This document shows, in pieces, positions 1-51,019 of a DNA stretch of 51,019 bases. The stretch is from an uncultured archaeon (GTDB lineage: Archaea > Thermoproteota > Nitrososphaeria > Nitrososphaerales > CALBXV01): assembly GCA_937890045.1 (NCBI GenBank), contig CALBXV010000413.1:1-51019 (forward strand). The letters run 5' to 3'. Positions within the stretch are counted from its first letter, which is position 1. Every line of letters starts with the position of its first letter. Position numbers and translations under genes: made by a program. The notes below the pieces were generated by a model that saw nothing but the letters and a program-made list of their open reading frames with translations, was not told the DNA's origin and ran no database searches.

Positions 1-1443
1 ACCATCGTATTTAATAAAACCACCTTCCCAATTATCATTTTCCGTCATTCTTATAATGGAACTATCATTAGCATTGGCAGATAATTTCAAATATGGAGTT
101 GCTTTATCTATTTTTACATCACCAGCAAATGTGGCGTTTTGAGAGGTATCAAGACTTAACACTTGATTCCATGCACTACTTGCCCATGTATGAAATTTTA
201 TACCAGATGCACCATACTGCATCATATTATCAGCATTGCCACTTGTACCTTCTTCAAAGTAAGCATTACCACTAGCAGAATGTTTTAATGCATTGACTGT
301 TCCAGTAGATGTGATATTACCTGAATCTATTGTCCCAGAAAATGTGGCGTTTTGTGAGGCATTAATAGTGAGTGCAGCTACACCACCATATGCACCACCT
401 GCAGAATTAGTACCATCACTTGTATCTGCTGTATAGAATATAAACTGACCACCAGTAATTTGAAGTCTTGAATGACCACCTGCTGCAATTCTTTTGTAAG
501 CACCATCATAATAGATGTTGTTCATTATATCAAAATCATTTCCAACCCCAGCATATTTAGCCAGAGAAGCACCTTCTATTTGAATAACATCTTCGCTTGA
601 ATGCCAAGAAGATAAAGACCCTCCTCCAATAACAACATTCCCACCAAATGTGGCGTTTCCTGTGCCTCCTGAGTCTAATGTTAATGCTTTAACATTACCA
701 CCTGCGTAAAATTTCATAGTCCCATATTCAGCTCCAGTAGAAGGGGATGTGTTTTCAAAAGTTATAGCACCCCTCAGTTCATCTGATGCTCTTTCAGAAT
801 TATAAAATTTAATTGATGAAGTTTCTTCTCCTCCTGCATATAAACTTATAACAGGACTCTGATTTGTATAATCTGTTGCAAAAAGACTAAGATTGCCATA
901 ATTAAATACTTCAGTTCCTGTGTACTTGGCAATAAGTGTTCCTGCATTCCAAAATCCTATGTATGGGTTTGTTCCTTCACTGTTTAAATCAACAAGAAAG
1001 TTGAATGCACTTCCATTCAGATAAAAGGATGCGTCTACATTACTCTCTGAATCAGTGAAACTAATCCTTGGGACACTTGCCGTTATTTGTAGCTCTCCTG
1101 TAAATGTCCCACCACTTGCCGCTGATACAAAGTCGGTAGGTAATGCTTGGTCACCTGTATTCGTTCCTGATAGGTTTCCTATGTCTATTAAATCTTGGGC
1201 TGATAATGAGCCTGTTCCAGTAATCCTACCATTTAATTGAGTTTGGGCGTTGCTTGTTAAAGTGTTTATAAATTGAAATTCTGAAGAGGTTACAGTGCCA
1301 TCAGCAATACAGGTAGCAGGTATCGCAGCATTGGAATTAATATCGGCAGCCACAATAACTCCATCATCAATATGAGATGATAGAATTGTATCAGCACCAA
1401 TCTGAATAGCTTGGTCAGAGGGTTTATTTCCTATATATCCCAT
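1..1443 (-). CDS. Tail fibre protein, N-terminal part (cut by window edge)
   Basis: The gene starts with ATG at 1443, overlapping the TAA of the upstream gene (TAATG), and stays open for 481 codons to base 1. The N-terminus MGYIGNKPSDQAIQIGADTI is of a type common at the head of aquatic-phage fibre proteins. The rest is Gly/Ser/Thr/Asn-rich beta-structure with recurring NATFxG motifs, which show in the DNA as the repeated string aatgtggcgtt near 129, 343 and 644. The last complete codon ends exactly at base 1, and a matching frame is open from 51019, so this is probably the first 71 percent of a fibre of about 679 residues. Role: a virion appendage, probably host recognition. Confidence 0.8.
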   Translation of the reverse strand, partial: MGYIGNKPSDQAIQIGADTILSSHIDDGVIVAADINSNAAIPATCIADGTVTSSEFQFINTLTSNAQTQLNGRITGTGSLSAQDLIDIGNLSGTNTGDQALPTDFVSAASGGTFTGELQITASVPRISFTDSESNVDASFYLNGSAFNFLVDLNSEGTNPYIGFWNAGTLIAKYTGTEVFNYGNLSLFATDYTNQSPVISLYAGGEETSSIKFYNSERASDELRGAITFENTSPSTGAEYGTMKFYAGGNVKALTLDSGGTGNATFGGNVVIGGGSLSSWHSSEDVIQIEGASLAKYAGVGNDFDIMNNIYYDGAYKRIAAGGHSRLQITGGQFIFYTADTSDGTNSAGGAYGGVAALTINASQNATFSGTIDSGNITSTGTVNALKHSASGNAYFEEGTSGNADNMMQYGASGIKFHTWASSAWNQVLSLDTSQNATFAGDVKIDKATPYLKLSANANDSSIIRMTENDNWEGGFIKYDG

Positions 1444-1763
1444 TATGTAATTTGCAGAACCGAAAGAACAACATCTAACAAACCACTGGCATGTGAAGAT
1501 TTGACTTTAAGTTTTTCCCCTGTTTCTAAATTAATAGGCTTATCGAGGGTAAGTGTAGAACCTGCTGGGATTGGTGCACCCTGTGTTATACTATAATCTG
1601 TGCTGCTTATTCTAATATCAACATCAACATTTATAGCTGATGAGTGTTTGTTACTTAAATAGACGGCATGAATTACAGCCGTTGTGCTCCCAGGAGCAGT
1701 ATAAACTTCTGCTGCGGTTGAATCTGAAAGTGTAACAGCAACGGATTTGAAAGCATTAGCCAT
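1443..1763 (-). CDS. Small virion-associated beta-protein (appendage cluster)
   Basis: This 106-residue protein has a good ribosome binding site (GGGAGG) before the ATG. The sequence (MANAFKSVAVTLSD..., then VIHAVYLSNKHSSAINVDV) looks like a small beta-sandwich of the type found beside fibre genes in aquatic phages. I do not recognise a named family. It sits four bases after the 72-residue appendage protein and overlaps the fibre start by one base, so it is translated with them. It may be a fibre-associated or head-decoration protein. Confidence 0.65.
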   Translation of the reverse strand: MANAFKSVAVTLSDSTAAEVYTAPGSTTAVIHAVYLSNKHSSAINVDVDIRISSTDYSITQGAPIPAGSTLTLDKPINLETGEKLKVKSSHASGLLDVVLSVLQIT

Positions 1764-1766
1764 TGA

Positions 1767-1985
1767 TTAACCTCCCAACGCAATAGCCATCGCCACTGCA
1801 TCTCCTGCTTTATCGGATTTTTTGTTTACTTCAGGATCTAATACATCAACGGTATTGTCGGCACTATTTTTTACATAGACAGATATATTATCAACATGCC
1901 TGTTTATCGCAACTTCACCATCAGCAAGTGTTGGCAAAGTAGGATTTTCGGTGGTTGTACTTTTTAACTTGATAGTGTTTGCCAT
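1767..1985 (-). CDS. Short appendage protein with MANTI(K/Q) N-terminal domain
   Basis: A 72-residue protein with start context ACGGAGAAAATTATG. Its first about 40 residues (MANTIKLKSTTTENPTLPTLADGEVAIN) match the N-terminus of the 471-residue neighbour (MANTIQIKRASS... EPTGLAHGEFAL): a short basic strand, then a T/P-rich loop, then a (D/H)GE(V/F)A motif. This N-terminal module is common in phage fibre and appendage proteins. It ends in an Ala/Gly-rich tail. It probably arose by duplication of the attachment domain, leaving a protein that caps or joins the appendage. Confidence 0.65.
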   Translation of the reverse strand: MANTIKLKSTTTENPTLPTLADGEVAINRHVDNISVYVKNSADNTVDVLDPEVNKKSDKAGDAVAMAIALGG

Positions 1986-2000
1986 AATTTTCTCCGTTCA

Positions 2001-3416
2001 TTAGAATGTTCCACCGTCAATGTCAGCCCATACTGGAGCTGAACCATTGCTTTGTAAAATTTTACCATCGGCTCCAATTCCCAATTTGGCAATTGTGGTT
2101 CCTGCCGAAGCATAAACTAAATCCCCAGCTGTATAACTAGCGAGATCTGTACCGCCTCTAGCAACATCAACTTTTGTACCTTCCCAAGTGCCAGTTGCGA
2201 TAGTTCCCAAGGTGGTTATTGTGTTTTGGCCAACATAAGTGGTGGCAATATTTATATCATCAGCATTAACAGTGATCCTGTCTGCAGTTCCTACGACATC
2301 AACTGAGTGACCTGTTTTTGTTAAACCTGCTCCAGCAGTTATAACACCAGCAGCACTGAATTGGGCAAAAGCTATTGCTGTAGATCCAACTGTTATGTCG
2401 CCAGTTGTGGTTACCATCCAGCCTTCACTGCCATTGGTTGTACCTTCTTCTACGAATACAAAAGCACCGCTGGTAACTTCAGCATCTGCATCAAAATCTG
2501 TTGCTCTAGATGGGGATGCCTTTACAACATAAATACCGTTCTGGGATGCTGTAGATTGATTCTTAACTAAAACACGGTCATTGGTAGCTAGTGTTACACC
2601 GTCTATTTCGTCCGCATTATTTAGTGCTGTAGAAATTGTGATGTTCGCAGTGGTTGCGGCTCTCACTGAATCTTTAATATCTAAACCAGTTTTTACAGCA
2701 TCAACGTATGCTTTTGTGGCAGCATGCAAATCTTGGGTAGGAGCACCACCCAAAGTAGTCACACCACTGCCTGCTACTGTAACATTATTTCCGCTGAAAG
2801 TAGTTCCTTCAACTAAAACATCTGCATTAGTTGAGGCAATTACTAAATTATTACTAGAATGGTCACCTGTTATGCCTCCTTCTATGGTCATGTTACCGCT
2901 TAAATCTAAGCCGACAAATGCTGGGCTCTGGTCAGTAGCAACATCCTGTCCGATTGCGATTGCAGGTTCCCAACCTTCACCTGCTGAACCTGTTACTGTT
3001 ACGCCTGTGCCACCTGTAACATTATCAACAAAATTTCCTGTGGTTTCTGCCCCCAGTGCTATGCCATTATCTTTAATAGTTACAGCACCTGAGGTGACAG
3101 TGAAATTATCTGAGTGAAAACTTGCTATCCCCTTGTTGGTATTGTCAGCATAAATACTAGAGTCAGTAATATTAACAGCAAGGCTGTAATCATTGTTATT
3201 TGCTGCTGCACTTTCCGCTGTTTTTGTTATGCCATTACCTGCAGATAGATTATCTAAAGAAGGTATGTGGTAATTCTCAACGGTTGAACCATTGTGCCTT
3301 CCTATAAACAATTTCTTTTCAGCCTGTAATAAAGCAAACTCACCATGTGCCAATCCAGTTGGCTCAGTAGTAGAGGCATTGCTCGAAGCTCGTTTGATTT
3401 GAATTGTATTAGCCAT
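2001..3416 (-). CDS. Tail fibre / appendage structural protein
   Basis: A 471-residue, Thr/Gly/Asn/Ala-rich protein with ribosome binding site AAAGGAGCG before ATG. The N-terminal module (residues 1-50) is shared with the 72-residue neighbour. Internal sections such as GNITVxG, TKAYVDAVKTGLD (about 235-247) and DRVLVKNQ are hallmarks of long phage fibre proteins seen in T4-like and aquatic phages. No enzymatic motif is visible. It lies in a five-gene appendage group between the head genes and the main fibre. Inferred role: fibre or whisker protein; target unknown. Confidence 0.75.
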   Translation of the reverse strand: MANTIQIKRASSNASTTEPTGLAHGEFALLQAEKKLFIGRHNGSTVENYHIPSLDNLSAGNGITKTAESAAANNNDYSLAVNITDSSIYADNTNKGIASFHSDNFTVTSGAVTIKDNGIALGAETTGNFVDNVTGGTGVTVTGSAGEGWEPAIAIGQDVATDQSPAFVGLDLSGNMTIEGGITGDHSSNNLVIASTNADVLVEGTTFSGNNVTVAGSGVTTLGGAPTQDLHAATKAYVDAVKTGLDIKDSVRAATTANITISTALNNADEIDGVTLATNDRVLVKNQSTASQNGIYVVKASPSRATDFDADAEVTSGAFVFVEEGTTNGSEGWMVTTTGDITVGSTAIAFAQFSAAGVITAGAGLTKTGHSVDVVGTADRITVNADDINIATTYVGQNTITTLGTIATGTWEGTKVDVARGGTDLASYTAGDLVYASAGTTIAKLGIGADGKILQSNGSAPVWADIDGGTF

Positions 3417-3427
3417 TTATCGCTCCT

Positions 3428-3745
3428 TTATGTGAAAAAACCACCGTCTATATCACCAGTGGTGGCTTCAATTACTATTTCTTTCCATGCACCGTCTCTG
3501 CGAACTTGCAATTCATCATCATCAGTGTCATAAAATAAATCTCCATCCTGTGCATAAACACCGCTTGTAGATGGGCTTGTTCCCACAGCTACACGATGGT
3601 CTAATTCATTAATTGCGTCCCTTAAATTACTTGCTGCTAGATTTGAACTTGAATTGTCAAATGTTACTGCTGTCGCACTAGCTATATTTTGGACTTGTAT
3701 AGTTTTGTTGTCTTCTGTAACTGTTATATTTACATTATCTGCCAT
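3428..3745 (-). CDS. Putative appendage-associated structural protein
   Basis: This 105-residue acidic protein has an N-terminal beta-strand repeat (VNITVTEDNKTIQV), a helical segment ending NLRDAINELD, and a C-terminal section (GDLFYDTDDDELQVRRDGAW) that is frequent in aquatic-phage fibre proteins. The C-terminus ends in DGGFFT, close to the DGGTF end of the downstream 471-residue fibre. It starts directly at the stop of the upstream gene. Function is inferred from position and composition only. Confidence 0.6.
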   Translation of the reverse strand: MADNVNITVTEDNKTIQVQNIASATAVTFDNSSSNLAASNLRDAINELDHRVAVGTSPSTSGVYAQDGDLFYDTDDDELQVRRDGAWKEIVIEATTGDIDGGFFT

Positions 3746-4093
3746 TTAAAAACTCGGATCTGTAATTGTGTCTGTTACTGTAATTTTCCCCTTAATATAT
3801 CGGTGCACATTATCTGCACTGTCCTTTGCCAGCAAATCATACATCAATTCATCTTCGTCTGGCAGAACCTCTGTTTCACTTGCTGCCATAGTCATTTTCA
3901 TCTTACCATTAACTGCTTCGGTAATTGTACATGTGAATGAACTTTCAAGTTCTTCAGTTGACTTTCTTCGCACTTCAGATTTGAAAGTAAATCCTGTGAG
4001 ATTGATGGCACTACTATTGGCGTCTAAAAATGTAAACACCGTTTCGTAATAAACACCCTTCTCAAGCTTGAGGTTGTGAGTGGCAACTGCCAT
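3746..4093 (-). CDS. Putative baseplate/appendage beta-domain protein
   Basis: A 115-residue protein with the pattern of small phage appendage domains: a KGxxYE(T)VFTF(L)D strand pair, an INLTGFTFKSEVRRK strand with hairpin, and a YDLLAKDSADNVHRYIKGKITV C-terminal hairpin. Similar domains occur in BppU-like N-terminal modules, although I cannot prove homology here. The gene abuts its upstream neighbour, whose stop immediately precedes this ATG. It is probably an adaptor between the virion and the fibres. Confidence 0.6.
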   Translation of the reverse strand: MAVATHNLKLEKGVYYETVFTFLDANSSAINLTGFTFKSEVRRKSTEELESSFTCTITEAVNGKMKMTMAASETEVLPDEDELMYDLLAKDSADNVHRYIKGKITVTDTITDPSF

Positions 4094-4402
4094 TTACATA
4101 GCTGCTCTAATAGCATCTGCCATTTCAGATTTTTTCATCCTGGCTGATAATTCGACATCTGGGAAATTCTGAGCCGCATAATCATTCAACTCATCTTTTG
4201 TCATTTCAGATATCGCATCACCACCACCGCCACCAACCAATTTAAACAAATGCGGGAAATCAGCCATAAGCTGTTCTGCTTTTGCTACAGGAATTGATTG
4301 CACACAAGAATCTGGGTCGTTCAAATTAAACTCAACGCCATCGCTTGTATATTTCTTTACAGAATCCGCACCAGTGAACTCTACTTTTACGCTACTTGCC
4401 AT
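4094..4402 (-). CDS. Small head protein with duplicated N-terminal domain
   Basis: This 102-residue protein starts after AAAGGAGCAAATC. Residues 1-55 (VKVEFTGADSVKKY... AKAEQLMADFPHLFKLV) match the N-terminal domain of the adjacent 130-residue protein (STEKAKQLVSDFPEEFEVLKG). A Gly-rich linker (GGGGG) then leads to a short helical C-terminal segment resembling SAP/Rho-N type helices (MTKDELNDYAAQNFPDVE). It lies two genes after the capsid gene, so a head-completion or decoration role is plausible. Confidence 0.6.
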   Translation of the reverse strand: MASSVKVEFTGADSVKKYTSDGVEFNLNDPDSCVQSIPVAKAEQLMADFPHLFKLVGGGGGDAISEMTKDELNDYAAQNFPDVELSARMKKSEMADAIRAAM

Positions 4403-4413
4403 GATTTGCTCCT

Positions 4414-4806
4414 TTACTTCTTAACATATACCTTTGCAGCCATTAAAACCATGCGAATAGAGGCCAAATTCACACCATATTCGCCAGATAATTGTTTTAC
4501 GATGTTATTGCTCGTTTCCTTTGTTGGCTTGGCTTCTTGGTATCTTTTAACAACTTCCTTTTTTAGGTCACCAGACCACTGCTTTTTTTGATTAGGCACA
4601 GTGCTTACCATTTTATTCTGATAAGAACCTTTTAAAACTTCAAATTCTTCTGGAAAATCAGATACAAGCTGTTTAGCTTTTTCTGTAGAAACTTCTGCTA
4701 TTTGTTTTTCGGGATCTTTTGCGTCTAATTCTAACTCAACTTCGTTATCAATCCCTCGATAGATAGACTTTATATTTGGGATGCCAAGATATTTTACTAC
4801 TGCCAT
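4414..4806 (-). CDS. Small head-associated protein with HTH-like C-terminus
   Basis: I placed the start at the ATG at 4806 because AAGGAAAG lies just before it; a longer reading from 4866 lacks a ribosome binding site. The 130-residue product begins MAVVKYLGIPNIKS and has the same AKQLVSDFPEEF domain as its neighbour. Its C-terminal half (about 80-125) reads like a helix-turn-helix of the resolvase/transposase kind (LKKEVVKRYQEA... GEYGVNLASIRMVL). Position directly after the capsid gene suggests a head-tail joining or DNA-contacting head protein. The function is not established. Confidence 0.6.
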   Translation of the reverse strand: MAVVKYLGIPNIKSIYRGIDNEVELELDAKDPEKQIAEVSTEKAKQLVSDFPEEFEVLKGSYQNKMVSTVPNQKKQWSGDLKKEVVKRYQEAKPTKETSNNIVKQLSGEYGVNLASIRMVLMAAKVYVKK

Positions 4807-4875
4807 TGCTTTCCTTTTCCTAGTGTTCTCAGAGGGGAGTACAAGCCTCCCCTCTAAAAACATCAACCCGATTAA

Positions 4876-6417
4876 TTAAGACGTAAGATTGTAACCGTTA
4901 CCGATAGTCTCTTCGCCTGTACCAACAGGTGTCATCACCTGAGTAAAAGCAACACGACGAGAAGCCACAGCAATATTCTGCTGGGTTTCTATATCACGGT
5001 CAGTTTCAACCATTAATCCACTAGGCTTTTCAGCTGTATAGAAAGCACGAGTGTTCGCATACATAATATGCGTTTTGGTGGTAGTAGAACCATCATGAAC
5101 ACCAGTAGCATTCAGATCCTGACGAACGAATTCACTAATGATAATCGGTGAACCGTCAAGGTTTGCCAATTGACCATTTTTAATCGTTGCCGCTGGACCG
5201 AATTTATCCATAGTCAGCACTTCAGAAAGACCAAGTAACTGAATGAATCCAGATATGCCGCAAATCCAAGCACAATCACTAGAATTTACACCAAAGCGAC
5301 CCATAGATTTACGGATACTTCGTAGGTTCGCAACACTTAAAGTGGAAATATCAACACAAGCGTTACCAGTGTTGTTACCACTAAATGCCCGCAAACCATC
5401 CCAGGATTTCGCAACCAAAGTTGCTGCACCTGCATGTGTATCAGAATCATGATGAGTAGAACTAGAATTTCCATTGACACAAGCAATTTCTTCAGCATCA
5501 ACCAAAGCCTGAACCAGCTCTTCCCGAACTAGAGGCATAACAGCAATTGCTGAATCCTCATCTAATTCGTAAGAAAATAACATTCTGAGACCGTGTTTAA
5601 CGGCAGAGAAAGTTACTTTAGCAGACGGAGGTGTTGCCACTCCAATTTTGGTACCAGAATCGGCAGTATTCTCACCTACAAGGTAAGCATCCCGACGTGC
5701 ACCACGGACTGGGAGTTCCCAGGATCCAAACTTCGCTGGCATGGTAATTCTCGGAAACAATGCAGCCACTTTTAATTGTAGCCGAATGTCATCGATAAGT
5801 GATGCACTTAAACCAGTTGGAATGAATTCACCACCACTACCTGCTGCACTGGACATTGCTTTACGGAGATCCGTACTGCGTTCCATTTCGTATTTGAACA
5901 GATTATAACTGTCCAAACCTTTTACAGCTTGTGTGTAGGTCATTGCATTACTAGGACTGGTTTGGCTAGTGATAGCCTTGTGCATACCAGTTAAGTATAG
6001 AGCATCATTAAGATCGTGTAGGATAGGATCGCAGTCGTAAGATCCAGATTTCTGCCAACCACCTGAACGACTCCAAGTCGTTGCTGGTTTATACAGAGCT
6101 CTAGAAATAGGATCATCATAACCCCATTGTTCACGGACTGTTGAACCCTCTTTCATTACTACATCAAACACAGAACGGTCAGCCTTTTCTTCAGCTTCCG
6201 TTTTCACTGCACCAATAGATGCATCAGTAACCGTTTGAAAATCCTTGAACTCACCAATGTGGTCAGACAGATCGTCTGCCATTTTAGATTGTAGTTCTTT
6301 GGTTTCAGAGGCACTCCTGGCTGTGTCTGTAAGTACATCCTTCATTTCTTTGATGACGCCAATGATGTCTTCGTTTGGTTTTACGCTGACATCAGGTGTT
6401 TCAACATCTTTAGACAT
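4876..6417 (-). CDS. Major capsid protein, HK97 fold
   Basis: A 513-residue capsid protein with ribosome binding site AAAGGAGTAC. The first about 100 residues are a helical, charged segment typical of the scaffold-like delta domain that the prohead protease removes. The central part has the HK97 pattern GGEFIPTGLSASLIDDIR followed by ALFPRITMPAKFGSWELPV. The P-domain and A-domain sections follow, with RDIETQQNIAVASRRVAF near the C-terminus. Placement directly after the prohead protease supports the call. It builds the icosahedral shell. Confidence 0.93.
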   Translation of the reverse strand: MSKDVETPDVSVKPNEDIIGVIKEMKDVLTDTARSASETKELQSKMADDLSDHIGEFKDFQTVTDASIGAVKTEAEEKADRSVFDVVMKEGSTVREQWGYDDPISRALYKPATTWSRSGGWQKSGSYDCDPILHDLNDALYLTGMHKAITSQTSPSNAMTYTQAVKGLDSYNLFKYEMERSTDLRKAMSSAAGSGGEFIPTGLSASLIDDIRLQLKVAALFPRITMPAKFGSWELPVRGARRDAYLVGENTADSGTKIGVATPPSAKVTFSAVKHGLRMLFSYELDEDSAIAVMPLVREELVQALVDAEEIACVNGNSSSTHHDSDTHAGAATLVAKSWDGLRAFSGNNTGNACVDISTLSVANLRSIRKSMGRFGVNSSDCAWICGISGFIQLLGLSEVLTMDKFGPAATIKNGQLANLDGSPIIISEFVRQDLNATGVHDGSTTTKTHIMYANTRAFYTAEKPSGLMVETDRDIETQQNIAVASRRVAFTQVMTPVGTGEETIGNGYNLTS

Positions 6418-6431
6418 GATATTGTACTCCT

Positions 6432-7343
6432 TTAGTTAAGAGTGTTGTGGGCATCTGGTGCCTCTGGTTTTTTTCCAATAGAACGAATTTCTCCGATCTC
6501 TTTTTTCAGCTTAATAGCCTCCAGACTTGTTCTGAGACCAGCTAAATCTTCCTGATTTTCAACCGCTACTTCCTCGATTTCCTCCTTGGGTTGGTCACCA
6601 GTTTTTTCTAATAAATCTTCTAGTGCATCCACAGCTGTTTTAGTTTTATCAACAGCATCACTAATCAAAGACCGATTCTTTTTAGATAATACACGTCCAG
6701 CCTTTTCTTCCTCTGGCTCGATATATTTAATTTTTACTGTATTGCCACCTACAACAACATTCGTTTCGTCCCAGCCAAGCATCTTTCTGTCTTCAGGTTC
6801 TATGGTTGTGCTAGGTTCTTCAGCCTCTTCTACTGGGTGGCCATATTCTTTACACTGAACAGCGAAATCATCCCACTCCCTTTGAGCAATCGCACTAGGC
6901 AAAGCTGGAATTGGCACAATAGAGAATTCCATCAGTTCCCACTCCTTGTGAGTCACACCAGTTTGGTGCGGCATGACTGGATCTTTAGAAATTGTTTTTG
7001 GTCTAAACCCTATCGACCCTGCATTCAGAAATCCTTTGCGAACCTTTTCGGCAATCATGGTAGCAAATGGGTCTGAACCATCATCGTGAAATATAACATC
7101 CGCATCTATATAGCTTTTTGTGACTTTCATACCACTCAAATCAACTTTGCCGATTGGCACCTGATTAGCAGCACCATGACCAAACAAAACAATCGGATTG
7201 CTTTTGAAATTTTCCAAGTCAACACCAGCAGGTTCTACTACTTCACCTGTTCGGTCAACTCTTTTTTCTGTAAGTCTAAAACGAACTGTTCCATCATCCT
7301 TAATTTCCTTAACGTGTGATGGTGTAAATTGTTTTTCTTTCAT
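6432..7343 (-). CDS. Prohead maturation protease (HK97 / U35 type)
   Basis: A 303-residue protein with a protease domain at residues 1-160: RVDRTGEVVEPAGV, NPIVLFGHG (probable catalytic His), KGFLNAGSIGFRP (probable catalytic Ser) and ELMEFSIVPIPALPSA are the conserved blocks of the phage prohead protease family. Residues 160-303 form an acidic/helical tail that may act as scaffold. The ATG overlaps the upstream stop (TAATG) and has AAGGAGCG before it. It cleaves the capsid delta domain during head maturation. Confidence 0.9.
   Translation of the reverse strand: MKEKQFTPSHVKEIKDDGTVRFRLTEKRVDRTGEVVEPAGVDLENFKSNPIVLFGHGAANQVPIGKVDLSGMKVTKSYIDADVIFHDDGSDPFATMIAEKVRKGFLNAGSIGFRPKTISKDPVMPHQTGVTHKEWELMEFSIVPIPALPSAIAQREWDDFAVQCKEYGHPVEEAEEPSTTIEPEDRKMLGWDETNVVVGGNTVKIKYIEPEEEKAGRVLSKKNRSLISDAVDKTKTAVDALEDLLEKTGDQPKEEIEEVAVENQEDLAGLRTSLEAIKLKKEIGEIRSIGKKPEAPDAHNTLN
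6448..6464 (-). repeat. Third copy of the GAGGCACCAGATGCCC element
   Basis: On the minus strand this stretch reads GAGGCACCAGATGCCC, the same string that forms the start site of the genes at 43823 and 50389. Here it lies inside the last codons of the prohead protease. Its ATG would open only a 14-codon frame, so it may be coincidental or a decoy. It is listed because three copies of a 16-base string are unlikely by chance. Confidence 0.4.
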
Positions 7344-7531
7344 TATTCGCTCCTTATTCCAAATAATACTTCCAATTCCTGAACCCTTTTTTCACCTATT
7401 GTGTCACGCACAATCTTACGCCATTCTTCATCGTCTTTTTCAGATATGTCGTGAATAGGTTCGTCAGTTTTCTTGTTGCCAATTGTTGTGTGTGCTGATG
7501 ACAGCTTTTTTTCTTTCTTTTCTTCGGCCAC
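7343..7531 (-). CDS. Small acidic/charged protein between portal and protease
   Basis: I take the GTG at 7531 as start: it overlaps the portal stop (TAGTG) and has TAGGAGG six bases upstream. The 62-residue product is strongly charged (VAEEKKEKKLSS..., then EEWRKIVRDTIGEKRVQELEVLFG) and mostly helical. I recognise no family. Small charged proteins at this position are often scaffold- or portal-associated, but that is inference from position. Confidence 0.6.
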   Translation of the reverse strand: MAEEKKEKKLSSAHTTIGNKKTDEPIHDISEKDDEEWRKIVRDTIGEKRVQELEVLFGIRSE

Positions 7532-10467
7532 TATAAACCTCCTACACAATAATTCATTGCAATTCTCCATTGCACATCATTAGTCAAATCAAAATAACCA
7601 TCCCAACCCATACCAAGCATGTGCCTTTTAAGTGCAACACCCTCGAAGCTACCCATATGAGCAAATTCATAGACAGGTGTGTTCTTCATTTTCTTTACCC
7701 ATGCTTTGCCTTCTGCTTCTGTCATCCTAGCAAAGAAATTACCTTCAGGGTCTGGCCATCTGCCGCCTCTAGCTCTATTGAGAAATCCTCTATAAAATGA
7801 CCTTCTGTAAAATTCCATTTCTGTCGCACTAACCCCAGCATCAAATCCATATTTCCCCCAAGCATAACCACCCACATCTATGTTAGCATATGTGTTAATG
7901 CCTTTGAATCCAGACCTGCGATATAATTCTAATTGTCTGCGGAAAGTTTGTTTCATAAAACTCTTGTTTGTCAAGGAACGGTGTACCCAATATTCTCCAT
8001 GGTGAATAACATTGGAACCTTTTGGTACATTCCTAGCAATTTCAAACATCCTAGTGCCATTGTGGGCTCTTCCATTAATAAACATCCTTGCTGCACTTGG
8101 GCTGAATTGTACATCTATGGTTGCAACTGTTGCTGCTAAATCATCGCTGACAAATGTTCTTATCATTTGCTCTTTTGTATAGTAATTACCAAACATGTCT
8201 TTGCAACGATCGGCATTTTTTATATTGTTTTCCCAATTTGGATCGGCTTTGTTGCCCCAGCTGGATCGTGCTTTGCTTCTAGATACAGGATCTGAAATTT
8301 TCTTCTCAGCTCCAACTGTTTTTTTGTCAGCTTTTACTGGTAAAGTGAAACAGCGTTCGTTAATATCGCTTGGATAACTAGCATCACCCATATATCCAGG
8401 TGGCACATTGAATGCATTGCCCACCTTAACAACCTCGCCATCAACACCAGTGTGAGTATCTCTTACCAAGCCATCTCTCTGTGACACCCACATATGGTTT
8501 TCAACTCTATCCGATTGCTTCATACTTCTGAAACGTCCATAATTTGTACCGCTTACAACTTCAGTTCTGGCTATGCGTGCAGCACGGAATGCTGTCTGGC
8601 TTTTAAAATAACTCTCAATGCTAGAACCTAGTTGGTTCATGGTAAGATTCTCAGCCGCACCTCGTTTTAAAAGTTTATCGATGCGTTCTTTGGTGGTTTG
8701 ATTTACAATGGTTGCATATTCAGTTGTCCTTGTGCCTACATATTCAGCAACACGTGGGTCAGACAGAAAAAATTCACCATTAATACTTCTGGCAAATTCT
8801 TCTGCGGCCAGTGCAACAGCTTCCATGATATAAGGTTCGCCAAGTGCCTCAAATTCTTTAACCCAAGCATCGAAATCAAACACATCCCCCACATTCATAG
8901 CACTAGCCTTGTAAAAAGATTTCGTCCCAAAGTTTGCTATAATCTCTGCTTGTTGTTTTTTAAATAATTTTACTGTTGCCTTCTCAAATTTAGCACTAAC
9001 CCTCCGTTGGATCCGCAATAGTGCTCGGTGAATCTGTTGCTTTTCTATTTCAACTTCAGATTCCTTAGTGTGCTGGTTTGTTAAATTTATTTCTTTAGAT
9101 AATATTTCTATTTCGGACTTCTTTTCGATATCTTCTATGGCTTTGTCAATTTTATTTAGTTTGCCATCGATAGATTTTTCAGGTTCTTCAAAATTTGTAC
9201 CAATCTCACCGATAGGTAACATGGTAGAACCTACAAAGTGACCATCCATCATTTCATCTTCCACCCTATCCATCCCCAAAACATCTTCCCTAAAATCATT
9301 TGGACTTACAGCACCCATATTGAACCCAACTCTGTAACGATCGGCCATCTTTTCAATGTCAGGCTGCAAAGCAGAAATATTCCCAAGGTCAAATTCTATC
9401 CTTGGACCAGCATCTCCGATATTAGGCATAAACATCTCAGTAATTATTTGCTCAATTCTTTTGATTTTCGGTTTAAGGGTATCCCATAGCAATCTATATT
9501 GAACATCCGCATTCGCAATAACACTAGCCTCTTTAAACTGCATCAAAAACACAGGTGGTATGCCATAAACTTCGCTGACAGTATCTTTTGTCCACTGGCG
9601 TTGTTCCATGTACTGCATATCTCGTTGATTAAGTTGCATCTGCTGCCATTTTAGACCGTGAGTTAGAAACATAATCTTACCTTTTGAGTCTGCACCAACA
9701 TGTTCCTTTGAGATATACCCTCTTGTGCGTTCCCAGTCACCTTGACTCATATCCATATCTGTAGAAATTATACCAGATGGCTGAGCACCTCTTTCAAATA
9801 AACTTTTGGACGAGGTAACAGCATTCAATTCAAGTATGATATCTGATTCTGCTGCGGCAATTGGTGATAGTCCACGGATGTGATTAGTCGGATTGTAATA
9901 TTTCAGAAAGAACATATCCTCGGATTCTATCCTGATTGCTTTTCCAGATTTATTGAACAGATAATGGTCAATAACAAATTGATTGCTCGGTACAACCTCA
10001 ATCAAATCAGGTCTTATTGGATAAGCAGAGATAACTTTCCCTGCTCCATCACGATCCAGTAGCCAAAAAGCCTCTCCTGTAAGTTCTAAAAAACCAATCG
10101 TCTGTTCCCAGAAATCAAAATGAGTTTGCTGGTTGTTGTACGTCTTGAACAATTGGTATTCAGGGTTGTCTGTGACGTCTGTTTCCCCATCCATAATCCG
10201 TACTGGCAGCATCGAAATGTTATTAGCTATAACTTGTACAGCTCTGTAAATCGGTGCAGATATTGAGTAAAGTTTTTGAAAATCTTTGTTGTCAGAACTA
10301 GGTTTCCCGACCCCACCCCATGGTTCGTGAAGTAAGCTAGAGAATGGAGGGGCATCTTTGGTATCGAGTGTGGTAGAGGAGGTGTTCGGCAGGATGCTGC
10401 GGGTAAAGACCGAGGTAATGTCATTTGACTTGTGAATCCTACCTATGAAATCCCCAAAGATGCCCAT
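7531..10467 (-). CDS. Portal protein fused to MuF-like head domain and extra C-terminal domain
   Basis: A 978-residue protein. Residues 1-430 are an HK97-type portal: ISAPIYRAVQVIANNISMLP, GEAFWLLDR, and YGIPPVFLMQF are typical. A coiled linker follows (about 440-510). Residues about 515-740 match MuF/SPP1 gp7 minor head proteins: RIARTEVVSGTNYGRFRSM, WVSQRDGLVRDTHTGVDGE and the NERC block. Residues about 745-978 are an additional domain; TYANIDVGGYAWGKYGFDA resembles the pyrophosphate-loop end of GNAT-like folds, which is a weak inference. Separate portal and MuF genes are the norm, so the fusion is notable. It forms the DNA entry channel and may carry an ejected internal domain. Confidence 0.88.
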   Translation of the reverse strand: MGIFGDFIGRIHKSNDITSVFTRSILPNTSSTTLDTKDAPPFSSLLHEPWGGVGKPSSDNKDFQKLYSISAPIYRAVQVIANNISMLPVRIMDGETDVTDNPEYQLFKTYNNQQTHFDFWEQTIGFLELTGEAFWLLDRDGAGKVISAYPIRPDLIEVVPSNQFVIDHYLFNKSGKAIRIESEDMFFLKYYNPTNHIRGLSPIAAAESDIILELNAVTSSKSLFERGAQPSGIISTDMDMSQGDWERTRGYISKEHVGADSKGKIMFLTHGLKWQQMQLNQRDMQYMEQRQWTKDTVSEVYGIPPVFLMQFKEASVIANADVQYRLLWDTLKPKIKRIEQIITEMFMPNIGDAGPRIEFDLGNISALQPDIEKMADRYRVGFNMGAVSPNDFREDVLGMDRVEDEMMDGHFVGSTMLPIGEIGTNFEEPEKSIDGKLNKIDKAIEDIEKKSEIEILSKEINLTNQHTKESEVEIEKQQIHRALLRIQRRVSAKFEKATVKLFKKQQAEIIANFGTKSFYKASAMNVGDVFDFDAWVKEFEALGEPYIMEAVALAAEEFARSINGEFFLSDPRVAEYVGTRTTEYATIVNQTTKERIDKLLKRGAAENLTMNQLGSSIESYFKSQTAFRAARIARTEVVSGTNYGRFRSMKQSDRVENHMWVSQRDGLVRDTHTGVDGEVVKVGNAFNVPPGYMGDASYPSDINERCFTLPVKADKKTVGAEKKISDPVSRSKARSSWGNKADPNWENNIKNADRCKDMFGNYYTKEQMIRTFVSDDLAATVATIDVQFSPSAARMFINGRAHNGTRMFEIARNVPKGSNVIHHGEYWVHRSLTNKSFMKQTFRRQLELYRRSGFKGINTYANIDVGGYAWGKYGFDAGVSATEMEFYRRSFYRGFLNRARGGRWPDPEGNFFARMTEAEGKAWVKKMKNTPVYEFAHMGSFEGVALKRHMLGMGWDGYFDLTNDVQWRIAMNYCVGGL

Positions 10468-10468
10468 G

Positions 10469-10690
10469 TTAAAATCCTAGATTCTTTGTGACTAAAAAAG
10501 CACCAACTGTGCTAAATGTTAATATTGCAGTGGCTATAAAACCGACAAGAAATCCTACTCCATGCCAGTAGATAATTCTGGCTGGTATGCTAGATTTCGG
10601 TATTTCGGCATGTGGCGTCACTATGCAAAAGTAGATCGAAAAAAAGCCGAAAAAAAGGTAAAAAATGAAGAAAATTGCTATAATTATCAT
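10469..10690 (-). CDS. Small two-helix membrane protein
   Basis: A 73-residue protein whose ATG overlaps the terminase stop (ATGA). It has two predicted membrane segments, at residues 1-22 (IIIAIFFIFYLFFGFFSIYF) and about 46-66 (VGFLVGFIATAILTFSTVGAF), separated by a short basic loop. I recognise no family. Its place between terminase and portal is unusual for a membrane protein; a holin-like or superinfection role is possible but unsupported. Confidence 0.6.
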   Translation of the reverse strand: MIIIAIFFIFYLFFGFFSIYFCIVTPHAEIPKSSIPARIIYWHGVGFLVGFIATAILTFSTVGAFLVTKNLGF

Positions 10691-12201
10691 AAACTAAACA
10701 TCCTAACACCCTGTGATTTAAAGTATCCCCATATAGCCATGACTAATGCATCAGCTGAGTCAGGACTTCCTCCTCTGTTGCGTGATTTGTAAAGGTCTTT
10801 GGGTTCAATAAACCATACCAAAGGTTCTTTATTTTTGACTGACCAATTTTTTTTGCGAGTTGTGATTTCGTGAATTGTTTGTTCTGAGATATTGAGCTGA
10901 ATTTCTGGGAAGTGTTCAACCCTTTTCTCAATAACAAGGCTCGACCGATACCATGCTTCGCTAATAGCATTCATGAGTTGTACTTCAGGTCGTTCAGGTA
11001 TAGACCCTGCCTTCATCCCAGCCTTGAATGGACGCACCGTCAGGTCAGTAAGCCAAGCTGTCATCATGCTTGGTACATGACTGCCTTCTCCTACAGCATC
11101 AACTACTAGGTGGATGTCTGCTTCAGGTGTTTTTACGAAATCTTCATAAATAATTTCCTGGACTATGGCTAGGGAATCGCTGTGTTTAGCTTTCCACTTT
11201 TTTATTTCGTCATAGATGAGTGTTTCCTCGCTACCATACAATTTCCCAAGCACATTCAAGTCCGTACCTTCCCCAGCAACGTCCCAGCTGTACACTATTT
11301 TTTCAGGTTCAGGTTCTTTCAATTTAACCTTGGTTGCTTTTACTGTTGAGTTGTAACTAATCGCACATTCATCACTCTCATCAGCCCATTCCCCAAACAC
11401 CCTAGCCTTAACAATCGGTGAATCCTCGCCATATGTCTCAATTAATTCTTCAACCGCCCCAGGATCGGCCAATTCATTAAAATAATCTGGGTCTTTTAGA
11501 TATTCTTTACTTTCAAAAAGGTCATAATTGCTAATGGTGATAAGGTGGCCACGTTTATCCTGTTCCATCTTGAATACTTCACCCTCTCTAGTGGTGGGAT
11601 TATAGATAGCAAGTAGTCTAGCACCCTTGCTGAGCAGTGAACCTTCTATTGCTTTCCAAATAGCTGGGTGAGTGGTAATTGCTTCGTCAACTAGGAACAA
11701 AATATTCTCAGAATGGTGACCTTGGAACGCTGTGGCCTCGTCTGCTTCAATGCGAGGGTTGTAACCTATGGCGAACCAGTCTGGGTTGCCTCGTGGGTCT
11801 GGTTGAAAGTCGGTGAAATTTATGTTCGCATCATTAAACCGATAAGCAACCGACTTGTACATTTGTCTGATACGAGTCCATAACATAAACCTTACTGAAT
11901 CAAATGTTTTTGCTGTGCTTATGACCTTGGCTTTGGGTCTATAAACGTCTAACCACCAGAGTACGATGGCTGCCGCTGTCCAAGTTTTGCCTACATCGTT
12001 GGAACTTCTGACTAGAGTGATTTTGTTATCTCTGACTGATGTGATTATATCAACCTGCTTGCTCCAAGGTTTCCCAAACAACTTGAGATATTTATCAGGG
12101 TGCTCAATATAGCTTTTTAAATCCGCACGTGTGTTGAGTCCCTCTGCTATTTTGCCGAATATGTCAGTTGTCTTTTCAGGATTGACTAGGTTTAGTTCCA
12201 T
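10687..12201 (-). CDS. terL: Terminase large subunit
   Basis: A 504-residue packaging ATPase/nuclease. The Walker A-like loop is RSSNDVGKT at 65-73 and Walker B is ILFLVDEA at 167-174. The RNase H-like nuclease carries Asp in SWDVAGEGTD (D307), VVDAVGEG (D368) and SPDSADALVMA near the C-terminus. Length and motif order fit the family. It follows the small terminase after a short gap and precedes the portal. It pumps DNA into the prohead and cuts concatemers. Confidence 0.93.
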   Translation of the reverse strand: MELNLVNPEKTTDIFGKIAEGLNTRADLKSYIEHPDKYLKLFGKPWSKQVDIITSVRDNKITLVRSSNDVGKTWTAAAIVLWWLDVYRPKAKVISTAKTFDSVRFMLWTRIRQMYKSVAYRFNDANINFTDFQPDPRGNPDWFAIGYNPRIEADEATAFQGHHSENILFLVDEAITTHPAIWKAIEGSLLSKGARLLAIYNPTTREGEVFKMEQDKRGHLITISNYDLFESKEYLKDPDYFNELADPGAVEELIETYGEDSPIVKARVFGEWADESDECAISYNSTVKATKVKLKEPEPEKIVYSWDVAGEGTDLNVLGKLYGSEETLIYDEIKKWKAKHSDSLAIVQEIIYEDFVKTPEADIHLVVDAVGEGSHVPSMMTAWLTDLTVRPFKAGMKAGSIPERPEVQLMNAISEAWYRSSLVIEKRVEHFPEIQLNISEQTIHEITTRKKNWSVKNKEPLVWFIEPKDLYKSRNRGGSPDSADALVMAIWGYFKSQGVRMFSL

Positions 12202-12340
12202 TGCCTGTTTTTATTCTTAATTCTTCATCTTCAATTATAGATTTGGCTGTGGATACGATTTGTTCTATTGCTTCCCAGTCCATATTTTCTCTCATTTCCT
12301 TTAAAACTCTCACCAATGTTAATAATTTATCAGCCTCCAA
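12176..12340 (-). CDS. Possible small protein between terminase subunits
   Basis: An open frame of 54 codons from TTG at 12340 (or a shorter one from ATG at 12295 or 12283) ends inside the large terminase start. Part reads MDWEAIEQIVSTAKSIIEDE, an acidic amphipathic helix. The start is uncertain: a GGAGG lies across the TTG, and AAAGGA precedes the ATGs. The remaining gap up to the small terminase (12341-12429) is very AT-rich, with no gene and no clear hairpin. Confidence 0.4.
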   Translation of the reverse strand: MEADKLLTLVRVLKEMRENMDWEAIEQIVSTAKSIIEDEELRIKTGNGTKPSQS

Positions 12341-12429
12341 TTAAATTATTCTTCTTAATTAACTTAATTATCTTATAATATATATATTTTCTTTTAGAAA
12401 GAGGATTCCAAAGGAGAAAACCTTTTCTT

Positions 12430-12948
12430 TTAACCACTAGCATCTAAAATGTTGCTTTCTCTTAAATCGCTTGCAATCTTACCTAACACATCACCGTCTT
12501 GTACGTGCTTGCCAATAGTTAAGACTACATGATTTACAATCATTTCAATTGTTTCGTGGCGTACTGCCTTGATATCTGTTGGTTCTCCGCTTAACAACAA
12601 GTATAACCGCACCAGTCGGTCAAACTGGTACACGTCCTTGACCTGTAAATTGATTCTCTGGACTCCGTTTGTGTCTTCCTTGATTACTGACTTGATGCCG
12701 CCTCGCACTGCTTTCATTATCATGCTTTTGTCTTTGAGTGGATCGGCTCCTGCTACTTTTGCGATTTGTGTGTTTGTTCTTATTTCTCTCAATTCGCATC
12801 TTTCTACCCAGTAGTGATCCTTTGACCATTTTTCTGCTGTCTTTAATGAGACTCCCATACCTTCTGAGACTTTTTTGAGACTTCTTTTTACTCCAAGTGC
12901 ATAATACACTTCAAAGCCTTCGTCAATTCTTTCTATTTTAGCTGGCAT
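12430..12948 (-). CDS. terS: Terminase small subunit (putative)
   Basis: A 172-residue protein with an N-terminal helix-turn-helix region: FEVYYALGVKRSLKKVSEGM, then GVSLKTAEKWSKDHYW (about 12-52), as in DNA-binding domains of phage small terminases. The central and C-terminal helices would form the oligomerisation region. It lies directly upstream of the large terminase and directly downstream of a repeat-rich non-coding stretch, which could be its recognition site. The family call rests on context and the HTH, so it is less certain than for the large subunit. Confidence 0.75.
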   Translation of the reverse strand: MPAKIERIDEGFEVYYALGVKRSLKKVSEGMGVSLKTAEKWSKDHYWVERCELREIRTNTQIAKVAGADPLKDKSMIMKAVRGGIKSVIKEDTNGVQRINLQVKDVYQFDRLVRLYLLLSGEPTDIKAVRHETIEMIVNHVVLTIGKHVQDGDVLGKIASDLRESNILDASG

Positions 12949-13313
12949 GTTACCCTGGATTGTCCATTCTAGCCTACTAGCTTATATATGGCCATGCCAT
13001 CTAGTATTTTCAACACCCCTCCCCCACTCCATGTAGGTTTATTCATATGTGATGTGTATGTCATACGTGTCAACGCAATAGAACAATAGAACTTGATAGT
13101 ATTGAGGCAATTGAGGGTAATTGAGGGTGTCAACCACCTGTTGATAACTTGATTCACCCACTTGTAGCTAGGTTTATTCAAATGTCCCATATGTGTAGTA
13201 TGTGACATTGGGTGTCATCTATGTCATTCACTCCAAACCGACTCATATGAAGGAAATACCAGTTTTGGGATATGTGGGATATGTGTAGTTGGTTGTCATC
13301 TATGTCATCTATG
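12949..13313. repeat. Repeat-rich non-coding region, candidate packaging site or origin
   Basis: This is the longest gene-free stretch in the window. It holds several kinds of short direct repeats, given in plus-strand notation. They are TAGGTTTATTCA at 13034 and 13169; three tandem 10-base units of the type AATTGAGGGT across 13099-13128; CAATAGAA twice near 13076-13090; ATATGTGTAGT at 13190 and 13280; and TGTCATCTATGTCA at 13213 and twice overlapping from 13294. Two perfect TTGACA hexamers occur on the minus strand (13068-13073 and 13128-13133) without a convincing -10 box. The position just before the small terminase fits a pac/cos site; iteron-like repeats also fit an origin. Confidence 0.6.
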
Positions 13314-13649
13314 TCAATTCGGTAAGTTTCTCTCATTTTTATTGAGATGGAGGGTAAGATGAGCATCGTTGTTTGAGGGTTGATGGGTATCACCCACATT
13401 GGATGGAGTATGCTGACGCCACCTCCAACTATTAATTTTAAGCAAATACTGCCTCCCATTACTTTCACATTGCGAGAAGAAAGTAAACAAACCAAACAAA
13501 AACAGCCCAACTATAACTACAGGAAGAGCAATAATAATAGCCAGAGAGGTGTAAATAACGAGACAAATAAACGAGCCAAACGCAAATATCCCAGAAATGA
13601 AGGAAAAGAGCCTTAATACATTACTTCTTTGTTCTAGTAATTTCTTCAT
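13314..13649 (-). CDS. Small membrane protein
   Basis: A 111-residue frame whose first about 60 residues contain two hydrophobic segments (LFSFISGIFAFGSFICLVIY and IIIALPVVIVGLFLFGLF). The remaining residues are polar and low in complexity and run to the edge of the repeat region, so the true function probably resides in the membrane part. It overlaps the end of the preceding 53-residue gene (ATG at 13649). No family recognised. Confidence 0.5.
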   Translation of the reverse strand: MKKLLEQRSNVLRLFSFISGIFAFGSFICLVIYTSLAIIIALPVVIVGLFLFGLFTFFSQCESNGRQYLLKINSWRWRQHTPSNVGDTHQPSNNDAHLTLHLNKNERNLPN

Positions 13650-13782
13650 ATCTTTTGATAAGGGTTTCTAGTAGTTTTTGATAGCGTGTGGCTGATTTCT
13701 TTTCTCCTTTTTTACTTAGAGACTGTGTGTGTAACCTAACAGCAACAATAACATCTACTGCTTCATCATCGTTTAAATTCAT
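13621..13782 (-). CDS. Small basic helical protein
   Basis: A 53-residue frame starting MNLNDDEAVDVIVAVRLHTQ and ending in a lysine/arginine-rich helix (LLETLIKRYEEITRTKK). It overlaps the genes on both sides by a few bases, as is typical of this genome. The ribosome binding site is weak. No family recognised. Confidence 0.5.
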   Translation of the reverse strand: MNLNDDEAVDVIVAVRLHTQSLSKKGEKKSATRYQKLLETLIKRYEEITRTKK

Positions 13783-14077
13783 ACGCTCTTTTGTCAATTA
13801 GTTGCTTTAGTGTACCTGTTTCAAACTTAATGCTTTCTACACTTTTGTTAATAGTTTCTTCTGTATCTTTATCATATGGCAATAAAACAACCGACTCTTT
13901 AGTGTACTTCCTAATTGTTCCATCATAATGCTCAACTCTAACTAAGAATTTGCTAGAACCTAATATCTTGACGACCTTTAAAACATTAATGTCTTTTATG
14001 TACAATAATATTTGACTTCCTGCTAATGCTTTGTAGTTCTTTTTACGCTTTTTAACTAGTTGTGTGAATATTGACAT
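13766..14077 (-). CDS. Hypothetical protein, SH3-like beta pattern
   Basis: This 103-residue protein starts MSIFTQLVKKRKKNYKAL and has alternating beta strands (ILLYIKDINVLKVVKILGS, then KFLVRVEHYDGTIRKYTKES), reminiscent of a small SH3/KOW-like barrel, followed by a helical tail. It overlaps the end of the gamma-glutamylcyclotransferase gene by 26 bases in another frame. The function is unknown. Confidence 0.55.
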   Translation of the reverse strand: MSIFTQLVKKRKKNYKALAGSQILLYIKDINVLKVVKILGSSKFLVRVEHYDGTIRKYTKESVVLLPYDKDTEETINKSVESIKFETGTLKQLIDKRAYEFKR

Positions 14078-14516
14078 TTTCTCCTCTCATCTGTATAGCC
14101 TTTTCACCATTCCAGTTTCCTTCAGGAACAAGTGTAAACTTTTTACCATATTTTTCCATCATTAAATCACCAGCTTCGTAAATCCAACAATTTAAATGCA
14201 TCTTTCTATCGTCTAATTTCACTTTGATTTTGGAACGGTTGTAAAAACCACTTGAGATTCCTTCATAATTGTCTAGTGTCTTTAGCTTCTCTTTGCTTAC
14301 TGTGTGAATTTCTACAACGGTTTTATCTGTGCATTTTTTGTCTCGGATCCATGCTGGGTAATAAGTGTGTCCAGGAAATATTAGCTTTCCACCAGTGATT
14401 GTTCCTGGTATTCCTGTGCCATCCCGCAATGTACCATAAACAGCTACATATGTATTTCCTGTTTTCATGGGTTCAATATTAATAAATTTTCTTAAACTTT
14501 TTTCTCTTTTTTTCAT
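14052..14516 (-). CDS. Gamma-glutamylcyclotransferase-like protein (GGCT/AIG2 fold)
   Basis: I chose the ATG at 14516, which has GGAAGGGAT upstream, over an upstream TTG. The 154-residue product has the family's opening loop VAVYGTLRDG (near 25-34), a VVEIHTV strand carrying the candidate catalytic Glu, LKTLDNYEG, and the FYNRSKIKV strand. These enzymes cyclise gamma-glutamyl groups to 5-oxoproline and release the amine. An amidoligase and a class II glutaminase are encoded upstream in the same operon, so it probably edits or removes gamma-glutamyl-type amides made by them. Confidence 0.8.
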   Translation of the reverse strand: MKKREKSLRKFINIEPMKTGNTYVAVYGTLRDGTGIPGTITGGKLIFPGHTYYPAWIRDKKCTDKTVVEIHTVSKEKLKTLDNYEGISSGFYNRSKIKVKLDDRKMHLNCWIYEAGDLMMEKYGKKFTLVPEGNWNGEKAIQMRGENVNIHTTS

Positions 14517-14631
14517 TTTTATATCCCTTCCACTCAAACCATGCTATCCAACATAGCACAAAAAGCATGATAAAGTGCATTATTCTTAGATTCCCAAAAG
14601 GTTGGTAATTCAGTAAATCGATCCATGTCAT
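14479..14631 (-). CDS. Small single-pass membrane protein
   Basis: A 50-residue frame with a strong AAGGAGTG ribosome binding site before the ATG. One hydrophobic segment (MHFIMLFVLCWIAWF, residues 18-32) is followed by a lysine-rich tail that overlaps the start of the cyclotransferase gene in another frame. The layout (short N-terminus, one membrane helix, basic tail) suggests a type II-like membrane peptide. No family recognised. Confidence 0.55.
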   Translation of the reverse strand: MTWIDLLNYQPFGNLRIMHFIMLFVLCWIAWFEWKGYKNEKKRKKFKKIY

Positions 14632-14714
14632 GATTTCACTCCTTTTTTGTTAATTAACAATTTTTCATAAAAAAGCCAAAAAAACGGACTCAACAAATAC
14701 ACATTAAATCCCAT
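14628..14714 (-). CDS. Possible 28-residue hydrophobic peptide
   Basis: An ATG frame reading MGFNVYLLSPFFWLFYEKLL then INKKGVKS, ending in TGA that overlaps the next ATG (ATGA). It has no ribosome binding site, and an in-frame TTG upstream would add about 13 residues. The coupled stop/start and membrane-like composition make it plausible, but it may be chance. Confidence 0.3.
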   Translation of the reverse strand: MGFNVYLLSPFFWLFYEKLLINKKGVKS

Positions 14715-14745
14715 TAAATGATTTTTTAGTAGTAATGTATGCTTA

Positions 14746-14958
14746 TTATTCAATGGAATTTCCACGAATCTCATTTATGTCAACAGGCGGCAATGGCAAC
14801 CCTTTAACTCTAAACCTTAAATGCTCAATATGCATCTCGGCTTTATCCATATGTTCAATCAATTTCAGAACATCGCTTTTCAAGTCCCTAATAACTTCAG
14901 CCTGAAAATGAGCCATATCTTCTATGCCAAGCCACCTTCTAATTAATTTCCTTATCAT
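14746..14958 (-). CDS. Small coiled-coil protein
   Basis: A 70-residue protein with a basic N-terminus (MIRKLIRRWLGIED) followed by a long helix with heptad spacing (VIRDLKSDVLKLIEHMDKAE) and a Pro-rich end (GLPLPPVDINEIRG). It overlaps the upstream gene by 20 bases. Function unknown. Confidence 0.5.
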   Translation of the reverse strand: MIRKLIRRWLGIEDMAHFQAEVIRDLKSDVLKLIEHMDKAEMHIEHLRFRVKGLPLPPVDINEIRGNSIE

Positions 14959-15151
14959 TATCCCTCCTAGATTTTACTTTATAATCAACCCAAACCATGT
15001 TGCTAGTAAACCACCACCAACCATTACCATTCTTTTTGAATAATTTCCCTCTATCTTTCTTCCATTCTTTATCATGTGGAGCATCCTTTTTGTATTTCCA
15101 TCCTTTTGCCTTCCACTCTTTCCAATCTTTGCTCCTGGTGGGTTTTGTCAT
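14939..15151 (-). CDS. Small Trp/Lys-rich protein
   Basis: A 70-residue protein dominated by Lys and Trp (SKDWKEWKAKGWKYKKDAPH, then GNGWWWFTSNMVWVDYKV). The Trp-rich strand pair could be a small beta domain. The start immediately follows the stop of the coiled-coil gene upstream. No family recognised. Confidence 0.5.
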   Translation of the reverse strand: MTKPTRSKDWKEWKAKGWKYKKDAPHDKEWKKDRGKLFKKNGNGWWWFTSNMVWVDYKVKSRRDNDKEIN

Positions 15152-15152
15152 T

Positions 15153-15407
15153 TTATTTTTTAAACCATTTCACAATTCGGCTCGTTAGTTTGCTTTCTTC
15201 CTTTGCTTTTTGCTCTTGGATTTCAGCTTCCTGCTTTTTGAGCATTTTGTTTTGCTCTTTTATTACCTTTTCAGCATCAGTGACTAATCCGTGCATCTCG
15301 CTTAACTTGCGAGCTCTTATTTTCATCTTTTCCCGACGTTTCCTCTGCTGGTTGACAGTTAATCGCTTGGCTAGTTTTTTTTGTTTGCTTTTTGGTTGTG
15401 GTTTCAT
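15153..15407 (-). CDS. Small, highly basic coiled-coil protein
   Basis: An 84-residue protein with a strongly basic first third (KPQPKSKQKKLAKRLTVNQQ) and then a Lys/Glu-rich helix with heptads (AEKVIKEQNKMLKKQEAEIQ). It may bind nucleic acid, but nothing specific is visible. It lies three bases after its upstream neighbour. Confidence 0.5.
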   Translation of the reverse strand: MKPQPKSKQKKLAKRLTVNQQRKRREKMKIRARKLSEMHGLVTDAEKVIKEQNKMLKKQEAEIQEQKAKEESKLTSRIVKWFKK

Positions 15408-15409
15408 TG

Positions 15410-15757
15410 TTACTCCATGTTTAAATGAATTTCTTCATTCCATTTTTTAATTATACTTATCATTTTGTTAATTTGGTCTTTTAAATATTTCCTTTCCTCA
15501 TCCGTCATGTTATCAGACGCTCTAAAATTAGTCAGCTCTTTTAAATGGCCAACACTATTGTGAATTTCCTCCATCAGCTTTCTGCTGTCATCACTTGTAA
15601 ACCATTTATTTGTTATAATCTTATAAGCAGTTGTTTTATTAATGTCATGGATTATACCATTCTCACTAACTATGTCACACCACCAAGTTATTAAGCCAAG
15701 CAAATTATTCTCGGCTTCATTTTTACTATCGATTGTGTATATTACAACTTTGAACAT
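15410..15757 (-). CDS. Hypothetical protein
   Basis: Start placed at the ATG at 15757 with AAAGGTG upstream; a longer frame from 15820 has no ribosome binding site. The 115-residue product starts MFKVVIYTIDSKNEAENNLL and is mainly helical and charged. I recognise no domain. Confidence 0.5.
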   Translation of the reverse strand: MFKVVIYTIDSKNEAENNLLGLITWWCDIVSENGIIHDINKTTAYKIITNKWFTSDDSRKLMEEIHNSVGHLKELTNFRASDNMTDEERKYLKDQINKMISIIKKWNEEIHLNME

Positions 15758-15850
15758 ATTTTCACCTTTTTGCTGAAATTCGGATTGTGTAAAGGTGGTT
15801 GTAATGCCATATCTCAACAACCACCATACCTATCGTCACATGTTTTTTCA

Positions 15851-16192
15851 CTAATTTGCCAACTCCAAAGTAAGCATACCAACAGCATCTAAATGCTTCA
15901 GAAACTTAACCTCGTCTGTATAGTTCGGCATCCCAGCTACTCGTCCTGCAACAATTTTCATATACTCAGCATTTGTATTACAACGACCAAGTGCTGTATC
16001 CCAGAATCTCATATCCAGCACAATGCGTTTAGCTGTGCCATGAAATTCCTTATCCATATCTGCAGCTCTGAATACTTTATCAACCACGACCTTTAAATTA
16101 CTGCCATCAGCAACTTTTCGCTTTGGATAATCATAGCCTTTCTTTCTGAATGTATCAATCACCTTCCTAGCACCTTTGTTTAGCTTAGTCAT
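15851..16192 (-). CDS. Hypothetical protein
   Basis: A 113-residue basic, helical protein (MTKLNKGARKVIDTFRKKGY... AKRIVLDMRFWDTALGRC) that overlaps the end of the 425-residue gene by 8 bases. Nothing beyond predicted helices can be read from it. It belongs to the same run of accessory genes as the amidoligase system. Confidence 0.5.
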   Translation of the reverse strand: MTKLNKGARKVIDTFRKKGYDYPKRKVADGSNLKVVVDKVFRAADMDKEFHGTAKRIVLDMRFWDTALGRCNTNAEYMKIVAGRVAGMPNYTDEVKFLKHLDAVGMLTLELAN

Positions 16193-17462
16193 TTTCGAAC
16201 TCCTTTATTTTATAGTCTTTGTTAATTACTTCAGCATATTCTGGTCCTTTGAAATAATATTTAACATATTGCCGAACCTTATACACTGGGTTTCCATACT
16301 CATCTTCCTTGGTATCAATAATCTGACTTTCCTTAATCCCATCAGGCAAATATTTCTTCCAATAACAATGCCAGTGACCTCTTACCATATATCGGTATCT
16401 ATGTTGCGTACCTAAACCAGTATTCTCTGTGGCATATTGTGTGTTATTAGGCGAAATTATGATATCGCTACCTAATATTGCGTAATCCATCCTTGACTTT
16501 GCCCTGTGAGCGAATTTTTTCATACGCTTTTTGGTGACCTTTTCCTCGCTTCCTTTTTCAAATACAATACTGGCATTCCAACTATCCATATACAACAGCA
16601 CTTTAAATATTAAACCGATGATTGGCTTAATTTCAGAATATGGATCGGCTTTGCTTTCAAGTCTCATATCATGACGACTTACTGGAAGCATCCCTGCAAT
16701 GGCTTTATCAATAGCCTCGTCAACACCCATGTTCTGGTCAAAATATGATTCAAAGAAATAAACGTCTTCCAATCCTATCTCAACCAACTTCCTTGGTCGT
16801 TGGCAAGCAAGCACTGCTAACCTTTTTTGTCCTTTTACTGTATCCTCTAAACTAACATACATCCCTTCCAGTGGCACGTCTGTTGTAGGCAGTTTTAATC
16901 CTGTGGTTGTAGGCAGCAACAAATAGAATTCAGGGAATGGCGGTCTAATCATTTCCATCTTTGCTGGATAATCACTTTTGCCTAGAGCATCATACAACCC
17001 TTCTGGCACTTTGCATATACGTTCATGATGTCTACGCATATTGAACGCATGATACAATATTCTAACCTGTGTATTGATAACTCTTAATTCGCCATCATCA
17101 AAATCCGCTTCAAACGATCCCAGTTTGTCTATACCTGTAATTGATGCTTTGTTGGCAAATAAAGATGGTGCAACCGATTGCCAGGAATCATTTTGAATGT
17201 CAATTCCCTGTTCAAGCAATTCCTTATACATCTCTACATGAATTTTTAGAAATAACCTTACATATGTATTTTCCAAAAATGCTGTAGGGACATGCGGGTG
17301 ATTATCATCAAGCACATCTCTGTTATGGTCATAAGTGGACAGCACATGATTAATTACGTTTTCATGCGTAAACAAAAATGGCTTACCATCTATGATTACT
17401 TCAGGTGGTTGAATCCAGTTTTGGAAATTCATCAACCGTTCATAATGAATCATTTTATGCAT
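16185..17462 (-). CDS. Hypothetical protein, 425 residues
   Basis: Start chosen at the ATG at 17462 because AAGGAGG lies nine bases upstream. The product begins MHKMIHYERLMNFQNWIQPP. The C-terminal part contains RYRYMVRGHWHCYWKKYLPD and YVKYYFKGPEY, a pattern (VRGHW... then aromatic strand and GPE) that recurs at the end of many uncharacterised phage and bacterial proteins. The central part is a mixed alpha/beta region. No catalytic motif is evident. It is co-transcribed with the amidoligase and glutaminase genes, so a role with them is possible but unproven. Confidence 0.55.
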   Translation of the reverse strand: MHKMIHYERLMNFQNWIQPPEVIIDGKPFLFTHENVINHVLSTYDHNRDVLDDNHPHVPTAFLENTYVRLFLKIHVEMYKELLEQGIDIQNDSWQSVAPSLFANKASITGIDKLGSFEADFDDGELRVINTQVRILYHAFNMRRHHERICKVPEGLYDALGKSDYPAKMEMIRPPFPEFYLLLPTTTGLKLPTTDVPLEGMYVSLEDTVKGQKRLAVLACQRPRKLVEIGLEDVYFFESYFDQNMGVDEAIDKAIAGMLPVSRHDMRLESKADPYSEIKPIIGLIFKVLLYMDSWNASIVFEKGSEEKVTKKRMKKFAHRAKSRMDYAILGSDIIISPNNTQYATENTGLGTQHRYRYMVRGHWHCYWKKYLPDGIKESQIIDTKEDEYGNPVYKVRQYVKYYFKGPEYAEVINKDYKIKEFEND

Positions 17463-17826
17463 CTTTTGATTCCTCCTTATCATAATCACCTGTTTCAATG
17501 TATGGTGTTGATTCTACCTTTTTTGGCAATTCCAATTTGATACGAATTGAATCTGTAAAAGAAGGAATTGGTTCAGCTGCATCGAAAGGTGTAACACTAT
17601 CAACAACCCAACCTTTATCACTAAGGAATGAAACCAATACATCCACCTTTGGTGTATGGAACCTATGCAAGTCAGTATCATACACAGACCTTGTATTTAA
17701 TTCAACCACAGCATACATATCGCTGTCTTTAGCATAAGAGATAGATCTGATTAATACATAACCATCCCAATCAAGCAAATCAAGGTTCAATTTGCGATAC
17801 AATAATCCAGTCATTATTTTAGTCAT
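17455..17826 (-). CDS. Hypothetical protein
   Basis: I use the ATG at 17826, spaced five bases from AAGGAGG, rather than an earlier in-frame start at 17868. The 123-residue product (MTKIMTGLLYRKLNLDLLDW...) has beta-rich stretches such as YVLIRSISYAKDSDMYAVVE and an acidic C-terminus. It overlaps the next gene by 8 bases. No family recognised. Confidence 0.5.
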   Translation of the reverse strand: MTKIMTGLLYRKLNLDLLDWDGYVLIRSISYAKDSDMYAVVELNTRSVYDTDLHRFHTPKVDVLVSFLSDKGWVVDSVTPFDAAEPIPSFTDSIRIKLELPKKVESTPYIETGDYDKEESKDA

Positions 17827-17836
17827 CATAACCTCC

Positions 17837-18202
17837 TTAAACATCAATCGCCCAAGACTGTGTAACAAGTACTCTAGTCTTAGTGCGTTTTAAGTGTGGT
17901 CTATAAGCCAAGCATTTGCCTGAGCAGTCCCAATCATTATCATCATACACACCTCTATCAGTATTCTCACAAATGCCCATCGTTTCAAGGCTTTCGTATA
18001 TTTCATCATCAGTATGCTTGGCATCAAACAACCACCAGCCGCAACCCATCTCGCCAGACTCATGAATACTTTCGCCATAATGACGAACACCACAGTCTGC
18101 CCAAAGTGTGAATTCCTTAATATCATTCTTCATCCTAATCAATTGAGATTCCAGATTAGGAAGCTCAAGTTGTTTTGTTACTAGGTTTTTAATCAGGTTC
18201 AT
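17837..18202 (-). CDS. Hypothetical cysteine-containing protein
   Basis: A 121-residue protein with several Cys and Trp residues in its second half (GEMGCGWWLFDAKHTDDE, MGICENTD, DWDCSGKCLAY), possibly a small metal-binding fold. The ATG overlaps the glutaminase stop (ATGA), implying coupling to it. Function unknown. Confidence 0.5.
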   Translation of the reverse strand: MNLIKNLVTKQLELPNLESQLIRMKNDIKEFTLWADCGVRHYGESIHESGEMGCGWWLFDAKHTDDEIYESLETMGICENTDRGVYDDNDWDCSGKCLAYRPHLKRTKTRVLVTQSWAIDV

Positions 18203-19119
18203 TTTGAACTCCTTTTCTTGTTATAGTTATCTTTGTCGATAACCTTAATGTTAGAACCATCACTGGCTTTAACAAATTGTAAAGCTTCGCACATCGCTCT
18301 GTGATTGCTGCGAAGAGCAGAGGCACCATGACTAGTGATACCTCTGCTGGTCGTTTGCGTGCTCGACAGTCGGCTTATTCTAGCCGAATTAGTTTTTATT
18401 TTAAAATTGCTAGTGTTGATTCTCATCACTGACCACTTAGGGATCTTAACAGGCTTCACGATAGCATCGGGAATCACAGCCTCTAGACCATCAAGTAATA
18501 TCTCAACTGTACTAGCATAGGCATACGCTTTCAGATCCTTTATATAGACCATTTCCAGCGGATTGTTACCTTTGAATACATATACATGCTCAGGGAATTC
18601 CAAGTCAGACCAAACAGCACTAACAACACCCCTGACGTTCGGCAGCATATCATCAAAGAACTGATTATCATCACCAGCCACATCAAACATTCTAAACAAT
18701 ACTTCTGAATCAACTTCAGCATACCGTTCAAGATTGTATTTATCAAACAACTCATCATCATTCCAAACAGAACCATTATGAGTGCCGATAACCGTCCCAG
18801 CTTTAATAGGGTGGTTGTTGCGATTTCTCAATGGGCTGCCTTTTGTCGCATAACGAGTATGGCCAATCAAAGCACCAGTGCGATTATCAATCCAATTCAG
18901 TGCCTGCTTATAATTATAAAGAGAAACAAACCGTTCAGCTGACACAGGAGACTTGCGGATCGTATTGCCGCCATCCCTGTCTACAATAGCCAAACCAGTA
19001 GCATGACGTCCACGGATACTAGCTTCAACCAAGAGGCTAGAAATCACTTCACCAATTAAATTATAATCAGCTTTTGAACGATTAGCATTTTTAAGAAACA
19101 TTCCTGCAAGACCACACAT
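18199..19119 (-). CDS. Class II glutamine amidotransferase (Ntn glutaminase)
   Basis: A 306-residue protein beginning MCGLAGMFL, so that Cys2 would become the N-terminal nucleophile after Met removal, as in GlmS, PurF and AsnB. Other glutaminase signatures are RGRHATGLAIVD (about 36-47), GHTRYATKGSP, and GTHNGSVWN. The C-terminal third is basic and not recognisable. A strong AAGGAGG site precedes the start, which overlaps the amidoligase stop (TAATG). It is expected to release ammonia from glutamine for the coupled amidoligase. Confidence 0.85.
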   Translation of the reverse strand: MCGLAGMFLKNANRSKADYNLIGEVISSLLVEASIRGRHATGLAIVDRDGGNTIRKSPVSAERFVSLYNYKQALNWIDNRTGALIGHTRYATKGSPLRNRNNHPIKAGTVIGTHNGSVWNDDELFDKYNLERYAEVDSEVLFRMFDVAGDDNQFFDDMLPNVRGVVSAVWSDLEFPEHVYVFKGNNPLEMVYIKDLKAYAYASTVEILLDGLEAVIPDAIVKPVKIPKWSVMRINTSNFKIKTNSARISRLSSTQTTSRGITSHGASALRSNHRAMCEALQFVKASDGSNIKVIDKDNYNKKRSSK

Positions 19120-20222
19120 TATATCATCCTCCTTGTTAGCATGTTACGATTATCAGCAACTAGATTCCTTTGGTGCGCTCCAGCAAATTGATTTTGGCGT
19201 TTAGTCAACCAGCTATCAAGAGCAACAACTTCATCATCCCTTACAATCCCTTGCCTTGCGTCCATACCTGAACGAGTTATGCCAAGTACAACTTTCAAAT
19301 GGCCAAGGCTTATCTTGCGTTCAGCGGCATTGCTAAAAGGTTCAGCACTGTTCATTGTGATTCTACGGTTTTGGTCAGCACGAACACTAGCCATGTTCAC
19401 AAACAACTGAGTAAAGATAATCCAGTTGATTGCTTTCTCGCCATTCACTGTTCCTGCGCCATAACGAAACTCAACTGTTCCCTGACGATACCAAGCAAAG
19501 AAATTCAAACCACTAAAACGGTCAATTTGAAAACTTGCTCGTCTCATGCCTCTCATTATTCTATGGTAAGCATTAAAGTCAGTAGCAGTTAGGAAGTTCC
19601 TGATGCTTTTGTTACGTTTAGCATTGCTAGTGCTAGTGAACATTGTTTTGGTTTCATAGTCTTTCAACCAGGAATCATCTGCATAACAGCTAGACATTTT
19701 CTTGGCATATGTACCAGTCAGACGGCTCAAAGGAAGTAAGCTATAAATCACATGCTCATAACGAGCAACTAATGTGACAAGATATCTTACTTTTTTGATT
19801 GCGATGTTTAATGCTCTGCCGCCACGACGAGCCATACGTTTCCATTCATTACAATCATGGTGAACATGAAGGCCACAGGTGCGATTTACTTCAGCACCTA
19901 AACTAACCAACGCATCCATCACTCTTTTAACTTCTGCCAAGCCATCACGTCCTTTTAATGGTGGGCTGACAATTTCAACATTACCAATCAATCTACGAAC
20001 TAAGGAACCTAAGGAACGGACAGAACTGTCACCAGTTATTTTCCATTCATCATAAGTTCTGTGATAACCACCAACCCTAAAATTAAGACCAGTTGCTTCT
20101 AGCAAATCGTCAGCTAATTTATTATGGTTAGCATCACCTCTGTACCTGTATCTAATAGGTACTAAACATTCAATTTCAACTCCGAATGCACGCTCTTCGT
20201 TAAAACGACCTTTTTTATTCAT
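19119..20222 (-). CDS. Amidoligase (glutamine synthetase / ATP-grasp-related family)
   Basis: Start placed at the ATG at 20222, with GGAG nine bases upstream. The 367-residue product opens with RAFGVEIECLVPIRYRY (family signature FGxEIE). It then has EIVSPPLKGRDGLAEVKRVM, VNRTCGLHVHHDC with paired His, and GTVEFRYGAGTVNGEKAINW. These are the conserved acidic/His/Arg blocks of the amidoligase family. These enzymes form amide or isopeptide-like bonds using ATP. Tight coupling to a class II glutaminase, with a GGCT homologue downstream, reproduces a gene set described computationally for phages. The substrate is unknown. Confidence 0.85.
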   Translation of the reverse strand: MNKKGRFNEERAFGVEIECLVPIRYRYRGDANHNKLADDLLEATGLNFRVGGYHRTYDEWKITGDSSVRSLGSLVRRLIGNVEIVSPPLKGRDGLAEVKRVMDALVSLGAEVNRTCGLHVHHDCNEWKRMARRGGRALNIAIKKVRYLVTLVARYEHVIYSLLPLSRLTGTYAKKMSSCYADDSWLKDYETKTMFTSTSNAKRNKSIRNFLTATDFNAYHRIMRGMRRASFQIDRFSGLNFFAWYRQGTVEFRYGAGTVNGEKAINWIIFTQLFVNMASVRADQNRRITMNSAEPFSNAAERKISLGHLKVVLGITRSGMDARQGIVRDDEVVALDSWLTKRQNQFAGAHQRNLVADNRNMLTRRMI

Positions 20223-20362
20223 GATTTTTGACTCCATTCTTGTTTATTCTTGTAATCTCTAATAATCATGTAAGGAATATACACGATTTGACAATGCAAA
20301 GCTACATTTTTTGTACTTTTTGTGTATTTATTTTATATTGGTATCTTCATGTATTACACTAT
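20223..20362 (-). promoter_or_regulatory. Intergenic gap, possible promoter for the amidoligase operon
   Basis: About 140 AT-rich bases separate the polymerase stop from the amidoligase start, in a genome where gaps are rare. On the minus strand there is a TTGTCA hexamer followed after 18 bases by CATGAT, a weak sigma-70-like pair. No hairpin terminator is visible. This is the clearest break in the replication block, so a promoter here is likely, but the exact boxes are uncertain. Confidence 0.35.
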
Positions 20363-23300
20363 TTATGCATACTGGCGTTCACTTTCTTGATATTTTTCTT
20401 GATTTTCCTTAAAATTATTCGCAGACTTGAGTATTTTCAGGTTGTTTACGGAGATCTTTCTAAACCCACGAACCTTCTTTCCTTGAATGCAAACAATTGT
20501 ACCTATTCCATGGTCAAATAACTTGTTACCAAACTTGGGATAATTGTATCGGCTGATGCCTAAAATAATTGTTTCAGTATCATCTTCAGCATATATGTTT
20601 AGGAACTTATCCAAATGAGCATTTTTGACACTTTTTCCTCGCTGCTGTGTTACACTAGTTTCTCTAATACTTCTTAAATTCAGGTGCTTTATTTTAACAA
20701 CACATACAACATCGGTAGTGGTTTCCTTGATATCTTCTACATTTGTGATTTCAAGGTTGTTATTTGCCACAAATTCATCGTATTTGTCGCCAATCGGATA
20801 CAAGTCAGCCCATGGTGCAATCTCAATTATATCACCCTGCTTTTCAATATCACCAAAATCATCAAATCCCAGTTCTTCATCGTTTGCAAATAGGTTCACT
20901 TGGTGGCTATTATCAATTGGCAAAGTATCTAATGCATCAAGAGATTTTAACACACCCAAAACCTTCTTTGTGGCTGTTTTTCTTAATGAATTGGCATCAG
21001 AGAAAGGTCTATTGCCAACCAGCTTTTCAGCCTGTTTTTCCCCGATGCCTTTTAGATTCCTAAACCCACCATATATGATACCATCATGCAATGAAAAATT
21101 TGTATCTGATTTGTTATGGTCTAACACAACAAACTCACCATCAGCCTGAACCCATTCACGCAATAGCTTCTTGATTACATCATCATCATTTTCTTTCTGC
21201 AAAGTAGCCAAATAAAATTCTGCTGGATAATGTGCTTTTAAGTAGGCACACCAATAACTCAAATGACCATAGCTGACAGAATGACTTTTATTAAATGCCC
21301 ATGAACCGAATGTCACTAATTGATCCCAAAGTATTTCCGCTGTTTCTTTATTCAAGCCACTTTTCTCGGTAGCACCTTTAACAAATTTGACCTTGTATTT
21401 ATTAAAGAACTCAGCACCATAACTCTTGCTCATAGCTTTTCTTAATTGGTTAGAAGCTTCCCATCCCATATGGCCAACTTCATTTGTTAATCTCAATACT
21501 TGTTCCTGATATATTACCACTCCATAAGTATCGCTGCACATTTCTTTAAGCAATGGATGAAGATACTTTGGTTTGGTTTTGCTTGGTCTGTCGAACCCTT
21601 TTTCATATGCTCTATAATTAAGATATTTGGTAGTGCCACCGCAATGGAGTGCTCCAGGTCTGGCCAATGCACTTATTTCACAGATGTTTAAAAATGTGTC
21701 TGGTTGAACCTGCATATTGACTACCCTAACAGCATCACCTTCATACTGAAAAACACCCCAACATTTATTATCCCTGAAAAGTTTCAGAGCCTTTGGGTCT
21801 TCCTTTGGCAGATTGTATAACCACTCATAATCCTTGCCAATCGCTGTTAAAACTTTTTCAAATACAGTCAATTGCTTTAAGCCTAAACAATCTATCTTCA
21901 ATAAACCAAGTTCTTCAGCACCATACTTATCTAGACACAATATCTTTTCATCTTTTTTTCCTTTAATGAAACCACTTATCTCAATCAAAGGTTTTTCACT
22001 TACAACCACTGCGGCTGCATGCATACCTGTTTGTCTTGCTTGGCCTTCTAATCTTGCTGCTTGTCTAAATTTAGGAACTTTCTTTACAATTTCCCCAGCT
22101 CTTTCAATATACCAATCACTGCCTTTATTGAATGTATCTTCTAAACACAATGCTGCTCTAGCATCACCACTACTTCTGTCCAAAATTAAACTTGCCAGCT
22201 CTTTAGCTTCATCCCATGGTAAATCATACACCCTCCTAGTATCCCATATCGCAACCCTCGGTTTAAATGTGCTAATGGTTCCCAGGAGGGATGTATAATC
22301 TTCACCATATTTATCAATCATGTAATCTATTACTATCTGCCTTTTCTCATCTGGAAAATCAACATCAATATCAGGTGGGTCATATCTAGTAACATCAATG
22401 AATCGTTCAAACAGTAAACCAAATTCAAGCGGATCTACTTCAGTAATTCTTAAAACATAAGCAACCAAGCTACCAGCAACACTACCTCTAGCTGGTCCAA
22501 CTAACATACGTTGTTTTGCCCATATTATCATATCCCGAATCACCAAAAAGTAATCAACATAATCCTTTTCGATAATCAGCTCAACTTCATATTCCAGACG
22601 CTCCTTATATATATCCCAATCATCTCTATTTTTTAAATTTCTGCTAATTACACCAGCATCTATAAATCTTCTAAACAATTCAAACTTATCACCAAACCCC
22701 TCTGGCAGTGGAAATAATTTCTGGCCTGATTTAGTTCGCTTGATATCAACTTTGTCTGCAATTTCTAAAGTGGTATCATATAATTCCTTGCACCTGTCGC
22801 CATAAATTGCTGAACCTCTTTTCTCAGCTTCAACTCCATCAAACAAATACAACTCAGGCATAATCACCATACGATTTGGATTGGCATCAACTGTTGATAA
22901 ACCTATACACAGCATCAGGTCTTCAGCACTGTGGTCTTCCTTTCTAGGGAAATGAGTGTCGCTACTTGTTACAGGCTTGATTTTATAATTGTCAGCAATT
23001 TCAATCATTTTGGTGATTTCTGGCTTAACTCGGTGCTGTGGTGATACTTCAATATAAAAATCGTCCTTAAATTTGTCCTTAAATCCTGTTAAATACCTTT
23101 CGACATAACTATCATCCTCTATTATATTGAGTAAAACACCAGCACCCATACAACCACTTAATACAATCAAACCTTCCGAATGGGCAAGTAGACTTTTGAA
23201 ATCAATCCTTGGTTTGTAATAGAACCCTTCCATGTTTGAATAGGTTACTAATCTGTGAATGTTTTCTAATCCAGTTTGATTTTTAGCAAGTACAGTGATA

Positions 23301-23551
23301 TGGAAATAATGCCTTTTGTTTTTTACCATCGCATCTTCAACGATATAAAACTCAACTCCAGGAATTATTTTTATATCTCGCTTGGTAGCTTCCTGCATAA
23401 AAGGAACGTGTCCCCATATATTCCCATGGTCAGTTATGCTTGCAGCCTTGTGACCTATGGCTTCAACTTGGTCTAGGAATTGTTTGGGTGTACCATATCC
23501 ATCTAAAAAGCTAAATGTTGTGTGATTGTGTAAGTGAACGAAGTCAATCAT
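20363..23551 (-). CDS. dnaE: DNA polymerase III alpha subunit-like (C-family) replicative polymerase
   Basis: A 1062-residue polymerase. An N-terminal PHP domain has its metal-ligand motifs intact (HLHNH at 6-10, SITDHGN, GVEFY, SSDTHFP), so proofreading or pyrophosphatase activity is possible. The polymerase core shows GPARGSVAGSLVAY and the catalytic PDIDVDFPDE near 392-400. A helix-hairpin-helix (LKGIGEKQAEKLVG) and a C-terminal OB-like region follow. QVNLF at codons 884-888 fits the bacterial beta-clamp binding motif. The start overlaps the ThyX stop (ATGA). It copies the phage genome, probably using the host clamp. Confidence 0.93.
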   Translation of the reverse strand: MIDFVHLHNHTTFSFLDGYGTPKQFLDQVEAIGHKAASITDHGNIWGHVPFMQEATKRDIKIIPGVEFYIVEDAMVKNKRHYFHITVLAKNQTGLENIHRLVTYSNMEGFYYKPRIDFKSLLAHSEGLIVLSGCMGAGVLLNIIEDDSYVERYLTGFKDKFKDDFYIEVSPQHRVKPEITKMIEIADNYKIKPVTSSDTHFPRKEDHSAEDLMLCIGLSTVDANPNRMVIMPELYLFDGVEAEKRGSAIYGDRCKELYDTTLEIADKVDIKRTKSGQKLFPLPEGFGDKFELFRRFIDAGVISRNLKNRDDWDIYKERLEYEVELIIEKDYVDYFLVIRDMIIWAKQRMLVGPARGSVAGSLVAYVLRITEVDPLEFGLLFERFIDVTRYDPPDIDVDFPDEKRQIVIDYMIDKYGEDYTSLLGTISTFKPRVAIWDTRRVYDLPWDEAKELASLILDRSSGDARAALCLEDTFNKGSDWYIERAGEIVKKVPKFRQAARLEGQARQTGMHAAAVVVSEKPLIEISGFIKGKKDEKILCLDKYGAEELGLLKIDCLGLKQLTVFEKVLTAIGKDYEWLYNLPKEDPKALKLFRDNKCWGVFQYEGDAVRVVNMQVQPDTFLNICEISALARPGALHCGGTTKYLNYRAYEKGFDRPSKTKPKYLHPLLKEMCSDTYGVVIYQEQVLRLTNEVGHMGWEASNQLRKAMSKSYGAEFFNKYKVKFVKGATEKSGLNKETAEILWDQLVTFGSWAFNKSHSVSYGHLSYWCAYLKAHYPAEFYLATLQKENDDDVIKKLLREWVQADGEFVVLDHNKSDTNFSLHDGIIYGGFRNLKGIGEKQAEKLVGNRPFSDANSLRKTATKKVLGVLKSLDALDTLPIDNSHQVNLFANDEELGFDDFGDIEKQGDIIEIAPWADLYPIGDKYDEFVANNNLEITNVEDIKETTTDVVCVVKIKHLNLRSIRETSVTQQRGKSVKNAHLDKFLNIYAEDDTETIILGISRYNYPKFGNKLFDHGIGTIVCIQGKKVRGFRKISVNNLKILKSANNFKENQEKYQESERQYA

Positions 23552-24381
23552 TTTTCTTTAGGCTTGAAATGTTCGCTTTCGAAAATACGTTTGTCTGCCC
23601 ACTCAAATGGATCGCCACCAAATGTACCACCATCACATTGTTCAGAAGTATCTTCCCATCCCTGGAACATGCATTTATTAGTTTTCTCACAGGATATTTT
23701 TATGTATTGCTCTAGCCATGGGTGAACTTTCAAAAGTTCTTCTCTCATTTTTCTAAACACATAAACAATTTCCCACTGAAACATTGAACAGGCTCTATAA
23801 CTAAATGTGTCCAGAAATACTTTCAATGGATATTCACAGATTATATAGGTTTCAATTCCTACAGGTGCTATGAATCTACAATCTTGATATGGTATATCTA
23901 AATTTACAAGATCATTGTATGCTTGTCTAGATTGTTCAACTGCCGCTTCAAACTTTGCTTTCGCCTCTGGGCTGTTGGCAACCGTTTGTGGCATTCTTAC
24001 ATTGAATTTCTTCCCCATGAAAGTATATCTAGAGGACTGCTGGTGAAATGCTGCTTTCCTTGTACGAACTAGCTGGTGAGTGCAGGCTCTACTAACACCA
24101 CTGACTTCAAAAACAACCACTGCCGCCTCTAATCCAGTTTGCAAACCACCTTTGAAAAGTTCCTCGCCAACTTCATCAGGTATAGTTTCAGATGGATCGC
24201 CACCAATAGTTGCTTTGACCATTTTAGACAGAGATTTTTTAAACCTTTTTTCATCAGGAAAATCAAGCAACTTGATATGAAGATTTTCAAATCCTGGATT
24301 GATTTGGTCTTTGTCTAAAGGCGAAATTGCATTTGGTGGTGCACTATTTTTACTGTTGAATGCTACTTTTTTCTCAGCCAT
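23548..24381 (-). CDS. thyX: Flavin-dependent thymidylate synthase homologue, divergent ThyX motif
   Basis: A 277-residue protein with ribosome binding site AGGAGAAAAC. The ThyX signature region is RTRKAAFHQQSSRY (106-119). The spacing of R106, R108, S116 and R118 matches the canonical RHRxxSxxxxSxR motif, but the usual His is Thr107 and the first conserved Ser is Ala111. The PVGIETYIICEYPLKVFLDT section and Phe/Trp-rich end also fit the family. ThyX converts dUMP to dTMP using folate and FADH2. The changed motif and the neighbours (dUTPase-HAD, Nmad1) leave open a related pyrimidine modification instead. Confidence 0.85.
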   Translation of the reverse strand: MAEKKVAFNSKNSAPPNAISPLDKDQINPGFENLHIKLLDFPDEKRFKKSLSKMVKATIGGDPSETIPDEVGEELFKGGLQTGLEAAVVVFEVSGVSRACTHQLVRTRKAAFHQQSSRYTFMGKKFNVRMPQTVANSPEAKAKFEAAVEQSRQAYNDLVNLDIPYQDCRFIAPVGIETYIICEYPLKVFLDTFSYRACSMFQWEIVYVFRKMREELLKVHPWLEQYIKISCEKTNKCMFQGWEDTSEQCDGGTFGGDPFEWADKRIFESEHFKPKEK

Positions 24382-24844
24382 TGTTTTCTCCTATCATATG
24401 TCTTTGTATTAATTTCAAATCAAATCCAAACAGTTCATGTGTATCAAATATAACATAATTATATTTCCGTTTGCCCTTGATTACTTCATTGGTATGCGAT
24501 TCGGTCTCCACTTCCTGGACAATTTTGAGACCAAGTTTTCCAAATTTTTCTTTCATTTCTTCTACATTACCCACATGAACACCTAAATGGCTCAAAAACG
24601 GTTTTGTCTTATCTTTGTCCTTGTGCCAATTATCGCCAGAGGTGTAATTCAATATTTCAAATTCAAAATCCCCAAGCTGATAATTAAATGCAAGGTCAGC
24701 TTCATTCCTTGCTTCAGCTCCATTGACTTTTCCATTAGCTACAACATGGTCATGGTGCCATTCATCACAGCCTAAAATCTCAAGTGCTTTGATTAGTTTC
24801 TCTGGTTGTTTAGAATAGATAGCAACCTGTTCTATTTTTTTCAT
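24374..24844 (-). CDS. VOC (glyoxalase/dioxygenase-fold) protein
   Basis: A 156-residue protein with two beta-alpha-beta-beta-beta type halves. MKKIEQVAIYSKQPEKLIKA opens the first, and SHLGVHVGNVEEMKEKFGKL, ending in YNVIFDTHELFGFDLKLI-like strands, forms the second. Candidate metal ligands are His in DEWHHDH and HLGVH and the late Glu/Asp. The VOC superfamily covers glyoxalases, dioxygenases and resistance proteins, so the reaction cannot be given. It overlaps ThyX and the Nmad1-type gene by a few bases and belongs to the nucleotide/redox cluster. Confidence 0.7.
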   Translation of the reverse strand: MKKIEQVAIYSKQPEKLIKALEILGCDEWHHDHVVANGKVNGAEARNEADLAFNYQLGDFEFEILNYTSGDNWHKDKDKTKPFLSHLGVHVGNVEEMKEKFGKLGLKIVQEVETESHTNEVIKGKRKYNYVIFDTHELFGFDLKLIQRHMIGENNG

Positions 24845-25218
24845 TTCTTCTCCTTTTGATAACTGTCATAAATTTGAACACCCATGATAGCATAATTTGC
24901 TAAGTCCATGAATGTATCTCTTAGTGATTCACCATCTTCACCCTTTTCTCGGTGGTTTGAGATTAACTTCTTAAGACGGATATATTTCCTATAGATATCA
25001 CTGAAACACATCAGCATATCAAAATCAATTCCTTCAGCCTTTGTATATCTATCTTCGCCATAACTGGCTACCTTTTCAATCCGTATCTCTGCCAATTCAT
25101 TTAAAATTCGTTCATACTCTGCTTGAGTTTTTACTCCTAATTCCTCTGCTCTCAAAGATCTATCTTTATAGCCACCTTTGATTGCTTTTGTTATATTTGG
25201 TTCAAACTTCACTTCCAT
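24841..25218 (-). CDS. DUF1599 / Nmad1-type nucleotide-modification-associated protein
   Basis: A 125-residue helical protein. VASYGEDRYTKAEG (about 50-63), FSDIYRKYIRLKKLI and the C-terminal ESLRDTFMDLANYAIMGVQI match the DUF1599 family. That family is described as nucleotide-modification-associated domain 1 because it occurs with phage base-modification enzymes; it is related in pattern to all-alpha NTP pyrophosphatases. Its direct coupling to ThyX, SDR and dUTPase-HAD genes agrees with a nucleotide role. The reaction is not known. Confidence 0.72.
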   Translation of the reverse strand: MEVKFEPNITKAIKGGYKDRSLRAEELGVKTQAEYERILNELAEIRIEKVASYGEDRYTKAEGIDFDMLMCFSDIYRKYIRLKKLISNHREKGEDGESLRDTFMDLANYAIMGVQIYDSYQKEKK

Positions 25219-25219
25219 A

Positions 25220-25948
25220 TTATGCTCCTGTCGGTAATATGCAACCTGTTAAATAATCATGACGTTCCTTTTCTTCTAATAACCAACACAATAATTCTGC
25301 AACTCTAGCAGGGTCGGTTTCTTTCTTTGCTGGCAAGGATTGTCTTTGATATTCTTGAGCATGTTCTTTAGTCCAACCACGCAACTCAACAACCTTTTCG
25401 TCGATGTAATCACTCATTTTTGTATTCTTCATTCGGTTTGGTGCTATACCAAAAACTGTTATATCATGTAATTTGGTTAATTCCCTTGCCATTTGTTTTG
25501 TCATTATATGAGCAGCACCTTTGCTGGCATTGTATGCTAAACTACTTGTCATGGGTATGTGAGCCGCATTGCTGACAATATTAACAATTGTGCCTTTGCT
25601 TTTTTTCAGCTGGGGAAGTAGTGCCTGTGAAACAAGGAATATTCCTTTGGCATTTGTGCCCACAACTTTATCCCAAAGAGACTCATCCATATCTTCTATG
25701 AATTCAATACCATTCACCCCTGCACAATTAATTAAAATATCAACATCATCAATTTCCTTCACTGCACTTTTAACAAATTCAGCATCTGATACATCACAGA
25801 CAATATCCCTTGCAACAGAATCTACTTTGGTATCATATTCAGGAGCACCGCTGTAGCTAAGATTATAAACCATGTTATCCACTGCCATGATTTTGAGTAT
25901 TTCATGGCCAAGACCTGAACTGCCGCCTGTAATTACTATATTTTTCAT
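25220..25948 (-). CDS. Short-chain dehydrogenase/reductase
   Basis: A 242-residue SDR with the NAD(P)-binding motif TGGSSGLG at 7-14, the NCAG motif (LINCAGVNG, about 72-80), the catalytic Ser in VNIVSNAAH and the YNASKGAA motif (Tyr and Lys) near 138-145. All key residues are present, so it should be an active oxidoreductase. The substrate is unknown. SDR genes are rare in small phages; here it sits between a dUTPase-HAD fusion and an Nmad1-type gene, which suggests processing of a modified nucleotide or sugar. Confidence 0.88.
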   Translation of the reverse strand: MKNIVITGGSSGLGHEILKIMAVDNMVYNLSYSGAPEYDTKVDSVARDIVCDVSDAEFVKSAVKEIDDVDILINCAGVNGIEFIEDMDESLWDKVVGTNAKGIFLVSQALLPQLKKSKGTIVNIVSNAAHIPMTSSLAYNASKGAAHIMTKQMARELTKLHDITVFGIAPNRMKNTKMSDYIDEKVVELRGWTKEHAQEYQRQSLPAKKETDPARVAELLCWLLEEKERHDYLTGCILPTGA

Positions 25949-26874
25949 TTTATCTCCTTTAGTGATTTGACTCTTATAATTTTATCATGATTAATACCTT
26001 TGTTGTAAGGTTTGTCAATCAAATAAACCTTGTATCCCAAGTTCGCTATATTCATGGCAAACTTTCCATTGTCTTCAACCATAAATTGCATATGTGGAAA
26101 ATCCCTTATGGCTCTGTAATTTTTATCTTCATCAAAGATAATAGCATCCCCATCCTTTTTAAGACCGTTCTTTTCTAGCCATTCCATAGTATCTGCAAAA
26201 ATCCTAGCATATTGCTTGTATGGTCGGCTTGTTAAAAACACAACTCTTAAATCAAGATCGTGGATCCTATCAAGTAATTCCTTTGCACCATCACACACTG
26301 GGATGAACCTTTTTTCTCCAGACTCTCTGTATTCGTGTTTCAATTCACGGATCTTTTCTTGGCCTAACACCGCACCATATTCCCCATACAAGTCATAACT
26401 TTCAACATCAATCCAAACTCCTGTTTTCCGCTGTATAAAATTTTGGAATGACCTTGGATAGTCTGCAAGTACACCATCAATATCAAATGCAACTAATTGC
26501 CTATCTTTAATTAGGTCGGCTTCAATTTCCTGATTGTAACGTAATTCAACAACATTTGATTTTCTATCAAATTCTTCAATGAAATCCTCTGGTTTCCAAT
26601 CCCAGATTAATCCTATGCTTAACCAATATTTAAAAATATCAATCCATTCTTCTTTTAAATTGCTTTCAATTACTCTGTGCTTTTTGCGATGAGACTTGAA
26701 ATTGATTTCCCGCAGCAATTCTTGTATCTCGCCCATCAACCATAAACAGTAGTTTTTGGTGTGATTTTCTTTAATGCTTATGTTGTTGTCTTTGTCGATC
26801 TCGTCGTATGACACAAATTTAGAATTGAATTTTTTCTGAGATTCCCAAATTTTGTGTAAAATGTTATTTTTCAT
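25945..26874 (-). CDS. Fusion of dimeric dUTPase-like domain and HAD 5'-nucleotidase-like domain
   Basis: A 309-residue protein of two domains. Residues 1-118 look like an all-alpha dUTPase/MazG-type NTP pyrophosphatase: E49xxE52, INFKSHRK, and E76xxD79 form the metal-binding pattern. Residues about 126-309 are a HAD hydrolase: FDIDGVLAD (D131, D133) is motif I, FLTSRP (T215) motif II, K251 is near motif III and MVEDN (D268) is motif IV, as in 5'(3')-deoxyribonucleotidases. Together the protein could convert dUTP or another dNTP to dNMP and then remove the phosphate. Such activity is used by phages that exclude or replace a normal base. Confidence 0.82.
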   Translation of the reverse strand: MKNNILHKIWESQKKFNSKFVSYDEIDKDNNISIKENHTKNYCLWLMGEIQELLREINFKSHRKKHRVIESNLKEEWIDIFKYWLSIGLIWDWKPEDFIEEFDRKSNVVELRYNQEIEADLIKDRQLVAFDIDGVLADYPRSFQNFIQRKTGVWIDVESYDLYGEYGAVLGQEKIRELKHEYRESGEKRFIPVCDGAKELLDRIHDLDLRVVFLTSRPYKQYARIFADTMEWLEKNGLKKDGDAIIFDEDKNYRAIRDFPHMQFMVEDNGKFAMNIANLGYKVYLIDKPYNKGINHDKIIRVKSLKEIK

Positions 26875-27715
26875 ATATTTCCTTTACTACTCTGTTCCAA
26901 ACCATGTGTGTTAAATCTTTCCTTGCCCAACGTGCATACCTTCCCTGGAAATGAACACTTTTGGTTTTCATTTTATTTCTGAATTCTGTTATCCCTTCAC
27001 AATCCCACATCTTGCCAGGATTGGCAGGAACCGAACCATCAAACTCTACCATAGATTCGATGGTGATTCTATCATCCCAATAAGTTTTTCTGTAATAAGG
27101 TACATCAGGGTCTGGGTGATATTCTAAAATCATATGGTTGTAATCATATGTTCCAGGAATTCTTTTTATAACTGAATAGTGGATAGGCTCGCATTTGAAT
27201 ATATATTTTTTGGTTTCCTGCTTTTCCTTTGATGAATAAATAAACATGAACAAAGGCATCGGCAAAGTAATCACCAGTGTATCATATGACACTTTATGTT
27301 CATCGTTGAAAGTTATCACTCTTTTGTCAATGTCTATTTTATTACAATTCATATTGTATTCAATATCAGCATGTTCTATTAATTTGTCTGTATTAATTTC
27401 CCAACCTTTCGCTTCGCCACTTTTGATACTTACCTTGCCAGCACCATATTCGCCATATACTTTTTTAGCATAAGCATCTCTGTATTCTTCTTCTGTTTTC
27501 AATTTAGTATTGACTCGCCATTGTACTTCGAAGCTGTGAGGTGTTAATTCGTTATTGAATAACTGGTGGCAATAAAATGCTGCAGTGCTTGTCCTTCTAG
27601 TGATAGATGGATTCCGTTCATATATTTTAATGCTGTCAGCATATCCAGATTCTTTTATTCTGTAGCTACTTATTAAGCCACTCAATCCAGATCCGAGGAT
27701 TACAACTCTTTCCAT
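26864..27715 (-). CDS. FAD/NAD(P)-binding oxidoreductase (amine-oxidase / UGM-like)
   Basis: I start at the ATG at 27715, which overlaps the HNH gene stop and follows AGGAG. The 283-residue product opens with the dinucleotide-binding motif VVILGSGLSGLISSYRI and an acidic residue ending the second strand (IKIYERNP), as in amine oxidases, protoporphyrinogen oxidases and UDP-galactopyranose mutases. VSYDTLVITLPMPLF (about 143-157) is the second conserved FAD-fold block. The substrate is not deducible. It leads the nucleotide/redox cluster and may act on a modified base or sugar. Confidence 0.75.
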   Translation of the reverse strand: MERVVILGSGLSGLISSYRIKESGYADSIKIYERNPSITRRTSTAAFYCHQLFNNELTPHSFEVQWRVNTKLKTEEEYRDAYAKKVYGEYGAGKVSIKSGEAKGWEINTDKLIEHADIEYNMNCNKIDIDKRVITFNDEHKVSYDTLVITLPMPLFMFIYSSKEKQETKKYIFKCEPIHYSVIKRIPGTYDYNHMILEYHPDPDVPYYRKTYWDDRITIESMVEFDGSVPANPGKMWDCEGITEFRNKMKTKSVHFQGRYARWARKDLTHMVWNRVVKEIYEK

Positions 27716-28107
27716 CACATCTCCTTTTTTATTCTTTTCAATTCTTCACTAAGCCAAATATTTAGCATTGCATAATCTGGTTTGCCGCCAGTGTTGGCTT
27801 TAATTTTTAACATCCCAAATCCCTTTTTCCCCAGTTGCTTAATTTTAAAATCCCTGTAAGCTTCGTAATCATCAGAACCCCAAAACCTATGACAAGCTGC
27901 ACAAAGAGCGTCACAATTTTCAGGATCGAACCTAGTGCTTTTCCTAGCACGACCAAAAAAGTGAGAACAATGTAATCCCATCTTGCTTCTCGGACTGTAT
28001 TTATTATGAATACGTTTACACCTTTGGCAAGTCCAATTATCTCTGTGCCTAATCCAGTCACTGAACTTTTTGTCCAACCCTGATATTTTTATTTTTTTCA
28101 TTGACAT
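27715..28107 (-). CDS. HNH-type zinc-binding recombination nuclease-like protein (NinG-like)
   Basis: Start set at the ATG at 28107, behind AGGAGAG, giving 130 residues. The sequence holds CQRCKRIH (about 25-32), then LHCSHFFGRARKSTRFDPEN and ALCAACHRFWG. These Cys pairs and the HxxH/N arrangement are those of HNH/NinG-type nucleases, which take part in phage recombination or junction processing. The gene overlaps the replication protein upstream by 50 bases. Confidence 0.75.
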   Translation of the reverse strand: MSMKKIKISGLDKKFSDWIRHRDNWTCQRCKRIHNKYSPRSKMGLHCSHFFGRARKSTRFDPENCDALCAACHRFWGSDDYEAYRDFKIKQLGKKGFGMLKIKANTGGKPDYAMLNIWLSEELKRIKKEM

Positions 28108-28807
28108 ATTTTTCACTCTCCTCTTTCTTTGGAACATAATCAACTCTGTGGCATGAAGAACCTTCTCTTAATTGGAATACATTATTCGGATATTCAACTT
28201 CGCCACATTTTGAACAATATCCTTTATACAATCCTGTGCTTGTCTTTTTGAATTTCCGCTCAAATGGAATCTTTTTAGCTTTCTTTGTTTCACCTATTTG
28301 GTAATCTTTCATGGCATTTTTCATCCAATTATTCACAAACCGATTCAAATCTTTTTTTGCTCTATTAGTATTTGATACCAACCACTGTTTAGCAAACCCC
28401 AATTCATCTTTAATAGTAACATTGGGATATGCTTCTTTTAATGTATTAAGAAATGTTGGATCTATATTATTAAAATATTCTTCAACCCTTTCCTTGTATG
28501 GTTTCACATTCAATTTTCTAGAAATACGTCTTTTTTGATGCTTATCCCAAGAACGAAATTTATACAATTTGCCCACTTTTACCAGCAAACCTAGTGTTGC
28601 CATCTTTTCTAATCTTGTGGCTATGGTCGAATTTGGGATCTCTTTTTGAGCTGGAATGCATAAAAGTTTTAATTCATTGATAGAACTGGGTAATTCACCA
28701 TCATCAGCAAAAGGTAACATTCTCATAAATAACCACTGTCCAAAAATATCAAGTTCATTAAATGCTTCATCATAAGCTATTTTCTGAGACAGCTGAATGC
28801 TTTTCAC
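28058..28807 (-). CDS. Replication initiation-like protein, winged helix plus zinc ribbon
   Basis: A 249-residue protein from a GTG that overlaps the upstream stop (GTGA). Residues 10-80 (ELDIFGQWLFMRMLPFADDG, IATRLEKMATLGLLVKVGKL) form a winged-helix pattern like phage replisome organisers and DnaD-like N-termini. KFRSWDKHQKRRISRK follows. A CSKCGEVEYP element with a later Cys near residue 220 suggests a zinc ribbon. It lies among recombination and replication genes. Inferred role: origin binding or helicase loading. Confidence 0.68.
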   Translation of the reverse strand: MKSIQLSQKIAYDEAFNELDIFGQWLFMRMLPFADDGELPSSINELKLLCIPAQKEIPNSTIATRLEKMATLGLLVKVGKLYKFRSWDKHQKRRISRKLNVKPYKERVEEYFNNIDPTFLNTLKEAYPNVTIKDELGFAKQWLVSNTNRAKKDLNRFVNNWMKNAMKDYQIGETKKAKKIPFERKFKKTSTGLYKGYCSKCGEVEYPNNVFQLREGSSCHRVDYVPKKEESEKYVNEKNKNIRVGQKVQ

Positions 28808-29211
28808 TTTTTCAAATCACTTAATTTGTAGCTGAAATATTTTGAATTCTTGCCAACTGGGATCTTCATACCCTTCTCTCTAATTAGCTTTAAATTCTTT
28901 CTAACTTGCGTTCTGGCTGCAGTTGCTCTCTTAGGTTCACGGTTATAGAACGAGAGCATGCGTATTTCATACAATTTTGGGTCATAGACGGCAAGTTTAG
29001 TTAGTTTTGTTATATATGCTTTCCTTGCCTTTTTTGTGGCGTTTTGGGACTTATATCCATTTGCCTTTTTTTTGAGCCAATATGCCTTTCTTTTTTCAAC
29101 AAAATTGTTCTGTCTACAATCAGGGCATATGCCTTCAAGATCTCTGTAGGTTTCTGGTGTGAAAAATTTCCCACAGCTCAAACACAGAATCCTATCTGGC
29201 AATTCTCTCAC
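28804..29211 (-). CDS. Zinc-ribbon hypothetical protein
   Basis: Start uncertain between GTG 29211 and TTG 29214; no strong ribosome binding site. The 135-residue product has an N-terminal zinc ribbon (ILCLSCGKFF, then GICPDCRQN: CxxC...CxxC) followed by a very basic helical body. It could bind DNA or RNA. It is coupled to the replication gene downstream. Confidence 0.6.
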   Translation of the reverse strand: MRELPDRILCLSCGKFFTPETYRDLEGICPDCRQNNFVEKRKAYWLKKKANGYKSQNATKKARKAYITKLTKLAVYDPKLYEIRMLSFYNREPKRATAARTQVRKNLKLIREKGMKIPVGKNSKYFSYKLSDLKK

Positions 29212-29534
29212 CAAGGATTCCAGTCAGTCAATTCCTTTTTTACAACCTTTGCTCTTTTGTGTCTTTTTTCGTAAAGTTTACCACGCAGTGCTGGATATAA
29301 TTGCTGGAGTTTTTGACGACAACGCTTAACAGATCCAAAGTCAGGAAGTTGACCACCAGCAACCATTTTCAGGAATTTTGTAACTCCTTCCAACTCCGCT
29401 TTAGTGAATCTACTCTTTGATATGTGATTCCAATATATATTAGCAAGCAACCTATCATCGCTGTCCCGCAAATCAGGGTTGCTTTGAAGTAATCTCTCGA
29501 TCCTTTTTTGTAATCCTCTTATAATTCTTGTCAT
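29208..29534 (-). CDS. Conserved phage hypothetical protein
   Basis: A 108-residue basic helical protein with AAGGAG before the ATG. Its pattern (NPDLRDSDDRLLANIYWNHI, then a block ending SVKRCRQKLQQLYPALRGK) recurs in many phage replication regions in my recollection, always unnamed. It lies next to the Gp3-like protein and nuclease, so a recombination or replication accessory role is likely. Confidence 0.6.
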   Translation of the reverse strand: MTRIIRGLQKRIERLLQSNPDLRDSDDRLLANIYWNHISKSRFTKAELEGVTKFLKMVAGGQLPDFGSVKRCRQKLQQLYPALRGKLYEKRHKRAKVVKKELTDWNPW

Positions 29535-29543
29535 GATTTCTCC

Positions 29544-30557
29544 TTATTTATGTTTCATATACAGTTCATCAAAAACTTCCTGACCAAATTTTTCTAACTC
29601 CTTTCTGTCCAATTCAAATAATTCCCTGAAACCCAGTTTGTCTACTTTGAAATGCCGATATTCTTCACCAATAACAGGAGCCATTTTTTCTTCTATGGTT
29701 TTGATTAATTCACCAGTTGACATGTCAGTTAGTTTGTTGTTTGATTTTTTCGCAGGTTTCGCTTCAACCTTTTCTCTAGTTTTTTCAGGCTTTTTTGATT
29801 CAATTGCTTTTACTTCTTCTTTGACTTCTTTTAGCTTTTTTTCTTTCAGCTCTTTTACTGTGGTTTCAGGTTCTTCAACATCAACTTCATGTTCCTTTGG
29901 TGAATTATCGACTGGTGCCTCTATTTCATCAACTGGTTCTGGCAATTCTGGCAACTGGGAATTAGTGGCTGCAAGCATATCTTCTGCAGTAACAGCAGGT
30001 GCGATGCTTATAACAGGAAACTTATTTTTATTCCCAGCGGCACTACCTTCCTGCATATCAACCGTCATCCAAAAAGGAACACCAGTAATCTTACCACCAA
30101 GAGCCATAGTCATCTGAAGACTAGATCGCACATTCATCCTGCTGTAATAAGAACCAGAATCAAATGCCCAAACTCCAACAACAGGCAACCCCATTATAAC
30201 AAACTGCATATTCATACTAGCCTTACATTCACAACCACTTTCCTTTTCGCAAGGAACTTCGTGAAATTGGCCATCATCACCAGCTTTGTTACAATTAAAT
30301 CCATCACAGATTCTATACAAGCCACTGGCTTTATATTCCCTGTAAAATTCATTCATATTCTTTTCAATATCATCAAAAGGAAACACAACCTTTATTTTGT
30401 TTGGTTTATCACCATACAATTTTATAACCTCGTCTGCATAATTGCCTGTCGGCACAAAATAATCTACAGATTGTGGATAACCTTTTTCTGATTTGATCCC
30501 CACTTTTATTTTACCAAGTCTTGGGAATCTGACTGCTTGTGTTTTATCTTTTATCAT
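29544..30557 (-). CDS. Gp3-like / recombination directionality factor-fold metal-binding protein
   Basis: A 337-residue protein. Residues 1-190 match the phage family often named 'hydrolase or metal-binding protein' or Gp3-like RDF: MIKDKTQAVRFPRLGKIKVG, YREYKASGLYRICDGFNC, a Cys cluster (VPCEKESGCECKA) and LPVVGVWAFDSGSYYSRMNV. The C-terminal 140 residues are an acidic/Lys-rich linker plus a short helical end, longer than usual. With no integrase in the window, a directionality role is unlikely; pairing with a Cas4-like nuclease suggests DNA replication or recombination. Confidence 0.72.
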   Translation of the reverse strand: MIKDKTQAVRFPRLGKIKVGIKSEKGYPQSVDYFVPTGNYADEVIKLYGDKPNKIKVVFPFDDIEKNMNEFYREYKASGLYRICDGFNCNKAGDDGQFHEVPCEKESGCECKASMNMQFVIMGLPVVGVWAFDSGSYYSRMNVRSSLQMTMALGGKITGVPFWMTVDMQEGSAAGNKNKFPVISIAPAVTAEDMLAATNSQLPELPEPVDEIEAPVDNSPKEHEVDVEEPETTVKELKEKKLKEVKEEVKAIESKKPEKTREKVEAKPAKKSNNKLTDMSTGELIKTIEEKMAPVIGEEYRHFKVDKLGFRELFELDRKELEKFGQEVFDELYMKHK

Positions 30558-31533
30558 TTTCTGTCTCCTCTTCTATTTGTTTTTTATCTGAAACCCAAAT
30601 TGAGTTTTTTGGTAATTTATTATTTTCCACAAGTTCCTTGTGCTGGGTTTGTGTACACTTTTTCTTGCGAAGTATTTGCCCTGATTTCCTGAATATGTTA
30701 CCTAGATCTTCAATGTATTCTTCATTATGCTCATCAGCTGTAGTTGGTTCACCGTCACCATTATTAAATATGCTATCAAGTTCAACTGCATAAGCACCAT
30801 CTTTAACAGATAACTTTTCAGCAACATTCGTTTTCAATGTAAGGACATCAGGGTAATCTGGCAATCTGGAAGGTTCTTGTGCTCCCATCCAGTTGTACAA
30901 AATATTGCAAGCAGTCCACTCACTATCAGCATATTTATATTCGTGCCAGTCATACTTGGGTTTGCCTTTCCAGGCATATAAACGTAATGTGGCAATCTTT
31001 GGCAATTCTTCAAGACCATAAATATCTTTAACCAACCAGCCATAAGCTGTTAATTGCAATTGGTGAGTGTTGTAGTGATTACCTGTTTTAATATCAACCA
31101 CCCAGTGTTCACTTCCAACTTTGCAATATATATCACAAGCACCAGCCGCAGGATGATTAGAGTGATAGAGTATTTTTTCAGTTCCTATGATTTCAGGATT
31201 TGCATTAGTATGCCAAAGAATAAATCCCATAGCCATTTTGATTTCATCTTCATGGTTTTTTATTAACTCAGGTGTGATGTTATATGGCAAACCGTTCAAA
31301 AGGGATTCAGCTGTTAAGTGAACTCTTGTTCCTCTTTCCATAGCTTCCTTGCCGATGCGGTCTGCTTCTGCTGTGCCTTTATCACCAATCCAGCGTTCAA
31401 AATTTTTGCCTTTGGTAATTACATTGCTGATAACTGTAGTGACACTTGGTTTATATATACCATTATGTTCATAAAACCTACCAGCTGGTGAATCATGTCT
31501 TCTTATGTTATCACTCGTTGAAATTTCGCTCAT
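30544..31533 (-). CDS. PD-(D/E)XK exonuclease (Cas4/RecB-like)
   Basis: The ATG at 31533 follows GAGGAGG; 329 residues. The nuclease core is AAGACDIYCKV with the first Asp, WVVDIKTGNHYN giving the D-x-K pair, and QLQLTAYGWL as the conserved Gln/Tyr motif (between about 130 and 170). An upstream KPSVTTVISNV segment is typical of phage Cas4-like nucleases. It would resect DNA ends for recombination-dependent replication, working with the Gp3-like protein that overlaps it downstream. Confidence 0.82.
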   Translation of the reverse strand: MSEISTSDNIRRHDSPAGRFYEHNGIYKPSVTTVISNVITKGKNFERWIGDKGTAEADRIGKEAMERGTRVHLTAESLLNGLPYNITPELIKNHEDEIKMAMGFILWHTNANPEIIGTEKILYHSNHPAAGACDIYCKVGSEHWVVDIKTGNHYNTHQLQLTAYGWLVKDIYGLEELPKIATLRLYAWKGKPKYDWHEYKYADSEWTACNILYNWMGAQEPSRLPDYPDVLTLKTNVAEKLSVKDGAYAVELDSIFNNGDGEPTTADEHNEEYIEDLGNIFRKSGQILRKKKCTQTQHKELVENNKLPKNSIWVSDKKQIEEETENDKR

Positions 31534-31867
31534 CAAATTCCTCCTCTTTCATAGTTTCTTTCAAAGATACTTTCCTTGGGACATAGGCTCTATTCCTGGC
31601 ATCCCATAATAATAAATTTATTTTGCCAAATCTTTGAGCAACAAGGCTGCAAACCAAAGAACTAACAACTGGATTGCCAGATATAATTAACCAATCCTCA
31701 GTGGTCATCTGAACCAATTTTGCTTTAATTTTCCTGATAAGGTTATCAACATTGAATATGTTAATCCGACCTTTTGTAATAGGCAAAATGCTACCTCCTT
31801 TCTCAGCATACTGCCATGCATCATCGAGGTCAAAATCAATATAATTTGTTACAAATATATTTTTCAT
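31511..31867 (-). CDS. Conserved phage hypothetical protein
   Basis: A 118-residue alpha/beta protein: MKNIFVTNYIDFDLDDAWQY, KGRINIFNVDNLIRKI, then WLIISGNPVVSSLVCSLV and GKINLLLWDARNRAYV. This pattern (FVTNYIDFDL... LLLWDA) belongs to a small unnamed family I associate with viral early regions. The start overlaps the 57-residue gene (ATGA). Function unknown. Confidence 0.6.
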   Translation of the reverse strand: MKNIFVTNYIDFDLDDAWQYAEKGGSILPITKGRINIFNVDNLIRKIKAKLVQMTTEDWLIISGNPVVSSLVCSLVAQRFGKINLLLWDARNRAYVPRKVSLKETMKEEEFDERNFNE

Positions 31868-32037
31868 TTTAGAATTGCTCTTTTTCCGAAAAATGCTTCC
31901 AAAAACTTTTCACAATGTTCTACATAAATGTCACTGTGATTTTTGTACCAAGCACATTCATTCTTGAAACACTTGTTGCACTGCTTCCAGTGGTCAGTGT
32001 TTTTATGACATTTGCATTTGCAAGTATTCGACGCCAT
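31864..32037 (-). CDS. Small cysteine-rich protein
   Basis: A 57-residue frame with AAGGAG before the ATG. The sequence starts MASNTCKCKCHKNTDHWKQC and continues NKCFKNECAWY; eight Cys and several His in about 45 residues suggest a zinc-binding domain. It is the first gene after the hairpin at 32059-32141 and overlaps the following start. No family recognised. Confidence 0.6.
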   Translation of the reverse strand: MASNTCKCKCHKNTDHWKQCNKCFKNECAWYKNHSDIYVEHCEKFLEAFFGKRAILK

Positions 32038-32058
32038 AGTTTTCTCCTTTAATAAAAA

Positions 32059-32141
32059 ATGGGAATCGGAAGTCGCCTTTCGGAGTTATCTCTTTTTACG
32101 TGAATATCACACGACATCCTAATCAGTCTCTTGATTCCCAT
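32059..32141 (-). terminator. Long-loop inverted repeat with U-tract, possible terminator or structured leader
   Basis: The plus strand holds ATGGGAATC at 32059-32067 and its exact complement GATTCCCAT at 32133-32141, a 9-base-pair stem around a 65-base loop. On the minus strand the 3' arm is followed by TTTTTTATT, as in an intrinsic terminator. The 5' arm lies in the last codons of the 80-residue gene. The long loop is unusual for a terminator and contains a small CCGAAAGG hairpin, so a structured leader for the 57-residue gene is also possible. Confidence 0.4.
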
Positions 32142-32361
32142 CTTTTAAAACTTCCTGAATATCTGAATAAATTGGGAATAACTTCTGAAGTTCTTCCATG
32201 TCTTCACGGTTGCTGGGTTCAGCGTGTTCACCGTTTTTCGGATATAGTTCTTCCCTGTTTTCCAGTTCTTTCAGGTGATTAATACCATAAAACAAAGCCT
32301 GTGAAATTATCAACTGGCCTCTGGTGCTATGAAAAAAGTTTATTAATGCTTCTTCTGCCAT
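32119..32361 (-). CDS. Conserved small phage protein
   Basis: An 80-residue protein with a strong AAGGAGAT site. The pattern FFHSTRGQLIISQALFYGIN, then EPSNREDMEELQKLFPIY resembles a small unnamed protein (RGxxIxSQAL... PSNxxDM... LFPxY) common in aquatic myo- and siphophages. It is the first gene after the tail block, following an 87-base gap (32362-32448) that contains the near-palindrome GACTTTAAGTC. Function unknown. Confidence 0.6.
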   Translation of the reverse strand: MAEEALINFFHSTRGQLIISQALFYGINHLKELENREELYPKNGEHAEPSNREDMEELQKLFPIYSDIQEVLKDGNQETD

Positions 32362-32448
32362 CTTTTGTTATCTCCTTCTTGTTATTACTAATTATGACCT
32401 CCGACTTTAAGTCTAAATATCCGAAAGTAAAAGGGAATATTTTTTACA

Positions 32449-34698
32449 TTATTGTTCGGTTGTCAATCGTTCTAATTCTGTTGCTTTTACTGTTATCTCA
32501 TATGGTCCAAGGCTATGTACTATTGAATACACAACCCACTTCTTTTTGTTTTCTTCAGAGCCTCCAAACAGCCCATTAATTATGGGATGTCTAATATTAA
32601 TAATGTCAAATAATTCTAATTGCATACCGTTCATGAATGTCTTAAATGATACTGTCCAATATTTTCTTTTTCCTCTTAGTAATATAAAATTCCTCCAACC
32701 TTCGGCTGTGGCTTGGTCTGATGTAAAATCGTGATTCTCTGTTACTTTATAATCAGATGAAACATATGTTGTATCTGAAGAATTTACTGTTTTCACATAC
32801 TCATCGTTCCATGATTTTGCATAATTAATAGTAATGTCATTGACAAGTTTGTTATTTGTTTTCTGTATTGAGAAGCTATCTCTAATAATAGGGTGCTGTG
32901 TGAAAGAACCACCACTTACAGCAGGGTCAAAATTAAATACATCAGTGCTTCCAGGAGTGTGTGAATCTGCTACGCTAAATTTAGAAGGATTGCCTGCTTC
33001 ACTAGGAAATACTCGCATAGATAATTGATTGTCGAAATCAAAAAATACAGAAGACCTACATTGCTTTGCCAATATATTAATCATCTTTTTTGTTTTGGTT
33101 TGCTTATCTATATAGAATTGAAATTTACTTCCTGACAACCTAGAATATGCTGCATCAAAATCAGCATTTCTTATATTGGTCAAACCCACATGGTCTCTAA
33201 TTAGACTTTCAATAACACCAGAACCATTTTCAATCATATTCCCTGCTGTCCCTTGAGAACGTCCAGTTACCCAAGATCCATATTCCATGCCTTTCCCTGC
33301 ACAATACAATGGCAATCTCATTGGCGAAATAACAGGGTCATCATTTTCATCTTTTCCTGTGACTTCTGTCTTTTTGTATATTACCCTTTTCCAAACGAAA
33401 TATGTTTCAGCACCAGCTGCATAGTTTGCATTCCCACCTTGAGCTCTAGGTATTTCTAAATTTGAAGTGACACTACTTATAACACCATCATATGTTGCTT
33501 CGTCTGTGCCACAATCTTCTAATGTTATTGTATTCAGATTCTGGTCATCATAAACATTAGTGCCATTCACATTGAAAAAAGCATCTTGTCCATCTACTGT
33601 TGTTGCCACAACTGCATAAACTCGCACCTCTACAATATCATCATCAGCTACTGGATATGATTGGGGAAATCCAAATGATAAACGTGCTTTATTCGGCACC
33701 AGACCACTATCAGCACTGGAACTAGTCACACTGTGAACTGCTTTGGTTGTTACATCTTTGTCAATAGCATTATCATCCCCACTTACACTAGCAGTCCCAT
33801 CACCTAAACTAGCTGATATATCAGAAACTTCAGTTGGCAATACAATATCGATATAATGACAACCTTTTACAAGTTTAACACCTACATGGTCTCTGGAAGG
33901 TGGTGCTGTTACTGCAGTGATATGAGAATCTAACACCAAAACAAACCTCCCTAAATCATCATCAAATGCCCAAAAATTACGAGCACCTACTGTAGTTGGC
34001 AAATTAGGTTCATTGACAGTGTGATTGGCTACCATCCATCTATTATCACCAGAACCATCTTCACCAGCCCACAAACATGGCCAAATACTATGAGATTGAT
34101 TAAAGTGTATGTCTGCTAATACATTATATCCATAATTTTTCATCCCTGTATGGTCACCATAAGATATGGGAATAACCTTACCAGCAGAAGCATCAGGAAT
34201 AGTCGGAACAATGCTGGTATCTAAATCAGCTTGTGTAATAAAATCACCTAGCATCCTATCTGTAATATCATCATCAGTTTCAATCTGAAAACTGACAGAA
34301 TCATAAGTGATAGAAGGGAAATCTTTTATCTTACCTTTAAATAATTGCACACCTTCTCCAGTTACCATAGTTGTCCCATCATCAAACCACAATGTAACAA
34401 TAGCCTCAGTGTCTTCAGGGTTTGGATAATTAGATAAGCTGAAAATGTTACTGAACAATTCTTGATTCAATATATTTATGTTGAAACTTGTTACTTTGTT
34501 ATATCCTCCTGTAGGTTCTACTGCCATTTTTATGCTGGGTGCTCCAGTTGATTTCCCTGTGTATGTCTGGCCACCGCCAGAAAAGGTTTCAGTAACAGAA
34601 AGAAATTCATTCATGCTAGATATAGCAATTCCGACACGAGGTTTGTATCCTTTTTTCAGCATTTCTGTTGATACTTGTGCAGGTAGTGTAATGGCCAC
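32449..34698 (-). CDS. Baseplate hub / tail tip-like protein
   Basis: A 749-residue protein starting at GTG that overlaps the upstream stop (TAGTG). The N-terminal region (LKKGYKPRVGIAISSMNEFL, FKGKIKDFPSITYDSVSFQI) and VIPISYGDHTGMKNYGY resemble phage hub or tail-tip proteins that carry a Dit/gp27-like framework. The middle is beta-rich with inserted domains; LAKQCRSSVFFDFDNQLSMR and the C-terminal FDIINIRHPIINGLFGG are also seen in such proteins. It is the last and largest gene of the distal tail block, consistent with a central tail-tip component. Confidence 0.65.
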   Translation of the reverse strand: MAITLPAQVSTEMLKKGYKPRVGIAISSMNEFLSVTETFSGGGQTYTGKSTGAPSIKMAVEPTGGYNKVTSFNINILNQELFSNIFSLSNYPNPEDTEAIVTLWFDDGTTMVTGEGVQLFKGKIKDFPSITYDSVSFQIETDDDITDRMLGDFITQADLDTSIVPTIPDASAGKVIPISYGDHTGMKNYGYNVLADIHFNQSHSIWPCLWAGEDGSGDNRWMVANHTVNEPNLPTTVGARNFWAFDDDLGRFVLVLDSHITAVTAPPSRDHVGVKLVKGCHYIDIVLPTEVSDISASLGDGTASVSGDDNAIDKDVTTKAVHSVTSSSADSGLVPNKARLSFGFPQSYPVADDDIVEVRVYAVVATTVDGQDAFFNVNGTNVYDDQNLNTITLEDCGTDEATYDGVISSVTSNLEIPRAQGGNANYAAGAETYFVWKRVIYKKTEVTGKDENDDPVISPMRLPLYCAGKGMEYGSWVTGRSQGTAGNMIENGSGVIESLIRDHVGLTNIRNADFDAAYSRLSGSKFQFYIDKQTKTKKMINILAKQCRSSVFFDFDNQLSMRVFPSEAGNPSKFSVADSHTPGSTDVFNFDPAVSGGSFTQHPIIRDSFSIQKTNNKLVNDITINYAKSWNDEYVKTVNSSDTTYVSSDYKVTENHDFTSDQATAEGWRNFILLRGKRKYWTVSFKTFMNGMQLELFDIINIRHPIINGLFGGSEENKKKWVVYSIVHSLGPYEITVKATELERLTTEQ

Positions 34699-36083
34699 TA
34701 TTCAACTCTCATTTTTATAGAAATATTCCTTTGCCCACCTGATTCCACAGGTACATCAAAACCACTAGCATCCCACAGCCTAACTCGTTGTCTATAACCT
34801 TCTTCATCTTGATAATAGAATCTATTCTTTGCAAATTGAACTGTATTCTTAAAGAAATTGGTTACACTTGTTGATACAGACTCGTCTAGCCTAACATTTA
34901 GATTGACAAATTTTTCTGCGGCTCCAAAATCAGTTACTTTTGCATGGCCAGCACCTGATGTTTTCACCAATTGCTTTGGATTTATAGGTTCGTGTAATGG
35001 CAACTTTCTAAGATTTCCTAAATCAATAACAGTGCTTCCATATATTAGCTTTATTCCTGTTCCAGATGTTACATCATGCAGAAATTCCTGAACCATTCCG
35101 ATTTTATCAGCCGCAACATGTACATTCATCCACCCAATTACAGAATAAGCAAAAGATTCCTGAATTCCTATATCATCAAGAGCAGTTGTTTCGTAATTAA
35201 CACGCCATACTCCAGGTGTTTTTGTTACACCCTGTCCTATAACTAGGTCATCAGTATTAGACCTTGTGTGTTTCCACACATCAACAACTTTACCAACAGT
35301 GCCTTGACTAATACCTATGCCATCAATCGCAGAACGATGACCTGTCATAACAAAAATGAAAGATTGCTCTATGTTTAGGCTATCTGTTGCTGTCCTTAAA
35401 TGTTTCCACACACTTGGAACTTTGCCAACAGTACCTTGGCCAATTGCTATATCATCTGTATTTGACCTTATGTACTTCCACAGACTTGGAACTTTGCCAA
35501 CTGTACCTTGAGAAATACTAATAGCATCAAGTGCCGAACGGTTTCCAGTTATAACCTTACCAACTGCTTGTTCAAAATCAATAGAATCAACAGCAGATCT
35601 TACATTCCTCCAAATCCTTTCATCTTTGCCAACTGTACCCTGACTAATACCAATATCATCATCAAGAGGTCGTACATATTTCCAAACTGTTTCACTTCTT
35701 CCAACTGTACCTTGGCTAATAGATATATCATCATCTGCTGATCTAGCAAAATAAGGATATATTTCTAGGTTGCCGCTGTAATCATATGGGCTTCCTCCAC
35801 TTACTTGCTCAATCTTTAGCTGATATTCAGTTTCGTGTGCTGTTATATAAGAGCCAGATATTGTCCAACTAAAACTACCGTCATTGGCAGTGTTACTAGC
35901 TAGTGTGGCAATTAGATTGTTGGCTGTGTTATATAGTGTAATTTTAACATTACCAACCGACCCTGTAGTTGACCAAGTAATATTAACTGTATCACCGACA
36001 TAAAATGTTCCTGAATTCGGTGCTGTGATGGTAATAGTGGCTGGTGCACTAATTTCAAAAGTTCCTGAATATGCATATGCCAT
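34698..36083 (-). CDS. Distal tail protein: Kre9/KNH-like domain, tandem repeats, C-terminal tail domain
   Basis: A 461-residue modular protein. Residues 12-95 form an Ig-like Kre9/KNH-type domain (ITITAPNSGTFYVGDTVNIT, FSWTISGSYI). Residues 115-323 are tandem repeats with core DDIxIxQGTVGKxxxxWK. Residues about 340-461 form a tail domain whose pattern (PLHEPINPKQ, HAKVTDFGAAE, RVRLWDASGFDVPV) matches the whole 126-residue protein at 37854-38234. The domain pair implies gene duplication. Likely a baseplate or side-fibre component. Confidence 0.65.
   Translation of the reverse strand: MAYAYSGTFEISAPATITITAPNSGTFYVGDTVNITWSTTGSVGNVKITLYNTANNLIATLASNTANDGSFSWTISGSYITAHETEYQLKIEQVSGGSPYDYSGNLEIYPYFARSADDDISISQGTVGRSETVWKYVRPLDDDIGISQGTVGKDERIWRNVRSAVDSIDFEQAVGKVITGNRSALDAISISQGTVGKVPSLWKYIRSNTDDIAIGQGTVGKVPSVWKHLRTATDSLNIEQSFIFVMTGHRSAIDGIGISQGTVGKVVDVWKHTRSNTDDLVIGQGVTKTPGVWRVNYETTALDDIGIQESFAYSVIGWMNVHVAADKIGMVQEFLHDVTSGTGIKLIYGSTVIDLGNLRKLPLHEPINPKQLVKTSGAGHAKVTDFGAAEKFVNLNVRLDESVSTSVTNFFKNTVQFAKNRFYYQDEEGYRQRVRLWDASGFDVPVESGGQRNISIKMRVE
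35114..35741 (-). repeat. Coding tandem repeats, three super-repeats of about 68 residues
   Basis: Nine consecutive units can be read in the 461-residue protein. Most are 24 residues (type A, ending QGTVGKxxxxWKxxR) and two are 20 residues (type B, ending VxTGxR). They occur in the order A A B, A A B, A A C, where C is a degenerate last unit. The DNA also repeats, for example the complement of ACTGTACCTTG. Such units may set the length of a rigid rod. Confidence 0.75.
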
Positions 36084-36385
36084 TATTGAGGAGCCTCAGA
36101 GTAATCTATTCTTATTCTATATGCATCACCATAATTAGAATATGAGTTGGCAAGGGTAACATCAATCCCTTCCTCCCCACCGCTTACAGCATGAGAACCT
36201 GAAAAAAGTGTTGAGACATTAGACCATGAACTACCATTATAATATTGAAGTTTTATTTCTTCAACCCTCCAACCCGCACAAGCAAGAGTTTGGTTATGAT
36301 CCCACTGTACAGTAAAAGAATTGCCAGTGCTAAATGAGGAACTGCCTGTGGGATTATCTACAGTGACTATTGAACATATTGGCAT
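36083..36385 (-). CDS. Ig-like (Kre9/KNH-type) small tail protein
   Basis: A 100-residue single-domain protein: VDNPTGSSSFSTGNSFTVQW, IKLQYYNGSSW and DAYRIRIDYSE give the same strand order as the N-terminal domain of the 461-residue protein downstream (GTFYVGDTVNITW... YQLKIEQ). It therefore looks like a duplicated Ig-like module. It overlaps both neighbours by one base. Surface-binding roles are typical for such domains on virions. Confidence 0.6.
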   Translation of the reverse strand: MPICSIVTVDNPTGSSSFSTGNSFTVQWDHNQTLACAGWRVEEIKLQYYNGSSWSNVSTLFSGSHAVSGGEEGIDVTLANSYSNYGDAYRIRIDYSEAPQ

Positions 36386-36993
36386 TACTGGTCAACCGCT
36401 ATGTCCCATGTAATTTTTACTCTGTCGGCAACTTGCATAGTGAAAGAAGTAATAGAATAAGAAGCAATTGGCCAGTTATATGAACCAGGACTGTTCGAAG
36501 CTTGATTATTTGCTCCGATTGTCCAATATTTCCCCATATATGCAGTTGTTATTGTCCCTGTAGCACCATTCCCATCGTCTTGAGTACCGTTCCAAGTTGA
36601 TTCCGCTACCCATCTGGCAGTATAAGCATCAGGTTGAGAAAGTGTTGGACCAACTAAAAAGAATCCTTGTGTATAAGATGATTGGCCAGAAACAGTAGCA
36701 TTCGCATCTATAAGTATTCCATGAGTATTCTCCTGATCGTGGTCACCACTTTGATCCCAGTATCCATGTGCATCGTCATGCCAACCCGAAGCAGGCAATT
36801 GATAAGTTGAAACGCCACTAGTCTCTCCATCTATGTGGTGTACTATTCTTTCCAAAAGATTATTGTCTACTGTATTTTCACCTTCATCATGAAAAGTAGG
36901 TTCCATCTTGTGAATATCTTCTGGGTGAAATACATCAACCTTGACATATCCACGTAATTTAATTGAATTATATTTTGGTATAAAAATTTCCAT
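36385..36993 (-). CDS. Putative baseplate/fibre protein
   Basis: A 202-residue protein with AGGAGAAACT before the ATG. It opens with a short strand (KLRGYVKVDVFHPEDI) and ends FTMQVADRVKITWDIAVDQ, matching the start (ISGRVKVEITRADG) and end (DGDQLTITWTITLADA) of the 156-residue neighbour. The middle carries a His/Asp-rich loop (HDDAHGYWDQSGDHDQ) that could bind metal. The two proteins are likely paralogues. Role unknown, probably distal tail. Confidence 0.55.
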   Translation of the reverse strand: MEIFIPKYNSIKLRGYVKVDVFHPEDIHKMEPTFHDEGENTVDNNLLERIVHHIDGETSGVSTYQLPASGWHDDAHGYWDQSGDHDQENTHGILIDANATVSGQSSYTQGFFLVGPTLSQPDAYTARWVAESTWNGTQDDGNGATGTITTAYMGKYWTIGANNQASNSPGSYNWPIASYSITSFTMQVADRVKITWDIAVDQ

Positions 36994-37001
36994 AGTTTCT
37001 C

Positions 37002-37472
37002 CTATGCGTCAGCTAATGTTATTGTCCAAGTAATTGTTAATTGGTCTCCGTCTTCCAAAGTTGTGCTGAATGAATCTGTTGCATGTAAAGTTGTGAAAGA
37101 ACTAGTCGACCAATTATAGCCTAATTTTGCTCCTGTTAGAACTTTTTGGTTTGAGGCTCTAACAATGCCAATATATTGATACTGATAAGCTGTCAAACCT
37201 GATGTCGTTTCAGTACATTCTGTTTCATAATCATTACTGTTAGTGTGAACAACAATACCACTTTGACCGTTTGGCACACTGCTGAAATACGAACCATCAA
37301 ATAAAGCTGTTTGGCTTATACCAAAAGTTTGAGCTGCTTGCAAGGAATCTGTTATCATTGCTTTCAATGAATTTTCAATATCATTAGAATGTTCAGGTAT
37401 GTGGTCAACCGTTCCATCTGCTCTGGTGATTTCTACTTTTACTCTACCTGAAATTGGTACTTTATCTTTCAT
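37002..37472 (-). CDS. Putative baseplate/fibre protein, paralogue of downstream gene
   Basis: Start placed at the ATG at 37472, eight bases from AAGGA; the earlier start at 37529 would run into the nuclease gene. The 156-residue product has N-terminal VKVEITRADGTVDHIPEHSN and a beta-rich body ending in TITWTITLADA. This layout agrees with the 202-residue protein that follows. Likely a distal-tail structural protein. Confidence 0.55.
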   Translation of the reverse strand: MKDKVPISGRVKVEITRADGTVDHIPEHSNDIENSLKAMITDSLQAAQTFGISQTALFDGSYFSSVPNGQSGIVVHTNSNDYETECTETTSGLTAYQYQYIGIVRASNQKVLTGAKLGYNWSTSSFTTLHATDSFSTTLEDGDQLTITWTITLADA

Positions 37473-37473
37473 A

Positions 37474-37857
37474 TCATTTTCCTTTAAACTTCTGTTTTTT
37501 GCCTCCGTGATACTCATAAGCGTGACCATGCATCTTTAAGAGGTCATTTAAGCTGTTTTTTTGGCCTTTTAAGAAGATTTCGCCCAAAACACGCCCATAT
37601 TTCCCAACTCCGTGAGATATGATTGTAAAACGCCCATTATCACTGTTTTCTAATTTGCCCTTTGTATAGGCTTTTGCTGCCAGACCTTTTACCTTTTCTG
37701 CCTTATCTCTTGTGCGGCACTCCCAAGTATCAACTCCCATAAATCTAATCCGCTTTTTAACATGTGTGTCAAATCCTAAATCAATCATAGCATCTGCTGT
37801 ATCGCCATCAACTACTCTAACCAATTTAGCAGGATATACAAAATGAACTGGCTTCAT
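37474..37857 (-). CDS. Staphylococcal-nuclease (thermonuclease) homologue
   Basis: A 127-residue SNase-fold protein. VVDGDTADAMIDLGF, KKRIRFMGVDTWECRTRD and GKYGRVLGEIFL contain the equivalents of catalytic Arg35, Asp21/Asp40, Glu43 and Arg87 of the family; Trp replaces the usual Pro in DTxE. No signal peptide is seen. It lies inside the distal tail operon and overlaps the 126-residue tail gene by four bases. It may degrade host DNA late in infection or be carried by the tail. Confidence 0.88.
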   Translation of the reverse strand: MKPVHFVYPAKLVRVVDGDTADAMIDLGFDTHVKKRIRFMGVDTWECRTRDKAEKVKGLAAKAYTKGKLENSDNGRFTIISHGVGKYGRVLGEIFLKGQKNSLNDLLKMHGHAYEYHGGKKQKFKGK

Positions 37858-38234
37858 GTTATTTCATCCCTCAATGTCAATTTAACATTATAAAGACCAC
37901 CCTTGACTGCTGGGAAATTTAAACCTTTAGCATTCCAAAGCCTTACTGTGTGGGTTGAATTATTTTCATCCCTAAAAATAAATGTGCCAAGGGAATAATT
38001 TATGTTTGAATTTTGTAGAAATGTTAGTAAGGCATCTCTATTGGTTTTGCTGATATTATTTACAACAACTTGTCTTAATTGCTCCGCATCCCCATAATTA
38101 ACAACCTTAACCTGACCACCTCCAGCAACCCCTATGTTCTGTGATGGGTTTATTGGTTCGCTAATAGGCAGTGAACGTTCCTTTTCGAAGGTGAAATTCG
38201 TTACACTGCCATGTTCAAAACTTGGTAATGCCAT
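37854..38234 (-). CDS. Tail domain protein (Dit-like candidate)
   Basis: A 126-residue protein with the pattern PISEPINPSQ, GQVKVVNYGDAEQ, then a strand block ending THTVRLWNAKGLNFPAVKGG. This is shared with the C-terminal 120 residues of the 461-residue protein. It ends exactly where the DUF2589 gene stop occurs upstream. Position a few genes after the tape measure would fit a distal tail protein, but the intervening H-NOX island displaces it. Function inferred. Confidence 0.6.
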   Translation of the reverse strand: MALPSFEHGSVTNFTFEKERSLPISEPINPSQNIGVAGGGQVKVVNYGDAEQLRQVVVNNISKTNRDALLTFLQNSNINYSLGTFIFRDENNSTHTVRLWNAKGLNFPAVKGGLYNVKLTLRDEIT

Positions 38235-38866
38235 TAGCTTTCTTTGTCTTGCTTGGTATTAATAGGTTCAATAACACTAGCAAGTATCTGGGTGAATCTA
38301 GCCATTCCCTCGGCTGGAGGTAATTGCTTTGCTGATGCATCAACCGAATACTTAGCAGAAAAATCTGTAGAACGAGTATTATCTTTGTGACTTGATACAG
38401 TCCCAGTAACATTATAATGAGCAGAAGCACTAACATGAGCACCAAACCCTGACCAACCACCCGAAACTTTACCACCTTTATCAGTAGTGGTAGATGAATC
38501 AGCACTGCTGGTTGCACTAGTGTGTTGACCCACTTCCATATCAAAGTGAATCTGCATAGTATCCATAGCGAAATTCGGAATAGTAACCAAAGGAAGTACA
38601 GGCATCTGTATTTGCTGGTCAACTTTTTCAACTGCTCCTGTAGTAGCTGAATTGGTCAGCCTTTCTAGATTGACATTTATAATATTCGCATCCCTGCTAT
38701 TATCATCGCCACCCTTAGATGGCTTGAAAGCTAGTTCTTCAACAAAGTCTAAAGTGACTTGTGCTAATTGTCTCTGTCCTTTTGCTGCTCCAATAATAGG
38801 TGCTACAATAAGATCTTCAATTGGTAAGCCAACAAATGCTTTTACTGTGGTGTCTTGTTCTGCCAT
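38234..38866 (-). CDS. DUF2589 family protein
   Basis: A 210-residue protein with GGAGCAT before the ATG. Residues 10-45 (LPIEDLIVAPIIGAAKGQRQ... LDFVEELAF), the central MPVLPLVTIPNFAMDTMQIH, and the C-terminal SAKYSVDASAKQLPPAEGMA are the three blocks I know from DUF2589: N-terminal amphipathic helix, a vPlL..vP strand, and a final strand plus PeGlar helix. The Ser/Thr/Gly/His-rich middle is low-complexity. DUF2589 has no known function. It ends the four-gene H-NOX island. Confidence 0.72.
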   Translation of the reverse strand: MAEQDTTVKAFVGLPIEDLIVAPIIGAAKGQRQLAQVTLDFVEELAFKPSKGGDDNSRDANIINVNLERLTNSATTGAVEKVDQQIQMPVLPLVTIPNFAMDTMQIHFDMEVGQHTSATSSADSSTTTDKGGKVSGGWSGFGAHVSASAHYNVTGTVSSHKDNTRSTDFSAKYSVDASAKQLPPAEGMARFTQILASVIEPINTKQDKES

Positions 38867-38876
38867 GATATGCTCC

Positions 38877-39311
38877 TTATGGTATTAACTTGTTCAGGTT
38901 ATCTTTTATTCTGGCCAATCCCTCAGGTGTGTCTTTGCCATTAAATACCACCTTGATTTGAGCCATCCTTTTACTTTTATTCCTTTTACTTAAATCTGTC
39001 ATAAATCTTCTCAGCTTTCCACCCTTACCTTTGTCTGTAACTTCTTCATCATTATCACTTAAAGCAACTTCCATCTCAATTGATACTTCTTTAATAGCCA
39101 TCCCATAGTGAGGAACGAGGGTGATTGTAGGAACTTTAACAATCTGCATCTTCCCTGAATTCCCAACTGGTAATGATAATGGGACTGTGTGTGGGTTTCC
39201 GTCTTTATCAAAATAATCTTCTTTAATTTCACCCAAGTAATGCTGCTCCACTGTATTCTGGGCTTCAACAATTGCACTGTATATGCTCTTAAATACATCA
39301 TCTAAATTCAT
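38877..39311 (-). CDS. DUF2589-like companion protein
   Basis: A 144-residue protein. Its order of blocks mirrors the next gene: an N-terminal helix (MNLDDVFKSIYSAIVEAQNT), a strand VKVPTITLVPHYGMAIKEVS, and the end IKVVFNGKDTPEGLARIKDN, which corresponds to the PxEGlar helix of DUF2589. A basic loop (LSKRNKSKR) interrupts it. So it is likely a paralogue or heteromeric partner of the 210-residue protein. The start overlaps the membrane protein's stop by one base. Confidence 0.6.
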   Translation of the reverse strand: MNLDDVFKSIYSAIVEAQNTVEQHYLGEIKEDYFDKDGNPHTVPLSLPVGNSGKMQIVKVPTITLVPHYGMAIKEVSIEMEVALSDNDEEVTDKGKGGKLRRFMTDLSKRNKSKRMAQIKVVFNGKDTPEGLARIKDNLNKLIP

Positions 39312-39799
39312 TAATCGCTACTTCTCAGTCTCTCTACTTCTTTTTCAAGAGTATCAATTTTAAATACATTCGCCTGTATATCAGCCTGAAGTGCATACCA
39401 CATTCCTATCAATGATATGATTCCAGTTATAGCTGCCACCATTGTTTGGATGGATAATGTAAATTTTTTTGCTAGTATTTCATCATCGCTGACAGGGGAT
39501 TTATCAGGTGTCGGTACTGCCTTAGATACAACTGGCTTTGGAGTAATCTTCTTTTGTAAAATTGTTTTTTGTAATAGTCTATCCCTCTTTGACTTTTCCC
39601 TTTCAGACTGTGCTTCACTCGCTTCGCCTAGCATAACCTCTGTCAAGTCTTCAACGGTAATATATCCCATCTCAGTTAGAGATTGACCGAGTTCTTTATC
39701 CCCACCATGAGGGTTTTTAAGAATAGCCTCAGAAAGCTGTTTCTTTGTGATAATATCAGCATCCATTAACAACTTGCCTAGTTTGCTTTTATTAGCCAT
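39311..39799 (-). CDS. Membrane protein with MshEN / GspE N-terminal-like domain
   Basis: A 162-residue protein whose ATG overlaps the H-NOX stop by 8 bases. Residues 5-56 show the paired helix pattern of the MshEN/T2SSE N-terminal domain: KLGKLLMDADIITKKQLSEA, then ELGQSLTEMGYITVEDLTEV. A basic linker, one membrane helix (about 113-136, TLSIQTMVAAITGIISLIGMWY) and a short coiled coil (LEKEVERLR) follow. Some MshEN domains bind cyclic di-GMP, but here the leading Arg is Lys and the motif Gln is Lys28, so binding is doubtful. It may receive a signal from the H-NOX protein. Confidence 0.7.
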   Translation of the reverse strand: MANKSKLGKLLMDADIITKKQLSEAILKNPHGGDKELGQSLTEMGYITVEDLTEVMLGEASEAQSEREKSKRDRLLQKTILQKKITPKPVVSKAVPTPDKSPVSDDEILAKKFTLSIQTMVAAITGIISLIGMWYALQADIQANVFKIDTLEKEVERLRSSD

Positions 39800-40343
39800 C
39801 AGCAGTAAACTTCACCTCAAATACATCGTGGTCATCAGTTCCTTTATACTCTATCTGAGTAACGTCTGCTGTGCCTCCAAAATGCTGTGCAATACCTTTT
39901 AATGTTCCTATTGCCAATGGTGCTAATCCTTCTCTTGGTGATTCATAATGAATCTCAAAGTGATTGTCTCCAAGAGTTTCTATCTTAAACGAAGGTGGAG
40001 CAAGGCCAGGAAGCATCTCTGCTATCCTAACATGCATCTCATCTAGTCCACTAACAAAAGTTTCAAAGTCATTACCAAAGGCATTGAAATAATCTCCATA
40101 TCCTTTTGGTGCGACTTCTAATGCCCAATAAACACCAAACATTTCTAATACATCTGATGCAGGAACTCCTAATGTTTCAGATGCAGCTCCGACAAGCGAA
40201 TAAGTAACAGAATCATCGTATCCTTCTAAATTCTCAAATACATCTTCACCTACTCCAGAAGATTCAAGGACTTGATTCCATACTTCTTCTCCAGCTTCTC
40301 TTGTTACCAAAGTTCGAATAGCTTCATTAATCATTCCATACAT
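39792..40343 (-). CDS. H-NOX (haem nitric-oxide/oxygen-binding) sensor protein
   Basis: Start set at the second ATG (40343), six bases after GGAG inside the tape-measure end, giving 183 residues beginning MYGMINEAI, as in bacterial H-NOX proteins. All landmarks are present: GYDDSVTYSLVGAASETLGV (41-60), the axial haem ligand His104 in LDEMHVRI, PPSF at 116-119 and the propionate-binding YESPR (Y133, S135, R137). The position of the oxygen-stabilising Tyr of the thermophilic family member is Pro142, so NO selectivity is predicted. Length is standard. H-NOX usually controls kinases or cyclic di-GMP enzymes; in a phage tail operon it is unexpected. Confidence 0.9.
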   Translation of the reverse strand: MYGMINEAIRTLVTREAGEEVWNQVLESSGVGEDVFENLEGYDDSVTYSLVGAASETLGVPASDVLEMFGVYWALEVAPKGYGDYFNAFGNDFETFVSGLDEMHVRIAEMLPGLAPPSFKIETLGDNHFEIHYESPREGLAPLAIGTLKGIAQHFGGTADVTQIEYKGTDDHDVFEVKFTADG

Positions 40344-40346
40344 CAT

Positions 40347-43007
40347 TTACTCCATTTCCAGATATCCGCTGTTTTTAGCTACATTGAATGCTCGGGCAAA
40401 TTCTTCAGGGTTCATCCTTACATAATTCTCCAACCCTGCACTATCAAATGTTGATATATTAATCACCTGCTGGTCTTGCGAACCTATTTGACCTGTTTCA
40501 TTAATTCGTTCTAAATTTTCTTGCCCTGCTGTTTGTACAGATTGTCTGTTTATAACAAATTCTCCAGATGTTAGCATTGCTGGTACATTATCAGAACCTC
40601 TCTGACCTGAAATCATACCACCCATTGCTTTTTTAGGCTGATATTTTGCAGCATCAATTTGAGCAACCCTTTGCATGCCTGCAGCAACTGCTGCTGCGGC
40701 TGCTGCAAATCCTAGTGCTGGACCAACTACTGGGATTCCAGCTAGTGATTTATATGCTGCTGTAGCACCTGCATAAGTATCTACAACTGCCTGAACCTTT
40801 GCTGCTGCTTTCCACACTGCGAAATTTTCTTTACTAGCATTTTTATTAATCGCTGCAACACCTTCTATTGCACTAGCAGCATTTTGGAATCCCTGATTAA
40901 TTAGCTGAGATTTTTCATTTTCAATTTGTCTAGTCTGTTCTTTTGCCCATGCATCTGCTTCTGTTTCATCAACCTTTGCTGCTACAAATTTGTCCCTCAT
41001 CTCATTTATTTTAGCAATCTTCTGATCCCACGTCAAAGTAAACTGTTCAATGTCAATGGAATTAAATTGTTCTTGCAGAGTAAGTATTTTTTCTGCACCA
41101 AAACTATATGAATCAATTAAGGCTTGTTGTCTTTCTGAGTAAAGAGATTTCAGTTTTGCATTCTTGCTTTCTTCTAATAGTAGTGCTGCGGCTGCTGCTT
41201 TTGCAGCTGCATCCCCTTCGTCATCTCCATCCCCATCACTTGGTGAAGGTGGTGTAAGTTTATCTTTGTGTATAGCTAAAAATTTGTCAGCAAAAGCCTC
41301 TAATTCAGTGCCAACTAAACCAATAGATTTCCCCCACTCCTGTGCCCAACTAGCCATCTCAGCAAATACAGCCTCTTCGTCCATAAGTGCTGGCATTTTG
41401 AAATCACCAAATCCCTGTTTTAATTGTTGTTTTGCTTCTCCAGTTAAAGCAGTTGTCCAGCCTTTTTGTGTGGTTGCCCAAGATGTAAAAACATTTGCCA
41501 GTTGAGCTCTTCCAGAGCTACCCATATCTCCAAAATAATTATATACATAATCCTTGCCTGATTGTACACCTTCTGTTTCGGCAATTTTTCTAGCATCTCC
41601 AAAAACCTTTTTAAGATCTCCAGTTATCCACCCTTTATCAAATAAACCCTGTGCAGCTTTTAAACCTGAATCACCCCACTCTTTTATCATTCCTTGCGAT
41701 GCTTGTATTGCTGCTTTCTTTTGGTCGTCTGGAAAGAATACATCCTTCCACTGAATTTCACTTAATGCATGCAACCCTAGCTTGAATGCTCCGACTGCTA
41801 ATTTCACCGCCATTTTGAATGCTGCCATAATGGTTTTAGGGATCGGCTTAACCATATGACCAACAATTCTATTCATCATTTCCATTACTAATGTCATATT
41901 ATCAGATATATAATTGCCTAATTCACCCCACCCTATCCTGCCAATATTTTCAAAATACAAATTGATGTTGTCAATAGGGTCGGCAATATTTTCTAAAATC
42001 TTACCACCCAAAACCCGCATAGCATTAAGCACATTCTGTTTAAGTTTAGACATCTTAACAGAAACAGCCTTGTTCATCTCCTCTACAGCCTTTGCTGTCG
42101 CACCAGAACTTTTTTGCATATCATCCAATGCTTTAGAAAAATCATCCGCACCATCACCAGCCAATGGTAATATGGCTTGCATAGAACGAATATTGCTTAT
42201 CAAATCAACTATTGATAATCCTGAATTCTCAGATGCCTTTTTAACTGCCTCAAGTGCACCTTTAAGACCTTCCTGCTGTAATAGTGCTTGTGTACTTTCG
42301 ATGCCTACCTTTGCCAAAGCATCCTGTAATTCGCCAGACGGTTTCATCAGCTCAACTATTGCTGAACGTACTGCTGTGGTTGCTTCCTCGGTTGATTGAC
42401 CTCTGGCTGTTAATACTGCCATGGCAGCACCTAACTCATCCAAATTCACCCCAGCAGGAGCAGCAATTGCAGCCACACGACCAAAACTACCAGCAATTTC
42501 ATTTACAGTTGTTTTACCTAACCTTACAATTGTGAATAATTTATCACTTACTTTGGTGACATCTTTGGATGTTTTACCATAAGCATTCAAAGTAGTTGTT
42601 AATAAATCAGCAGCAGTAGCAACTTCAGTAACACCGCCAACTGCCAATCTAGCAGATTCATCCATAACACGCATTGATGATGCTGCTGTATTAAATCCTG
42701 CTGACACAATATCATACCTAGCCTTGGTCAGAGATTTCATTGCTTGGCCAGAAGTAGAGGCGACACGCATAAGTTCGTCGCCCATATTTTTCATCTCTTT
42801 ATCAGTAAGACCACCCATAAGAGTTCCAATTTCTCGGAGACCCTTATCCATATCAGCAGCAAGTTTTAAACCAACACCACCAACAGCCGCACCTGCAATA
42901 GCACCAAATTTGGCGAATTTTGTTCCTAATCGCTTAACACCCCGACCTACCTTGAGAAGAACTCTCGAAGCACTATCGGTGGCAATTATTTTGACTCTTA
43001 AAGCCAT
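40347..43007 (-). CDS. Tail tape measure protein (TP901 type)
   Basis: An 886-residue protein with AAAGGATAAT before the ATG. Residues about 60-340 are the TP901 core: MDKGLREIGTLMGGLTDKEM, ATAADLLTTTLNAYGKTSKD, GQSTEEATTAVRSAIVELMK. Hydrophobic stretches lie near 395-410 and 760-790. The C-terminus has GGMISGQRGSDNVPAMLTSG, frequent at tape-measure ends. It sets tail length and probably forms a membrane channel on DNA entry. The following H-NOX start overlaps its end. Confidence 0.93.
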   Translation of the reverse strand: MALRVKIIATDSASRVLLKVGRGVKRLGTKFAKFGAIAGAAVGGVGLKLAADMDKGLREIGTLMGGLTDKEMKNMGDELMRVASTSGQAMKSLTKARYDIVSAGFNTAASSMRVMDESARLAVGGVTEVATAADLLTTTLNAYGKTSKDVTKVSDKLFTIVRLGKTTVNEIAGSFGRVAAIAAPAGVNLDELGAAMAVLTARGQSTEEATTAVRSAIVELMKPSGELQDALAKVGIESTQALLQQEGLKGALEAVKKASENSGLSIVDLISNIRSMQAILPLAGDGADDFSKALDDMQKSSGATAKAVEEMNKAVSVKMSKLKQNVLNAMRVLGGKILENIADPIDNINLYFENIGRIGWGELGNYISDNMTLVMEMMNRIVGHMVKPIPKTIMAAFKMAVKLAVGAFKLGLHALSEIQWKDVFFPDDQKKAAIQASQGMIKEWGDSGLKAAQGLFDKGWITGDLKKVFGDARKIAETEGVQSGKDYVYNYFGDMGSSGRAQLANVFTSWATTQKGWTTALTGEAKQQLKQGFGDFKMPALMDEEAVFAEMASWAQEWGKSIGLVGTELEAFADKFLAIHKDKLTPPSPSDGDGDDEGDAAAKAAAAALLLEESKNAKLKSLYSERQQALIDSYSFGAEKILTLQEQFNSIDIEQFTLTWDQKIAKINEMRDKFVAAKVDETEADAWAKEQTRQIENEKSQLINQGFQNAASAIEGVAAINKNASKENFAVWKAAAKVQAVVDTYAGATAAYKSLAGIPVVGPALGFAAAAAAVAAGMQRVAQIDAAKYQPKKAMGGMISGQRGSDNVPAMLTSGEFVINRQSVQTAGQENLERINETGQIGSQDQQVINISTFDSAGLENYVRMNPEEFARAFNVAKNSGYLEME

Positions 43008-43008
43008 A

Positions 43009-43434
43009 TTATCCTTTTAACAAATGGTTGGTTTTTATATTGTGTATTGTCTGTATTTTTTCTATCATGAAATCAATTGCATCGATATTTTTGTGAGTAT
43101 CTGGTAAGAAATTATCAAGTACAAATTCGAGGCCAGACAATGTTGGTATGTATCCACGCATCATTTTCTTACCCTTTGACCACTCAACTTCTTGCACATC
43201 TGATAAGGAAATAACCCTGCCATACAATTCCATGGCCAAGTGATTATTTCTGTCAAGTTGGAATGGTTCTGTCTGTCTTTTATCATTTTCGTCTATCCAT
43301 CCCTTAACTATTTCGCATTTCTTTCCTTCAGTTTTCTCACATAATGGTAAATCTTCATGGCCTCCCTTTGACCTTGCCCTATGTAAAGCTCGGCAGTCTA
43401 AACAATACATATAATCCTGCCGCCAGAGACACAA
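43009..43434 (-). CDS. T-like tail assembly chaperone extension (frameshift product candidate)
   Basis: The frame is open from about 43470 to 43009 and has no ATG until 43413 (MYCLDCRALHRARSKGG), which has a modest AGGA upstream; the TTG at 43434 is another option. It is in the -1 frame relative to the upstream 123-residue chaperone and is entered by the A AAA AAT heptamer at 43455-43461. The fusion would be 271 residues, close to lambda gpGT (279). The N-terminal part has four Cys (CLDC, LPLC, KKC). It lies two bases before the tape measure, as expected for a T domain. Confidence 0.65.
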   Translation of the reverse strand: MCLWRQDYMYCLDCRALHRARSKGGHEDLPLCEKTEGKKCEIVKGWIDENDKRQTEPFQLDRNNHLAMELYGRVISLSDVQEVEWSKGKKMMRGYIPTLSGLEFVLDNFLPDTHKNIDAIDFMIEKIQTIHNIKTNHLLKG

Positions 43435-43451
43435 AATCTCTACATAGGTGA

Positions 43452-43823
43452 TTAATTTTTTATTTCTTTTTCACGCTTTTTCCCTTTTTTATCAGTAACA
43501 GACCCTGCCATATCCACAAATTCAGGCATAATAACTTCTTCAAGGAATGCCATAACAGTAAGTGCTGGCAATGCTGAGATGTATTCAGATGAAAATTTAA
43601 CAGATTTATCATTATCATCAACAACACCTTCCCAGCCAACAATCATCGCTTCCATAACTTCATAACCTAATTCAAGTGATTCTTCTTCAGGAATTACGCC
43701 ATTGCTCATATGCTTATACAGCAACCGCTTTTGTTCCAGGAAATTCAGTTTTTTATAGATTAAAAATGAACCCTCCGTTTCATAACGGTGGGTAATTTCA
43801 GGTGATACTATCTTTATGGGCAT
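43452..43823 (-). CDS. Tail assembly chaperone (G-like)
   Basis: A 123-residue acidic helical protein that begins within the hairpin element at 43818-43834 (GGAGGCACCAGATGCCC). YKKLNFLEQKRLLYKHMSNG and ALPALTVMAFLEEVIMPEF are the helical blocks. It sits between tail-tube and tape-measure genes, the invariant place of the gpG-type chaperone. The last codons before the stop form an A AAA AAT slippery sequence. It would coat the tape measure during assembly. Confidence 0.75.
   Translation of the reverse strand: MPIKIVSPEITHRYETEGSFLIYKKLNFLEQKRLLYKHMSNGVIPEEESLELGYEVMEAMIVGWEGVVDDNDKSVKFSSEYISALPALTVMAFLEEVIMPEFVDMAGSVTDKKGKKREKEIKN
43455..43461 (-). other. Probable -1 ribosomal frameshift site (A AAA AAT)
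   Basis: On the minus strand the chaperone ends ATA AAA AAT TAA. The heptamer A AAA AAT fits the X XXY YYZ rule in the correct phase. A -1 slip continues as AAA TTA ATC ACC into the downstream 43009 frame. That frame is blocked by TGA 15 bases upstream, so the slip window is tiny and contains this heptamer. Confidence 0.65.
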
Positions 43824-43834
43824 CTGGTGCCTCC
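43818..43834 (-). promoter_or_regulatory. SD/start-codon hairpin element GGAGGCACCAGATGCCC
   Basis: The ribosome binding site GGAGG and the start ATG of the chaperone gene lie in the imperfect inverted repeat GGCACCAGATGCC, which could hide the start codon. The same 16-base string occurs at 50384-50400 at another gene start (one base different) and at 6448-6464. This suggests translational control by a shared factor, or copying of a start module. Confidence 0.45.
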
Positions 43835-43840
43835 ATTCTT

Positions 43841-44059
43841 TTATTTAGATTTAACTTTCTTGACTATTTTTTTTGCTTTTTTCGCAACCTTTTTTACCAA
43901 AGGTTGATTCAGAACTTTACCATCAGAATCTTTAAATTCACCCATTTCAGGTGGAATTTCCTTGATGATAAGAACTTCTTCATCAGAGCATTCCCGAACT
44001 TTTTCAGCAAAAGAAATGTTTCCAATTCTGAATTTACGATAAGGTGCTACAACTTTCAT
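43841..44059 (-). CDS. Small structural-region protein with lysine-rich tail
   Basis: A 72-residue protein with strong AAGGAGTAC before the ATG. It begins MKVVAPYRKFRIGNISFAEK and ends in a run of Lys (VKKVAKKAKKIVKKVKSK) resembling DNA- or RNA-binding tails. Short proteins with a YRKFRIG-like opening are found next to tail genes in some phages. No function assigned. Confidence 0.55.
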   Translation of the reverse strand: MKVVAPYRKFRIGNISFAEKVRECSDEEVLIIKEIPPEMGEFKDSDGKVLNQPLVKKVAKKAKKIVKKVKSK

Positions 44060-45550
44060 TTAGTACTCCTTATTCTGGTCTCTGAACATTTGATAGGGAT
44101 TCTGATTTCTAACACGAACCACCATCTCACTCCTGGGAGCAACAACATTCTGGGTTGGACCACCATCTGACCAGTAAGGTTGAGCAGCTGGGACTAAAGC
44201 AGTAAAATCAAACGACTGCGATAATGCCTCTGGACCACCAACTGGAACGCTACCTTTAGTCAATACAATAGAAGAAAGAAATATTTCAAATCTCCTAGTG
44301 ATAGTTGCCATGGTACTTCCCTCGAATTGAATGTGTGCCATCAGTTTTGTGTTATTATTTAAGAAATCCATGAATGTATCAGAATCATACCTTGGTACTG
44401 TAAATGAGCCAGAAACTTCTCTTCGGCCACCACGAGTAGGTTCCATCCTATACACCCCTGACGATGAACTTTGCGAATCAGATTGCAAATTGTTATTAAC
44501 AGATATGCTAAAATCACTGATTCCATATTCATCACCAGATACTAAAGCACCACCAGACGCTGAATCATAAGCAGCAATCCTGAAAAATGTAATGTCGCTG
44601 AACATCGCTCTCTCATTTTCAGACGGACTGAATAGATTAGCACCTGATTTTCCGTGATTGTAATTCCAAGTTGAAGATGATGAATTTGACCCAGAAGATT
44701 TATCCATGTTAAATGGTATTAATTCAAATGAACCTGTCAAACCACTGCCTGCTGCAGCTGCAAGAGTCATTGAATTAACATAACAACTACGCCACACCCA
44801 AATTGATTGACCTTTATCAACAGCAAAAGTGCCTCGTCTTATTATTTGGTCACTTGCTGTACCTACTCCAGCTGTTGGATAACTACTATTTTCGTCTGTC
44901 CACAATTCATCATTCATTTGTTTACCTAATTCAAACACATGGGTAAATTCATTACTGACTTCATAACCGTCACTTGCTGCAGGATTAACATCCCAAGCAT
45001 CAGATACAGTTAAAGTTGAATTTGTAGAATCTGTTATCCTTCTGACCTGACCTGACCTTGCGACAGAACCTTTAATTCTAACGAATTTTCCAATTTGAGC
45101 ATCGTCAGAGCCAAAAGGATTTCCGCTATCAACAATGGTAGTGCCATCACCACCAGTCGCTGTCCCTGCAATTTCTGCAGTCCCATCTGTGTAAACAGGT
45201 TGTTGACTTGAAGATGTACCAGGATGTTCATAACCCATAGCACATGCCACTAAAGCATCCATACCATCATACATACCAGAAACTTCAACAGCACCGCCAC
45301 CCATGATTGATACCCTATCAGATACTGATGCTCCAGGACTACCTGTTAATGTTTCAGCAACTTCAATAGAGTGTTCCTGTTCTACACCTTCGCTAGTAAA
45401 ATGAAGAAGATCTGAACTACCAAGCACAACTTCTTCATTGTCTGCTATTGCTTCGGTGGTCGGATATGCTGCACTAGCCATTCCAGTTCCTGATACGGAA
45501 CCACCTTCAATTCTGAATGCAGCTTTTGATTTTGTTCCTAATCCAGCCAT
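44060..45550 (-). CDS. Tail tube protein, large paralogue
   Basis: A 496-residue protein with GATAGGAGGATAAA before the ATG. Its blocks SCYVNSMTLAAAAG, FSISVNNNLQSDSQSSS, RGGRREVSGSFTVPRYDSDT and FMDFLNNNTK match, in order, the downstream-strand neighbour at 45563-46624. About 140 extra residues (about 100-230; for example GSVARSGQVRRITDSTNST) form an insertion, probably an Ig-like surface domain. Two tube paralogues may build a tube with two subunit types, or one may be a tube initiator or decoration. Confidence 0.78.
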   Translation of the reverse strand: MAGLGTKSKAAFRIEGGSVSGTGMASAAYPTTEAIADNEEVVLGSSDLLHFTSEGVEQEHSIEVAETLTGSPGASVSDRVSIMGGGAVEVSGMYDGMDALVACAMGYEHPGTSSSQQPVYTDGTAEIAGTATGGDGTTIVDSGNPFGSDDAQIGKFVRIKGSVARSGQVRRITDSTNSTLTVSDAWDVNPAASDGYEVSNEFTHVFELGKQMNDELWTDENSSYPTAGVGTASDQIIRRGTFAVDKGQSIWVWRSCYVNSMTLAAAAGSGLTGSFELIPFNMDKSSGSNSSSSTWNYNHGKSGANLFSPSENERAMFSDITFFRIAAYDSASGGALVSGDEYGISDFSISVNNNLQSDSQSSSSGVYRMEPTRGGRREVSGSFTVPRYDSDTFMDFLNNNTKLMAHIQFEGSTMATITRRFEIFLSSIVLTKGSVPVGGPEALSQSFDFTALVPAAQPYWSDGGPTQNVVAPRSEMVVRVRNQNPYQMFRDQNKEY

Positions 45551-45562
45551 TTTATCCTCCTA

Positions 45563-46624
45563 TCAAAGTATGCTAGCTGTGCGACCATCATCGGTCTCAA
45601 TCCACATTTCGCCAGCATCAGTTGAAGAAGCATCAGCAAAAGTTACATCACTGGCAGAATTACGAACTAATGCCCGCATCGTCACCGACTGGGCAATTGC
45701 TCCTGATCCGCCAACTGGTGCACTAACACTTTCAACTTTTAAGTTCGGAAATATAATGTCGAACTCTTCTGATGAAGATGGTTGAGTACCTAATAAGGTT
45801 GCTTGCAAGTTTGTCTGGTTATTCAGAAAGTCAACAAATGTATCAGAACTATATCTAGGCAGACCAATCTCTAAGGTAACTTCCCTGAAACCGTTTCTGA
45901 CTGGTTGAATAGTCTTTTTACTGTCTGTATGGCTTGACGCATTATCAGGAGTGCTTTGTTCTGAATCAGTCAAATTATTATTAACTGTTATCGAGAACGA
46001 ATTTATTCCTATGCTATCCGAAGATCCCAGAGCACCAGCTTGGTCACCGATTCTAAAATCAAAATCGCTGAACAAAACTAAATCCCCTGCATCTGTTGGC
46101 AGTGCTGCTAAACCACTAACATTATTAGTTGTTCCATCAATGGCTAAATTATAAGCCACCAAATCACAACTCAACGTCATTGCTTCGCCTGCACTACAAG
46201 CTAGAGTGAATGAATTAACATAACAGCTATCTGCTTGCCAAACACTTGATGCGTGATGTCCTTTATCCCAAGCAAAGGTTCCGAATACATTCAAATCATC
46301 TGTGAACGTAATCTGGTTTCCTCCATTTGCAAAAGCACTAGCACCCATCCCCAAGGCTATTGGCAATGAAGCTGATACGAAGTTTGAGCCACTTTTAACG
46401 GTGTATGGCACAGTCATTTCTACCGATCCTGTCACGGATTCCATTACTCTCGTAGAACCCTGAGAACCTGCCCCACCGTACAGATATTCATGCATTACAT
46501 CTGTAAAATCGAACTCAATTCCCTCGGAATAGATTGGTAGTTTCTCTGTTACCGCCACCCTTGTCCTGAAAGTCGTTTCTTTCTTGGCTCCCATTATGGT
46601 TTTGGTTCCTATTCCTACTGGCAT
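45563..46624 (-). CDS. Tail tube protein, standard-length paralogue
   Basis: The ATG at 46624 has CTGGAGGAAT upstream and is preferred to an earlier in-frame start. The 353-residue product shares with the next gene the order SCYVNSFTLACSAG, FSITVNNNLTDSEQST, RNGFREVTLEIGLPRYSSDT and FVDFLNNQT. These are features of a large phage tail-tube protein family. It lies after the tail terminator gene and before the chaperones, the standard place. It polymerises around the tape measure. Confidence 0.8.
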   Translation of the reverse strand: MPVGIGTKTIMGAKKETTFRTRVAVTEKLPIYSEGIEFDFTDVMHEYLYGGAGSQGSTRVMESVTGSVEMTVPYTVKSGSNFVSASLPIALGMGASAFANGGNQITFTDDLNVFGTFAWDKGHHASSVWQADSCYVNSFTLACSAGEAMTLSCDLVAYNLAIDGTTNNVSGLAALPTDAGDLVLFSDFDFRIGDQAGALGSSDSIGINSFSITVNNNLTDSEQSTPDNASSHTDSKKTIQPVRNGFREVTLEIGLPRYSSDTFVDFLNNQTNLQATLLGTQPSSSEEFDIIFPNLKVESVSAPVGGSGAIAQSVTMRALVRNSASDVTFADASSTDAGEMWIETDDGRTASIL

Positions 46625-46817
46625 TTTTATTCCTCCAGTTGTTTTTATTATTATCCCATGGCATATCAGTACCACAAACGCAACACTTGATTATGCCCTT
46701 TTCTAAAATGACTTCAACTTTCCACTGGTTACGATACTTGATATGGACTTTATATTCCTCATCAACTTTCCCGAGCATCTTACGACATCGGTTATTCTGG
46801 CATCTTAATGATAACAT
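46515..46817 (-). CDS. Com-like zinc-finger protein
   Basis: A 100-residue frame coupled to the terminator gene by TAATG. Residues 1-50 resemble the Mu Com zinc finger: LRCQNNRCRKMLGKV and IIKCCVCGTDMPW supply four Cys (C6, C11, C45 or C46, C48). Mu Com activates translation of a DNA-modification gene. The C-terminal 45 residues are Asn/Arg-rich and overlap the start of the tail-tube gene by 110 bases in another frame, so the overlap may be functional (regulating tube translation) or the product may be mostly its N-terminal finger. Confidence 0.6.
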   Translation of the reverse strand: MLSLRCQNNRCRKMLGKVDEEYKVHIKYRNQWKVEVILEKGIIKCCVCGTDMPWDNNKNNWRNKNASRNRNQNHNGSQERNDFQDKGGGNRETTNLFRGN

Positions 46818-47335
46818 TATGTTACATTTGCCCCAGGATTGAAATCATACTTTATCGAATACATCTGCTGAACAACACCATAATTACCACTTTGAACAAA
46901 TTCCAAAGAATTGTGGGAGGAAATAAGGCTTAAACCCATGCAATTCCCTCCTAGTGATGTATCAGCGTGCATCGCAATTATAATATCTGAATGTAATGTA
47001 TTCATTTCTGTACTCAGATCCCCTGTCAATACTTGATCTCCAGGAGAATTAATTTTTACATATCCAGCTAAACCAATTTGCATACCTTGGTCTATCTCAT
47101 TAATATTTGTTCCTGTCGTATATTCATTTGCTGTCATTTGTGTATATCTCGTCACAAAATCATCCAAAACAATAAGTGCTGGGAATTGGTCATTTCTCAG
47201 ATCCTCTGGATACACAAAATTACGTGAAATAAGCGAAAGGTCATTGTTGTATGGTGCACTGCCATCAATTTGAATAAGGGTTGTGTCTAGCAAATAAGCT
47301 AGAATTGTTTCTCTTTTGCTTGTGGTGTATGCCAT
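46817..47335 (-). CDS. Tail terminator-like protein
   Basis: A 172-residue protein with a helical start (REtILAYLLDTTLIQI-type), FPALIVLDDFVTRYTQ and the late strand VVQQMYSIKYDFNPG. These resemble tail terminator/minor tail proteins of the lambda gpU class in strand order and length. It follows the tail completion gene with a one-base overlap. It would cap the tail tube and join it to the head. Confidence 0.65.
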   Translation of the reverse strand: MAYTTSKRETILAYLLDTTLIQIDGSAPYNNDLSLISRNFVYPEDLRNDQFPALIVLDDFVTRYTQMTANEYTTGTNINEIDQGMQIGLAGYVKINSPGDQVLTGDLSTEMNTLHSDIIIAMHADTSLGGNCMGLSLISSHNSLEFVQSGNYGVVQQMYSIKYDFNPGANVT

Positions 47336-47997
47336 TATATGTGCTCATTTTTGAATGTTTCTTCGGCTGTGCGTTTGAATATTCCCATTATAGATGGCCA
47401 TGCATCCTTTATTGCTGGTCTCAAATAAGATCGCTCTGGTATTGTCCTTGAAAATGAATCTCTGCTTGTTAGTGCCATCCCTTTCCACTTTTCATCACCA
47501 GTTTCAGAATAAGCCCACCAGAAATATGACCGAGCTCTTGGTGTAACCCTTGTTGTTGTTTTTCCGCCATATTCGTGAATTGCTGCATATGGAACTTCTG
47601 AGCCAATAATGCCTTCAATCCTTCTTCCTCCTGCAACTACTTTTCTGATAGATTCTTTTTTGCCACCTTCAAATCCTGCTTCTGATTGGCGAATTTTTTT
47701 ACGCATACCACTTTCAACTTTAACTGGCAAATTCGCCTGTGAAAATCTCCATGCCCCTGCAATAGAACCAGCCAACCTACCAGTCCGACCCATCAAAACA
47801 CTACCTGATTCACCACCAACTGCTTCTTCCAAAGTTGTTTGTTTTATATAATTTTGTACAGCTGTATTCCCAACTTCTTCCAGAGCCGCAAACATAGCAC
47901 CACGAAAATATTTCTTATTTAATTTACGAGCATACCTAGAAATCTGGCTTGATTTCATTTTAAAATTACTTTTTACTCTGACTGGCTTTTCAGGCAT
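47335..47997 (-). CDS. Tail completion / virion morphogenesis protein (Mu gpG / HK97 gp10-like)
   Basis: A 220-residue basic protein. VPYAAIHEYGGKTTTRVTPR and TIPERSYLRPAIKDAW are the signature sections of phage virion-morphogenesis (gpG/gp10) proteins. An N-terminal helical region (RYARKLNKKYFRGAMFAALE) precedes them. It lies between the connector and the terminator genes. It joins neck and tail. Confidence 0.8.
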   Translation of the reverse strand: MPEKPVRVKSNFKMKSSQISRYARKLNKKYFRGAMFAALEEVGNTAVQNYIKQTTLEEAVGGESGSVLMGRTGRLAGSIAGAWRFSQANLPVKVESGMRKKIRQSEAGFEGGKKESIRKVVAGGRRIEGIIGSEVPYAAIHEYGGKTTTRVTPRARSYFWWAYSETGDEKWKGMALTSRDSFSRTIPERSYLRPAIKDAWPSIMGIFKRTAEETFKNEHI

Positions 47998-48956
47998 TAT
48001 ATAATTCCTCTAGTATATTTGTCCAATATTATTTTAACACCATCTGGCATATCGCCACCAACATAAGTTGTAGTCATACCTCGTTCACCACTAACATTTT
48101 TAGACTTCATATCAAATCTGCTGCCACCATATTCACTTTCTAGAAAATGCCGTTGTGCTATTTGGATACAAGCCAATTCCAAATCATCTGGTATTCCTAG
48201 GGCAGAAACTTCTGCAGTGTGAGTAGCTTTACTGGGATTGTTAGAATCGTCTAGGAAGCCCATTCTTCTGGCAATAGAACGGTATCTATTAGTTCCTGTG
48301 TTCCATAATATCTTGAAAGTATTGCTGCCGCTCAGATTACTTGTTATTTGAAACTTACTTTCCTGATAATTATACACCACTGTATAAGTTGAAGAACCAG
48401 CAGCATCTAGTGCTGTTTTAACTGCTGTACATAACCCAGATGCTGTATATCTGCCACCAGTTATAGAAGCTGATAATTGTGAACTTGCAGTTTCTTCAAA
48501 ATCAATATAATTATTCACACCTGTTATAATGTTAAATTCGTCATATCCAGCTGTATAAATAAGTTGAACATTGCCAACTCCCCTACTATACACAGAACCT
48601 AATAAGGCATCTGGGTACAATTGAATCGCTCCCTCGTCTCGCCATATTATATAATCGGTTGAGGCTTTCAGTGTTGTGGCAGTAAAATCTCTCAAAGTAT
48701 CATCATTAATACTTGTAACAGAAATAATAGGGTATTCCCTAGTGCGTAATATATTCGAGCCATCGCCATTATGCATTTCTGCGTCCAGCCCATTCGCACC
48801 GTAAGTTCTACCTCTCAGCCTCCGTTTTGTGTATGATTCTATTTCAATTGTCGCTCGTGTGATAAAATTCCTCATGATGTTATCATTCGTCTTATTATCT
48901 TTGTGTATAGCGTTTTTAAAGTTAGTCAGTGATGATAATAAATATGCGTCTTGCAT
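47997..48956 (-). CDS. Head-tail connector protein with inserted beta domain
   Basis: A 319-residue protein. MQDAYLLSSLTNFKNAIHKD, ITRATIEIESYTKRRL and the C-terminal PDDLELACIQIAQRHFLESE form a gp6/gp15-type connector. Residues about 155-235 (GGRYTASGLCTAVKTALDAA, FQITSNLSGSNTFKILW, ARRMGF) are an inserted module with a pattern seen in several phage structural proteins. ATAAGGATGTAAG precedes the ATG. It bridges portal and tail. Confidence 0.75.
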   Translation of the reverse strand: MQDAYLLSSLTNFKNAIHKDNKTNDNIMRNFITRATIEIESYTKRRLRGRTYGANGLDAEMHNGDGSNILRTREYPIISVTSINDDTLRDFTATTLKASTDYIIWRDEGAIQLYPDALLGSVYSRGVGNVQLIYTAGYDEFNIITGVNNYIDFEETASSQLSASITGGRYTASGLCTAVKTALDAAGSSTYTVVYNYQESKFQITSNLSGSNTFKILWNTGTNRYRSIARRMGFLDDSNNPSKATHTAEVSALGIPDDLELACIQIAQRHFLESEYGGSRFDMKSKNVSGERGMTTTYVGGDMPDGVKIILDKYTRGII

Positions 48957-48957
48957 C

Positions 48958-49431
48958 TTACATCCTTATCGCTCTCTTAAACCAACCAAACCAATATTTC
49001 TCCATGGTTGGCTTTTTAATTACTATAGAAGCAAACTTTAGCACCCTATATGAACGTAATCGGTCAGGCTCTACATTCTTAGAAGCACTGATTGTGGCTG
49101 GACCAACTCTGCCATCAACCTTTATTTTAAATGTATTTTTACCATTACATGCCTGTTGGAGGACTTTCGCTCCACCTCTCCTTCCGAAATTCACTACCAT
49201 GTCGAAATATATTTCTTTCAATTGGTCAGGTAATGAGTCAGACTTCGAAGGTATCCAATAATCTTCATAGTAGATCTGCTTGGCCTCTTTTACTGTTAAG
49301 TTCTTTATGTCAACCTCTGGGTATGCTTTGTGGCTGATTCCATACTTTGTTTGACCACCGCTATCATCAGGATCATCCACATAACCACCTTCAGATTCTA
49401 TGACCTTGTCTATAATTTCTTCAAATGTCAT
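48958..49431 (-). CDS. Endolysin, GH108 muramidase
   Basis: A 157-residue lysozyme of glycoside hydrolase family 108. ESEGGYVDDPDDSGGQTKYG holds the catalytic Glu14 and the family signature, followed by LTVKEAKQIYYEDYWIPS. The C-terminal half (ACNGKNTFKIKVDGRVGPAT) fits the peptidoglycan-binding domain that completes such enzymes. No signal peptide. It overlaps the holin-like gene by four bases. It degrades the host cell wall at lysis. Confidence 0.9.
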   Translation of the reverse strand: MTFEEIIDKVIESEGGYVDDPDDSGGQTKYGISHKAYPEVDIKNLTVKEAKQIYYEDYWIPSKSDSLPDQLKEIYFDMVVNFGRRGGAKVLQQACNGKNTFKIKVDGRVGPATISASKNVEPDRLRSYRVLKFASIVIKKPTMEKYWFGWFKRAIRM

Positions 49432-49637
49432 TTATCCCTCAACATATCTTCAATGTTATCAACTCTCTGAATTATATAATCCAGCTTGGTTTCTATCAGC
49501 TCTTTATCAGCTTTTGCTTCCACCTTTTTCTCAATGTAATCAATGCGTGTAGAAGTCATCCCCCACATCACAGCTACGCCCACAAGCAAAGTCACCAAAT
49601 AGATAGCATCTTTCAAAAATGGAAAATTACTTTTCAT
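49428..49637 (-). CDS. Holin-like protein, one membrane helix plus coiled coil
   Basis: I chose the ATG at 49637 with AGAGGA upstream, giving 69 residues. A membrane helix (IYLVTLLVGVAVMWGM, 12-27) is followed by a charged heptad region (YIEKKVEAKADKELIETKLD) as in XhlA/hemolysin-type phage proteins. Direct coupling to the endolysin supports a holin or spanin role. It overlaps the end of the MscS-like gene. Confidence 0.7.
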   Translation of the reverse strand: MKSNFPFLKDAIYLVTLLVGVAVMWGMTSTRIDYIEKKVEAKADKELIETKLDYIIQRVDNIEDMLRDK

Positions 49638-50025
49638 GATTCCTCTGATCTTGTTTAGGTGCATCAAGTATATACCTTGATAAATCTACATTTTCCAGTG
49701 GCTTTTCTATTTGCATTTCCATTAAAGCACTGTTTTGGACAACCAATTTACTGCCACCTGCAATATAGGCTTCTCCTGTGTAAATGTTATTCCTGACATT
49801 ATACAAAAAGAATACCGTTTTTGTAAATCCCACCCTGACAATCCTACCAGGACGACCATTAATGTAAACAATATCATCGGCATTATAATCATTCCCGACA
49901 AATACCAGAAATCCTGATACTGCTGATTCTATGAATCTTCGGAAAACAAATACCAATACCAAACCTGTTATCCATAGCGTTTGTTCTCCGATCCAGGTGT
50001 GAACCGTTTGTTCTATTGAGCCCAT
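49627..50025 (-). CDS. Mini MscS-like protein in the lysis cassette
   Basis: A 132-residue protein. Residues 15-42 are one membrane segment (LWITGLVLVFVFRRFIESAV) with a GFLVFVG end. Residues about 45-105 follow the MscS beta-domain pattern: GNDYNADDIVYINGRPGRIV, VGFTKTVFF, then SKLVVQNSAL, comparable to the family's GDxVxIxGxxG...T...IPNxxl. Full MscS channels have three membrane helices and a larger cytoplasmic domain; here only the pore-helix-like part and the beta domain remain. Its place before the holin-like and endolysin genes suggests a lysis role. Alternative: a virion or superinfection membrane protein. Confidence 0.65.
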   Translation of the reverse strand: MGSIEQTVHTWIGEQTLWITGLVLVFVFRRFIESAVSGFLVFVGNDYNADDIVYINGRPGRIVRVGFTKTVFFLYNVRNNIYTGEAYIAGGSKLVVQNSALMEMQIEKPLENVDLSRYILDAPKQDQRNHEK

Positions 50026-50042
50026 TCATACTCAGACAATAT

Positions 50043-50189
50043 TCACTTCTTCCCAACAACCTTCTTAACTGAACCCCAAACAACATCCAGCAAAATATCA
50101 TCATACTTGCTCGGACTTGCCTTTACGATCTTTTCAACCGCATAGAACCCAACTAAAACATATTGCCAATTAGCTTGTAACCATTCCAT
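50043..50189 (-). CDS. Small membrane-associated protein
   Basis: A 48-residue frame with AAGGAGATACC directly before the ATG. It begins MEWLQANWQYVLVGFYAVEK and contains a short hydrophobic helix, then an amphipathic, Lys-ended segment (YDDILLDVVWGSVKKVVGKK). Similar tiny proteins occur beside lysis genes of aquatic phages in my recollection. It may be an additional holin or a lysis accessory. Confidence 0.6.
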   Translation of the reverse strand: MEWLQANWQYVLVGFYAVEKIVKASPSKYDDILLDVVWGSVKKVVGKK

Positions 50190-50200
50190 GGTATCTCCTT

Positions 50201-50389
50201 TTATTTAGTTTTAACAGGAGTGTCTGCACTTTTCGGTGCTAACATTTCAACTCCCTGCTCTTTCATGCTCTGCAGCAACTTATGTTGACCACTTAATTCA
50301 GCAATCTGATTTTCAATTATCTTCATTTGCTGGTCTAAGTCAATCGGTTGCTTCTCAGGCACACCGTTCTTTTTATTTTCCTCGGGCAT
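50201..50389 (-). CDS. Small coiled-coil protein
   Basis: A 62-residue protein starting MPEENKKNGVPEKQPIDLDQ with a central helix (MKIIENQIAELSGQHKLLQS) of heptad character. It follows the fibre gene and precedes the lysis genes. Its start lies within the hairpin element at 50384-50400. It could be a fibre chaperone or a trimerisation helper; no family recognised. Confidence 0.55.
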   Translation of the reverse strand: MPEENKKNGVPEKQPIDLDQQMKIIENQIAELSGQHKLLQSMKEQGVEMLAPKSADTPVKTK

Positions 50390-50400
50390 CTGATGCCTCC
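50384..50400 (-). promoter_or_regulatory. SD/start-codon hairpin element GGAGGCATCAGATGCCC
   Basis: GGCATC-A-GATGCC is a perfect six-base-pair inverted repeat with the start ATG of the 62-residue gene in its 3' arm and GGAGG at its 5' side. It differs by one base from the element at 43818-43834. If the stem forms, initiation would depend on opening it. Confidence 0.5.
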
Positions 50401-50422
50401 TTCTCTTTAGTTAAAATTTTCA

Positions 50423-51019
50423 TTAATATCCACCAAGTTTTATAACAGAAACCTTGTGTGCTCCTTTTCCTGATTCAAGTGTGATATATGTCATTGCCCA
50501 TCCATTCCCTCTTGTATAGGTTCTCGAAGGTGTAGTGCCAGATTCAACGATATTATTAACAGTTGGGTCTCCATTAGAACTATCTATCCATACATAATCT
50601 AATGCACTTCCATTTCCACCATCATGTGTAACAGAAACAAGAAATCCTTGATAGTCGTAGGCTTGGCATAACTTGTGTGCCCCTGAACTATCAGACACAT
50701 GAAAATATTTCGCCCATAAATAACCATTACCATCACTTCCATTAGTAACCTTATAACCTTTATGAGGGCTATTATCAACAAATGAACCAGCCTCCATCCC
50801 TACAGTCCCAGCGAATGTACCAGTAGTTGCTGAGATTGGTCCAGTATGCAGAGTTGCACTACCATTTAGCCATACATTAGCTGAAGAATCAAATTGTAAA
50901 GCGTCAACATAAGAGCCAGTTGATTTTGTAGAAAATGTTAAATTGCCACTTGTATCTCCAACCATTCTCCATTTATCAGCATTATCATCACCCTCATCTG
51001 CCCAAATATCTATCTCTGC
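50423..51019 (-). CDS. Tail fibre protein, C-terminal part (cut by window edge)
   Basis: The frame is open from the last base of the window and ends at 50423, 198 residues. It reads from the edge AEIDIWADEGDDNADKWRMV, a motif (ADxGDDNADKW) common in aquatic-phage fibres. The rest (SATTGTFAGTVGMEAGSFVD) resembles the sequence at the left end, and the C-terminal 90 residues form a distinct beta domain ending VSVIKLGGY. The phase at 51019 matches the phase at base 1. I take it as the C-terminus of the gene that starts at 1443. Confidence 0.8.
   Translation of the reverse strand, partial: AEIDIWADEGDDNADKWRMVGDTSGNLTFSTKSTGSYVDALQFDSSANVWLNGSATLHTGPISATTGTFAGTVGMEAGSFVDNSPHKGYKVTNGSDGNGYLWAKYFHVSDSSGAHKLCQAYDYQGFLVSVTHDGGNGSALDYVWIDSSNGDPTVNNIVESGTTPSRTYTRGNGWAMTYITLESGKGAHKVSVIKLGGY

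Follow-up and report, generated by a model that had tools for sequence, protein, structure and literature searches.

The window, by which we mean the whole stretch of 51,019 nucleotides analysed here, carries genes for a major head protein, portal, terminase, neck and tail proteins and a DNA polymerase; it is a tailed-phage genome. The reading frames at its two ends (1-1443 and 50423-51019) are both open and lie in the same frame, and there is no terminal repeat. Thus the window probably represents a complete circularly permuted genome cut within one gene. Its terminase matched 358 phage records, with 25-28% identity in the eight matches listed, and its tape measure gave one weak contig match. 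Other genes seen in the window code for a Staphylococcal-nuclease-like protein among the tail genes (37474-37857), an adjoining glutamine amidotransferase and amidoligase (18199-20237), a FabG-like reductase (25220-25948) and, near the endolysin, a short MscS beta-domain-like protein (49627-50025), which scored below the cut-off; a copy at L044:6817-7224 reached E = 2.7e-7. Here and below, L-numbers denote IMG/VR contigs or loci and G-numbers the genomes compared.

The gene under study, at 39792-40343 on the minus strand, encodes a complete H-NOX protein. Its open frame spans 39792-40346, and the plus-strand reading is crowded with stops. Translation yields 183 amino acids from the ATG at 40343, or 184 from a second in-frame ATG adjacent to it, 3 nt further 5' (40346). 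Because GGAG lies 6 nt ahead of the ATG at 40343 and homology to the phage contig L003 begins exactly at this codon, 40343 is the likely start.

The preceding gene (40347-43007, minus strand, 886 amino acids) matched tape-measure families, i.e. PHROG 991 with E = 9.1e-48 and Pfam PhageMin_Tail with E = 1.4e-25, in agreement with the first-pass annotation, which had placed H-NOX directly behind a tape measure in a phage tail operon. An overlap of the H-NOX start with the end of the tape measure had also been claimed and was not found: the tape-measure stop (40347-40349) directly adjoins the upstream ATG. It is the 3' end of the H-NOX gene that overlaps a neighbour: its stop and the start of the next gene, W53 (39311-39799, minus strand), share 8 nt, and the two genes thus look translationally coupled. 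The 162 amino acids of W53 comprise an MshEN-like domain, a linker and one predicted transmembrane helix. Directly after W53, with an overlap of 1 nt, lies a gene for a DUF2589 protein (38877-39311, minus strand; PF11655, E = 3.4e-19), followed by a second one (38234-38866, minus strand; E = 3.2e-25). DUF2589 as a partner of H-NOX was dropped because it was absent beside H-NOX and W53 in the fetched stretches of the other H-NOX phages. The PADLOC models of anti-phage defence matched neither H-NOX nor W53, the two DUF2589 proteins or the frame at 43009-43434.

Genes for histidine kinases, GGDEF/EAL, FIST/NosP or Nudix proteins neighbour H-NOX in bacteria (PMC8738867, in part). The phage gene resembles those pathways as a stand-alone H-NOX beside the gene of a likely partner, but differs in that none of the named families occurs among the ten genes scanned around it. 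Its direct neighbours are the tape measure, W53 and the two DUF2589 genes, which is not the canonical H-NOX signalling operon.

The H-NOX protein and its haem site

The full-length H-NOX called in the first-pass annotation was confirmed by a profile search, as proposed there, and by structure prediction. The Pfam HNOB profile (PF07700) was covered end to end (positions 1-162 of 163) with E = 4.6e-46 and 157.1 bits at a cut-off of 25.5, and the top match of a PDB sequence search was the Nostoc H-NOX Alr2278 with E = 2.6e-44. An AlphaFold (AF2) model had a pLDDT of 91.5 and a pTM of 0.88, and Foldseek assigned it to the H-NOX fold with a TM-score of 0.93 to the Nostoc H-NOX 3tf8. The likeness to Alr2278 of Nostoc sp. 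PCC 7120 extends over the whole length of the fold (TM 0.91-0.93), that to the human sGC beta1 H-NOX domain in its NO-bound states is similar in kind (TM 0.87-0.89), and the alignment has the His, YxSxR, Pro118, Trp74 and a Pro at the distal-Tyr position in common. On the other hand, the phage protein is viral, has 38% identity to the Nostoc protein, and has as its partner an MshEN-like membrane protein instead of a cyclase, kinase or chemoreceptor.

The MYGMINEAI start, proximal His104, PPSF, YESPR and the Pro in place of the distal Tyr, all read off at first sight, were each present in the translation. The codon of the proximal haem-ligating His is at 40032-40034 on the minus strand (His104 from the start at 40343, corresponding to His105 in P0001 numbering), and the Pro stands five residues past the Arg of YxSxR. 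Judged by residue, the protein has the proximal His, the YxSxR motif and an NO-type pocket that lacks a hydrogen-bonding distal Tyr.

The same residues recur in 89 phage-type H-NOX sequences, 78 of which are metagenome proteins, some of them partial. The proximal His is present in 87, the other two having L and T; haem-site Tyr, Ser and Arg are found in 84, 83 and 83 sequences, the remaining five to six cells being gaps. The haem site of phage-type H-NOX is thus conserved in these alignments. The distal-Tyr position is Pro in 83/83 non-gap sequences, which by residue bears out the earlier assignment of an NO-type rather than an O2-type pocket. From the spacing to YxSxR and our general knowledge of the structures, we take this Pro to be at the equivalent of Tyr140. 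The role of Tyr140 in the distal pocket of H-NOX is treated in part of PMC7356049. The conserved His, Tyr, Ser and Arg together with the distal Pro favor binding of NO without stable binding of O2, as in the Nostoc H-NOX. On this basis the phage H-NOX should bind NO (and CO) and not hold O2, with NO as the presumed ligand.

A tree built from 45 H-NOX proteins put the 23 phage-type rows on one side of a branch with a support of 100/98; 13 of these rows are metagenome proteins labelled phage-type solely by a similarity of at least 70%. The dN/dS values were 0.034-0.162 for H-NOX, with 0.035 for the window against L003, and looser for W53 with 0.072-0.457 (each from 23 finite values among 26 pairs listed, of 45). 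The ratios indicate that phage-type H-NOX is under strong purifying selection.

H-NOX and W53 as a pair

A scan of IMG/VR with H-NOX gave 15 contigs with 73-97% identity, and a wider alignment query returned the identical 15. L013, L014 and L017 end inside H-NOX and were left out of the pair count. In 12/12 contigs that continue past H-NOX, as in the window, the next gene is a W53 homologue; the 12 include copies of one phage and, not counting the window, amount to some nine different sequences. For L008 and L015 the ORF caller chose antisense ORFs, and W53 was shown by tblastn in both and by direct translation in L015. Identity to the window was 72-97% for H-NOX and 42-87% for W53 in the paired contigs.

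The genes in front of the pair vary. H-NOX follows a tail-fibre gene in L003 and a tail spike plus one small gene in L005, lies two genes downstream of a tape-measure-like ORF in L004, and is near tail sheaths in L012. The H-NOX gene has no fixed association with tape measures; the neighbour that stays constant is W53. The frequent position beside tail genes in other phages, too, makes the late expression with structural proteins proposed in the first-pass annotation probable. Nothing points to the packaging in the virion that was also considered there. Since the genes preceding the pair differ from phage to phage, we rejected virion cargo or a function linked to the tape measure as the main reading.

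The protein comparison covered fetched stretches of 6-21 kb per contig; in these, H-NOX, W53 and at most one more protein per contig matched the window at E ≤ 1e-4. The additional match was the endolysin in L005, L006, L007 and L015, W67 with 34% identity in L012 and W9 with 27% in L003. At the nucleotide level the homology to L003 comprised 39315-40343 (minus strand) with 85.1% identity and no other bases, i.e. it begins at the H-NOX start codon and stops 4 bases short of the end of W53. L004 and L008 showed homology over almost the same region, and L005, L006, L007 and L015 over this region plus part of the endolysin gene. Between L010 and L011 the identity is 90% across a 1.7-kb block with H-NOX, W53 and the gene that follows, of family c3, versus 65-73% elsewhere in pieces of at least 200 bases (among the 12 listed). 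With such sharp borders and the block common to L010 and L011, the two genes appear to have been transferred together. The window phage appears to have acquired a mobile, putatively sensory two-gene cassette of about 1 kb, whose carriers are otherwise dissimilar phages.

This bears on the idea that H-NOX serves as a buffer, i.e. that abundant protein traps NO and protects phage production while W53 is a bystander anchor. A gene behind the tape measure, and often beside tail genes, is probably expressed late and abundantly. Yet W53 is always paired with the phage H-NOX and has travelled with it, which argues against a bystander, and we regard this explanation as very unlikely.

The nearest genome, G001 (1.8 Mb, 91% complete), has 87% of the sampled words of the window in common. 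Two of its contigs match the window at 99-100%: C1 spans the tape measure into the first bases of H-NOX at 100%, and C15 covers W53 onward and crosses into DUF2589, the contig break falling inside H-NOX. Thus both junctions, tape measure to H-NOX and W53 to DUF2589, are seen in a second assembly. G001 is a candidate host, or else a bin that attracted phage contigs. A chimaeric contig at this gene, which the first-pass annotation had named as a reason to give up its call, is contradicted by the exact crossing of the junction in G001. The contig break within H-NOX is what could still suggest a chimaeric assembly or a viral bin contaminated with bacterial DNA. Against this stand the two junctions, an even GC content (0.35-0.43 in 500-bp steps over 36000-45000) and the recurrence of the pair, in diverged form, in 12 other viral contigs. 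Furthermore, the best 80 of 284 relatives in GTDB genomes included no H-NOX above 48% identity, in a search from which records near the window were perhaps excluded. Such an artefact is scarcely credible.

Within the nearest phylum H-NOX was detected in 1/245 genomes, as the fragment in G001, and in none of the 244 others. Among 50,697 phage records there was no match to H-NOX and no relative of W53 or of a W53 from a locus without H-NOX; a viral structure library searched with the H-NOX model gave nothing at E ≤ 0.001. The W53 profile, searched in six frames, was found near none of 80 cellular H-NOX loci. As a control, the H-NOX profile was recovered in 80/80 of these loci and the W53 profile had 51 hits in the viral set; an ORF-based version of the search saw H-NOX ORFs in 61/80.

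W53 and its other surroundings

Profile and fold matches locate the MshEN-like (PilB/GspE N1) domain of W53 at about residues 6-62 (39614-39784, minus strand), and a hydrophobic stretch recognized by eye suggests a transmembrane helix at about residues 113-137 (39389-39463, minus strand). The profile match to MshEN and GspE-PilB N1 domains had E = 7.8e-10. The predicted structure is a four-helix bundle with an only moderate pLDDT of 66.5; the model has a helix from 105 to 161, which would span the predicted transmembrane segment, and the topology is a prediction. The closest folds were c-di-GMP-bound MshE and Thermus PilF. By sequence and fold W53 belongs with the N1 domains of MshE, PilB and PilF, and the model presents it as an MshEN-type domain on a predicted membrane anchor. 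In contrast to those proteins, W53 has no ATPase domain, carries a predicted transmembrane helix and keeps the c-di-GMP residues only in part. The window W53 had no Pfam match and matched no PHROG family at E 0.01, lysis families included; the Pfam MshEN models matched 0/14 members of the W53 family. Complete copies have 162-231 amino acids. W53 looked longer in G001 than in the window, but part of the G001 translation reads N, and we claim no insertion. The W53 profile also matched in 91/245 genomes of the nearest phylum, mostly ORFs of about 550-620 amino acids that are PilB/GspE-like by length.

MshEN domains bind c-di-GMP, with the motif RLGxx..G..LxxxLxxQ (PMC5013675, in part). W53 might thus be a membrane receptor or sponge for c-di-GMP that is gated by H-NOX. 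Bacterial H-NOX pathways join NO and c-di-GMP, G001 has one GGDEF protein, and the fold matches of W53 include, besides c-di-GMP-bound MshE, Thermus PilF with altered motif residues: according to alignment and entry titles the wild type has Lys replacing the motif Arg, and Gln-to-Glu mutants are titled as c-di-GMP-bound. In addition, all five W53 proteins of group B (L029-L032, L034) have kept R or K-LG together with the Q of motif I, and likewise the final Q of motif II. However, the window W53 does not have two complete motifs, with K, D and N replacing R, G and Q in motif I and E and E replacing R and Q in motif II, and Asp replaces the central Gly of motif I in 50/51 W53 sequences that cover it, the exception being L034. 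We consider a c-di-GMP receptor distinctly unlikely.

H-NOX lies upstream in 12 of the 51 W53 loci in IMG/VR, is absent in 35, and the upstream region is unseen in four. With 35 loci devoid of H-NOX, W53 has a use independent of NO. Neighbours were counted in those 38 loci, H-NOX-less or unseen, for which a W53 ORF had been called. The gene family c3, thioredoxin-like just below the Pfam cut-off, was near W53 in 35/38, c4 in 32/38 and c6 in 30/38; by visual inspection c3 and c4 are exported and c6 is lipoprotein-like. Less frequent were c14 (16/38), a POPDC/cyclic-nucleotide-binding membrane protein, and the holin-family c15 (12/38). The c14 protein at L048:10314-10967 and its homologues matched Pfam POPDC1-3 with E = 2.6e-14 and cNMP_binding with E = 2.7e-14. 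Type IV prepilin genes follow W53 in 7/52 loci, some of which are near-copies; the pattern had flagged nine loci, two of which were discarded as false (ORFs of the thioredoxin-like place). The seven (L033, L035, L038, L060, L061, L062 and L068) have one to three prepilin genes each, and all are H-NOX-less.

On a W53 tree of 50 rows, without the partial L028 and L066 and with three loci lacking an upstream view scored as H-NOX-less, the H-NOX label required 3 changes compared to 11.3 with shuffled labels; basal support was weak, the bootstrap unsettled, and near-copies favor such clustering. The H-NOX-less L040, L049 and L059 were placed among the H-NOX-bearing rows. In our reading W53 stems from an older, envelope-directed set of phage genes, to which H-NOX was added later, and the pair then spread.

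That H-NOX may steer the timing of lysis had been raised in the first-pass annotation. W53 would then be a holin- or antiholin-like protein, and H-NOX would delay or advance lysis as NO rises. In L005-type phages H-NOX and W53 are followed by small ORFs (one transmembrane helix plus coiled coil by eye) and a GH108 endolysin, and in L029 and L030 the holin-family c15, which matches PHROG 3427 in the L016/L029 contig, is the second gene after W53. The T4 holin T has an N-in, one-transmembrane-helix, C-out topology, which the predicted topology of W53 resembles. Yet any holin seen is a gene separate from W53, W53 matches no PHROG family, and to our knowledge the MshEN domain is not known from holins. 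Moreover, the endolysin of the window is about 8.6 kb away, the gene downstream of W53 is DUF2589, and the prevalent companions in the H-NOX-less or unseen loci are the thioredoxin-like and lipoprotein-like genes. The lysis timer is the main rival, though an unlikely one, and not our first choice; we prefer an NO-responsive switch that works through W53.

A proposed switch at the host membrane

The partners on which bacterial H-NOX proteins act are histidine kinases or GGDEF/EAL proteins, whose genes often lie close by (PMC8738867, in part). By analogy W53 may be the output of the phage H-NOX, and we think it quite probable that the two proteins make contact. NO that is made or met by the infected cell would bind to the haem of H-NOX, and NO-bound H-NOX would change its shape and bind or release W53. 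The MshEN-like domain of W53 would be cytoplasmic and held at the inner membrane by the single transmembrane helix, with a short tail outside. The N1 domain that it resembles probably docks PilB/GspE ATPases onto the platform in the inner membrane. W53 would then act at the host inner membrane, the likeliest target being the type IV pilus or type II secretion platform. As a tethered copy of the PilB N-terminal domain it could compete with PilB, and the cell surface could be altered according to NO. The outcome at the surface could be superinfection exclusion or surface remodelling, and in this way the cassette may affect infection.

The choice of target draws on known interactions. A contact of the PilB N1 domain with PilM at the membrane has been inferred, and the phage proteins Tip and Aqs1 bind PilB while Zip binds PilZ (PMC11656802, in part). 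We infer that a tethered N1-like domain could serve as a decoy or adaptor at the pilus or secretion platform. Tip, Aqs1 and Zip of Pseudomonas phages, which we compared with W53 by description only, thus act at the machine proposed here; they differ in that they bind PilB or PilZ, and the part of PMC11656802 used here makes no mention of regulation by a gas. In G001 three T2SSE ATPases scored over the cut-off: an extension type with an MshEN-like N domain, a second one and one PilT-like, the names beyond the T2SSE family being given by eye. PilM-, PilC- and PilQ-like and prepilin genes, recognized by eye, cluster with the extension-type ATPase, and prepilin/PilC-, PilM- and PilQ-like genes are near two of the three ATPases. 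By its gene content G001 has a pilus-type machine. Type IV pili as the target are nevertheless a tentative and somewhat doubtful assignment.

Several points speak against the switch. W53 occurs mostly without H-NOX, none of the seven prepilin loci has H-NOX, the model of W53 is moderate, and its c-di-GMP motif is eroded. In addition, ferrochelatase (PF00762) was found in 0/3 genomes of the nearest genus (G001, G107, G110). Each of these three genomes has two COX1-family haem-copper oxidases. An NO reductase in G001 was considered and dropped, since the two COX1 hits adjoin oxidase-type subunits by eye. Weighing the two sides, we give about even odds to an NO-responsive switch in which W53 acts at the inner membrane of the host, with type IV pili as a conceivable target. 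Equally balanced is our confidence in the broader statement that the exchanged cassette senses NO in the infected cell and that a tethered mimic of the docking domain of a pilus motor alters the envelope or the timing of infection.

H-NOX is a known family; its phage cassette with W53 was not found described. A search of openly licensed papers, judged by the titles listed, gave no phage H-NOX or phage-encoded NO sensor, in line with the first-pass annotation, which knew of no described role of H-NOX in a virion operon. If H-NOX binds NO, these viruses would possess an sGC/H-NOX-family protein dedicated to gas sensing, for which we found no precedent in that literature. W53 offers H-NOX proteins a new output that is concrete and testable, and a cassette of 1 kb lends itself to study in isolation. 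Taken together, the data suggest that some uncultured bacterial viruses respond to a gas as a signal from within their host. If true, phage infection would be connected to the NO chemistry of the host and its water, and viral decision-making would include a response to NO.
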